In this document: positions 1 through 42,504 of the stretch, one piece after another
How the letters are laid out: every line of letters starts with the position of its first letter
How positions within the stretch are numbered: the stretch's first letter is position 1
DNA from: Nanobdellati archaeon
GTDB taxonomy: Archaea; Nanobdellota; Nanobdellia; Woesearchaeales; JAADFO01
Assembly (NCBI GenBank): GCA_013152815.1
Contig: JAADFO010000016.1
Location: 1 to 42,504 of the forward strand
Length of the DNA: 42,504 bases
Direction: 5' to 3'
Program-made: the position numbers and the translations under genes
Notes under the pieces: generated by a model
What the model saw: the letters and a program-made list of their open reading frames with translations, nothing else
What the model was told of the DNA's origin: nothing
Database searches by the model: none

Positions 1-2
1 AC

Positions 3-3000
3 ATCTACACCTACAACGCCACCATCACCGACCTCGCCCACAACACCAACAGCACCGAAACACGCACCATCACCCTCGACAACGTAGCCCCGAAGATCAG
101 CTTCTCTGGCGGGACCGAAGCCAATGACAGCTACCGCTCCCGTGACTGGATATACATCAATGTGAGCATCGATGATGTGGCATTGGCCAATGCCAGCTTC
201 CTGCTGTACAACAGCAGTGGCGGCCTCATCAACCTGACCGTCCTGACAGGCGCACCTTTCGAAGCGAACATCACCGGTCTTGACCCTGATATGCAGTACC
301 GATACAACGTGACCGCAGAAGACCTGGCAGGCAACGTGAACAGCACCGAAACACGCACCATCACCCTCGACAACACTGCTCCGGGAATACAGTATGAACA
401 ACCGACGCCTGCCGACGGCACCAACCAGTCAGCCACCATATTCTCCATCAATGTCAGCACAGCAGAAACATACCCCGATACCTTGCTGTTCTACCTCAAC
501 GGCAGTCTCAACAGCAGCCGGCAAGGATACGGCAGCCTGGAGAACCTGACGTTCCCTGGTCTCTCGGACGGGACCTACACCTATTACGCCTGGTTGAACG
601 ACAGTGCAGGAAACAGCAACCAGACAGCAAGCCAGACGATACGCATCGATACCACCCCGCCGTCCATCAGTCTCATCGGCCCCTCGAACGACTCCTGGAA
701 AGGCAATGCCAGCACCACCGTGGAGTTCATCTACCAGACCGATGACCGGCTGCTGAGCATCGCAAACTGCTCGCTCTACCTGGATGGCAGCCTCAACCAG
801 ACCAACCAGAGCGTCGAGCAGAACATCGACCAATCCTTCATCCAGGAACTGGGCGAAGGGAACTACAGCTGGAAAGTGGGCTGCAGCGATCAGGTAGGAA
901 ACAGCAACAGCTCCATTGAACAGGTGGTGCGTATCGACACCACCTTCCCCAATATCACGCAACATGCAAGGAACGACACCAACATCAGCATCACCCAGTA
1001 CCTCTGCCTCAATGCGACGGTCACCGACAGCCCCTCAGGGATCTCCCGGGTCTGGGCACGACTGAACCCGCCCAATCACATCGCAGAGGATGTCCGGCTC
1101 TTCAACAACCACACGACGAGCTGCGACCAGAGCGACACCGACGACGTCTACTCTGTCCTCTATCGGGTGAACCAGGTAGGCACCTACAACTGGACCAGCA
1201 CCTATGCCAACGATTCAGGCAATAACGTTCAGCAGCTGATCGCGGGTCTCGAGTGGAACAGCACATCCATAGGGACCATCACGGTCAACATGACTGCGCC
1301 GGCGCTCAACTTCGAGATCAACGAGTCAGATGCCCTGCTCAACTACACCTACAACCAGACCTGCACCGCAATATGCGATGACAAGCCCCAGAACTGCTCG
1401 GAAGTGTATCTCTATGCTCAGTTCAACTTCAGCGGAGCGACCGACATCAGTGGATCGACTCCGTACCTGGTGAATGCCAACGACAGCCATTACTGCGGCA
1501 ACCTGACAGCAGGCGGAGCATCCTGCAACAGTACCTTCACCATCCGTTCGGCAACCGATGCCGGAGCGACCTCCTGGAAGGTCTGGTGCCGGGCAGAGTC
1601 CTCCATCGTGGGAAGCTACCTCTCGACAGAGCGGACCAACATCAGCATCAACGACCATCCTCTCCCCGCGTTCACCTACCCGACCAACGGCACCTGGCTC
1701 CAGGGACAGGAATCGTTGAACGCATCTCTCTCAAGCGACGACCAGGGCATCAGCACCTATCGCTTCGAGCTGGACAACACGACCATCTTTGACAGCCCGA
1801 GCATCCTCTGTTCAGGCCAGGACGAGAACTGCACCTTCGATACCCTCAGCCAAAGCCAATGCGGGCAGGAAAGCTATGCATGCATGCTCCGGCTCACGAC
1901 GACCGACACCGACGGACTGTCGAACAGCACCATCACGACCATCGGCATCGACAACCTCGCGCCGAGAACCCTTCTCGGTACGCCGACAGACAACAGCTGG
2001 AGCAAGGATGCTGCAGTATCCTTCAGCTACACGCCCACCGATGTGAACATCGACACCTGCATCATCTATCATAATGCCTCAGGAAGCTTCCAGGAGAACA
2101 GCAGCAACCATTCGGTCGTCTCAGGCAAGCAGGATACGACAAGCCTGACCTTCCAGGAGGGGACCTATCTCTGGAATGTCTGGTGCAACGACACGCTCCA
2201 GAACCAGGGCTTCAACAGCAGCAACAGGACGTTCCATGTGGACCTCACCGCACCCACCATCCGCCTGGTATCGCCGCCGAACACGACCTTCCTGCTCCCC
2301 AACGTGACCTTCATCTACAATGTGAGCGAACACCAGTCCAACATCAGCTCCTGCTCGCTCATCCTTGATGGTACCATCAACCAGACCAACAGCACCATCA
2401 CCCTCGATACGCCCATCAACTTCACGGTCAACCGCATGGTGGACGGCAACCACAGCTGGCAGGTGAACTGCACCGACTACGCCGGCAACGAGAACAGCTC
2501 TGAAGGACGCCTCATCAGGGTCGACGGGACAGGACCGGCAACCGTCCTGCTGAGCCCGGTCCAGGGGATGAACGTCTCCTCTGCGAGCCTGCTGCTCAAC
2601 GCGAGCATCGACGACAGCGGCGGCATCGGACCCAACAGGACACAGTTCTCCTATCGGGAGAACTCCAGCGCGAGCTGGAAATCCGTCTGCACGGTCGGGA
2701 TTGACCAGAACGCCCACGCCAACTGTACCTGGGACATCTCTCTGCTCGACGACAGAACCACCTATGAAGTGAGGGCACAGACCAATGACAGCCTGGGCAA
2801 TGACGGCGGCTTCGATACGGTCCAGAACATCACCTTCGACCGGGTCTCTCCTCTGGTGCAGGCATCCTCGCCTGCGAACAATACGCTCAGCAGAGACGGG
2901 GACGTGGTCTTCGTCTACAATGTGACCGACACCACCTCAGCCATCAGCAACTGCTCACTGCTCCTTGACGGGACCATCAACAGCACCGACACCTCAATCA

Positions 3001-6000
3001 GCAAAGGCGTCAACCAGAGTTTCAGCCTCACGGCCATGGGAGAATCCGACTATAACTGGAGCGTCCGATGCACTGACCAGGCAGGCAACCAGGGGAATGC
3101 ATCGACCTATAACCTGACAGTCTCCTATGATCATGAGCCTCCGGTCATCACCCTGCTTTCTCCTGCACCTGGAGAGATCTACACCAGCGAGGATGTCATC
3201 TTCCAATATCAGGCGAACGACACCATCTATGACGTCGCCTCATGCAGCCTCATCGTCGACGAACGCATCAACCAGACCGACAGCAGCATCACCGAAGGCA
3301 CCACCCAATACTTCACCATCGCCAACATGCCGGACGGCAACTATACCTGGATGGTCAACTGCACCGACACGAGTCCCCGGACAGCCAACGAGGGCAACAG
3401 TTCCACCCGGAACCTCACGGTCATGAAGACCACGACCCTGCTGGCCAACGTCACCAGCGACAAGACGGCCTATGAACAGGGAGAGGACGCCCGCTTCACG
3501 ATAAAGACCACCAACCAGTTCGGAGGAGCGGTCAACACGAGCCTTCTCCTGCATATCCTGGAAGGCAACAGCACCATGGCCTGGTGGAATACCGACTACC
3601 CCTACCGTCAACCAATAATCATCAACAACAGCGGCACTGAACAGCTGGAGGCGGGGTATACGCTGAACCATAGTTTCGACTCGTCCCGGCTCATGGACCT
3701 GGGCAGGATGCAGGCTGGCGGCCAGGACCTTCGGGTGGTCTTCTGGAACAACGACACCAACAACTTCACAGAACTCGACCGCATCTTGACCAGCCTGAAC
3801 AGCAGCAGCACCCATGTGCGGTTCAGGATACAGAAGAACATCAGCGCCGGCACCCTTGACTCGGAGTATTACCTCTATTATGGCAACAGCTCGGCGGGAA
3901 GTCCGCCGACGAACAAATCAAACGTCTTCTTCTACTTCGACGGCTTTTCACAAGACAGCCGTTCTGCTTACAACCAGACACGTTCCTTTGATTTCCAAGG
4001 AAACGGAGAGGATGCGGATACGACCCTGACCCACGATAGCACCGCAGGGCAGATCAACTACAGCGGCACGAACAGCAACGGCAAATCCCTGCGTCAGGTC
4101 ACCATGCCCATCAGGGATGCCATCATCGAAGCAGACCAATACTACCATGACATCGCCCCGGGAGCGATCTACAGCAGACTTGAGCTGGCAGCAAGGGTCG
4201 AGGGCGACAACTACTATTATTTCTGGGCATCCACCAACATCTTCGACAGCGAACTTGGAAGATACCGAGACGGGACCAAGACACAGCTCGCGACCGTCAA
4301 CACCCAGTTCACCAACTTCGATGTCTGGCATCATCTCAAGCTCATCACCTATCAGAACAGCAGCACGGTATTCCTCAAAAGCTTCGTGGACGGAAGCCCC
4401 CTCGTATCCTACAATGATTCTGATCCGGCCAGTCGCATCAGCACGGCAGGAGGATTCGGCCTCGGAGCGCTCCAGCTGGTCGGAGCCTGGGATAACCTGA
4501 CCGTCCGCAGATACATGACCCAGCCGCCCAACAGCGACAACGGCTCAGAAGAACGGCTCATCTCGACCCTGCAGAACACCACGGGACTCGACGGCATCTG
4601 GAACACCAGCTATGAGACCCTGAACCTCAGCATAGGCAACTACTCGGCCGTCAGCAGGGCATCGAGCAAAGGATACTTCGACGGCATAGACGGAACCCCG
4701 TTCCGGATCGTCCCGGACACGAGCCCGCCAGCATTCAGCAACATCCAGGTGATCCCCTCTCCTGTCTGGAACTTCAAGGATGCCAATATCAGCATCAGCA
4801 TCAGAGACCGGGCCCATGACATCTCACAAGCCCTCATCGAAGGCTCCTGGGCAGGAATCCTGACCAACGACACACCAACAAACATCTCAGGAAGCAGCTA
4901 TACCTTCTCGGTCTCGAAGGAGAACCTCACCAGCGGAGAGCTCGTCACCTACCGATTCTTCGCGAACGATACCCTGGACAACAGGAACAATTCACAGACC
5001 TTCAACTTCACCGTCGTCAGGTCACTCGCCTCGCCCGGCATCGACTACCCGGCATACAGCATCTCCCGGTTCATCAACAGGACATTCTGGCTCAATACCA
5101 CCGTCCTTGCCATCAACGGTTCCATAGCGACCTGCCAGGTCAATGCCACCTACCCTTCCCTGCTCCTGAACCTCAGCAGAGATGACCAACAGATAGGCTC
5201 TCTCTCCAACGGAAGCAGCTCCACCGGTGCCCGCTATCTGTTCAACAGCTCCACTCCCGGCAGCTATATCATCAACATCTCAACGAGCTGCCTGGAAGGT
5301 GACGGCAGGAACCTCAGCTCGGTCAGGATCATCTATGATCCTGTCTTCAGCAACCTGACAGAGGACAGCTATGCAGAACTCAGGACCATCACAGGGACAG
5401 ACTATCTTCATATGGCATCAGGGACAGGCAACGACTGGTGGCTGAACAGGAGTTCAGGCAGCATAAGCCTCGATGCCTCTTCGCCTGACAATCCATGGTA
5501 CAGGACGACATGGCAGCTCATCATCAACGACTCCCTGACCTTTGAGCTCTCGGACTTCGACTGGGACATGTTCAGGAGTGCCGTGGATGAGGGAGCGAAC
5601 CAGTCGTTGCTCCAGGCCATAGGCAGGATCGCTGACCCTGCTCTCCGCATGAACATGACCAGCCGCATCTTCGAGGAATCCAAAGTCGATAATCTCAGCC
5701 TTACCCTGCAGCACCTCGGCTCCACCCTCATCAAGGATATCAAGGTAAGATGGCTGATCGACGGATTCAACATCGGAAGCAACAACAGGACAGACAATCT
5801 CACCTTCACCAACGCCAGCGGCGGGCTTGAGAGCTACCGCATGGACGGCAACACGAGCCTCCTCCTCGGCCCTTCCCGGTTCAACACCACAGGGATAACT
5901 GCACTCTCGTTCCATGATCCTGAAATCGCGAGCTACGGGTATGTCTATTGGGAATGGAACATCAGCAAGGATGGGGTGAAGTCGGGATTCGAGAGTTTCG

Positions 6001-7733
6001 ACCTTCGGGCAGGCATGGCATCCTCTGGATTCCTCATCAACGTTACGTTTGGCTGGGGCAACCTTTCCGGAGGGAGCATCGCAGCGTTTGACCCTGGCGT
6101 CGGCATCATCGGACCTGATCTCATCCTGAAGACCAGGGTTGCCATCACCGACTATGCTGCCAGCGAGGCAGGAAACACCTACCTGGACATCACCCAGGAC
6201 ATGACCGACAACGATACAGGGACGACGAGAGTGGCTGCGGCCAAGAGCGGTGACACGGTCAAGGTCTTCAACATCCTCAACAGGACCGACATCACCCACT
6301 ATGATGAGATATCATTGCTCATCTACCCGACCGCCATCGACGCTGATCCTTACCAGCTCCTCTTCATGGCCTATAACACCGATAACGTGACCGTGCAGAG
6401 CACCCTCACCAACTACACCCTCACAAGCAGCCACCTCAACCGATGGGTAAGCATCAACATCACCGATATCGCCCATCTGCAGGACGGGTTCGGGTACCTC
6501 CGGGTCAGGATGGCTCCCAACGGTTCAGCGCTGGGCAACAACAAGAAAGTGACCATCGCCGAGATCAGGTTCAACCTCACCGACCGGACCCCTCCAAATA
6601 TAACGCTCCATGCACCTGTCCAGGGAGACAACCTCTCTTCCACGAGCACACTCTTCAACTTCACCGTCACCGACCTTGTGGATGACTTTATCACCTGCAA
6701 CGTCACGCTTGACGGGAACGTCAACCTCTCTTCTGTCGAGGTGGCCAACGGATCCTACTACAACTTCACCCGTGAGCTGAGCGAAGGCATCCATACCTGG
6801 AATGTCACCTGTATCGACGACGGCATGAATACCGCAGGCAGCGGAACCCGAAACTTCACGGTCATCGGCCAGGCCACCGGCATGACGATAACCATAGCTC
6901 AGGACAACAGCAGCCTCAACATCTCCTGGGACGCTAAAGCCTATGCCGCAGAGTACCTTCTCTACGTCTCAGATAACTATAGCATGTTCTCGACCGCACC
7001 GAACGTCACGTTGAGCACAGCAAACTATACCGACAGCTCATCGGCAGGAGTGACCCAACGGTACTATCGCATCGGCATCAGGAAAGGAAAGGCGAACATC
7101 ACCTCAACCAACACCCTGGGAAAATATCAGGTGGAGCTCCTGACCGGCTTCAACCTGGTCAGCACCCCGCTCAACCTGTCCCGCCAGCGCCTGGGAGACG
7201 AATCCCTGTACAAGAACCCGCTGGTCGTCTCTCCCAGGGGATCGGTGAGGAGCATCTACCGGTTCAACGAGAGCAACGAGGCCTTCGAGAAGGTGGACTA
7301 TCTCGACGGTTTCGGCTGGTCACAGGCGACCGGGTCAGAAGACTTCCTCTTCCTGAACAGCACCCCCGGCTACTGGTTCGAGACCAACCAGAGTGCCAAC
7401 GTAACGTTCCTCGGCATGGTTCCGACCTGGAACCACAGTGTAGCGTTGGCGGTCTCCTGGAGCGTGGTGGCATGGCATTCCATCCAATCCCCGATGCTAC
7501 CGACCTTCGGTGAGCCGCCCACCTATCCCATCGAAGTGACGCCGAGCGACTCAGTCTCCACAATATATACCTATGATGCCTGGGCAGACCACTTCAACAA
7601 GACCGACCATTACAACGGATGGGGCTGGTTCCCTGCCACAGGAGATGGCGGCTTCGTCCGGCTGGAACCGACCAAGGGCTATTATTTCAAATCAATCCAG
7701 GAATCGAACTGGACCATGGAGACCTACCGATGA
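3..7733 (+). CDS. Giant secreted multi-Ig-like surface protein with central DUF2341-like domain and C-terminal duplicated GFNLVSTPL...GYWF / W..VAWHSI...GYYF module (5' truncated by window edge)
   Basis: Frame is open from base 3 (IYTYNATITDLAHNTNSTETRTITLDNVAPK...) into the track ORF at 162, so 162 (a GTG) is not the real start. Recurrent module 'SCSLxLDGxxNxT...GNYxWxVxCTDxAGN'. 'AWWNTDYPYRQPIIINNSG...YYLYYGNSSAG' matches the DUF2341 pattern. Very many N-X-S/T sequons. Confidence 0.9.
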   Translation: MYTYNATITDLAHNTNSTETRTITLDNVAPKISFSGGTEANDSYRSRDWIYINVSIDDVALANASFLLYNSSGGLINLTVLTGAPFEANITGLDPDMQYRYNVTAEDLAGNVNSTETRTITLDNTAPGIQYEQPTPADGTNQSATIFSINVSTAETYPDTLLFYLNGSLNSSRQGYGSLENLTFPGLSDGTYTYYAWLNDSAGNSNQTASQTIRIDTTPPSISLIGPSNDSWKGNASTTVEFIYQTDDRLLSIANCSLYLDGSLNQTNQSVEQNIDQSFIQELGEGNYSWKVGCSDQVGNSNSSIEQVVRIDTTFPNITQHARNDTNISITQYLCLNATVTDSPSGISRVWARLNPPNHIAEDVRLFNNHTTSCDQSDTDDVYSVLYRVNQVGTYNWTSTYANDSGNNVQQLIAGLEWNSTSIGTITVNMTAPALNFEINESDALLNYTYNQTCTAICDDKPQNCSEVYLYAQFNFSGATDISGSTPYLVNANDSHYCGNLTAGGASCNSTFTIRSATDAGATSWKVWCRAESSIVGSYLSTERTNISINDHPLPAFTYPTNGTWLQGQESLNASLSSDDQGISTYRFELDNTTIFDSPSILCSGQDENCTFDTLSQSQCGQESYACMLRLTTTDTDGLSNSTITTIGIDNLAPRTLLGTPTDNSWSKDAAVSFSYTPTDVNIDTCIIYHNASGSFQENSSNHSVVSGKQDTTSLTFQEGTYLWNVWCNDTLQNQGFNSSNRTFHVDLTAPTIRLVSPPNTTFLLPNVTFIYNVSEHQSNISSCSLILDGTINQTNSTITLDTPINFTVNRMVDGNHSWQVNCTDYAGNENSSEGRLIRVDGTGPATVLLSPVQGMNVSSASLLLNASIDDSGGIGPNRTQFSYRENSSASWKSVCTVGIDQNAHANCTWDISLLDDRTTYEVRAQTNDSLGNDGGFDTVQNITFDRVSPLVQASSPANNTLSRDGDVVFVYNVTDTTSAISNCSLLLDGTINSTDTSISKGVNQSFSLTAMGESDYNWSVRCTDQAGNQGNASTYNLTVSYDHEPPVITLLSPAPGEIYTSEDVIFQYQANDTIYDVASCSLIVDERINQTDSSITEGTTQYFTIANMPDGNYTWMVNCTDTSPRTANEGNSSTRNLTVMKTTTLLANVTSDKTAYEQGEDARFTIKTTNQFGGAVNTSLLLHILEGNSTMAWWNTDYPYRQPIIINNSGTEQLEAGYTLNHSFDSSRLMDLGRMQAGGQDLRVVFWNNDTNNFTELDRILTSLNSSSTHVRFRIQKNISAGTLDSEYYLYYGNSSAGSPPTNKSNVFFYFDGFSQDSRSAYNQTRSFDFQGNGEDADTTLTHDSTAGQINYSGTNSNGKSLRQVTMPIRDAIIEADQYYHDIAPGAIYSRLELAARVEGDNYYYFWASTNIFDSELGRYRDGTKTQLATVNTQFTNFDVWHHLKLITYQNSSTVFLKSFVDGSPLVSYNDSDPASRISTAGGFGLGALQLVGAWDNLTVRRYMTQPPNSDNGSEERLISTLQNTTGLDGIWNTSYETLNLSIGNYSAVSRASSKGYFDGIDGTPFRIVPDTSPPAFSNIQVIPSPVWNFKDANISISIRDRAHDISQALIEGSWAGILTNDTPTNISGSSYTFSVSKENLTSGELVTYRFFANDTLDNRNNSQTFNFTVVRSLASPGIDYPAYSISRFINRTFWLNTTVLAINGSIATCQVNATYPSLLLNLSRDDQQIGSLSNGSSSTGARYLFNSSTPGSYIINISTSCLEGDGRNLSSVRIIYDPVFSNLTEDSYAELRTITGTDYLHMASGTGNDWWLNRSSGSISLDASSPDNPWYRTTWQLIINDSLTFELSDFDWDMFRSAVDEGANQSLLQAIGRIADPALRMNMTSRIFEESKVDNLSLTLQHLGSTLIKDIKVRWLIDGFNIGSNNRTDNLTFTNASGGLESYRMDGNTSLLLGPSRFNTTGITALSFHDPEIASYGYVYWEWNISKDGVKSGFESFDLRAGMASSGFLINVTFGWGNLSGGSIAAFDPGVGIIGPDLILKTRVAITDYAASEAGNTYLDITQDMTDNDTGTTRVAAAKSGDTVKVFNILNRTDITHYDEISLLIYPTAIDADPYQLLFMAYNTDNVTVQSTLTNYTLTSSHLNRWVSINITDIAHLQDGFGYLRVRMAPNGSALGNNKKVTIAEIRFNLTDRTPPNITLHAPVQGDNLSSTSTLFNFTVTDLVDDFITCNVTLDGNVNLSSVEVANGSYYNFTRELSEGIHTWNVTCIDDGMNTAGSGTRNFTVIGQATGMTITIAQDNSSLNISWDAKAYAAEYLLYVSDNYSMFSTAPNVTLSTANYTDSSSAGVTQRYYRIGIRKGKANITSTNTLGKYQVELLTGFNLVSTPLNLSRQRLGDESLYKNPLVVSPRGSVRSIYRFNESNEAFEKVDYLDGFGWSQATGSEDFLFLNSTPGYWFETNQSANVTFLGMVPTWNHSVALAVSWSVVAWHSIQSPMLPTFGEPPTYPIEVTPSDSVSTIYTYDAWADHFNKTDHYNGWGWFPATGDGGFVRLEPTKGYYFKSIQESNWTMETYR
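48..374 (+). repeat. 36-nt exact direct repeat (48-83 and 339-374), period 291 nt = 97 codons
   Basis: aacagcaccgaaacacgcaccatcaccctcgacaac occurs at both sites, encoding NSTETRTITLDN at the end of consecutive Ig-like modules. Confidence 0.9.
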
Positions 7734-8887
7734 GCAGACGAAGACGGGCAGAAGTGAAGGGAGAAACGATGAAAGGAACAAGGAAAAGGATGAAGAAAAG
7801 GATGAGGGAAGGGCTGAGGGAAGGAAGGAAGGGTTTGCCAGGTTCCCTGCTGTTCGTCGTTCTCCTACTGTTCGTCATTCCCCTGCTGCTCACGGCATCC
7901 CCTGTATCGGCCATACCCGTCCCACAGGGCATCGATGGGTTTGTCCTGGGCATGGACAACATCACCCAGGCACCTGCAGGGACGGCTTTCAGCATCATCA
8001 ACCTGGAGACAGGAAAGGTGATAAACGGCTTCACCGGCATGGGCAACCTTCCTGGAAGGTATTCAGCAGCGGTCCAAGGAACGACAGGTGACAGGATCCT
8101 CATCACCGCAAGCACAGGACAACACATGGCCAACAGGACCGTCAACCTGACCGGGTCGATGCACCAGGTCAACCTGTACCTCAATCTCTCGACCTGGCCG
8201 GATGACGGAAAGAACCATGCCAGACCGAGCATAGCGGTATCGGCACGAAATACTCCTGCCACCGATGTGACAGACCAGACACAGGAGACAGGAAAACGCC
8301 GAGTCCCCCAGACCATGACAAGCCATGCGGTCCCCCAGATCATGATCATCGACGGGTCTGTAGCGAGCGGGAGCGGGATACCCGTCGATGCGGGAGAGGA
8401 AGCAGGAAACCAGGACATCATCATCACCAACCTCAGGACAGGCGAACAGGTAACTGCAGAGAACAGGAAGGCCTATCGTGGAACGACGAGGCATACAGGA
8501 TTCCGTGCAGCCATCAGAGGGAGGACAGGCGATCAGCTCACGCTCACCTATCAAGACAGGGAATCATCACCCCTGCCCTTCGGCAAGGACCAGGCCGGCA
8601 TCGTGATCCAGACGGAAACAACGGCCGACAACGACAAAGAAGGTAAAGAAAACAGCGGCAGGGCAGCAACAGACAGACAGAGGGCAACAGGGCTTCTGGT
8701 CACCGGATGGACAACAGTCCAGCAGGAACAGATTTTGGGAGATGACAACAAGCGTCCGGAAGGAAAGAGACATCCCCTCAAGAGCGCGACATTCTTCCTT
8801 GGCCTGGTCCTCCTGATAAGTGTGGTGTTCTCCTGGAGAACTCCGAAGAAGACAGAAACAGAGCAGACGAAGCAGGACCGACCATGA
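7730..8887 (+). CDS. Secreted/membrane protein: N-terminal signal peptide, short beta-rich repeats, C-terminal TM
   Basis: ATGA overlap with the upstream stop (ATG 7730, TGA 7731-7733), so the track start at 7619 is too early. LLFVVLLLFVIPLLLTASPVSA signal; ATFFLGLVLLISVVFSW C-terminal TM followed by basic/polar tail. Confidence 0.85.
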   Translation: MSRRRRAEVKGETMKGTRKRMKKRMREGLREGRKGLPGSLLFVVLLLFVIPLLLTASPVSAIPVPQGIDGFVLGMDNITQAPAGTAFSIINLETGKVINGFTGMGNLPGRYSAAVQGTTGDRILITASTGQHMANRTVNLTGSMHQVNLYLNLSTWPDDGKNHARPSIAVSARNTPATDVTDQTQETGKRRVPQTMTSHAVPQIMIIDGSVASGSGIPVDAGEEAGNQDIIITNLRTGEQVTAENRKAYRGTTRHTGFRAAIRGRTGDQLTLTYQDRESSPLPFGKDQAGIVIQTETTADNDKEGKENSGRAATDRQRATGLLVTGWTTVQQEQILGDDNKRPEGKRHPLKSATFFLGLVLLISVVFSWRTPKKTETEQTKQDRP

Positions 8888-10671
8888 GACAAGGCAGACT
8901 TTCGGGGACAACCCTGGCAGGCATGACAGGTATCGTCCTTATGTTGGTCGTCCTGTCTACCTTCATCGCAGCCCAACCACCGACACCCCATGGCATCGCC
9001 GGCACCATCTATCTCATAGACGGCACCACCCAGGTCCCGCTTGGTTCTCCCTTCCGGGTGAACGACTCCACGTCAGGAGATCTTGTCCATGATGTGACAA
9101 GCGTCCCTGTCCCTGGACTGAGCGGACGGTATTCGGTCAGCATCGATGGCCTTGACGGTGACTTTGTCATCGTCCAATCCTGGAACGACAGCCATTACGG
9201 TGAGACCAACCTCACCCTGATAGGAGACATGACCGGAATCGACGTCATCCTCAACAGGACCAGAGAACCAGAGGCCAACGTGACCATTGTCTACCCCGCT
9301 AACGGCGCTTCGTTCAACACCAACGAAACCTGGCAGCTCAACGTCAGCTATGGAGTGCTGGGCGGCCAGGACGGCATCGGATGCAACGCGACGTTGACCA
9401 TCGCAGATACTGGTGTCTTCGATCTTGCCACCGGAGAATCCGCGGTGAAAGAGCTCGGCGGAGTGGCTCTGGGAGAGACGGTCAACATCTCCTATAATAT
9501 CTCTGGCAAGTCTGCAGGGACATCGAATTTCACGGTCAACGGCATCTGTTCCAACAGCAGGGTCAACTTCGCAGGAGAGAGCAACGATACGGTATTCGGC
9601 ATAACAGCGACAGGACAGACAATACCGCAGGTGCAGTTGATAAGACCGGCGAACAACACGCTCAACATAACGACCCATAACATCACCTTTACCTACCAGG
9701 TAAGCCATCCTTCTCTCCTGAACAACTGCACACTTATCCTCGATGACCAGGTGAACATGACCCAACTCGCTCCGGATACCGATGTCGAACAGAACTTCTC
9801 TGTCCTCATCCCCAATGGGCAATACAACTGGACGGTGAACTGCACAGACATCCTGAACGTTTCCGGAACAGCCGACCCCTATAATCTCACGGTACGGGTC
9901 TATCCTCCTGCAGTCATTTCCCTGAGCGTGGATACGCCCATCGATCTCCAGACAGGAACCGCAACGATCGTAACCTGTAACGCATCGGTACGGGATGAGA
10001 ACGGCATCAGTGACCTTGCGTCGGTCAATGCGTCGCTGTTCAATCAGGGAGTCTCATCGCCACAGGACACAGACAACAAAAACTGGCATTATACCAACAG
10101 CTCCTGCTCAGCCTTCCAGACAGGGGTTTTCACTGCAAACTACAGCTGCACGTTCCCTGTCGAATACTATGCCCGCAACGGCAGCTGGGCGTGCAACGTG
10201 ACCCTCAGCGATTCAGGAAACAACATCAACAGCTCAGTCCAGAGCACAACGCTGAACGCGCTGATAGCACTGAGCACAGATGCAGCACTCGACTTCGGCA
10301 ACGTCCTGGCAGGGCAGGTCTCAAGCGAGATGAACATCACCATAACCAACACCGGAAACATCGGGTTCAACATCTCCACCAACGGCTATGGATTGAACCC
10401 AAAAGACAATCTCAGCCTGGCCTGCGACAGCGGACAGAACATCAGTGTCACCAGGATGAGATATGCGCCGCAGCCAGGAGTCGGCTATGGAATCAAGACC
10501 AACCTCACCGCAGACATAGCGCTTATCAATAACATCTTCTTTCCCAAGAGAACCGATGAAGCAGGATATGGAAGCGACAGGAACAACACCTTCTGGGCTG
10601 TCGGTGTGCCGACAGGAATGAAAGTGTCCTCTTGCAACGGAACAATTGTCCTTTATGCTACGATAGCCTGA
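8884..10671 (+). CDS. Secreted Ig-like protein with C-terminal module shared with 12792..13748 and 20091..21080
   Basis: ATGA overlap with the previous gene; signal peptide; Ig-like 'NNCTLILDDQVNMT...YNWTVNCTD'; C-terminal 'NITITNTGNIGFNISTNGYG...NNTFWAVGVPTG...CNGTIVLYATIA'. Confidence 0.85.
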   Translation: MRQGRLSGTTLAGMTGIVLMLVVLSTFIAAQPPTPHGIAGTIYLIDGTTQVPLGSPFRVNDSTSGDLVHDVTSVPVPGLSGRYSVSIDGLDGDFVIVQSWNDSHYGETNLTLIGDMTGIDVILNRTREPEANVTIVYPANGASFNTNETWQLNVSYGVLGGQDGIGCNATLTIADTGVFDLATGESAVKELGGVALGETVNISYNISGKSAGTSNFTVNGICSNSRVNFAGESNDTVFGITATGQTIPQVQLIRPANNTLNITTHNITFTYQVSHPSLLNNCTLILDDQVNMTQLAPDTDVEQNFSVLIPNGQYNWTVNCTDILNVSGTADPYNLTVRVYPPAVISLSVDTPIDLQTGTATIVTCNASVRDENGISDLASVNASLFNQGVSSPQDTDNKNWHYTNSSCSAFQTGVFTANYSCTFPVEYYARNGSWACNVTLSDSGNNINSSVQSTTLNALIALSTDAALDFGNVLAGQVSSEMNITITNTGNIGFNISTNGYGLNPKDNLSLACDSGQNISVTRMRYAPQPGVGYGIKTNLTADIALINNIFFPKRTDEAGYGSDRNNTFWAVGVPTGMKVSSCNGTIVLYATIA

Positions 10672-10868
10672 TCCAGCATCACTAAGACTTCTTCACAGAT
10701 TTGATGACCAATTCTCCTCTCTTTCGTCGTTCCTTGTTCATAACACACAGATTCAAGGAGAAGGAGAGCGTCTTACAGATGACTTTCTTGTTTTGAGCCT
10801 GTTTCCCGTTTTCTTTCAGGAAAAAACGAGAATTCACGGTTTTTTTTTCTTGACAGATATGGAAAGAT

Positions 10869-10884
10869 TTATATATTAATATAT
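10869..10884 (+). promoter_or_regulatory. Putative archaeal TATA region upstream of the first array paralog, containing palindrome ATATATTAATATAT (10871-10884)
   Basis: gatttatatattaatatatgaa in an AT-rich intergenic block after a T-tract (~10850-10858). Confidence 0.5.
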
Positions 10885-10939
10885 GAATTAGTATACCGCT
10901 GTATTAAAAATTATATTGATAGCCTAAAAAAGGGATAAA

Positions 10940-11008
10940 TATATGAAAACATAGAAGGATAGCGTGTTTTCATATACTGGCACTGTGCCAGAGAAGCCAA
11001 TCGGCTTC
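10940..11008 (+). promoter_or_regulatory. Three consecutive inverted repeats in the leader/promoter of 11113..11949
   Basis: TATATGAAAAC(15 nt)GTTTTCATATA 10940-10976; CTGGCAC-T-GTGCCAG 10977-10991; GAAGCC-AATC-GGCTTC 10993-11008. Confidence 0.65.
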
Positions 11009-11112
11009 ACAAGGAAAACAAGCGAAAGGACGAACGAAGACGTGAACCAATCCGACGAAGAGGATTACCAACGGAAAAGATCACACAAGCAAATGAGCGA
11101 GGTGTATGCGAA

Positions 11113-11949
11113 ATGAAAGGGAGCATCCGTAATCGAAGTATACTGACTGTGTCAACCATGTTGGCGCTGGTCATTCTCAGTTATTTTGCCTTTGCCGTGC
11201 CGACACAGCCCACAGCTCCAGAGACACTGGACAGACGAGGAGACAGTAGGCTGGACCCGACCAACTATCCTGCGAAATCATTGGAAGCAGAAGCAGGAAA
11301 CATCACCGGAGTCTATATATTCGCGACCACCCAGACCAAGACCTGGGCAGGTTTCTACGGAAACATCAGCGGCAACATCACCTTGGACGACGCCGTGGGG
11401 AATACGTTCTATGATTGGGAAGTTGCCGAACCGAACGGAGAGGTCTACGCAGCCAACGATACGGTGAGCGACTGGAGCACCATCAGATGCATCAACTTTT
11501 CGGCAACCCCTGGAATGACCGTCAACTATGATGGAGGATTAGCAAGCACCGTCGACAATAATCCGCTCAACCTCTCCCTGTTGGAGAACGGCTTCGGCAT
11601 CACCTGGAACGACGAGGATGGTGTCAACGAGACCTTCAACACAGGAACCCATGATGGCTTCTTCGTGGGAACCATCAATATCACGGAAAACAGCTGCATG
11701 ACGACAGATACCTATCAGGACAGCCACTCCGCGGGAGATGCATTCCAGGAAGTGCTCCTGGAGGTCAACAACAGCAACACGGTCATCTTCAGCACCATCA
11801 TAGAGAACAGGGATGCGACCAACGAGACCGATGTGCGCGGCTACAACGGAGCACGACACGACTTCCAGATGCTTGTCCTGGAAGACGGCCACGACGGCCC
11901 AGAAGCTGACCTGACCACCACCTACTACTTTTATGTGGAGCTCGACTAA
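11113..11949 (+). CDS. Array paralog 1: secreted ~250-aa family ending in YYFYVEL
   Basis: Signal peptide; 'TWAGFYGNISGNITLDDAVGNTFYDWEVAEPNGEVYAAND'; 'HDFQMLVLEDGHDG...TTYYFYVELD' C-terminus. Confidence 0.9.
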   Translation: MKGSIRNRSILTVSTMLALVILSYFAFAVPTQPTAPETLDRRGDSRLDPTNYPAKSLEAEAGNITGVYIFATTQTKTWAGFYGNISGNITLDDAVGNTFYDWEVAEPNGEVYAANDTVSDWSTIRCINFSATPGMTVNYDGGLASTVDNNPLNLSLLENGFGITWNDEDGVNETFNTGTHDGFFVGTINITENSCMTTDTYQDSHSAGDAFQEVLLEVNNSNTVIFSTIIENRDATNETDVRGYNGARHDFQMLVLEDGHDGPEADLTTTYYFYVELD

Positions 11950-11986
11950 GGCGAGCTCTCTTTTTTTGCTGTTTTTTTCTTTTTTA
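11938..11986 (+). terminator. Hairpin plus T-tract terminator-like element after array paralog 1
   Basis: GAGCTCG-actaagg-CGAGCTC (11938-11958), overlapping the stop codon, followed by tctttttttgctgtttttttctttttt. Confidence 0.7.
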
Positions 11987-12009
11987 CAGCATGGACGAGG
12001 TGCGTGGAC

Positions 12010-12774
12010 ATGACCAAAAAAAGAACGCCGGCTGCGGGAAGGTTCCTGCAGGCGATCATCATCACCATCTTTCTTGCCAGTGCGCTCATCAGCATCGTGC
12101 AGGCGCTCCCCAGCGGGCCCACATTCGAGTTCATCTCCGAGAGCGAATCTCCTGTGCAGTCATCGACCCAGGACACGAACAGTTCCCATTCAGGCGGGAA
12201 GATCATCGTCGCCAACCTCAACGTGACCCAGCAGGATTCCCACTGGAAGGCCTACGTCGGAAACGTTTCAGGAAGGCTCGTCTTGGAGAACGCCAACAAC
12301 TACTCCATCTTCGAATGGACCATCACCGAAGTGACCGGAGAGGTCTATGCCACCCGAGGGAACTCAGTGAACTGGACGACGGTGGAATGCGCCAACATCA
12401 CTCATGTTGATGCCGAAGAGCTGGCCATGAACCATACTGCCAGCTACACTCCTGACGACAACATCACCAACACGTTCAGCACCGCGAACAATCACAGCAG
12501 CTTCTTTGCAGGGGCGAGCACCATCACCCAGAACAGCTGCAATTTCACCACCCAGACCTTTGTCAACGGTTCCCAACAGGTCGGAAGCACCTATTTCAAG
12601 GAGATATTGCTCTATGACGGCACCAGCATCGTCTATTCGACCTTGATGGAAAGCGACCGATACGGCTATGACACAGGATCGACCTATGACTACCAGATCC
12701 TGGTCGCCGAGAGAGGCGATCCGGAATTCTCCGGACAGAGCACGAACTATTACTTTTACGTCGAGTTGCTGTAA
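12010..12774 (+). CDS. Array paralog 2: secreted ~250-aa family ending in YYFYVEL
   Basis: ATG at 12010 (track start 12004 is GTG); 'HWKAYVGNVSGRLVLENANNYSIFEWTITEVTGEVYATRG'; ends 'NYYFYVELL'. Confidence 0.9.
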   Translation: MTKKRTPAAGRFLQAIIITIFLASALISIVQALPSGPTFEFISESESPVQSSTQDTNSSHSGGKIIVANLNVTQQDSHWKAYVGNVSGRLVLENANNYSIFEWTITEVTGEVYATRGNSVNWTTVECANITHVDAEELAMNHTASYTPDDNITNTFSTANNHSSFFAGASTITQNSCNFTTQTFVNGSQQVGSTYFKEILLYDGTSIVYSTLMESDRYGYDTGSTYDYQILVAERGDPEFSGQSTNYYFYVELL

Positions 12775-12791
12775 GGGCAGCATGCATAAAG

Positions 12792-13748
12792 ATGACATCG
12801 AGGTACTTCGGTCCCTCTGGACCGATAGCCATGGGAGCATTGATAGTGCTGGCCACTGTCCTACTGTTGACTCCGTTCTTTTTCTCGCTTGGAGAGGCCG
12901 CGTACTATGACAACACCACGGTCCTGACCCTCCTGAACGTGACCAATGTGGCTCCGACAATATCCAATGTCCTGGTCTATGACAATGACAGTCTCGTCTC
13001 CGGCAACATCATCCTGAACCAGGGGACGACAGACATCGTCTACTGCAATGCCACCGTTACCGACCTCAACGGCTATCTCGACATCATCGACTACAACGCC
13101 ACATTGTTCCATGAGACCACGACAGCCGGAGCCGCAGACCAGAACATCGACCATTACACCAATGCGACCTGCATGAACAGCACCATCAGCGGGAACATCA
13201 CATCCATAAACGTCCAGTGCACCTTCAATGTGTGGTTCTATGCCAACAACGGAACCTGGACCTGCAATGTCACTGCTTTTGACGGCAACAGCATCAATCA
13301 TAGTTCGGGTACAGAGATCATCGACCCCCTGTTCGCCCTCGACCTGAACACGAGCGTCATCGACTATGGAGAACTGGCTCCCGGTGATTCATCTGCCGAT
13401 GATGTCCCTGTCCGGGTGACCAACTTCGGGAACATGGACATCAACGTGTCGGTCGAGGGCTATGGGGTCACCCTTCATGACGGACTTGCCATGGACTGCA
13501 TCCTGGGAGACATCAATGTGAGCTATGAGAAATATGATGTCCAGCCGGGCCAGACCATCGCCAACATGTACAATCTCACCGAAAACCCCCTCATCAACGG
13601 TGTTCCGGGGCTCACCATCCCGAAGAACACGGTCGACGGTTCGAACTCCACCAACACCACGTTCTGGAAGATGCATGTCCCCTATGGAAATCCCCTAAAA
13701 GGATTCTGCAACGGAACCGTCCTGTTCTCAGCCATCGGCCCTGTGTAA
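12792..13748 (+). CDS. Secreted protein, 'YYDNTTVLTLLNVTN..P' mature N-terminus and 'CNGTVLFSAI' C-terminus; paralog of 20091..21080
   Basis: Hydrophobic signal; 'NFGNMDINVSVEGYGVTLHDGLAMDC' and 'NTTFWKMHVPYG...CNGTVLFSAIGPV'. Confidence 0.88.
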   Translation: MTSRYFGPSGPIAMGALIVLATVLLLTPFFFSLGEAAYYDNTTVLTLLNVTNVAPTISNVLVYDNDSLVSGNIILNQGTTDIVYCNATVTDLNGYLDIIDYNATLFHETTTAGAADQNIDHYTNATCMNSTISGNITSINVQCTFNVWFYANNGTWTCNVTAFDGNSINHSSGTEIIDPLFALDLNTSVIDYGELAPGDSSADDVPVRVTNFGNMDINVSVEGYGVTLHDGLAMDCILGDINVSYEKYDVQPGQTIANMYNLTENPLINGVPGLTIPKNTVDGSNSTNTTFWKMHVPYGNPLKGFCNGTVLFSAIGPV

Positions 13749-13826
13749 ATATATCCTCTGCAGTAAAGAGAACGACAGAGACAGGATATGCAGAGGACGG
13801 GACAGTCCTGCAGCAACCTACCTCTT

Positions 13827-13858
13827 TCTTATTCTTTATATCTCTTATTCTTTATATC
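13827..13858. repeat. Two perfect tandem copies of the 16-mer tcttattctttatatc
   Basis: 13827-13842 and 13843-13858 identical; T-rich intergenic region. Confidence 0.85.
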
Positions 13859-13975
13859 GTTCAGATGCTTATATCATTTAGATACCGTACCGTTCAGATA
13901 CATACAGATCGAATGAACCTCCCGAAAAGAGGCATCCCTTTGTCTTGCATGGATCTTGCATGAAGGAACCAAACA

Positions 13976-14055
13976 TTTATATACTGATTCTTACATGGAA
14001 TAAACTTATGCTGAAAATTGCAATATTTGTGCAATAGATACTTACATAGAATAAA
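13976..14055 (+). promoter_or_regulatory. Promoter region of 14090..14599: TATA-like TTTATATAC (13976-13984) and direct repeat CTTACATRGAATAAA (13990-14004; 14041-14055)
   Basis: cttacatggaataaa and cttacatagaataaa, 51 nt apart, just upstream of the regulator start. Confidence 0.6.
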
Positions 14056-14089
14056 TATCCACTGACATAATATAACAACAGGGACAACA

Positions 14090-14599
14090 GTGTCGCCAAA
14101 ATCCGGCAGAAGAGAGGACCTTGCAGCGAGATTCAGCGTTTTCCTCAGGCAGGAATATGGAGTAGAACTTGACCAGCTACTCGAAGGGCTGCAGGAACCA
14201 GAGAAAGAGACACCAGAAGTTCCGGTCTCCATCTTCTCGACCACCTTAAGCACGTTGGAGACGGTCATCAAGTACCAGAGAGAGGTCAGAGGCCTGAGCT
14301 TCTCGGCCATCGGCCAGATCCTGAAGAGACATCCTGCTTCTCTGACGACATCCTACAGACGGTCCCTGAACAAATACCCCGACAGGTTCACCCGAACCAC
14401 TTTCAAGGATTCTGTCATCAGGATACCGCTTTCCATCTTCACAGAGAAGCTCGCCCCTTTAGAAGCGCTCGTATGGTTCCTCAGCCAGGACCTGGGACTT
14501 CGGCTCTGTGACATCGCGAGAATCATCCATATAGACCAGCGGACAGCATGGACGGTCAGAGCGAGGGCAAGGAAAAAACAGAAGGAGGCGGTCCTATGA
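14090..14599 (+). CDS. Small DNA-binding protein with two tandem helix-turn-helix repeats
   Basis: GTG start. Internal duplication: 'VPVSIFSTTLSTLETVIKYQREVRGLSFSAIGQILKRHPASLTTSYRR' vs 'IPLSIFTEKLAPLEALVWFLSQDLGLRLCDIARIIHIDQRTAWTVRAR'. Confidence 0.8.
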   Translation: MSPKSGRREDLAARFSVFLRQEYGVELDQLLEGLQEPEKETPEVPVSIFSTTLSTLETVIKYQREVRGLSFSAIGQILKRHPASLTTSYRRSLNKYPDRFTRTTFKDSVIRIPLSIFTEKLAPLEALVWFLSQDLGLRLCDIARIIHIDQRTAWTVRARARKKQKEAVL

Positions 14600-15336
14600 A
14601 TCCTGCCCTGACGAGAAAGCAGGCACGCCGCCTCCTCGGCTGGATCATGGTCCTTCTCCTGGTGAGCCTTTCCCTCGGGAACGTCCTTTCCCAGAGCCAG
14701 CCTGCAGGTCCGAACATCATATCCCAGACAACTGAGACAGCCACACCGAACGCTGCACTGAACATCACCACAGCAGGAGGGACCATAACGACGATGGTAT
14801 TGAACGGGACCACCCAGAATCCCCACTGGAAGGCCTATGTCGGAAACGTGACAGGAAGGCTGGTGCTCCAGGACGGTGCGAACTACAGCATCTACAACTG
14901 GCAGCTGACCAACCCTTCAGGAGAGGTCTATGCATCACGCAACAATACCGTGAACTGGACATCCATCAGATGCGCCAACTCGACCCAGATAGCGACTGAA
15001 GAGACCAACATGAACCACACGGCAAGTGCTGTCGACAGCATCGCCAACACCTTCACCGATTCCACCCACCAGGAGTTCTGGACAGGAGGCACCCAGTTCA
15101 CTGCGAACGAATGCGGATTCACCACAGCAACCTATGTGAACAACACCAACCAGAGCGAGCTGTTCCAGGAGATAGCTCTCTACGACGGGTCCTCGATCGT
15201 CTATGCGACCATCATCGACCCGAATACCGCCGGTTTCGACTATGGACGATATGATTTCCAGCTCATCGTACCCGAGAAAGGATGGGAAGGGCCGACCTCC
15301 TCAACACCCTATTATTTCTGGGTCGAACTGGTATAA
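14596..15336 (+). CDS. Array paralog 3: secreted ~250-aa family ending in YYFWVEL
   Basis: ATGA overlap with the 14090 gene (ATG 14596), SD ggaggcgg; 'HWKAYVGNVTGRLVLQDGANYSIYNW...GEVYASR'; ends 'PYYFWVELV'. Confidence 0.9.
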   Translation: MNPALTRKQARRLLGWIMVLLLVSLSLGNVLSQSQPAGPNIISQTTETATPNAALNITTAGGTITTMVLNGTTQNPHWKAYVGNVTGRLVLQDGANYSIYNWQLTNPSGEVYASRNNTVNWTSIRCANSTQIATEETNMNHTASAVDSIANTFTDSTHQEFWTGGTQFTANECGFTTATYVNNTNQSELFQEIALYDGSSIVYATIIDPNTAGFDYGRYDFQLIVPEKGWEGPTSSTPYYFWVELV

Positions 15337-15444
15337 GAAAAGCACAGATAGAAAAGCAGATGAAAGATACGCAGTCAATAAAAAGAACTACTTAAATAAT
15401 CATTGAAATAGAGAAAGACACCATTTCTATGACGAGAGGAGCTT

Positions 15445-15536
15445 ACTGATTAAGTATTTGCTTAACTTGATTAAGTTACGAAGTTATGGAGATAATGATG
15501 TTCAGCATTTCATAAAGAGAGAAAAATTTATATATA
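15445..15536 (+). promoter_or_regulatory. Promoter/operator region of the first wHTH gene: ACTGATTAAGTA (15445-15456), AACTTGATTAAGTT dyad, TATA TTTATATATA (15527-15536)
   Basis: Direct reading; the 12-mer actgattaagta recurs at 17275-17286. Confidence 0.6.
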
Positions 15537-15688
15537 AGTCTCCATATAAGTAGAGTAAGGTGGAGAATCGTATATTAATTGCTTAATGAGGTAGTCTGGA
15601 GGCTGCAAAGTGCAGAAGATGATATCCTCGAAGCAGGCAGGAAGGCCAAAGACCATCCCCCGGGGATGGAACAGTGGATGTGGAAGAC

Positions 15689-16345
15689 ATGGACCTGGAA
15701 ACACTCTTTACAACCTCAAAATGGGAGATTCTCGAGAAGATTGCACAGCAGCCGATGAGCCCGCTCCAGCTTTCTTCATCACTGCACACCTCTCCTGCAA
15801 ATGTGAGCCAGCAGGTCAAGCTGCTGCAGATCGCCGGCCTTCTTGAGAAAGAGAAGGTCCCCACAAGGGAGACCGGCAAACCGAGAGCCCTGTTCTCGCT
15901 CAAGGATGATTTCTCCTATCTCATCAGCGTGGCAAAAGAGGGCGCAAGAAAAGGGCTCATCCCGACAGACGCGAAGAAGAGGCTCATCCTCAACTCCTGG
16001 ATGGCCGACGATGCAGAACTGGAGCAGATGGCCTTCGACTTGGCCACGGTCTTTCGGGAGAAGTTCGACGCCGTCGGCGGCGTCGCCTGGGACCCGACCC
16101 ATCATCTCCTCTTCCTGGTCATCGACGACAAAGAAAGCGCAGGGGCAGAGATCGAGAGCATGAGAGACAGCACCCTACGGAACCATCATCATCTGCAGGT
16201 GCTCGACAGGAAACGGTTCATCTCCCTCCTTGAGGAGAGTGCATCTGACCAGGAGAACAGCAGAGAGAACCAGGACAACCCGATACAGCTTCTTGTGATC
16301 GACAGCCACATGGCAGAACAGATACGAGACCAGCACGGAAGATAG
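15689..16345 (+). CDS. Winged-helix (ArsR/MarR-like) transcriptional regulator
   Basis: 'MDLETLFTTSKWEILEKIAQQPMSPLQLSSSLHTSPANVSQQVKLLQIAGLLEKEKV...' wHTH; paralog of 17597..18247, and alignment to MELETLF favours ATG 15689 over GTG 15674. Confidence 0.85.
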   Translation: MDLETLFTTSKWEILEKIAQQPMSPLQLSSSLHTSPANVSQQVKLLQIAGLLEKEKVPTRETGKPRALFSLKDDFSYLISVAKEGARKGLIPTDAKKRLILNSWMADDAELEQMAFDLATVFREKFDAVGGVAWDPTHHLLFLVIDDKESAGAEIESMRDSTLRNHHHLQVLDRKRFISLLEESASDQENSRENQDNPIQLLVIDSHMAEQIRDQHGR

Positions 16346-16360
16346 AAGAAGGAAACGGGG

Positions 16361-17158
16361 ATGCAGCGGATGGACAGAAGTTCAGCGATGATGAAAGGGA
16401 AGAAAAGGGAGACGATGAAAGCTTCCTTCCTGCTTCTGGTCGGCATGTTTATCCTGGTCTCCGCATCGTTCGACGCAGCGGCAGATCCTGTCGCTCCGAC
16501 GACGCTCTCAGAGATCTCAAGCTCGACCAGGACATTTCCCGGAGGGAACAAGACCACCAACGCGACAGCAGGATATCTTACCGAAGTGAAGATAGAGGGC
16601 ATCGCCGTCGTCACCGAAGGCTGGCAGGGCTACTACGGCAACATCAGCGGGGAAGTGATCCTGGACGACGCTGACAACAATACGCTCTTCTCCTGGAACC
16701 TCATCTCGCCGGGAGGGGAGATCCTGGCCATACGGAACAGCAGCGTGGACTGGTCCAGCGGACAGGTCAGCTGTCCTAATACCACCCACATCAGCACCGA
16801 GAACACGCTCATCTTCCCGGGGATCTATGGCGACGACACCGATAACCTCACCAACACCTTCAACGACACGACCCATCCTGCTTTTTCCATCGGAAGCAAC
16901 AGCTTCTCAGCAGATAAGTGCAACTATTCTCTCGCTACCTATGTCAATGACAACGCCGACACGGCAAGGACCTTCAATGAGACCCTGCTCTATTCAGAGA
17001 ACACCAAGACCATGATCTATGTGGGACTGATCAATCCGAAACAGGAAGGGTTCAAGAGCGGCACCGACAAGCATGACTTCCAGATGCTGGTCGGAGAGGA
17101 CGGACACGGCAACAATGCCACCACCAGATACTTCTTCTTTGTCGAACTCAATCCATAG
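16361..17158 (+). CDS. Array paralog 4: secreted ~250-aa family ending in YFFFVEL
   Basis: 'WQGYYGNISGEVILDDADNNTLFSWNLISPGGEILAIRN'; 'HDFQMLVGEDGHGNNATTRYFFFVELNP'; 15 nt after the wHTH stop. Confidence 0.9.
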   Translation: MQRMDRSSAMMKGKKRETMKASFLLLVGMFILVSASFDAAADPVAPTTLSEISSSTRTFPGGNKTTNATAGYLTEVKIEGIAVVTEGWQGYYGNISGEVILDDADNNTLFSWNLISPGGEILAIRNSSVDWSSGQVSCPNTTHISTENTLIFPGIYGDDTDNLTNTFNDTTHPAFSIGSNSFSADKCNYSLATYVNDNADTARTFNETLLYSENTKTMIYVGLINPKQEGFKSGTDKHDFQMLVGEDGHGNNATTRYFFFVELNP

Positions 17159-17274
17159 ATCAGAGGGCATTCCCTGACCTGAGATCGATTGGCCGACCTG
17201 ATCGATCGGCAGGCTCGTTCTTGAAGCGGATGATGGCGCAGACGTATCTGAAAAGGATCGAAACACACCGTTTC

Positions 17275-17440
17275 ACTGATTAAGTAATCATTAAAGTTAA
17301 TTAATCACACAATCATATCACTTCTCGACGACAGAAAAGTCACGATAAGAACAGACAATACTTAAGCAAGTATTGAAATTATTAAATCTGATTTCTTAAT
17401 TATTGACAGCAATTAACAAATAATCGAAATATTTATATAT
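17275..17440 (+). promoter_or_regulatory. Promoter/operator region of the second wHTH gene: ACTGATTAAGTA (17275-17286), CAATACTT-AAGC-AAGTATTG dyad (17356-17375), TATA TTTATATATT (17431-17440)
   Basis: Perfect 8-bp inverted repeat; 12-mer shared with the 15445 region. Confidence 0.65.
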
Positions 17441-17596
17441 TAGGGGCACCAAGAGTACATCAAGGTATGAAATTGTATACTGGGAGTGGACTTCCAAAAA
17501 CCCCTGGTCTTTCAGCCTGACGACGATTTTCCACCGACAACGTCCCTGGTCTGAACGAAGCATCAGACAGCATAGCGACAACAGAGGCCCACAGTA

Positions 17597-18247
17597 ATGG
17601 AACTAGAGACCCTCTTCACAACATCCAAATGGGAGATCCTGGGAAAGATCTCTCAGAGACCGGCCAGTCCTCTCCAGCTTTCCGCCCAACTCTCCACCAC
17701 CATAGCCAACATAAGCCAGCAGATACGGCTCCTGGATGTGGCCGGGCTTCTCGACAAGAAGAAGATCTCCACCAGGGAAAGCGGAAAGCCCCGCACCCTG
17801 TTCTCTGTGAAGGACGATTTCTCATACCTTATCCTGGTCTCTGCAGAAGGGGCAAAAAAAGGGCTCATCAAGGTCAGCAGGTCGAAACGGCTCATCATGA
17901 ACGCCTGGCTGAGCAAGGAACAGGAGACAGAATCCATCGCCTACCGCGTGCACGAACAGCTTGCCGACCAGCTCGGCTCTGTCAGCGCGGTGGTGCATCA
18001 CCGGAAGAAAAGAGAGCTCATCATCGTCTCGGATAGTCAAAAGGAGCTCGCACGGGACATCGAGAGGCTGAGAAAGAGCGTGTCAGGTCTCACCCAGAAG
18101 GTGAGGACCATGGACACCAAGGAATTCGTCTCTTACCTCAGGGCCCTTCAGGTGACCGACATCAATGATCTCTTCACGGTCCTTCTCCTCGACCATGACA
18201 TCACAGGAAGATTGCAGAGGAGCGGAAAAGAGGAAAGGGAGACATGA
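17597..18247 (+). CDS. Winged-helix (ArsR/MarR-like) transcriptional regulator, paralog of 15689..16345
   Basis: 'MELETLFTTSKWEILGKISQRPASPLQLSAQLSTTIANISQQIRLLDVAGLLDKKKISTRESGKPRTLFSVKDDFSYLI'. Confidence 0.87.
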   Translation: MELETLFTTSKWEILGKISQRPASPLQLSAQLSTTIANISQQIRLLDVAGLLDKKKISTRESGKPRTLFSVKDDFSYLILVSAEGAKKGLIKVSRSKRLIMNAWLSKEQETESIAYRVHEQLADQLGSVSAVVHHRKKRELIIVSDSQKELARDIERLRKSVSGLTQKVRTMDTKEFVSYLRALQVTDINDLFTVLLLDHDITGRLQRSGKEERET

Positions 18248-18272
18248 GCAAGAGACGATCGGAGAGAGGAAG

Positions 18273-18380
18273 ATGAGATTCAACCACAGCATAAGCAACG
18301 CATTCGTAGCGGCTATGGAACAGCGGACCTTCCAGCGGCTGAAAAGTCTTTCCCTGGACCGCAGACAAACGAAAAGGTGA
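18273..18380 (+). CDS. Possible 35-aa small protein (MRFNHSISNAFVAAMEQRTFQRLKSLSLDRRQTKR) between regulator and paralog 5
   Basis: Linked to the wHTH gene through a 10-codon ORF (18244-18276) by two consecutive ATGA overlaps; ends 6 nt before 18387. Confidence 0.4.
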   Translation: MRFNHSISNAFVAAMEQRTFQRLKSLSLDRRQTKR

Positions 18381-18386
18381 TGGTGT

Positions 18387-19133
18387 ATGAAAAGAAACGA
18401 ACTGATGATAATCCTGATGGTGGCGGTGACCGTGATGACTGCCTATACGGTCATGGCAGACCCGAACATACCTGCGGTGCTCAGCCAGCTCTCTACGAGC
18501 ACCCGGACCATCGATGGTGCGAACAAGACCAATGACGCTCTGGCAGGGAACCTGACAGAGATCGCCATCGATGACACCAAGGTCACCCAAGGGTGGCAGG
18601 GCTACTACGGAAACGTCTCAGGGACCATCGTCCTCGACGACGCCCTCAACAACTCCATGTACACCTGGGACCAGAGTTCAGCGAGCGGAGAGATCTATGC
18701 ATCGAGGAACTTCAGCATAGACTTCTCATCGGGACAGATCGTCTGTGCTAACACAGCCAACGTGAGCATCGAGAACACAGCCATCTTCCCGGGAACCGCG
18801 GGAAATGATGCTGATAACGTCACCAACACGTTCAGCCAGACCACCCATCCGGAGATCGTCGTCGGATCGAACACCATAACGGCAGATTCCTGCTCATATA
18901 CCCTGTCGACCTATGTCGATGATGCAGCAGACGCGACCAGGACCTTCAACGAGACCCTGCTCTACTCCAAGAACATGAACAGCATCATCTATACAGCGAT
19001 CATAGCCCAGGACGCTGAAGGGTTCAAGTCCGGGACCGACAGCCATGATTTCCAGATGCTGGTCGGAGAGGACGGGCACAGCGGCGACACGGCAACAACG
19101 ACGTATTACTTCTACGTCGAACTCAGCGCATAA
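18387..19133 (+). CDS. Array paralog 5: secreted ~250-aa family ending in YYFYVEL
   Basis: 'WQGYYGNVSGTIVLDDALNNSMYTWDQSSASGEIYASRN'; ends 'TTTYYFYVELSA'. Confidence 0.9.
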   Translation: MKRNELMIILMVAVTVMTAYTVMADPNIPAVLSQLSTSTRTIDGANKTNDALAGNLTEIAIDDTKVTQGWQGYYGNVSGTIVLDDALNNSMYTWDQSSASGEIYASRNFSIDFSSGQIVCANTANVSIENTAIFPGTAGNDADNVTNTFSQTTHPEIVVGSNTITADSCSYTLSTYVDDAADATRTFNETLLYSKNMNSIIYTAIIAQDAEGFKSGTDSHDFQMLVGEDGHSGDTATTTYYFYVELSA

Positions 19134-19233
19134 GGATACTGAACAGAAAAAAAGACCGAAAGGTAAGAACGAAGAGAACAAGCGAAGAGAACAGGAACAC
19201 AGAACAGAAAACGAATGACAACGTGAACGGTTG

Positions 19234-19983
19234 ATGAGGACGCGGTCAGAGCTTCAGATAGGAATAGTGACAGTGATCGGGCTAGCTGTCGTCCTCAGCA
19301 TCGCCGGCAGCCTTGTATGGGCTGCACCGGGCAACCCGGCCGGATTCGAGGTGGTCGGATCGTCGAGACGGAACACGACCTTCCCGACCGCGTCGGTGGA
19401 GGCGATCGCCGGAAACGTGACCGAACTGAGGATAACAAGCACCACGACGACCAAGACATGGGCAGGATACTACGGGAACGTCACCGGGACCATCGTCCTC
19501 GATGACGCCCTGAACAACTCCATGTTCAGCTGGAACCTTGATGAAGCAGCAGGAGAGGTCTATGCGGCCAGAGGATCGGTGGACTTCAGCAGCGGAAATA
19601 TCATCTGCGCCAACGCAACGCACATACAACAGGAGGAGAACAACTTGAGTGTCAGCCCAACAGCGAAGGACGGAGTGAACGAGACCTTTGCCTATACGAC
19701 CCATCCTGCCTTCATGGTAGGCGATGCGAGCTTCAGCAGCGACCAATGCGGGTACACGGCATCCACCTATGTCAACGATGGCGTGGACAGCTCGAGGACC
19801 TTCAACGAGACCCTGCTCTATGACAAGGCGGACAATCTCACGGTCTACATGGCGCTCCTGACGAGCAAACAGGACGGATTCAAGATCGGGACCGACAAGT
19901 ACGATTTCCAGATGCTGGTCGGAGAGGACGGCCACGGCAACACCGACACGACGACCTATTACTTTTATGTCGAACTGCAGTGA
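19234..19983 (+). CDS. Array paralog 6: secreted ~250-aa family ending in YYFYVEL
   Basis: ATG 19234 (track start 19231 is TTG); 'TWAGYYGNVTGTIVLDDALNNSMFSWNLDEAAGEVYAARG'; ends 'TTTYYFYVELQ'. Confidence 0.9.
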   Translation: MRTRSELQIGIVTVIGLAVVLSIAGSLVWAAPGNPAGFEVVGSSRRNTTFPTASVEAIAGNVTELRITSTTTTKTWAGYYGNVTGTIVLDDALNNSMFSWNLDEAAGEVYAARGSVDFSSGNIICANATHIQQEENNLSVSPTAKDGVNETFAYTTHPAFMVGDASFSSDQCGYTASTYVNDGVDSSRTFNETLLYDKADNLTVYMALLTSKQDGFKIGTDKYDFQMLVGEDGHGNTDTTTYYFYVELQ

Positions 19984-20090
19984 AAGGCTGAAAAAACCAG
20001 ACAAAAAGCAAGAAAGCAGACAAAAAGCAGAGACAGGACAGGAAATCAGGGAACAATCACAGACGACCAGGAGGAAGTGAACAGACCAAG

Positions 20091-21080
20091 ATGAGAACCC
20101 GACAGACAGGCACCGAAAAGCAGGAAAAGAAGAGATACAGGACACAGCTCTTCCTGACCCTGGGACTTCTCCAGCTCACGCTCCTCGTCCTGCTCCTCCT
20201 TCCCAGCCCTCAGACGGTCATCGGCCAGACCTACTACTCCAACACCACGGTCCTCACAAAACTCAACATCAGCAACGCAGCACCCATCGTCTATAATGTC
20301 TTCATCTACGACAATGATTCTCTGGCCGGAGGCGACATGATACTGACTCCCGGGACCACGGACAGGATATTCTGCAACGCCACGGTCAACGACAGCAACG
20401 GCTGGACCGACGTCAACATATCCAACGGAACCCTCTTTCATGCAGGGAATTTCAGCGACCCCAACGACAACAATGTACGCTATGAGAACACCTCCTGCAG
20501 CATCATGCAGAACAACGGATTTGCCGACAGCGCTCTGGTCACCTGTTCGTTCGAGGTGTACTTCTACGCCGATGCCGGAGCGTGGAACTGCAGCATCGAA
20601 GCAGAGGACAATTCCAGCGTCTCAGACCAGGCCTTCGCCAATTCCACCAAGACCATCGCCCAGCTCTATGCCATAGACCTGGACACCGCAGTGGTCGACT
20701 ATGGGGTCCTGAACGTGACTGAGGTCTCGAGTCCTACGACTGTCAACATCACCAACGCAGGGAACATGCACATCAACCTGAGCGTGGAAGGCTATGGGTC
20801 ATCGCTCCATGACGACCTCGCCATGAACTGCTCCAAACAGAGCACCATCGCTGTCGGTCTGGAACGCTATGCTCTCACAGCAAGTGCGAACTGGAGCGTC
20901 AACATGACCCCTTTGACGAGCAACCCGCTCACGAACGGCATCGGGAACCTTACTATCTGGCAAAACGAGGACGATCTTGGGAATTCGACCAACACGACCT
21001 GGTGGGCGATCAAGGCACCCATAGGAGCCGAGTCAGGCGCCTGCAACGGGTCATTGGTGTTCTCAGCGATACCTGCTTAG
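20091..21080 (+). CDS. Secreted protein, paralog of 12792..13748
   Basis: 'TYYSNTTVLTKLNISNAAPIVYNVFIYDNDS'; 'NAGNMHINLSVEGYGSSLHDDLAMNC'; ends 'CNGSLVFSAIPA'. Confidence 0.88.
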   Translation: MRTRQTGTEKQEKKRYRTQLFLTLGLLQLTLLVLLLLPSPQTVIGQTYYSNTTVLTKLNISNAAPIVYNVFIYDNDSLAGGDMILTPGTTDRIFCNATVNDSNGWTDVNISNGTLFHAGNFSDPNDNNVRYENTSCSIMQNNGFADSALVTCSFEVYFYADAGAWNCSIEAEDNSSVSDQAFANSTKTIAQLYAIDLDTAVVDYGVLNVTEVSSPTTVNITNAGNMHINLSVEGYGSSLHDDLAMNCSKQSTIAVGLERYALTASANWSVNMTPLTSNPLTNGIGNLTIWQNEDDLGNSTNTTWWAIKAPIGAESGACNGSLVFSAIPA

Positions 21081-21159
21081 GCAGGAGAGACATCGGCAAC
21101 AGGCAACACAATCAACGGCAACAACCAATAACGATCGACAGGAACAGAGAACAATCACC

Positions 21160-21957
21160 ATGAAACGAACCAGACCTGAGGTGGGACCAATGAAATGGAT
21201 CAGAATAGGGAGAGGCTTCACGCTGAGCCTCGTCATCGGGATATTTTTGCTATCGCTCTTCGCGATCTGGACAGTCGCCGATCCCGTCGGACCCACCCTC
21301 AACTACATCTCCCACTCGTCTGGTTCCTCTGCCACCGGTTCCCTGGCAGACAACAGCTCCCACACAGGAGGTGTCATAGCGAAGATGAATCTTGATGTCA
21401 GGCAGCAGAATCCCCACTGGAAGGCCTATGTCGGAAACATATCAGGCAACCTTGTATTGGAGGACGGGTTCAACTACTCAATATATGAATGGTCGCTCAC
21501 ATCGCTGCAGGGAGAGGTCTATGCCACCCGGGCATCGAGCATCACCTGGGGCAGCCTGACCTGCGCCAATATCAGCCAGCTGGATATCGAGATGGCAGCC
21601 ATGAACCACACACCCAGCTATACGCTGGTGGACAACATCTCAGCCACGTTCGATGACGATGCCAACAGCCACGCCCAGTTCTATGCCGGATCGACAAATA
21701 TCGCGGCCAACAGCTGTGATTTCTCCACCAACCTCTATGCCAACGATACTGCCCAGAGCGCGGGAGGTTCAACATGGGAAGAGGTCGTCCTGTTCCAGCA
21801 GAGCAACAATGCGACGGTCTACACGAGCATCATCGACGAGAACAACTACGGCTACGCCAACGGCTCGTTCTTCGACTATGAGATCCTCTTGCCAGAGAAA
21901 GGGGAGCCTACCTTCACCGGTGCGACGCCATATTACTTCTATGTGGAGCTGGTCTAG
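21160..21957 (+). CDS. Array paralog 7: secreted ~250-aa family ending in YYFYVEL
   Basis: 'HWKAYVGNISGNLVLEDGFNYSIYEWSLTSLQGEVYATRA'; ends 'TPYYFYVELV'. ATG 21190 is an alternative start. Confidence 0.9.
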   Translation: MKRTRPEVGPMKWIRIGRGFTLSLVIGIFLLSLFAIWTVADPVGPTLNYISHSSGSSATGSLADNSSHTGGVIAKMNLDVRQQNPHWKAYVGNISGNLVLEDGFNYSIYEWSLTSLQGEVYATRASSITWGSLTCANISQLDIEMAAMNHTPSYTLVDNISATFDDDANSHAQFYAGSTNIAANSCDFSTNLYANDTAQSAGGSTWEEVVLFQQSNNATVYTSIIDENNYGYANGSFFDYEILLPEKGEPTFTGATPYYFYVELV

Positions 21958-22004
21958 GGAAGGGATTAGATTGTTGGACAAAAGAGAAGCGTGATGAGCG
22001 AAGG

Positions 22005-22415
22005 ATGAAGAAGCATCATCCCAAGAAGGGAGCAAGACCAAGACCGGCAAAGACAGGAAGACAGGCTTATTCCCGCTATTCCCTCTGGATCGGTGTCTTT
22101 CTTCTCATCATCATATCGACGCTGCAGGGCTGCGCGACGACAGTGACCAAGGAAGAGGCAGCGACGACCGCCCTGCAGTTCGTCCGCGGACGGGTGAGGT
22201 TCTTCCCCAGCGGAGAGAACAGCTCCTCATTGGTGCAGACGACGGTCAAGCTGAGCCCGGACAGCTATGAAGAGACCGGTTTCTATGTCATCATCCTCCA
22301 CGCAGAAGCGACCAAGGACAATAAGACTGTCAAGAACGATTTCACCATCGACGTGGACAAGGGGACAGGGGTTGTCCTTCGGGTGAACGGACAGCCTGTC
22401 GGAAAAGCGCCCTGA
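22005..22415 (+). CDS. Small putative lipoprotein / secreted protein
   Basis: Hydrophobic segment then lipobox-like LQGC; no family recognised. Confidence 0.65.
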   Translation: MKKHHPKKGARPRPAKTGRQAYSRYSLWIGVFLLIIISTLQGCATTVTKEEAATTALQFVRGRVRFFPSGENSSSLVQTTVKLSPDSYEETGFYVIILHAEATKDNKTVKNDFTIDVDKGTGVVLRVNGQPVGKAP

Positions 22416-22429
22416 TGGCTTCTCTTCCT

Positions 22430-22468
22430 CTCTGCCCTTCTTCTCTGCCCTTCTTCTCTGCCGTTCAG
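22430..22468. repeat. 13-bp tandem repeat x3 (ctctgcccttctt; third copy degenerate) in a convergent intergenic region
   Basis: 22430-22442, 22443-22455, 22456-22468. Confidence 0.8.
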
Positions 22469-22516
22469 AAGGTGAACAGGCTCAGGCCCGCTGCTGATCA
22501 GTCATCCGGCGACGTC

Positions 22517-25234
22517 TCACCGACGGCCTCTTCCCGCTGTTGTCTTCTTCCCTGACCGCTTCGCCGCTTCTGTCTTCTGCACGACCTCGAGGGCGAGTCT
22601 CATCCTTTCGAGCGCCTTCTCATTCTCACGCTTATCGATGAAGAAGTCACGGAGAAGACCCATCTTCTTCACCAGCGGCCTGAGATCTTCCCGATCCGCG
22701 GCGATCTTCTGCAAGATGCCCTGGTCGAGTATCCTGGTGAGCAGTGCCAGTGAAGCCGACTCTGCTTCATGCACATCCTTGCCCTGGACCCGATGTTTCG
22801 CCAGCCGAATGAGCTCGTTGTAGAGAGCGGTGAGCTGGACCGATGCAAGAAGCTCGTCCTTCTGCCTGAACAGGTCATAGATCCTGCTGGTCAGCTGGAC
22901 CTCTACCTCCCGGATGGAAGTCTCCTCCATCCGTCGGAGCATGGCAAGCCGGTCGGCATGCCCCTGCAGAAGGTGTTTCATACGCAGCACTTTCCGGGAT
23001 TCCACATAGCCGAAATAGAGCAGCAACTCATAGAACAGCAGAGGGATGACCAGGATCAGGAAAAGGGGCAGCCATATCAATCGCTGGACCACATAGAGAC
23101 AGCTGCCGTAGAGCCAGAGATAGAGCGAGAATACCGAAAGGATGAACAGGAGGAAGCCTAAGAGAGATGTGAGACGCTTGGCACGCTGCTCAAGCCGCCC
23201 CTTTCGATAGACTCCAAGGCGGTACAGGGTATAGTTCATGACCAGCAGGATGAGAAAGAGCAGGAGGAAGAGCAAAGCGAAATAACGGAAGAACCTCAGG
23301 GGGAAGACCCGGCAGTCCTGCATGCAGCCGCAGCCTTCTCCTGCTGAGCAGATCCCGTCCCCGCAACCCACGAGACCAGGATGTTCAAGGAAAGGATAGA
23401 GCGGATATTGGGTGATGGGAGCTATGAGGCAGGCTGCACATGGCCCGCCGCAGTCGATGCCTTCCTCTCCCTGGTTCTGGATGCCGTCGCTGCAGGTGGG
23501 TGCAACACAGGCACGAACTTCTTCGGGCTTTTCCGGACCCTCGATCTTGAGGGACTGGCCAGACCTGAGCGCGTTGGAATGTTTCTCATCACACCTGCTG
23601 GAATCGGTGCATAGCCTATCCTGAGAACCTGCAGTGCAAGGTCCCCAGTCAGTACAGGTCCAGTTCAGCACACAGACACCGGGGATGTGCTGCTTCTTGA
23701 TGCCTGCTCCTTTGCTTCCGGAAGCGCTGGTGGCGCTCTGGCCAGAAGTCTCGCCCGTCGTGCTTTCCTGGGATTCGCCCGTGCCTTCGACGCCTCCGGT
23801 GTCACCGCCAACGCCGCCTGTGGCATCCCCTGCCTCGTCTCCTGTACCCGGGGGGCATGTCCCGCAGTCCTGGGGACAGGAATAGCAGGATTCACCGATG
23901 AGGACAGAGGAACAGATGTCATCCCCGCAGACAAGCGCAGGGAAGATGGTCATGACGATGGTCTCGGTCACGTTGTAGTAGGTGTCGGTAACTCCCAGAA
24001 TGATGCTGTGCTGGCCTTCCATGGCAGCGGACGGGACAAAGGATATCACCCCTGTCACGTTATCGATGGTGAAGAGCGAGGAATTGGTGAAGAAGGTCAG
24101 GGTATCATTGTCTGCATCGGTCGCATTGAGGTCAAGGTGCACACCCAGCCCCACATAGGCCTCCTGGTTCCCGATGGGACTGAGGATCGGGGGATGGTTG
24201 CTGAAAAGGATCGTCAAGAGGAAGGTTGCAGAGGTGCAGTTGTCGAAGGAGCCTGAATCGTCACAGGCAGTGATGTTGATGGAGTGGTTGCCTATCTGTT
24301 CATCAGCAGGGGTAAAATTTATCAGGCCGGTTGATGGAGAGATGTTGAACAGGGTGGAATTATCGAAATAGGTCAGCGTATCGCCGACATCGATGTCAGT
24401 AGCATTGATGTCATAGATGAAGAGGTCCCTCGCGCGGACGGTCCTGTTCTCAAGAGGCGGGTCGAAGAAGGGACGATCGTTGACGTTGACCACGATGAAG
24501 GTGATGTTCTTGGAATCGGTGAGCCCGAAGGCATCGGTCACGACGACGCTGATGGAATGGACGCCCACATCATCGTTGGTCGGTGTGAAGTTGATCAGCC
24601 CGTTCAGGGGATCGATGGTGAAGAACGTCGCGTTGGAACTGAAGGCATAGGGATCGTCGTTCGGATCGGTGGCATTCACATCATAGGTGTAATGGACATC
24701 TTCAGTGGAGTTGAGCAGGTCATCGATGGACAGGACAGGGGGATAGTTCCTGTCCAAAGAGACGAATTGGAAAGCGGCAGAGATCCAGGTGAAGTTGAAG
24801 AACCGTCGGGTGGGATTCCCATCGATGAAAAAGGTGATGTTCTCTCCGGTCACCGCTCCTTCGTCCACCGAAGTCCCTGCATCGTCTCCGTTGCAGGAAA
24901 GCAGCCCAAAATAGCCGTCGTGCACCATGGTGAAGGAACCGCAGAGCACCCCGTCGCCATCATAGGCAGTGATCATCGTTCCCGAAGAGACGACGCTTCC
25001 GTTCTCGGTGACATTTCCGTAGAACTCGGTCGCGATGGGAGGATATGCAGACACCGACAGGGAGAGGATGATAAGCAGGAGTGCAAGAGCAAGCAGGAGG
25101 GGTCTTCCTGACGTCATCCTTGTTCTCCCAAATGACCTGGAGGAAGCGAAGAACAGGGAGCGTCCTTGCTTCTTTCGGGGTGGGTTGTTGCCGTTCATTG
25201 GTGTGGCCATCTGCAGATCCTTAGACAATCTCAT
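22517..25234 (-). CDS. Large membrane-anchored surface protein: cadherin/He_PIG-like repeats, Cys-rich and thrombospondin-like segments, TMs, cytoplasmic coiled-coil
   Basis: Repeated 'LTYFDNSTLFNISPSTGLINFTPADEQIGNHSINITACD'; 'WTCTDWGPCTAGSQDRLC'; 'CSDGIQNQGEEGIDCGGPCAAC'; multiple hydrophobic segments; basic helical tail. Confidence 0.85.
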   Translation of the reverse strand: MRLSKDLQMATPMNGNNPPRKKQGRSLFFASSRSFGRTRMTSGRPLLLALALLLIILSLSVSAYPPIATEFYGNVTENGSVVSSGTMITAYDGDGVLCGSFTMVHDGYFGLLSCNGDDAGTSVDEGAVTGENITFFIDGNPTRRFFNFTWISAAFQFVSLDRNYPPVLSIDDLLNSTEDVHYTYDVNATDPNDDPYAFSSNATFFTIDPLNGLINFTPTNDDVGVHSISVVVTDAFGLTDSKNITFIVVNVNDRPFFDPPLENRTVRARDLFIYDINATDIDVGDTLTYFDNSTLFNISPSTGLINFTPADEQIGNHSINITACDDSGSFDNCTSATFLLTILFSNHPPILSPIGNQEAYVGLGVHLDLNATDADNDTLTFFTNSSLFTIDNVTGVISFVPSAAMEGQHSIILGVTDTYYNVTETIVMTIFPALVCGDDICSSVLIGESCYSCPQDCGTCPPGTGDEAGDATGGVGGDTGGVEGTGESQESTTGETSGQSATSASGSKGAGIKKQHIPGVCVLNWTCTDWGPCTAGSQDRLCTDSSRCDEKHSNALRSGQSLKIEGPEKPEEVRACVAPTCSDGIQNQGEEGIDCGGPCAACLIAPITQYPLYPFLEHPGLVGCGDGICSAGEGCGCMQDCRVFPLRFFRYFALLFLLLFLILLVMNYTLYRLGVYRKGRLEQRAKRLTSLLGFLLFILSVFSLYLWLYGSCLYVVQRLIWLPLFLILVIPLLFYELLLYFGYVESRKVLRMKHLLQGHADRLAMLRRMEETSIREVEVQLTSRIYDLFRQKDELLASVQLTALYNELIRLAKHRVQGKDVHEAESASLALLTRILDQGILQKIAADREDLRPLVKKMGLLRDFFIDKRENEKALERMRLALEVVQKTEAAKRSGKKTTAGRGRR

Positions 25235-25240
25235 CTCTTC

Positions 25241-25921
25241 TTAGCTCTTCTTTCTGGAAACCCTGGTGATGAAAAAGACGACTCCGGCAAAGACAAGCAG
25301 GGACAGGGCAATGGCCCAGAAGGGAAAGCTTGGCGTGTGGGAAGGATTCTCCTGACGCGGCTGCCCGCGCCCGCCCTTCCTGTCGGCATGAGCTTCCAGG
25401 ACCAGCTTGAGACGTCGCTGTGTACCGGGCTGCCAGGAAACATTCCCAACAGCGACGGCCGTCTTTCCGTCAACGGTGAACAGGACCTGCTGGCCCGGCC
25501 GCATGACCGGCAGTGCCGAGGAAGCAGGAGGATAGTCGAGACAGCTGAGGAAACCGAACAGCCCTGTCTTCTGGACAACGAAACGGCCGCAGGGTCTCCC
25601 TTCCTGATCGGACGCGACCACTTCAGTATGCGCCGGAGCCGGCTGTCCATCGATATAGACGGTCCCGTAGAAATCGGTGAACGCCACGGGGCCCTGGGCA
25701 GAGACAGGAGGGGACATCAGGGAAAGCATCGCCAGCAAGGAAAGCAACGCAGGCAGGGAAAGCATCGCCAGCAAGGAAAGCAGGGGGTTGACTTTCGCTT
25801 TCATGGCACTCACTCGGATAGCACCCATTCTGACAGCACGCATAGCACGCACCCTGGCCTGTCGCATCATCCCGCTTTCCTTCTTCATCTTATCGTCCTT
25901 CTCCATGTTGTCTGTCTCCAT
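25241..25921 (-). CDS. Secreted/membrane protein with FYG-type beta domain and C-terminal TM
   Basis: 'FTDFYGTVYIDGQPAPAHTEVVASDQEGRPCGRFVVQKTGLFGFLSC' resembles the N-terminus of 22517..25234; C-terminal TM plus RKKS. Confidence 0.82.
   Translation of the reverse strand: METDNMEKDDKMKKESGMMRQARVRAMRAVRMGAIRVSAMKAKVNPLLSLLAMLSLPALLSLLAMLSLMSPPVSAQGPVAFTDFYGTVYIDGQPAPAHTEVVASDQEGRPCGRFVVQKTGLFGFLSCLDYPPASSALPVMRPGQQVLFTVDGKTAVAVGNVSWQPGTQRRLKLVLEAHADRKGGRGQPRQENPSHTPSFPFWAIALSLLVFAGVVFFITRVSRKKS
25718..25782 (-). repeat. 36-bp-period direct duplication within the signal-peptide coding region
   Basis: cagggaaagcatcgccagcaaggaaagca at 25718-25746 and 25754-25782; encodes LLSLLAMLSLPALLSLLAMLSL. 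Confidence 0.85.
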
Positions 25922-25972
25922 TTCTTTTTCATTCCTGCGTTTTCATTCTCTGCCTGTCCATCTCCGCATCGA

Positions 25973-26689
25973 TCATTCATCAAGATACCATGTGCCGTTC
26001 GCAGTCATGTTGATCCAATAGCCGTGGTGGGGCTCGAAACGGTGGAGATCGTTGAAGGAGTCGTTGATGGACGGATCGTAGCTCTTCCAGGGATCCATGG
26101 AATCGGTGGCGTTGTAGCCCAGGATGAGCGTGAACTTCGTATCGATCCCGGAAAGCGCATCGGTGACGTTCTTCGGTATCTGCAATGCGTATCCTGCAAG
26201 GTTCCAGCCGGGGATGAGGTCGTTTCGCACCGGCAGGGAATAGGTGCCGTTGATGGAGACAGAGGTGTTGGAGAACATCCTCATCCAATAGCCCTGGGTG
26301 CGTTCCAGGGAGGTGAGGTCCTGGACCACCCACGAAGGAAGCCGGGGATTATAGGCCGACCAGGGATCGTCCGATCCGGCGTGATAGGTATGGATGGAGG
26401 TGATGTTGCTCAGATAGTCCCTGAAGACCGACGAGGGAGATGCGTTGGAAGGGATGCAATGCAGCTCGTAAAGATTGTAGCCCTGGATGAGCGTCGTATT
26501 GCACTCCAGGGGATAGGACGAGATGACGAAAAGCCGGGTCGCCACCTTGCCGGTCACCTTGTTCTCTGATAACGTCCTGTCCGGTCGGTCAGCTGTCAGG
26601 AAGAAACTGCTGACCAGGACAAGAGAGATAGCCAGGAGAAAGAAGAACGGTGTCAGCCATCGGGTAGGGATACCTCTCATGGTGTCCAT
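25973..26689 (-). CDS. Secreted protein with duplicated GYNLYELH / GWNLAGYAL...GYWINM modules
   Basis: Likely start MDTMRG or MRGIP (26689/26680); TATA-like ctttataatc on the minus strand just upstream; module resembles the C-terminus of the giant 3..7733 protein. Confidence 0.78.
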   Translation of the reverse strand: MDTMRGIPTRWLTPFFFLLAISLVLVSSFFLTADRPDRTLSENKVTGKVATRLFVISSYPLECNTTLIQGYNLYELHCIPSNASPSSVFRDYLSNITSIHTYHAGSDDPWSAYNPRLPSWVVQDLTSLERTQGYWMRMFSNTSVSINGTYSLPVRNDLIPGWNLAGYALQIPKNVTDALSGIDTKFTLILGYNATDSMDPWKSYDPSINDSFNDLHRFEPHHGYWINMTANGTWYLDE

Positions 26690-26828
26690 GTCAGAAACTA
26701 GGATTATAAAGGTTTCGACCCCTGAAGCAGAAGCAGGGAAGCAGGATGACATACATGTAGCAACCGGGTGATAGTGACTAAAGTTTATAAAATAGCATGA
26801 CGCTGGCAACTATGGTTAGGGGGTCATA

Positions 26829-27752
26829 TTGGCAATATTCGGAAAAAAGACAGATGATACGAAGAAGACCGATACTCGAGTAGATGATCTTCCAGAGGAG
26901 CTGCCCAGCCTTGCCGAAGAGATCGTCGAGCAGGCAGAGCAGCCGAAGAGTTCTGAGCAGAAGACAGACAAACCAACATCAGGGAAGGATTCAGCCATAC
27001 CTGAAGAACTTCCTGATATCGAACCCGACACCGCACCTCTGGGAAGCCCGGGGGACCAGGACGAGGAGAGAGAGCAGGATGCCACACAGAAAAGAGACGT
27101 CCCCGCCGCTCCGGCACCGCCGGTAGACCAGGACAGCTTCTTCAGGGACATAGAGACACGGCTGAACAAAGCCAAGAACTCGACCCAGGTGCTGAAAGAG
27201 ATGCGCCAGTACTGGATCGACAAGATCGAGAAGCAGGACATCGACATGCCCAGCCTCATCGAGGTCGAGAAGAAGATCAAGGCGAAGATAAGAGAGCTCG
27301 GAGCCCTTGAAAAGGATTGGGTGGCCGACCGGAAACAGCTCGACAGGCTCAGGATCATCATCAGCAACAACGAGGCAGAGATAGAGCTGAAGACCAAGGA
27401 GCTGGTGGCCCTCAAAAGAGAGCATGATCTCATGAAGCAGGTGCAGGATGATAAGCGTTCACACACGGTCGAACACCACAGGACCTTCAAGAACATCGCG
27501 ACCGAGAAGAGACATCATTATACACTGGACAAGGCCTTTGTCCTGAAGGATGGGAGAAAGATCTACTCGCTCAAGGAGCTGGCGAACATCGTATCCATGA
27601 TGACCATGGATGAATTCAGGCATTACACCCATCCGGAGAACCATTTCACCAACTGGATACGGGACGTCTTCCACAATCAGGAACTCTCCTCAGAAGTGGC
27701 CCATGCGAAGAGCCCCATGCAGATGGCTTCGGTCATGACAAGGCACCTGTAG
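26829..27752 (+). CDS. Cytoplasmic coiled-coil protein with C-terminal DUF5752-like domain
   Basis: TTG start with upstream aggggg SD and TATA gtttataaaa (~26782); 'KAFVLKDGRKIYSLKELANIVSMMTMDEFRHYTHPENHFTNWIRDVF'. Confidence 0.75.
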   Translation: MAIFGKKTDDTKKTDTRVDDLPEELPSLAEEIVEQAEQPKSSEQKTDKPTSGKDSAIPEELPDIEPDTAPLGSPGDQDEEREQDATQKRDVPAAPAPPVDQDSFFRDIETRLNKAKNSTQVLKEMRQYWIDKIEKQDIDMPSLIEVEKKIKAKIRELGALEKDWVADRKQLDRLRIIISNNEAEIELKTKELVALKREHDLMKQVQDDKRSHTVEHHRTFKNIATEKRHHYTLDKAFVLKDGRKIYSLKELANIVSMMTMDEFRHYTHPENHFTNWIRDVFHNQELSSEVAHAKSPMQMASVMTRHL

Positions 27753-27819
27753 TCTCAGAAAGATACAGCAGACAGATTCTGTTCTGATAGGGGGTTTCCG
27801 GTTTCCCCCTTGCAGCATC

Positions 27820-28200
27820 TCAATTCTCATTGGAAAGAAGCAGCCATAGTTTGAAGAGCGCTATGAACATGAAGAGGGTGAGGACGCCAAGCATCATGAC
27901 AGCATGAAATGTCGGGTCATGGAGGAACTGGAAATTTATCTGCTGCAGGACAAGAAGGACAGAAGCTATGGCCAACGAGGCGTAGATGCCGTAGCTGAGC
28001 TGGTTCCTGATAAGATAGAAGCTCACCAGAGTGAAGGTCATGAAAAGGAAAAGGCCGAGGATCACGATGAGATAACTCAAGAAATCGCTCTCAGAGCGAT
28101 AGATGAAATAAAAGAACGCGAGGATGAAAAGGGACATGATGAGAGAGATGTGTGTGTTGGAAAGGTGGAATCTTGCCTGTGTCTGTATGCTGTTCATCAT
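27820..28200 (-). CDS. Small multi-pass membrane protein
   Basis: About four hydrophobic segments; 4-nt overlap with 28197..28466. Confidence 0.65.
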   Translation of the reverse strand: MMNSIQTQARFHLSNTHISLIMSLFILAFFYFIYRSESDFLSYLIVILGLFLFMTFTLVSFYLIRNQLSYGIYASLAIASVLLVLQQINFQFLHDPTFHAVMMLGVLTLFMFIALFKLWLLLSNEN

Positions 28201-28466
28201 TCAAACTGACTCCGCAGCCGCTCCATGAACTTGAATAGCCTGCCGAAGCGTTTCTTGGTCCTCTCTTTCTGCGCCGTCTCCCTGAGTTCCTGCCTGCTCT
28301 CTTCATAGTAATGTTCTCTCGCCTTAATAAGTCTTTTCTTCAGCCAGGCTTCTGCTTCCTCTCGGGGCACTCCGTGTTCCTGCTTCTGGAGGAAGAGCGC
28401 TGTAAGCTCCTCTCTCGCTGATGCATAGGCCTCATCTATCTCCTGTTGCTTCGCAGGCTGGTCCAT
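28197..28466 (-). CDS. Small charged helical protein
   Basis: ORF in the minus-strand gene chain with ATGA-type overlap. Confidence 0.6.
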   Translation of the reverse strand: MDQPAKQQEIDEAYASAREELTALFLQKQEHGVPREEAEAWLKKRLIKAREHYYEESRQELRETAQKERTKKRFGRLFKFMERLRSQFE

Positions 28467-28472
28467 GGGTCC

Positions 28473-29741
28473 TCATTCACGATGTCTGTTGTGCCTTGTC
28501 CGGTATCTTTTCCGTTCTCTCCGTATCCTGAAGAGGAGGAAGATGATGATGAAGAAGATGAGCACATAGATGAAAAGAGGGAGGATGTTGATGATGGTGG
28601 AGGTGATGATGCGAGGAGTGGGGTTGACATTGACGATGGTGCCCTTCTCGAAGGTCAATTTCCGGTTGTAGAGGACCTTGCCCGACACTTCATAGACCCC
28701 TGGCTTGTGGGGGACGAAGAACGTCTGCAGGTCAAGGGTCTCCTGAGGTTCTACGCGCAGCTCGTCAGATTCCAGGAGCTCGACGATGGTATCCTCTTTC
28801 TTCACCGTCCCCTTAAATCTCGCTGAGACGAAGCGTTCGCCCAGGTTGGTGAAACGGGCAGTGACAGGGATGGTCTCATTGACCAGAGCCCAGGTCTTCG
28901 CCGACACACTGTCCAAGGAGCCCTTGTCGACGATATCCCCTTTCCTGGCGACGTCGAAGGTGAGGAGACCAGAATAGCCGCAGGGTTCGACCTTCACAAA
29001 ACCCCAATATTGGCCTGGTTCAAGGTCGGTCGGAAGCTCCCTGACCTGAGAAGCGGTGACCGTAGGAAGGATCTCGGGTCCGAGGAAGTCAAAGGTGGTC
29101 ACCAGCTTCTCCTGGAAGCGGTCCCAGACATCGAGGGTGACCTTCGGCCTGATACGGACATTGCCCAGATTGATGACCTTTGAGGAGAAGAGCAGGGGAT
29201 ATCCTGCTTCGACAACAGGGAGGGTGATGCCGCCGACGACGCATCGCTTGATCTCCCGGCCGGTGATGCCCAGGTTGAGGCGTATGATGACCGAGGCACG
29301 AAGTGATGTCCCGACAGCACCGGTCGCACTGCCCAGGGGTTGGGAGATAAAGCGCACATAGCTGAGATATTGATCGCTGGAGATATCAGGAGGTGGCCGG
29401 ACGATGACCTTGACGCGGAAAGGCTTCGAACGGGACACGTTGAAGCGTAGATCGGCCGGTTCGAAGGAGAGCCAGTCTGAATAGTTTCCGATGAGTTCCC
29501 CTTCCACTTTGAGGGGTGTCGGGGAATTGGTGCTGATAAGGACATGATGCTCAGCATAGCCGTCACGGAGCATGTTGTCGAAGGAGAGGACGCCCGGACT
29601 CGCGCCGAAGGATATGGCCTCTGCGAACAGAGGAACAAAGAGGAAGAAAAGCAGGAAGAAAAGCAGGGGGGAGCGCATGATGGAGAAAAGCTTCAGAGGA
29701 TGTTTCCCCATCTGTCCAGGATGGCTGTTGTCCATGACCAT
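28473..29741 (-). CDS. Secreted beta-domain protein with C-terminal TM anchor
   Basis: Signal peptide; 'SFGASPGVLSFDNMLRDGYAEHHVLISTNSPTPLKVEGELIGNYSDW'; 'IINILPLFIYVLIFFIIIFLLFRIRRERKR'; TATA-like tttataaag on the minus strand close upstream. Confidence 0.83.
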   Translation of the reverse strand: MVMDNSHPGQMGKHPLKLFSIMRSPLLFFLLFFLFVPLFAEAISFGASPGVLSFDNMLRDGYAEHHVLISTNSPTPLKVEGELIGNYSDWLSFEPADLRFNVSRSKPFRVKVIVRPPPDISSDQYLSYVRFISQPLGSATGAVGTSLRASVIIRLNLGITGREIKRCVVGGITLPVVEAGYPLLFSSKVINLGNVRIRPKVTLDVWDRFQEKLVTTFDFLGPEILPTVTASQVRELPTDLEPGQYWGFVKVEPCGYSGLLTFDVARKGDIVDKGSLDSVSAKTWALVNETIPVTARFTNLGERFVSARFKGTVKKEDTIVELLESDELRVEPQETLDLQTFFVPHKPGVYEVSGKVLYNRKLTFEKGTIVNVNPTPRIITSTIINILPLFIYVLIFFIIIFLLFRIRRERKRYRTRHNRHRE

Positions 29742-29892
29742 GGTGATGCAAGACCGCCTTTATAAATCTTCACACACTGATTAACTGATTAATTAAGTAC
29801 ACAAATACATAACATGACGAACCACTATACTCATTTTATTGAATGATTCATTGAAACATTCTACGAGATACATTGGCTTTTTCGGGGTAGGC

Positions 29893-32014
29893 CTAGCCAT
29901 GGGATCCCGCCTTCTCGTCCTTGCCGAAGAGCTGTTTCCAGGAGAGCCGGTGATAGAACCGCATGGATGGCGCGAACATCTTCTTCTGGAATTCCTTCGG
30001 CAGTTTGCTGTAGATCTCCTTTATCTCACCATAGACCATGGCAGCAGAACGGGCATCTCCCTGATCGAGGAAACCGTAGCCCTTCTCGAAAAGCCGTCTC
30101 ACCGAAGAGATATTGACCGAACTGTGAAGCTGCAGGATGCGATCTTCATAGGAATGTCGTGTACCTGAAGAGAGGGTCCTGTAGATGACCTGTATCCTGA
30201 CATAGATGGCCCTGGCATGTTCAGGCCGTCCCTCCCTGAGCGCCTGGTACGCCTTCTTCAGTAATTGGTCCAGCTGTTCCTTCGCCTCCAGCTCTTCGGC
30301 AGGAAAAAGCCTGCGGGAGGAAGCAGAGCGGGTCGTGGCAGCAGCCTCGACAGCAGGGATCCTGGCTTCTGCCTTGTTCACGCTCTTGGTCTCACCAGGT
30401 GCTGCGGGCAGGACACCGCCAGAAGAGTCCGTACCAGACAAGGCACCGGATGGACCGGGAGACTTGCCGGTCAGGTCCTGAAGCTCGTCCAGCTCTTTGC
30501 GGAGCTCATCGTCGACATTCGGATGCGCCCCGGTCCTTGTCAGCCTTAGCCAGACATAATAGCTTACCAGGCCGAGGATGATCAGGACACCCAGGACCAC
30601 GAAGAAGATGGAAAGCGGACTGGTCCGGGTCTTGAGCACGCTCTTCCCGGTCACGCCGCCGAGGGAATCTTCGGCAGAGGCATGCGTTCCGCTCCTGCCG
30701 GCAGCATCAGTGCCGCCTGCCCTGTCGGCCCCGGGAGAAAGAGCCTCTTTGCCGGACAGGCCCATCCTGTCCATCACATCCTCAGACAGCAGGAGCGTGA
30801 CCGCCTTCTTGGCATCTTCAAAATCGGCGCTCTCGAAATGATAGGCCACATGGGAAGTGTAGCTGCCGAGCAAGACATAGGGCGTGTCGGCCGAGACAGC
30901 GTAGTCCTTGCCTTCCAGCTGGATGTGCGGCCCTGCCAGGGCGAGATCTGAAGGGAAGAGCTCTGCCATGAGCGACACGTCTTCGGGGCCTCCGATGTTC
31001 TTTTCCACGGTTATGAACTCCTTGGGGTCGCCATCAAGATAGGAGACCTGCAGCTCGGAGATGGTCTTGTTGACGGTGTAACTCCTAGCCTCCTGGGAGA
31101 TGAGCGTGAGGAACGCTGCCGACTGGTCAGCGGACAGGGAGAACCGGTGTTCGACAAAGGATCGTGCCGTCTCCATCATGGCCGTCGTCAGGATCTCCTG
31201 AAGCTCGCTCCGCTTGACCAGCTGCATGTCTTGGGGAGTCAAAAGACGGAGCTTCTTGAGTTCCAGCTCTTTCTTCGCGAGCTCGCTCCCTATGGATGCA
31301 GGGTCAACGAATTTGAGGGCGTCGAGAGAACCCCTCATCTCCCTGAGCGTCAGGAGCGAGGATTCCAGCGTCGAGAAGATATCCATCCTCTCGGCAGAGG
31401 ACTGAAGATCAGACGGCTTCTGATCAAAGGTATCCTGGGCAGCCTCAGTGTCGAGCAGGGTCTGATCGACAGACCGGATGAGTCCTTCGACCTTCGCAAG
31501 CCCTGATTTCGGAAGGGTGATTGTCCTGTTGACCTGTGGCACAAAGACCTTTGTCGATTCCTCTTCTGCACGGGGTGTCTTGATCTCTTTCTCGGGTGAG
31601 AGCACACCGAGATTTCCGGCCTGATCGACAGCTGCGACCCGATAATAGTAGGTCTTGCCATCGGTGATGAAGCGGTCCAGGAATTCCATCTGCTTGGTGT
31701 TCGTATAGAGGTCAGCATAGCTGACGTGCGGTTCAGTGGACCGATAGAGGTTGTAGTGGTCCACATCGTCATCCTGGCTGAACCAGAGAAGCCGCACCGT
31801 GCTATCGTTCTGGAGCGTGACCTTGAACCCGTCAGGCATCCCGGGAGATTCTCCGTCGACGATGAACAGCCTCCCGCTCTCGATCTGTGAGCCGACGATG
31901 CCCTGGGTGCTCGTAGCAGAGAACGAGAAGGAACCGATACGCCGGGCACTGTTATCAGGGAGGATGGCATAGCCGCTGAAGGAGGAACCGAACCCTTCGA
32001 GGCTGACCGTGTGT
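29893..32014 (-). CDS. 3' part of a frameshifted surface protein: FnIII-like domain, TM, cytoplasmic helical repeat region
   Basis: Frame continues upstream of the track start (31839) as TVSLEGFGSSFSGYAILPDNSARRIGSFSFSATSTQGIVGSQIESGRLFIVDGESPGMPDGFKV...; 'VDHYNLYRSTEP...YYYRVAAVDQAGN'. Confidence 0.82.
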
Positions 32015-33128
32015 GAGTGGAGGGAGCATCATCAAAACGGTAGGACAGTGATGGTATCCCCTGGACCGCCTTGTTGGTGGTGAGGCTGATGTCGAGCAGG
32101 CCCGGTCTCAGGGGAGAGGCCGGCGTAATGGTTATGGATGCGATGGGAGGCGTCACCACGGTGAACTGTACGACGTCGGTGGCGAGGTTGCCTGCGGGAT
32201 CCTTGCAGGCCGCATAGAGCGTGTAGGAACCCTCCTGGAGGGACAGCCGGTCAGAGTGGCCCTTGTTCAGGTAACCGAAGGAATGCTCCATCTGGTCAAA
32301 GGCAGAATGGGTGAACGAATAGCGGCAGTCGGTCTCCTCGTCGGTGGTCACGTTGATGAGCACATCGGTGGTGGTCAACGTGCCAGAGGGAAGCAGGCTG
32401 ATGAAATGGGGCGGCCGGGTGTCCACCGTGAAGGACAGGACGTCTGAGGTCGGATTCTGGTTGCCTCCGGTGTCTTCACACCGCACATAGTAGAGATAGG
32501 ACCCATCGCCCAGGACCTGCGTATAAGAATGGGTCTTACTCTCGCCAACCATATCGAAGAGCATGAGATCATAGGGCACATCATAGGTATGGAAACGGCA
32601 GTGGGCAGCATCGGTGGTGTTCACGACAAGCAGCACCTCTGAAGAATCCACCTGATCCCGGGGAGCCATCGCCTCGATGAAGGGGAAGATGCCGTTGACC
32701 TTCAGGAGCGCCGTCGCATCGCCGATGCTCGATGCATGCATGGACGTGCCGTTCTCCACCCAGCTGTAGTTGAGGCTCAACAGATGGTCTCCTGCTTGGG
32801 ATCCGCTGCAGAGGATGTTCCATGGCGGCGTGGAAGAGATCAGCTGCCCAGGACCCAGCGAACCCAGGCCGAACCCGTTGGAACCCACGGAGAGCTGCTT
32901 GTCAGATACCAGAGAGACCGTGAGGTTGTTGATGGTGGTGTTGCCGTCGTTCCGGACATTGATGGCCAGGGAAAGGGCACTGTCCGGTCCCGGAGAGCAG
33001 ATGGTGGATGAGGAGAGATAGAGCATCTCTGTGGAGACGGCGCCTGAAGGCAAGGCCATCATCAGGACAAACAGCAGGGACGAGAGGAGGAAGAACGGTA
33101 CTGTGGCTGCTGAGGTCCTTCGTCTCAT
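32009..33128 (-). CDS. 5' part of the same surface protein: signal peptide and Ig-like domains, out of frame after ~32010
   Basis: MRRRTSAATVPFFLLSSLLFVLMMALPSGAVS...; sensible to 'LSYRFDDAPSTH', then the frame becomes low-complexity Arg/Ser/Pro-rich to 31350. Confidence 0.82.
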
Positions 33129-33268
33129 GATCTCCTCCTCAGCCGTTTCTCTATCGCTTTGACCAGATAGTCGTTCAGGGTGAGTCCTTTTATCGCAGCG
33201 ATGACCTTGACCTGCAGATGGATCTTCTGGTCGAGAGGGATGTTGATCCGCTTCCTGGCCGGCTTCAT
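33125..33268 (-). CDS. 47-aa ribbon-helix-helix-like protein (MKPARKRINIPLDQKIHLQVKVIAAIKGLTLNDYLVKAIEKRLRRRS); absent from the supplied track
   Basis: ATGA overlaps at both ends; RHH pattern xINIxLDxxxHxxxKxIAAxKGxTLxxYL. Confidence 0.78.
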   Translation of the reverse strand: MKPARKRINIPLDQKIHLQVKVIAAIKGLTLNDYLVKAIEKRLRRRS

Positions 33269-33447
33269 CCTATCAGCCTCCTGACCAGAGTCTTATCCTC
33301 TGCCACCTGCTCATCGACCAGTTCGGCCACCAGTTCCTGCAGGGTCTTCCCCTCCATGGCAGCGACGACCTTCAGCTGTCGGTGAAGGGGTTCATCGAGG
33401 AAGATGTTCACCCGACCGGTCTGTTGGACAGCAGGATGATCTCTCAT
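33265..33447 (-). CDS. 60-aa ribbon-helix-helix-like protein
   Basis: 'RVNIFLDEPLHRQLKVVAAMEGKTLQELVAELVDEQV'; ATGA overlap with 33125..33268. Confidence 0.78.
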   Translation of the reverse strand: MRDHPAVQQTGRVNIFLDEPLHRQLKVVAAMEGKTLQELVAELVDEQVAEDKTLVRRLIG

Positions 33448-33596
33448 AGGATATCCTCCAACAGGCGGATGTCCTTGTCGAGCGTCCTTTTGAGGATCTC
33501 ATGATAGAATTCAGAAAGAGTGATACCTCTGAGGGCACAGATGATCTTCGCCTGCCTATGCAGCTCCTTGTCAAGCCGGATGTTGACGTTGGCCAA
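33444..33596 (-). CDS. 50-aa ribbon-helix-helix-like protein (LANVNIRLDKELHRQAKIICALRGITLSEFYHEILKRTLDKDIRLLEDIL); absent from the supplied track
   Basis: TTG start; stop overlaps the ATG of 33447 (ATGA); aligns with its neighbours. Confidence 0.7.
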   Translation of the reverse strand: MANVNIRLDKELHRQAKIICALRGITLSEFYHEILKRTLDKDIRLLEDIL

Positions 33597-33762
33597 TTTT
33601 GTGTGTCGTCGCCTGTCTCTTGATATGGTCCTGAAGGGCGTCTCTGAGGTATTCCTGCAAGTTCAATCCTTTGACTGCGGCTATGGCCTTCGCTCTCGCA
33701 TGGTCATGAGGGTCAAGCCGCAGGTTGATACGTTGTCCAGCCAAGGTGATGATATTTATCAT
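33571..33762 (-). CDS. 63-aa ribbon-helix-helix-like protein, first gene of the chain
   Basis: 'QRINLRLDPHDHARAKAIAAVKGLNLQEYLRDALQDHIK'. Confidence 0.8.
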   Translation of the reverse strand: MINIITLAGQRINLRLDPHDHARAKAIAAVKGLNLQEYLRDALQDHIKRQATTHKIGQRQHPA

Positions 33763-33812
33763 ATTTATGATTTATATATCTTTCTGTTATAAATCTTATA
33801 AGTGATTTATAT
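33749..33812 (-). promoter_or_regulatory. Promoter/operator region of the RHH chain: ATGATATTTATCAT dyad over the start codon, TGATTTATAT direct repeats (33768-33777, 33803-33812), TATAAATC(8)GATTTATA dyad (33788-33811)
   Basis: Read directly. Confidence 0.6.
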
Positions 33813-33911
33813 CTTAAGTATGACTTTTATCATTTATGCAGTGAAAGAAAGCAGAAAAAAACTAAAAAGCTGAAGAAAGGGGAAGACAGGCAGAGGAGAA
33901 CAGAGACAGGC

Positions 33912-34220
33912 TCAACCGCAGACACAGCTGCAGAGATTGCATTCTCCCTGCGCCTTTTCGCTAAAAGAAGCACCTACGACGTTCATATTGTTCGATTCAC
34001 AGGTGCCGAAGCATTGGGTCTCACAGGCACCCTGGTCCATGATGGTATGCTGTATCCCCAGTCCAGAAGGACCCTGTCCGCAGTTGTCGACCAGCTCGTA
34101 GTCCTTGGTCTCATGGGTAAAGGCAGAAGGGTCGACATAGAGGATGAGAAACACCACGACCACGATGAGAAGGAGTATGAAGAGCTTATACTCCCAAAGG
34201 ATCTCAAGGAAGCGGTTCAT
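33912..34220 (-). CDS. Small single-TM, Cys-rich extracytoplasmic protein
   Basis: N-terminal TM LFILLLIVVVVFLILYV; eight Cys after the TM, ending CNLCSCVCG. Confidence 0.7.
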   Translation of the reverse strand: MNRFLEILWEYKLFILLLIVVVVFLILYVDPSAFTHETKDYELVDNCGQGPSGLGIQHTIMDQGACETQCFGTCESNNMNVVGASFSEKAQGECNLCSCVCG

Positions 34221-34253
34221 GCAACATTGGCCGATGTTGAGCTATATAAAGGT

Positions 34254-35027
34254 TTAGGAATCTGAACGGCCTATCCTCTGGTATAGTGACACGGCATCGC
34301 CGACATCGAGCCGCGCAAATCCGTCGATCCGCTCCTGCCGCAGCATCCTGTTGAACATGGACATCCGTCCCTGCGGAGACAGGTGATCCCCTTCAAAATG
34401 CTCGGAGACAGAACGGCCCAGATGCTCGTAGAAAGCGTCCAGATATTGTTCATCATCATTGAAGATCAGGACATAGTTGGCAGCATAGTCATCAAGGATA
34501 TTCGAAGTCTCCACAGGATCGGTGGTCAGGAAGGCCTGGGCGATATTCCGCAGGTCCTCATCAGGGGAAAGATACGAAGGGGACCAATCACTGTGGGATA
34601 GCTCGCCTATATCGAACGATTCGAGCGATGGAGCGAAAGCGACGACATAGGAACGGGTATAGGCCATCACCATGCCTGCATGTGGCCACCAGGTGAGGAT
34701 GGTCGATTTGGGGGGAAGACGCCTTCCGATCAGGAGAAGATCCTGTTTGAACTGCTCATCGTAGGGGAATACATATTTGGCCTTGTCGATGGTGAGGACG
34801 ATCTCGGTCTTCCCTGTCTTCTCGCTCCGATAGATCTGCGGGCTGTACTTGGTGTTGAGGTCGGGGTCTTCGTAGGGAAGCATGTCCTTGCTCACCCCGT
34901 TTCCGATGCCCTCTTCAAGGATCCGGGCAAGATGCTTCTGTTTTTGCGGATCTTCCCGGGGAGTGCAGGCAGCAAGGAACAGCAGTGTGACCGAGAGGAT
35001 CACCAGAAAGAAAAGCACCGGTTTCAT
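34254..35027 (-). CDS. Lipoprotein; possible stand-alone AglB/STT3-like soluble domain
   Basis: Start MKPVLFF (35027); lipobox LFLAAC; 'TILTWWPHAGMVMAYTRSYVVAF...DLRNIAQAFLTTDPVETSNILDDYAANYVLIFND'. Confidence 0.6.
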   Translation of the reverse strand: MKPVLFFLVILSVTLLFLAACTPREDPQKQKHLARILEEGIGNGVSKDMLPYEDPDLNTKYSPQIYRSEKTGKTEIVLTIDKAKYVFPYDEQFKQDLLLIGRRLPPKSTILTWWPHAGMVMAYTRSYVVAFAPSLESFDIGELSHSDWSPSYLSPDEDLRNIAQAFLTTDPVETSNILDDYAANYVLIFNDDEQYLDAFYEHLGRSVSEHFEGDHLSPQGRMSMFNRMLRQERIDGFARLDVGDAVSLYQRIGRSDS

Positions 35028-35127
35028 AGGCAGAGAAGAACATGCAGGACTTTTATAGGTTATGCTCATGTCCTGCCCGGATCAGGACATCTGAAGAATG
35101 AAAACAAGAGAACAAAACAGGAGAACG

Positions 35128-36255
35128 TCAGCCCTTTTCATTGCCGTAAAAGACCTTTCGGACAGGCCAGCTGATCTCGATGCCTTCCTTGTCGAAGGCA
35201 GCCTTAAGGTTCTTGATGAGCTCGTGCTGGAGCCTGAACCTGTCGACATAGCTTTTGGCACGTATGATGATCTTGAAGTTGATGTTGGAATCCCCGAACT
35301 CGTAGAAACGTATCAGCGGGTCGAAATCCTTGTATGCTCCCTCGAAACTGTCCCGTGTCTTCACCGCCGCATCGTGGGATATCCTCTCGACCTTCTCAAG
35401 GTCGGAAGCATAGGATACCCCGCAATAGGTCAGGACAGAGAGGGGCCGGGTCGGCATGTTGTAATTGGTGATGACCGCATTGGCGAGTTTCGAGTTGGGC
35501 AGGATGATGTAATTGTTGCCGAGCTTACGGATGCGGGTGGAACGCCAGCCGATATGCTCCACATACCCTTCTTCCCCGCCGTCCATCTTGATGTAGTCGC
35601 CAATCTGGACCGGCCGGTCGGCGAGGATGTACATGCCTGAAAAGAAGTTGGAGAGGGTATCCTGAAGGGCCAGGGCGACAGCGAGGGAAGCCACGCCCAG
35701 CGAAGCGATGAGCGGAGAGATCTCGATGTTGAAATGGTCCAGGATCATGATGAAGAGGATGACATAGAGGACAATATTGATGACCTTCCTGAGCATGGGA
35801 AAGATACGGCCGTCCACCTCGCTTTTGGTCCGGTGTCCTATCTCATCTGCATACCAATCCAGCACCACATTGATGAGACGCCGAAGGACCCAGAGAGAAG
35901 CCAGGGCAAAGACGACCCAGAAGATGCCCCGTATCCAGGAGTCATAGCTATCAAGCACAGAGATGTTCAGGAGGCCGAAGAGAAGGCCAAGAAGCATCAC
36001 TAGGACCGAGATGGGGGTCTTTACAGCATTGATGATCATGTCATCAAGCTGGGTCTTGGTCTTGGCCGCGATCCTCGCGAATATGCGGTGGAATATCAGA
36101 TAGACAATCTTCCCCAGGAGAAGACCGGCCAGGATGAGGATTATGGCGAAGAAGATCTCATCATAGAGTACGTTGTCGACGAAGTAAAAGCGCATGGTGA
36201 CCACGACAAGGACGGGCAAAGCATGGATGAATGAGATTTCAGACAACAGAGCCAT
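35128..36255 (-). CDS. MscS-family mechanosensitive ion channel
   Basis: 'LIASLGVASLAVALALQDTLSNFFSGMYILADRPVQIGDYIKMDGGEEGYVEHIGWRSTRIR...NNYIILPNSKLANAVITNY'. Confidence 0.95.
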   Translation of the reverse strand: MALLSEISFIHALPVLVVVTMRFYFVDNVLYDEIFFAIILILAGLLLGKIVYLIFHRIFARIAAKTKTQLDDMIINAVKTPISVLVMLLGLLFGLLNISVLDSYDSWIRGIFWVVFALASLWVLRRLINVVLDWYADEIGHRTKSEVDGRIFPMLRKVINIVLYVILFIMILDHFNIEISPLIASLGVASLAVALALQDTLSNFFSGMYILADRPVQIGDYIKMDGGEEGYVEHIGWRSTRIRKLGNNYIILPNSKLANAVITNYNMPTRPLSVLTYCGVSYASDLEKVERISHDAAVKTRDSFEGAYKDFDPLIRFYEFGDSNINFKIIIRAKSYVDRFRLQHELIKNLKAAFDKEGIEISWPVRKVFYGNEKG

Positions 36256-36410
36256 TTAAATAGTTTTTCATCATATGAACAGCCGGACAGAGGAACAGAG
36301 CGAGGAAAAGACCGGGAGTCGGACGTCAGGGAGGAAAAAGAAGAAGAAACAGGGAGAAGGAGACATAAAGGTTTTAAACCCGGAAGGATTTTCCTTGAGG
36401 AGGTGGTCAT

Positions 36411-36638
36411 ATGCTAGCGTACGTCATGATATCGCTGAAGAACCCGAAAGAAGATGTCATCATGGACAAGCTCCTCGAACATGAGGAAGTGAAGGAAGCC
36501 CACATCGTCTTCGGAGAATGGGACCTGATGGCAAAGATCGAATCAGAGAACCCGGAAAGTCTCGCCACCTTTGTCATGGAGAACGTCCGAAATCTCTCAG
36601 AGGTCAAGCTCTCAAGCACACTCATCGTGGCCAAATAA
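36411..36638 (+). CDS. Stand-alone Lrp/AsnC ligand-binding (RAM) domain protein
   Basis: 75 aa 'AYVMISLKNPKEDVIMDKLLEHEEVKEAHIVFGEWDLMAKIES'; SD gaggaggtg; no HTH. Confidence 0.88.
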   Translation: MLAYVMISLKNPKEDVIMDKLLEHEEVKEAHIVFGEWDLMAKIESENPESLATFVMENVRNLSEVKLSSTLIVAK

Positions 36639-36706
36639 GTACCGTTACGACTACACATCTGCAGGAGCATCGAAATGGACAAAAACGACCTAACAGAGAC
36701 AAGAAC

Positions 36707-37279
36707 ATGAAAAGCGTCATCAAGAAAGAGGTCAGGGTGATGGGCATCGATGATGCGCCCTTCACCAAGGGCTCACGAAGAGATACCATGATCCTGGGGA
36801 CCATCTTCCGGGGAGGCCAGTTCATGGACGGTATCGTCTCCACCAAGGCGAGAGTCGACGGCAACAATGCCACGAAGAAGATCATCGAGATGGTCAACCG
36901 TACGAAATTCAAGCCACAGCTCCAGGCACTCATCCTCGACGGGATCGCCGTCGGAGGGTTCAACGTCATCGATGTGGAACGCCTGAACAAGACGACAGGG
37001 ATAGGGGTCATCGTGGTCATGCGGAACTATCCCGACTTCAAGAAGATCCATCGGGCACTCCGCAAGCTGAAGATGGAGAAGAAGATCGGACTCCTGGAGA
37101 AAGCAGGAGAAGTGCGCAGGGAAGGTAAGATCCATTTCCAGGTCAAGGGGATGCATCCGGATACCGCAAGGCTCATCCTCCGGACCGTGACCACCCGGGC
37201 CTATGTCCCTGAACCCATCCGTGTCGCTCACCTCATCTGCTCAGGCGTCGTCGACGGAGAGTCAAGGGGACGGGCGTAG
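36707..37279 (+). CDS. DUF99 (UPF0215) family protein
   Basis: 'VRVMGIDDAPFTKGSRRDTMILGTIFRGGQFMDGIVSTKARVDGNNATKKI'; ATG 36707 is a better start than 36518. Confidence 0.9.
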   Translation: MKSVIKKEVRVMGIDDAPFTKGSRRDTMILGTIFRGGQFMDGIVSTKARVDGNNATKKIIEMVNRTKFKPQLQALILDGIAVGGFNVIDVERLNKTTGIGVIVVMRNYPDFKKIHRALRKLKMEKKIGLLEKAGEVRREGKIHFQVKGMHPDTARLILRTVTTRAYVPEPIRVAHLICSGVVDGESRGRA

Positions 37280-37337
37280 ACACACAGGGGAATCATATTC
37301 TTTTCTCCTTTCTGTTCAGAAATACAATCTGGATACA

Positions 37338-38669
37338 TCAATGTTTTAGATTCTTGAAGAAATGACGGAAACAGGATCCTACATAGTCCATCTCTTCCTT
37401 GCCAAGCTGGGGATGGATACCTATCCAAAAGGTCTGTTCCATGATAATGTCCGTATTAGTGAGTTTCCCGGAAACACGATAAGAGATGTCCTTGAAGTAA
37501 GGCTGGCGTGTCAGGTTTCCTCCGAAAAGCATCCTGGTCATGATTCCCTTCGACTCGAGAAAAATAACCAAATCCTTTCGCTTCACCGAACTCCATTTCA
37601 TGGTTATGGGAAAACCGAACCAAGCAGGGTCGGATCCGTGAATCGTTTGGGGAAGCAGCAGGAAGTCCTCATGGGAACGGAGCAACCTGCTCATCTGGTC
37701 GAAATTCTTCTTTCTTTGCTGCAGGAAAGCAGGAAGTTTTTTCAGTTGGGCAAGTCCTATGGCAGCCTGCATATCTGTCCATTTCAGATTATATCCCAGA
37801 TGGGAATAGATGTATTTATGATCATACCCCAAAGGAAGATCGCCAAGTTTCCATCCAAAGCGCTGGCCACATGTATTATCATGTCCCGGATCGCACCAAC
37901 AGTCACGTCCCCAGTCACGCAGGGATTCCAGGACACGTTTGAAAAGGGGTTTGTCGGTCACCACAGCTCCGCCTTCCCCGGTTGTGATGTGATGGGCGGG
38001 GTAGAAACTGAAGGTAGCCATATCACCAAATGTCCCGACCTTCTTTCCATCAAAGGTCGAACCGAGCGCATCACAGCAATCCTCGATCAGGTAAAGACCA
38101 TGTTCATCGCAGAGCTTTCTCACTGCAGATACATCAAAAGGATTGCCCAGCGTATGGGCAAGAAAGACTGCCCGTGTCTTCTCTCCGATGGCCGCCCGTA
38201 TCTTATCAACAGAAGCGTTATAGGTGCCCAGTTCGACATCGACAAAGACAGGCAAGAGACCGTTCTGGACGATGGGATTGACGGTCGTGGGAAACCCCGC
38301 AGCGACGGTGATGATCTCATCCCCTTTTTTCAGCCGCTTCTTTTCAGGAAGCAGGGGTGAGGTCAATGCAGAGACGGCCAACAGCGTTGCAGAAGAACCC
38401 GAATTGGTAGGGACCACATATTTCAGTCCGAGAAATGATGCGAGTTCTGCAGAGAATGCCCGATGGAACCGTCCTTCTGTCCACCAGCCATCGAGGACAG
38501 CATCGACCGCCATGATGAGCTCTTCCTCATCGAACACCTTGCCAGAGGGAGGAATCTTCGGGTTGTCTTTGGAGAAAGCCGGCTTCTGAAATCTCAGGCC
38601 ATAATAGTCCCCAATCTTCTTCAGGATGTCTTTTTTCAGCATGTCGGATTGTTCTTGGCCTTCGGTCAC
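37338..38669 (-). CDS. rfbH: CDP-4-dehydro-6-deoxyglucose 3-dehydrase (E1), PMP/DegT-fold
   Basis: DegT/DnrJ fold with His replacing the PLP Lys ('FSFYPAHHITTGEGGAVV'), Cys cluster 'DCWCDPGHDNTCGQRF' and 'GYDHKYIYSHLGYNLKWTDMQAAIG'. Confidence 0.92.
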   Translation of the reverse strand: MTEGQEQSDMLKKDILKKIGDYYGLRFQKPAFSKDNPKIPPSGKVFDEEELIMAVDAVLDGWWTEGRFHRAFSAELASFLGLKYVVPTNSGSSATLLAVSALTSPLLPEKKRLKKGDEIITVAAGFPTTVNPIVQNGLLPVFVDVELGTYNASVDKIRAAIGEKTRAVFLAHTLGNPFDVSAVRKLCDEHGLYLIEDCCDALGSTFDGKKVGTFGDMATFSFYPAHHITTGEGGAVVTDKPLFKRVLESLRDWGRDCWCDPGHDNTCGQRFGWKLGDLPLGYDHKYIYSHLGYNLKWTDMQAAIGLAQLKKLPAFLQQRKKNFDQMSRLLRSHEDFLLLPQTIHGSDPAWFGFPITMKWSSVKRKDLVIFLESKGIMTRMLFGGNLTRQPYFKDISYRVSGKLTNTDIIMEQTFWIGIHPQLGKEEMDYVGSCFRHFFKNLKH

Positions 38670-39565
38670 GGGATTGCCTCCTTGACATTGATGTCTGCGA
38701 TGACAGACCTCAGATCATCGAGTTCTTTGTCCAATGAGGGCAGGGAGAATCCAAGACGCTTTTGGATAAGTGCATTGACGGTGCTACAGTTCAGTGGTCT
38801 CTGAGCGACCTGCCCCAGGTCGGTGGTCAGGACAGGATGGATAAACGAAGTGCCCCAACCGAAAGCATCAGCTATACGCAGGGCAAAATGATATCGATCG
38901 AGAGCGACATTTCCTGTTGCGTTATAGGTCCCTTCCAGACCTTTGTCGATGCTTCGCCGTATCACTTCCACCAAGGTCTTTATGTAGGTCGGGTTGCTGA
39001 TCTGATCGCTCGGCACAAGCATCCTTTCCTTGGAAGCCTGTTTCCGGTAGAGTTGCATGAAGAAATTATGGCCGTGGGGGTCCCATCCAAAGATTACGGT
39101 TGAGCGTAGGATAAGTGCATGCTCCTGCTGTTTTCTTACTAGTTTTTCTGCTTCAAGCTTGGTCTGGCCATAATACGAACCAGGAAGGACAGGACTTTCT
39201 TCAGTGTAAGTACCATCAGTACCAGGATAGACATAGTCGGTCGAAAGATAGATAAAATAGGTTTCCTTGTTTATCGCATTGAGAATGTTTGCAGTGGCCT
39301 GGACATTGTTCAGGCGGGCCTCTTCCTGGTGAGTCTCACAGTACTCAACATTGGTGAGCGCTGCACAATGGATGATGATGTCTGGTTTCAGCCTTGACAC
39401 AAGAACAAGGGTCTTTTCTGCATCGGTAAGATCTATGAGCTCATCGGTGGTCGGAGAAGGATTTCGCGAAAGACCGGTCACCCTGAAACTCCCTTTCAAA
39501 GCATGATAAAGATTCGAACCGACAAAGCCCGAAGAACCTGTTATGACCAGATGTTCCTTAGCCAT
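38666..39565 (-). CDS. RmlD-like NAD(P)-dependent dehydratase/reductase (SDR)
   Basis: 'VITGSSGFVGSNLYHAL'; 'YFIYLSTDYVYPGTDGTYTEESPVLPGSYYGQTKLEAEKLV'. Confidence 0.88.
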   Translation of the reverse strand: MAKEHLVITGSSGFVGSNLYHALKGSFRVTGLSRNPSPTTDELIDLTDAEKTLVLVSRLKPDIIIHCAALTNVEYCETHQEEARLNNVQATANILNAINKETYFIYLSTDYVYPGTDGTYTEESPVLPGSYYGQTKLEAEKLVRKQQEHALILRSTVIFGWDPHGHNFFMQLYRKQASKERMLVPSDQISNPTYIKTLVEVIRRSIDKGLEGTYNATGNVALDRYHFALRIADAFGWGTSFIHPVLTTDLGQVAQRPLNCSTVNALIQKRLGFSLPSLDKELDDLRSVIADINVKEAIP

Positions 39566-40007
39566 GCTTCAACTCCCAGGAGTAGGGTATCTTTTTGGTG
39601 AAAGGATCTTCTCTCATGATCTCATCTGGATCATGGGGTTCTGTTGCACAGTTGGCCACGATGGCAGGGATCGACCCTACTCCTTTGAACCCATTATAGA
39701 CCATGGGCGGTATCTTCACGAGCGTATAGTTGTCCTCTCCGATGAAAAGCTCCATTATTTCCCCTCTTGTCGGTGAATCCTTCCGGTCATCGAATAGCAC
39801 AAGCTTTATCTGACCTTTCACAACCGCATAGTTGAGAGTCATCTTCCTATGGATATGCCAGGCCTTGATTGCCCCGGGATTGACCACAGAGAAATAGATC
39901 TCGCCGAACCTCTCGAAAAGAGGGTCATCATTCCTGAGCATGTGCATGATCTTTCCTCGCTCGTCAGGAATCTGCTTCAGTGGTTTTATGGAGACACCAT
40001 CGATCAT
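39558..40007 (-). CDS. RmlC-like sugar epimerase (cupin)
   Basis: 'KPLKQIPDERGKIMHMLRNDDPLFERFGEIYFSVVNPGAIKAWHIHRKMTLNYAVVKGQIKLVLFDDR'. Confidence 0.88.
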   Translation of the reverse strand: MIDGVSIKPLKQIPDERGKIMHMLRNDDPLFERFGEIYFSVVNPGAIKAWHIHRKMTLNYAVVKGQIKLVLFDDRKDSPTRGEIMELFIGEDNYTLVKIPPMVYNGFKGVGSIPAIVANCATEPHDPDEIMREDPFTKKIPYSWELKHG

Positions 40008-40088
40008 TGTCTCATCCTCCGTGTTGGCTTGTTGTTTTCCTGATGAAGTGCATCTGAAAAGATGATTTCAGCAGATATTCTTTGATAG

Positions 40089-41069
40089 CTATGCGAAATG
40101 TTTGCGATACCAAGGAATGGTCATCGTCAGACCTTCTGAAATCGAGGTACGTGGTTTCCAACCGAGCATCTTTGTTGCCTTCTCACTTGACAGATACTGA
40201 TCATGGATCTCGTTCTTTACCTTGTCTTGGATGAGCGGCTGGAGTCGTGACCCCATCACTTTCTGGATAGCAGCGACGACCTCCAACACGGATAAAGGCC
40301 TGTTCATGCCAAAATTGAAGATGTCAGACTTCGCTTTACCATCCAGATGCTCAGCTGCTCTCAGATAACCGTCAACAATATCCTCAACATAAAGATAATC
40401 TCTCTGGAACGTGCCGTCGCTGCGGATGACGGGTCGTTGACCACGAAGAATCGAACGGATTGTTCCGGGAATAAGACGGTCAAAATTTGTGTCTCCACCG
40501 CCGTAGATATTGCCGCATCGCGTGATATGAAGAGGGAGCCCATAACTATGGGCATATGTCTGAGCAAGGAGATCTGCGCTTGCCTTTGAAGCATCATAAG
40601 GATGGAGCGGTTTCAGGGCAAAATCTTCAGTGTAGGGCAGTTTTTCATGGGAACCATAGACCTTATCGGTGGAAGCGATGATCGTGCGCTCCACCAGCGG
40701 GCTGAGACGGATCGCTTCCAGCATATTCCATGTACCGACCACATTCGCATTGAAGGTTGAACGAGGACTTCTCAGAGCAGTCGTAACGATGGTCTGCGCG
40801 CCAAGATGGAAGACCGTGTCAATCTCATATTCATTAAGCGTCCGTTCAATATCATCATAGGACTCCAAAGAACCCCGCACAATGTTGACCTTGGAAACAT
40901 CGCCAGAAAGGAAAAGTTCTGAATGGCCAACCTGATCCCTCAAAAGGATTGATATGTCTGCTTTCTTTTGGATGAGGGCTTTTGTGAGCCAAGAACCGAC
41001 GATGCCAGAGGCTCCTGTGATGAAGACTTTTCTGCCTTCCCAAAACCTGTCATTTACCACGTCCGCCAT
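40089..41069 (-). CDS. rfbG: CDP-glucose 4,6-dehydratase
   Basis: 'WEGRKVFITGASGIVGSWLTKALI'; 'TIIASTDKVYGSHEKLPYTEDFALKPLHPYDASKASADLL'; adjacent to the cytidylyltransferase and E1. Confidence 0.9.
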   Translation of the reverse strand: MADVVNDRFWEGRKVFITGASGIVGSWLTKALIQKKADISILLRDQVGHSELFLSGDVSKVNIVRGSLESYDDIERTLNEYEIDTVFHLGAQTIVTTALRSPRSTFNANVVGTWNMLEAIRLSPLVERTIIASTDKVYGSHEKLPYTEDFALKPLHPYDASKASADLLAQTYAHSYGLPLHITRCGNIYGGGDTNFDRLIPGTIRSILRGQRPVIRSDGTFQRDYLYVEDIVDGYLRAAEHLDGKAKSDIFNFGMNRPLSVLEVVAAIQKVMGSRLQPLIQDKVKNEIHDQYLSSEKATKMLGWKPRTSISEGLTMTIPWYRKHFA

Positions 41070-41824
41070 GGGATATGCTCCTCGCTGTACGCTTCATTCA
41101 GATCTTCATAGTCCTTATAGGTATCCATGGAATGCCAATAACCCTCATGATGATAGATGGCCAGGTTCTCTTCTTTGGCCAGATCGGGAAGGGTCTTGTC
41201 GACCAGCATGGCATCCTGTTTCACATCGATACGGTCAAAGATGGCCTTCTCAAAGACCATGAACCCTCCATTGATGACATCATCAAGTATGGGCTTTTCC
41301 TTGAATTCGGAGACAAGACCCCCATCGACCTTGAGGACACCATATTTTGAGATAGGATGAAGGCCAGTTATGGTCGCCAGCTTCTTCTTCTGCTCATGAA
41401 ACGCCAGAAGCTTCTTGATGTTGATGTCTGCAAGCCCGTCTCCATAGGTCAACATGAACCGGTCCCCATCAATATGTGGAGCTACCCGTTTGAGCCTGCC
41501 AGCTGTCAGTGTCTTCTTTCCTGTATCGACAAAGGTGATGTTCCAGTCGAGCATGTCCTTCTTGTGGATGGTGAGTTCATCTGGATGTTTCAGATTCATG
41601 GAAAAATCGTGGGACATCCACTGGTAATTTTTGAAATAATGCTTAATCAGCTCCCCCTTATAGCCAAGTGCCAGGACAAAATCCTTGTACCCCTGGGAAG
41701 CATAAATCTTCATGATATGCCAGAGAATGGGCTTGTTCCCTATTTCAACGAGTGGCTTAGGTATGAACTCTGTCTCTTCACGCAACCTGGTGCCTTTCCC
41801 ACCACAAAGAATGACTACTTTCAT
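41054..41824 (-). CDS. rfbF: Glucose-1-phosphate cytidylyltransferase
   Basis: 'MKVVILCGGKGTRLREETEFIPKPLVEIGNKPILWHIMKIYASQGYKDFVLALGYKG'; 'GLADINIKKLLAFH'. Confidence 0.95.
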   Translation of the reverse strand: MKVVILCGGKGTRLREETEFIPKPLVEIGNKPILWHIMKIYASQGYKDFVLALGYKGELIKHYFKNYQWMSHDFSMNLKHPDELTIHKKDMLDWNITFVDTGKKTLTAGRLKRVAPHIDGDRFMLTYGDGLADINIKKLLAFHEQKKKLATITGLHPISKYGVLKVDGGLVSEFKEKPILDDVINGGFMVFEKAIFDRIDVKQDAMLVDKTLPDLAKEENLAIYHHEGYWHSMDTYKDYEDLNEAYSEEHIPWRTW

Positions 41825-41842
41825 GAAACATTACCCCCTCTA

Positions 41843-41866
41843 TGCAGTTCTATGTGCAGTTCTATG
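41843..41866. repeat. Two perfect tandem copies of the 12-mer tgcagttctatg upstream of the cytidylyltransferase gene
   Basis: 41843-41854 and 41855-41866. Confidence 0.85.
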
Positions 41867-41885
41867 GGAAGATTGTGATTCTGAG

Positions 41886-41900
41886 GCATTTATATACTTT
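41886..41900. promoter_or_regulatory. Divergent promoter region between the sugar operon (-) and the glycosyltransferase (+)
   Basis: gcatttatatactttac has TATA-like sequence on both strands. Confidence 0.5.
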
Positions 41901-41995
41901 ACTCTTGCTAGGATACTGACAAGATGCCGAGAGTCTGGCTCAAACAGACGAAAAGAATATAACCTGAAGTGTTACCTTGCATCGGGGATCTCCAA

Positions 41996-42504
41996 GTGAA
42001 AAGAAAGCAACTGCTGTCCATAATCATACCGGCATATAATGAGGAGAACAGGATAGGAAGCACACTCCGGGCCATCAAAGAGTATTGCAACAGGAAGAGG
42101 CTCAACTATGAGATCATCATCGTCGATGACGGAAGCAATGACAGGACAAGGACAATAGTCGAAAAGGCAAAGGACCGCCATATCCGTCTGGTCTCCTACG
42201 GAAAGAACAGGGGAAAAGGCTTTGCTGTGCGGTTCGGCATGGGAAAGGCCAGAGGAGACCTCCTTCTCTTCTCTGATGCTGACCTGTCCACACCCATCGA
42301 AGAGCTTGACAAGTTCCTTCCGCTGGCAGAAAGGTTCGATGTCCTCATCGGTTCCCGCAATCTCAGAGGATCAGATATCAGAATAAGGCAGCCCTGGTAC
42401 CGAAGGATTCCCGGAAAGATATTTTCCATCATCACGAGGGTCCTGCTGCTTCCCGGAATAAAAGACAGCCAGTGCGGCTTCAAGCTGTTCACCAGGAAAG
42501 CTGC
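41996..42504 (+). CDS. GT2 family glycosyltransferase, dolichyl-phosphate sugar synthase-like (3' truncated by window edge; absent from the supplied track)
   Basis: GTG start; translation VKRKQLLSIIIPAYNEENRIGSTLRAIKEYCNRKRLNYEIIIVDDGSNDRTRTIVEKAKDRHIRLVSYGKNRGKGFAVRFGMGKARGDLLLFSDADLSTPIEELDKFLPLAERFDVLIGSRNLRGSDIRIRQPWYRRIPGKIFSIITRVLLLPGIKDSQCGFKLFTRKA. Confidence 0.93.
   Translation, partial: MKRKQLLSIIIPAYNEENRIGSTLRAIKEYCNRKRLNYEIIIVDDGSNDRTRTIVEKAKDRHIRLVSYGKNRGKGFAVRFGMGKARGDLLLFSDADLSTPIEELDKFLPLAERFDVLIGSRNLRGSDIRIRQPWYRRIPGKIFSIITRVLLLPGIKDSQCGFKLFTRKA

Follow-up and report, generated by a model that had tools for sequence, protein, structure and literature searches.

Candidate operators for two families of helix-turn-helix regulators in a predicted surface-protein locus of DPANN archaea

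The DNA examined here, called the window, is a stretch of 42,504 nucleotides of contig C16, part of a 1.49-Mb archaeal genome whose named nearest relatives are Candidatus Woesearchaeota, Nanoarchaeota and further DPANN archaea. It carries an array (11113-21957) of seven genes of a secreted family A, A1 to A7, and two family-B genes, B1 and B2, together with three regulator genes, T, W1 and W2 (Table 1). A first-pass annotation of this DNA had described three regulator-first pairs, and all three were recovered: T ends in an ATGA which includes the start of A3, W1 and A4 are separated by 15 nt, and W2 and A5 by 139 nt. It had also given each regulator an AT-rich promoter of its own with a TATA-like box and repeats, which agrees with our observations. 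The gaps upstream of T, W1 and W2 (341, 352 and 438 nt respectively) are 59-64% AT with maxima of 78-82% over 40 nt, contain short repeats, and in each of them the TATA box reads TTTATATA. A fourth TATA promoter was detected before A1, at the head of a unit A1-A2-B1 without linked regulator. When all gaps of the array were scanned, exactly four such promoters were obtained, the gaps within runs of genes being free of them. Because TATA promoters were found solely before A1, T, W1 and W2, we predict four transcription units: A1-A2-B1, T-A3, W1-A4 and W2-A5-A6-B2-A7. The claim that W2 drives one paralog is correct in that A5 lies downstream, but W2 heads a unit with three further genes, A6, B2 and A7.

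Table 1. Genes, TATA boxes and candidate operators of the array (positions in the window)
Feature	Position	Strand	Evidence or remark
TATA box, A1-A2-B1 unit	10868..10875	+	TTTATATA in AT-rich gap
Candidate W operator, A1 promoter, ATATATGAATTAGTATACCGCTGTAT	10879..10904	+	13.6 bits, second in window
A1, family-A paralog, alpha type, first A of A-A-B unit	11113..11949	+	
A2, family-A paralog, beta type, second A	12004..12774	+	
B1, second secreted family; kept after A-A	12792..13748	+	
TATA box, T-A3 unit	13976..13983	+	
Candidate T operator copy 1, GATTCTTACATGGAATAAACT	13986..14006	+	16.5 bits; CTTACAT 14 nt after TATA start
Candidate T operator copy 2, GATACTTACATAGAATAAATA	14037..14057	+	22.3 bits, top in window
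T, tandem helix-turn-helix regulator	14090..14599	+	weak Pfam HTH, PDB search, repeat alignment
A3, family-A paralog, beta type, ATGA overlap with T	14596..15336	+	
TATA box, W1-A4 unit	15527..15534	+	
Degenerate W operator, W1 promoter	15558..15583	+	7.0 bits; GTATAT exactly 43 nt after TATA start
W1, ArsR/MarR-like wHTH plus C-terminal domain; sister of W2	15689..16345	+	
A4, family-A paralog, alpha type, closest to A5	16361..17158	+	
TATA box, W2 unit	17432..17439	+	
Candidate W operator, W2 promoter, AGGTATGAAATTGTATACTGGGAGTG	17463..17488	+	19.4 bits, best; GTATAC 43 nt after TATA start
W2, ArsR/MarR-like wHTH plus C-terminal domain	17597..18247	+	AF2, fold match
A5, family-A paralog, alpha type	18387..19133	+	
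A6, family-A paralog, second of the A genes behind W2; placed among alpha copies	19231..19983	+	promoterless 97-nt gap
B2, secreted family B	20091..21080	+	preceding gap promoterless
A7, family-A paralog after B	21160..21957	+	preceding gap promoterless

Alignment of A1 to A7 revealed a single family with 33 invariant columns, and these seven genes are the only full-length family-A copies in the genome. Each product has a hydrophobic N-terminus, two cysteines and 8-11 N-glycosylation sequons. Neither family A nor family B gave a convincing match in Pfam or among solved structures. The AF2 model of A5 reached a pLDDT of 87. The family-A fold matched nothing in the PDB or in a viral library, including any known surface or pilin fold, and for this reason a TasA-like or pilin fold is not claimed. 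The A tree is divided into two deep groups, alpha, with first-position A genes, and beta, with second-position and T-linked A genes; the position classes required 39 changes on the tree, versus 92.7 with shuffled labels. Stable, position-specific subtypes of this kind point to distinct structural roles more strongly than to interchangeable coats. In this lineage's A family, A6 groups with the alpha copies despite its second position behind W2, so that local conversion or duplication occurs.

T is a protein of 169 aa with a GTG start, in which two HTH repeats were recognized by alignment. It gave weak Pfam HTH matches, and a PDB search pointed to sigma-factor-like HTH; no family model matched it above its cut-off. 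The likeness to sigma-70 region-4-like and homeodomain-like HTH proteins is weak and confined to the HTH, and T differs from them in that its HTH is repeated twice and further regions of a sigma factor are absent. Recoding at an in-frame TGA, considered for about a dozen T-family matches, was rejected, these being ordinary stops which the alignment had overrun.

W1 and W2, the only W genes of the genome, were assigned to the ArsR/MarR-like wHTH class. W1 exceeded the Pfam HTH_5 cut-off (23.2 vs 22), W2 matched HVO_A0114 and HTH_34 below cut-off, and the AF2 model of W2 (pLDDT 91.8) gave fold and PDB matches in agreement with this class. They do not belong to the ArsR/SmtB metalloregulators: both are cysteine-free and carry an extra domain, and their NF033788 (ArsR/SmtB) scores were 27.3 and 19.0 bits against a cut-off of 55. 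The best fold match of W2 was Phr of Pyrococcus furiosus (PDB 2p4w, E 1.2e-6), with which W shares an ArsR-like N-terminal wHTH followed by a C-terminal domain. However, overall superposition was poor (TM 0.38-0.41), the NF053602 scores of W1 and W2 (12.4 and 16.4 bits vs 320) fall far short of the NCBIfam threshold for the Phr family, and W is linked to surface genes, not to heat-shock genes. AbfR2/Lrs14-type biofilm regulators of Sulfolobus are archaeal wHTH proteins linked to surface phenotypes; W matched them weakly (21-25 bits vs the Lrs14 cut-off of 90) and, unlike them, has the extra C-terminal domain. A degenerate nucleotidyltransferase was considered for the C-terminal part of W and was absent from the fold-search matches. 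W1 and W2 are sisters within this lineage (support 100/99), and their own sister is the lone W in the main array of the nearest relative. Given this sister relationship, and with A4 and A5 each being the other's closest paralog, W1-A4 is best read as a lineage-specific duplicate of a W-A unit.

The first-pass annotation had named the linkage between regulators and paralogs in relatives as a check of its observation, and the linkage was indeed present. In 60 genomes of the order, an A gene was located directly downstream and on the same strand for 16/26 W matches and 13/66 T matches. This linkage exceeds chance. Furthermore, the order A-A-B, T-A, W-A, W-A-A-B is repeated in Woesearchaeota and other DPANN archaea, most fully in locus L089, with similar gene maps in L094, L102 and L085. 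We read the array as a conserved DPANN surface-protein locus, of which a search of the literature available to us found no description.

Operators were searched for by phylogenetic footprinting, in which k-mers were counted in the upstream regions of the T and W genes of relatives, and strong signals were obtained. Of 47 T promoters, 39 contained the T consensus TACTTACATAATAAGTA, versus 3.1 in shuffles, and eight were without a site, while W and A promoters stayed near background (Fisher 1.8e-21). In 16 cases (0.8 expected) its CTTACAT followed the TATA start by 13-16 nt, with a peak at about 14 nt. Promoters commonly carried one to three copies, frequently two or three, and 70 of 73 sites had the same orientation. 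In the home genome, the sole matches with at most one mismatch were the two copies in the T promoter. Upstream of short single-HTH T proteins we often observed near-perfect palindromes, TACTTACATTGTAAGTA, in at least two copies. A rule by which single-HTH T would go with perfect palindromes and tandem T with asymmetric sites fails, since some tandem T also have perfect palindromes.

The W site has the consensus GATACAAAAgcGTATACTG, a GTATAC-N6-GTATAC-type dyad with fixed spacing. Among the W genes that lead A-A-B-type operons, 25/36 had it in their promoter (0.6 in shuffles), against only 4/14 of the W genes in front of a single A. A regulator placed first, behind its own promoter with conserved sites, is the arrangement of a local autoregulator and is seen at these frequencies for both T and A-A-B-type W genes. 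The W site was also present in 25 of 79 promoters of A genes without regulator, against 0.55 in shuffles. In relatives, the distance from the TATA start to GTATAC is 43-44 nt in W promoters; in A-A promoters GTATAC occupies two exact distances behind TATA, 11 and 23 nt. With a weight matrix (PWM) built without the sites of the window and ranked across its 42.5 kb, the two best sites were those of the W2 and A1 promoters, the latter with GTATAC 23 nt after the TATA start; the degenerate site of the W1 promoter occupies the position seen in W promoters of relatives. The joint W pattern gave just two exact matches genome-wide in the home genome, where T and W sites are restricted to these array promoters. 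The conserved operators strengthen the regulator-first observation beyond the initial sequence-only reading. W leaders were long in several genomes and some of them fold well; an RNA element is not claimed for them, their length and sequence being too variable.

We further observed that the W site follows the recognition helix of W. Where this helix is of the ANxSQQLRLL type, the site was present in 12/12 unlinked A-A operons, versus 0/5 for the other type; for W promoters the corresponding values were 20/29 and 0/9, and as the two helix types are clades, Fisher tests on these counts overstate independence. The presence of the site in unlinked A-A promoters is best explained by W controlling the unlinked A-A-B operon besides its own. 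Counting against this reading, W-like sites also occurred in A-A promoters of G006 (strong, 30.7 bits) and G017 (weaker, 16.5 bits), two genomes, each about 90% complete, in which a profile search found no W gene.

We consider it likely that the locus consists of four units in which T represses its own T-A3 unit and W2 represses both A-A-B operons. T is best read as a self-contained autoregulator of A3: it would occupy the two sites of its own promoter and repress T-A3 in a closed feedback module, with A3 translation coupled to that of T via the ATGA overlap. Similarly, the best reading of W2 is that of an autoregulator of its own operon, bound at the GTATAC-type dyad just past the transcription start of the W2 unit; it probably co-regulates A1-A2-B1 as well, from the dyad lying behind that unit's TATA box and ahead of its transcription start. 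Both A-A-B operons would be repressed together by one W until released by a signal, which presumably acts through the C-terminal domain of W. W1-A4 would have arisen from the W2-A5 pair by tandem duplication, and its operator would be diverging. Since T-linked and W-linked A genes are mostly different old subtypes (beta vs alpha), the regulators may set independent doses of subunit types and not a choice among equivalent coats.

The earlier interpretation was that each paralog has a dedicated regulator, which suggested switching or mutually exclusive expression of surface subunits. In such a model only one of the three units would be on at any time, giving alternative coats, for instance through cross-repression among T, W1 and W2. 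Regulator-first units with separate promoters would suit such a switch, and the recognition helices of W1 and W2 are so alike that these proteins could cross-bind. It nevertheless seems to us very unlikely. One regulator per paralog does not describe the locus, as W2 heads A, A, B and A and a W operator is also located at A1-A2-B1. Moreover, neither T sites in W and A promoters nor W sites in T promoters (1/47) were clearly above chance, and no T-W circuit is visible. Around the promoters we found no long inverted repeats and no hypermutable simple repeats, as would mark a phase-variable locus, and the A subtypes are old and position-specific. Mutually exclusive switching is thus unsupported.

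It is improbable, too, that the conserved sites belong to the core promoter or to a 5'-leader RNA and that T and W act elsewhere, even though both elements keep fixed distances from TATA and the dyad of W promoters, being in the transcribed leader, could form a short hairpin. Within the same genomes each element is specific to its own promoter class, the T site is palindromic and multi-copy, and the presence of the W site tracks the recognition helix. In addition, the dyad of A-A promoters, between TATA and start, would be untranscribed or only partly transcribed, and an Rfam search for a leader RNA gave no match. Activation by T and W of their own units appears unlikely for another reason, the location of the sites. 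Fixed promoter spacing is typical of activators too, and W promoters have one more conserved element on the upstream side of TATA, TTACAGTAATTAA-like, which would be compatible with activation. T and W sites, however, are downstream of TATA and overlap or follow the start; in archaea, sites so placed usually block polymerase, as with Phr, a self-regulating heat-shock regulator whose sites for repression lie at the transcription start. It is from the position of the sites, and from this only, that we infer repression by T and W.

The autoregulation proposed here for T and W2 can be compared with that of Stf76, a small winged-helix protein of 76 aa from the Sulfolobus plasmid-virus pSSVx, whose own promoter contains two sites that it recognises (PMC4027180). 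T resembles it by its two predicted own-promoter sites, and differs in that Stf76 is a single small wHTH whereas T has a tandem HTH of another kind and heads a cellular surface gene. DPANN dark-matter islands contain signal-peptide proteins, likely surface or pilin components, and the portion of their description available to us does not include the present regulator-operator architecture (PMC6393860). A DPANN-wide surface code may exist, in which tandem-HTH T is coupled in translation to the surface gene that it heads and bound at oriented TACTTACAT-type sites of its own promoter, and W ties scattered A-A-B operons into a regulon; for and against this extension we find our judgement evenly balanced. 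If it holds, these mostly symbiotic archaea would set the doses of distinct surface subunits independently. To our knowledge, almost nothing is known of gene regulation in DPANN archaea, whose surfaces are thought to mediate host attachment. With two conserved pairs of regulator and operator, defined down to site and spacing, an ill-defined locus would become a set of circuits open to testing and offer a handle on the signals controlling host-contact proteins. T genes might also flag surface operons throughout the group: outside this array they often directly precede genes for long secreted, sequon-rich proteins, in loci that were partly picked by eye and are purely descriptive.

Among relatives, the start of very long secreted, sequon-rich proteins unrelated to the surface-paralog family A is often overlapped by a gene of the helix-turn-helix regulator family T, which suggests that T is a general marker of surface operons across DPANN. 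No T gene was detected near the perfect TACTTACATTGTAAGTA palindromes of three loci; there, either T genes went unrecognised or the palindromes mark other targets.

Many promoters of the ArsR/MarR-like wHTH regulator W in relatives carry a second conserved element, TTACAGTAATTAA-like, about 25 nt 5′ of the TATA box. In one W subgroup (L089, L100, L101 and L107), a conserved GC-rich hairpin (example arms CTGATGAGG...CCTCGTCGG) lies in the leader, directly after the candidate W operator. In L089 and L094, a different inverted repeat, GTGTGGA-N4-TCCACAC, occupies a similar position in the W1 promoter and may be a diverged operator. W-like sites were also observed in promoters of A-A operons (two successive A genes) of two genomes, G006 and G017, yet a W gene was found in neither.

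Coordinates of the elements and genes in the window and its relatives
Feature	Locus or contig	Position	Remark
Perfect TACTTACATTGTAAGTA palindromes	L217 (G013:C7)		
Perfect TACTTACATTGTAAGTA palindromes	L218 (G033:C42)		
Perfect TACTTACATTGTAAGTA palindromes	L219 (G051:C33)		
T gene overlapping start of very long secreted protein	L055	9462-9995	example
T gene overlapping start of very long secreted protein	L070	4164-4532	example
T gene overlapping start of very long secreted protein	L073	19115-19468	example
TTACAGTAATTAA-like element	window	about 17403-17416	upstream of TATA
A-A promoter with W-like site	G006:C45	about 22897-23697	
A-A promoter with W-like site	G017:C36	about 19036	
2576-aa open frame	window	3-7733	extends beyond window start

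The 2576-aa frame, with its many sequons and repeated domains, probably encodes a giant surface protein adjoining the array.

Follow-up and report, generated by a model that had tools for sequence, protein, structure and literature searches.

A four-gene ribbon-helix-helix chain heading a surface-protein operon in a Nanobdellati archaeon, and its candidate role as an autorepressor cassette

The gene chain and its surface-protein operon

The window, which is the whole stretch of 42,504 nucleotides analysed here, carries on its minus strand an operon in which four small ribbon-helix-helix (RHH) genes precede a split surface-protein gene and a further gene. In the feature list below, G001 is the one other genome of the same family that was compared, from a different genus, class A denotes loci with a surface gene of the window's type directly after the RHH genes, and the TATA box and BRE-like stretch are sequence readings.

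33779..33784, minus strand: BRE-like, A-rich sequence GAAAGA, assigned by its position before the TATA box
33770..33778, minus strand: TATA box at the operon's promoter, TATATAAAT, with the same geometry in G001 and many class A loci
33749..33771, minus strand: putative operator ATCATaaatATGATaaatATCAT, three ATCAT/ATGAT half-sites at 9-bp spacing, an array that is the same in G001
33571..33744, minus strand: RHH1, 57 aa from TTG (63 aa, 33571-33762, if ATG 33762 is used)
33444..33596, minus strand: RHH2, 50 aa, TTG start, 26-nt overlap with RHH1
33265..33447, minus strand: RHH3, 60 aa, ATGA overlap with RHH2
33125..33268, minus strand: RHH4, 47 aa, ATGA overlap with RHH3
31350..33128, minus strand: 5' part of the surface gene, overlapping RHH4 by ATGA, with a leader-like N-terminus and Ig-like Big_13 repeats; the homologous reading ends near 32010
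29893..32028, minus strand: 3' part of the surface gene, read in a different frame, with a weak fn3 match, a hydrophobic membrane-like segment and a C-terminal tail
28473..29759, minus strand: next gene of the operon, at most 428 aa, with 44% identity to its counterpart further downstream in G001 and 42% to that in G129

All four frames of the original prediction are present at 33125-33762 with the residues and strand it gave, and the overlaps are as it described, namely 26 nt between RHH1 and RHH2 and a 4-nt ATGA at each of the other three junctions, that with the surface gene included. The split of the surface gene is likewise seen in the sequence: its frame changes near 32010 (31990-32040), at ccactcacacacgg, with same-frame homology in four other loci (L047, L056, L062 and L063), and a single intact ORF of 998 aa stands in its place in G001. 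The change of frame may reflect an indel, an assembly error or a genuine break. Programmed frameshifting is less probable than an indel or an error of assembly, as no slippery heptamer was seen at the junction and the gene is uninterrupted in G001. A related-locus search with the 3' surface ORF gave no matches. Elsewhere in the window, a lone Lrp/AsnC ligand-binding (RAM) domain ORF of 75 aa without the DNA-binding part lies at 36411-36638.

An RHH profile of 82 sequences from other genomes, the window's own having been taken out, was run against the 1101 ORFs of the window that are 20 aa or longer. It matched only RHH1-4 (E = 4e-18, 2.4e-16, 1.3e-14 and 7.3e-12; next-best ORF 3.4), and by this search the four ORFs are not a product of chance. 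Their alignment contains the invariant residues N, LD, H, K, A, G and L, and RHH2-4 share only 28-43% identity with RHH1. The AlphaFold model of RHH4, built on a 32-row alignment (pLDDT 89.7), has an extended N-terminal segment followed by helices at residues 14-26 and 31-46, and that of RHH2 (pLDDT 90) likewise has two helices behind an extended N-terminal segment, so that both models are of RHH type, as originally proposed. In a Foldseek search of the PDB with the RHH4 model, the top matches were RHH proteins (Rv0298 antitoxin, CopASO, Sulfolobus ORF56, Arc, PutA and CopG), with probabilities of 0.95-1.00 and TM scores of about 0.7-0.8, but with E-values of only 0.1-0.7 for this 47-residue query. 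Among solved proteins, ParG (1p94) is nearest to the family profile (E = 1.1e-7), followed by ParD (3e-4) and 56B (1.5e-3). The Pfam matches of RHH1-4 are nearly all to RHH families and all below the gathering cut-offs, the nearest being RHH_10 (26.5 versus 27), and none of the four reaches the cut-off of the NikA-like, RHH_10, ParG, HicB or ParD family. RHH1-4 are thus assigned by predicted fold to the RHH (MetJ/Arc/CopG-type) superfamily, outside any single Pfam RHH family, an identity which is borne out by profile, predicted fold and conservation.

RHH-headed operons across the order

An RHH profile matched in 110 of 353 genomes of the order. Where records recovered with the class A family bear a name, it is mostly Candidatus Woesearchaeota and sometimes Nanoarchaeota. 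The 101 loci compared were chosen from the matches with tandem genes first, and so the counts of one RHH gene in 58, two in 40 and four in 3 are not unbiased frequencies. Operon classes were defined by clustering the gene that follows the RHH genes, the labels A, B and C being our own. Class A comprises 38 loci (34 single genes, two pairs and two chains of four). Class B, in which a type II/IV secretion ATPase follows, comprises 4 loci, all with pairs, while class C, in which a protein of about 1240 aa follows, comprises 38 loci (31 pairs, 6 singles and one chain of four). The fourth group, drawn from other orders in the taxonomic class, has 7 loci with a single RHH gene before an 'RGQVT.FII' protein. 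The commonest junction gap is -4, for RHH to RHH and RHH to next gene alike. Judged from these sequence neighbourhoods, three types of operon in the order, with surface or secretion genes, have members of this RHH family at their head.

Several of these loci deserve separate mention. The window's own genome contains a second RHH pair (L049, G000:C27:13788-14062), which heads the operon of a class B ATPase (Pfam T2SSE, E = 4.6e-15) and has upstream sites that are TAAGTTA-like, not ATCAT-like. Pairs head the operons of the approximately 1240-aa protein in L050-L052, L055, L057-L060 and L112-L131, as do four genes in L046, and the promoters of these loci as a group contain AACTT half-sites at 9-bp spacing. 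This class C protein is related to a 907-aa Ig-domain protein (Big_9, He_PIG) at 22520-25240 of the window, which is a tblastn homologue of genes near class C RHH pairs elsewhere; no RHH gene was found adjoining it in the window. In the other orders (L132-L136, L138 and L139), the single RHH gene shares 4 nt (in L135, 14 nt) with the gene of a membrane-like protein which starts around RGQVTxFIIxGI, and TAACTTA sites mostly lie upstream.

In the G001 chain, the four consecutive RHH genes overlap by 4 nt at all three of their junctions (one GTGA and two ATGA), and a further 4-nt overlap leads into the 998-aa orthologue of the surface gene. The four-gene chain is thus conserved, as the same genes and overlaps precede an intact surface-gene orthologue and none of the four frames has been lost in this relative. 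The G001 copies have diverged from one another as in the window; that all eight frames are intact despite wide protein divergence points to selection on the copies. The best scores between the two chains cross, at 116 for RHH4 with the second gene of G001 and 94 for RHH1 with the first. One origin for all eight members is neither supported nor rejected (p-AU 0.38). A DNA-level search of relatives with the locus gave short AT-rich matches in the promoter region only. The original prediction named no known chain of this kind, and no published chain of four RHH genes was found in the open-access literature. The window's chain is nevertheless not an isolated case: G001 has the same one, G140 has another at the head of a different operon type, and pairs occur commonly across the order.

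The operon context also bears on two other identities. Antitoxins of toxin-antitoxin modules, to whose ParD, HicB and RelB families RHH1-4 have weak matches, are highly improbable, as the RHH genes are followed in class A (38 loci) by a surface-protein gene, in class C (38 loci) by a gene for an Ig-repeat-type protein and in class B by one for a secretion ATPase. The type II antitoxin was rejected for want of a toxin gene beside the RHH genes. The context is kept across many families of one order, which speaks against plasmid-partition (ParG/omega-type) proteins or mobile-element remnants, even though ParG is the closest solved sequence and the operator array recalls the repeat arrays of RHH-ParB (PMC9499535). 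This second identity is scarcely credible, and a ParFG/RHH-ParB partition cassette was rejected, as a Pfam scan of the operon and neighbour genes found no ParA-type gene. RHH4 had no match among plasmids and one weak protein match only among phages. Linkage to ftsZ2, as in the CdrS-CdrL system, was not found at the locus, where the linked gene encodes a surface protein.

The promoter array and the proposed autorepression

The operator array ATCATaaatATGATaaatATCAT begins inside the TATA box and ends 4 nt before TTG 33744, and the array of G001 at the same place reads ATCATaaatATGATgtttATCAT. The 1.49-Mb genome contains the triple ATCAT array only once, and this copy lies between TATA box and RHH1 start codon. 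With one mismatch allowed, 0.02 occurrences would be expected in the window. Archaeal transcription generally starts 25-27 nt downstream of the TATA box, and from a TATA box at 33770-33778 the start should fall at about 33747-33750. The first RHH gene of G001 opens with MAGQRIN directly behind the operator, and the equivalent point in the window is TTG 33744. This TTG (LAGQRIN...) is probably the true start of RHH1 rather than ATG 33762, since 33745-33771 corresponds to the conserved operator and core promoter; ATG 33762 probably sits within the operator and is not a start codon.

Half-sites were counted in the 130 nt upstream of the loci and compared with shuffles; these loci come from many families, but related ones are not independent and the figures are not exact probabilities. 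TATCAT is enriched upstream of class A (42 versus 9.4 in shuffles, maximum 20) and TAACTTA upstream of classes B and C (34 versus 2.9, maximum 9), while TATCAT was absent upstream of 18 class B/C loci and occurred once each in two class C loci examined later. The distances between ATCAT pairs in class A are multiples of 9 bp in 65 of 84 cases (9.0 expected if flat), and those between AACTT pairs in class C in 80 of 151 (16.2 expected). At spacings of 9 or 18 bp there are 44 ATCAT pairs in class A, where shuffles give 0.32, and 41 AACTT pairs in class C, where they give 0.42, with at most 3 in either set of shuffles. The operator is not universal, as such pairs are present in only 15 of the 38 class A loci and the GC-rich members of family f2 have none. 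The RHH genes of the window do have repeated half-sites at their own promoter, in the form of an operator predicted at sequence level, as befits the RHH superfamily.

The four ORFs are probably a duplicated, dedicated autorepressor cassette which occludes its own promoter. RHH dimers from the first four cistrons, made together through translational coupling by the 4-nt overlaps, would bind the 9-bp-spaced array between the TATA box and the transcription start and block the assembly of TBP, TFB and RNA polymerase into a pre-initiation complex. The operon's own products would thereby be kept down, namely a surface protein of Ig/fn3 type with a membrane anchor and a further protein predicted to belong to the envelope. 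The starting point is what the locus displays, namely the frames, the fold, the conservation of chain and operon, and an array with its position and uniqueness. The proposal is made because of the placement of the array and the published mode of archaeal viral RHH repressors, as promoter occlusion is the established means of autorepression by SvtR, AvtR and F55, proteins that oligomerise along the DNA at the promoters of their own genes (PMC5569661). From these we infer binding and repression by the cassette, together with the composition of its dimers and a signal that would relieve it. AvtR can also activate (PMC5569661), which counts against a purely repressive reading, and RHH1-4 may have further targets through single or degenerate sites.

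The number of copies and comparison with known systems

The co-translated layout that was originally proposed is supported by the frames, the overlaps and their conservation in G001. The accompanying suggestion of combinatorial heterodimers is possible but somewhat unlikely; in the form weighed here, the paralogs would pair, and their differing strand residues would read different half-sites or grade repression. The strand residues, which we take from known RHH complexes to be DNA-facing, are R-N-R, N-N-R, R-N-F and R-N-P in the window's four proteins, so that the third position varies among the paralogs; in the wider set N-N-E predominates in class C, R-N-E in class B and in the fourth group, and class A has R-N followed by a variable residue. 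Four diverged paralogs are intact in two genera, 4-nt overlaps favour matched synthesis, pairs are usual in class B (4/4) and class C (31/38), and the first and second members in class C cluster by position (14 changes versus 20.7 shuffled, reached by 0-1 of 500). Four copies are nevertheless not required for the basic function, as 34 of the 38 class A operons manage with single genes. The first and second members of class C pairs do not form single clades and some pairs are near-identical, which indicates that duplications recur. In the class A tree, as trees on about 50 columns place them, the chain copies have long branches relative to the singles, which fits diverged and possibly partnered copies but also relaxed constraint.

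Near-identical pairs (L050 and L058) and three very similar copies in L046 fit dosage or recent duplication instead. If dosage only were at work, the duplicates would add to the amount of one repressor activity and be otherwise redundant, which is quite unlikely for the window, where RHH2-4 share so little identity with RHH1 (28-43%) and the strand residues differ, and for G001, whose copies have likewise diverged. A fuller form of the autorepressor proposal, itself unlikely, would have homo- and heterodimers with differing half-site preferences load in order on the 9-bp array, and a lineage-wide ATCAT/AACTT code separate the cassettes. If true, it would mean graded or combinatorial control of surface operons, with several cassettes in one cell kept apart. 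An RHH family heading three operon types with an exact 9-bp half-site register would provide a concrete, testable regulatory code, and the occurrence in nature of one, two or four paralogs per operon offers a direct way into the question of RHH heterodimers.

In the open-access literature, no description was found of RHH four-gene chains or RHH-headed surface operons in these archaea, of papers joining Woesearchaeota with ribbon-helix-helix proteins, or of the regulation of surface proteins or pili in these uncultured DPANN archaea, and the main text of an archaeal type IV pili census contains no RHH or CopG regulator (PMC4858521). RHH autorepression is known already, as are two-gene precedents (cdrL-cdrS and gp29/gp30), while for a chain of four no prior description was found. 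SvtR, AvtR and F55 are likewise small RHH proteins, and, as proposed for the window's chain, they repress their own promoters near the TATA box or transcription start, some via repeated sites; the AvtR gene gp29 adjoins another predicted RHH gene, gp30 (PMC5569661). They differ from the window's chain in being viral, in having no four-gene chains and other half-sites, and in lacking a tie to surface operons. In haloarchaeal cdrL-cdrS-ftsZ2, two RHH genes likewise precede a structural gene, and CdrL has its one binding place upstream of cdrS-ftsZ2. The system differs in that it governs cell division and CdrL has an extra zinc ribbon, the parts of the source consulted describe no 9-bp array, and CdrS is there reported missing from DPANN (PMC7439475). 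Dimers of the pSM19035 RHH-ParB bind to arrays of short repeats overlapping promoters, where the repeats are contiguous and of 7 bp versus the 5-bp sites at 9-bp spacing in the window (PMC9499535). Unlike the window's chain, ParG and this RHH-ParB are partition proteins encoded by single genes and have a ParA partner. MetJ loads cooperatively on tandem met boxes, with repeats of 8 bp. MetJ, CopG and Arc have the RHH fold in common with the window's proteins, but are single-gene homodimers of bacterial, phage or plasmid origin.
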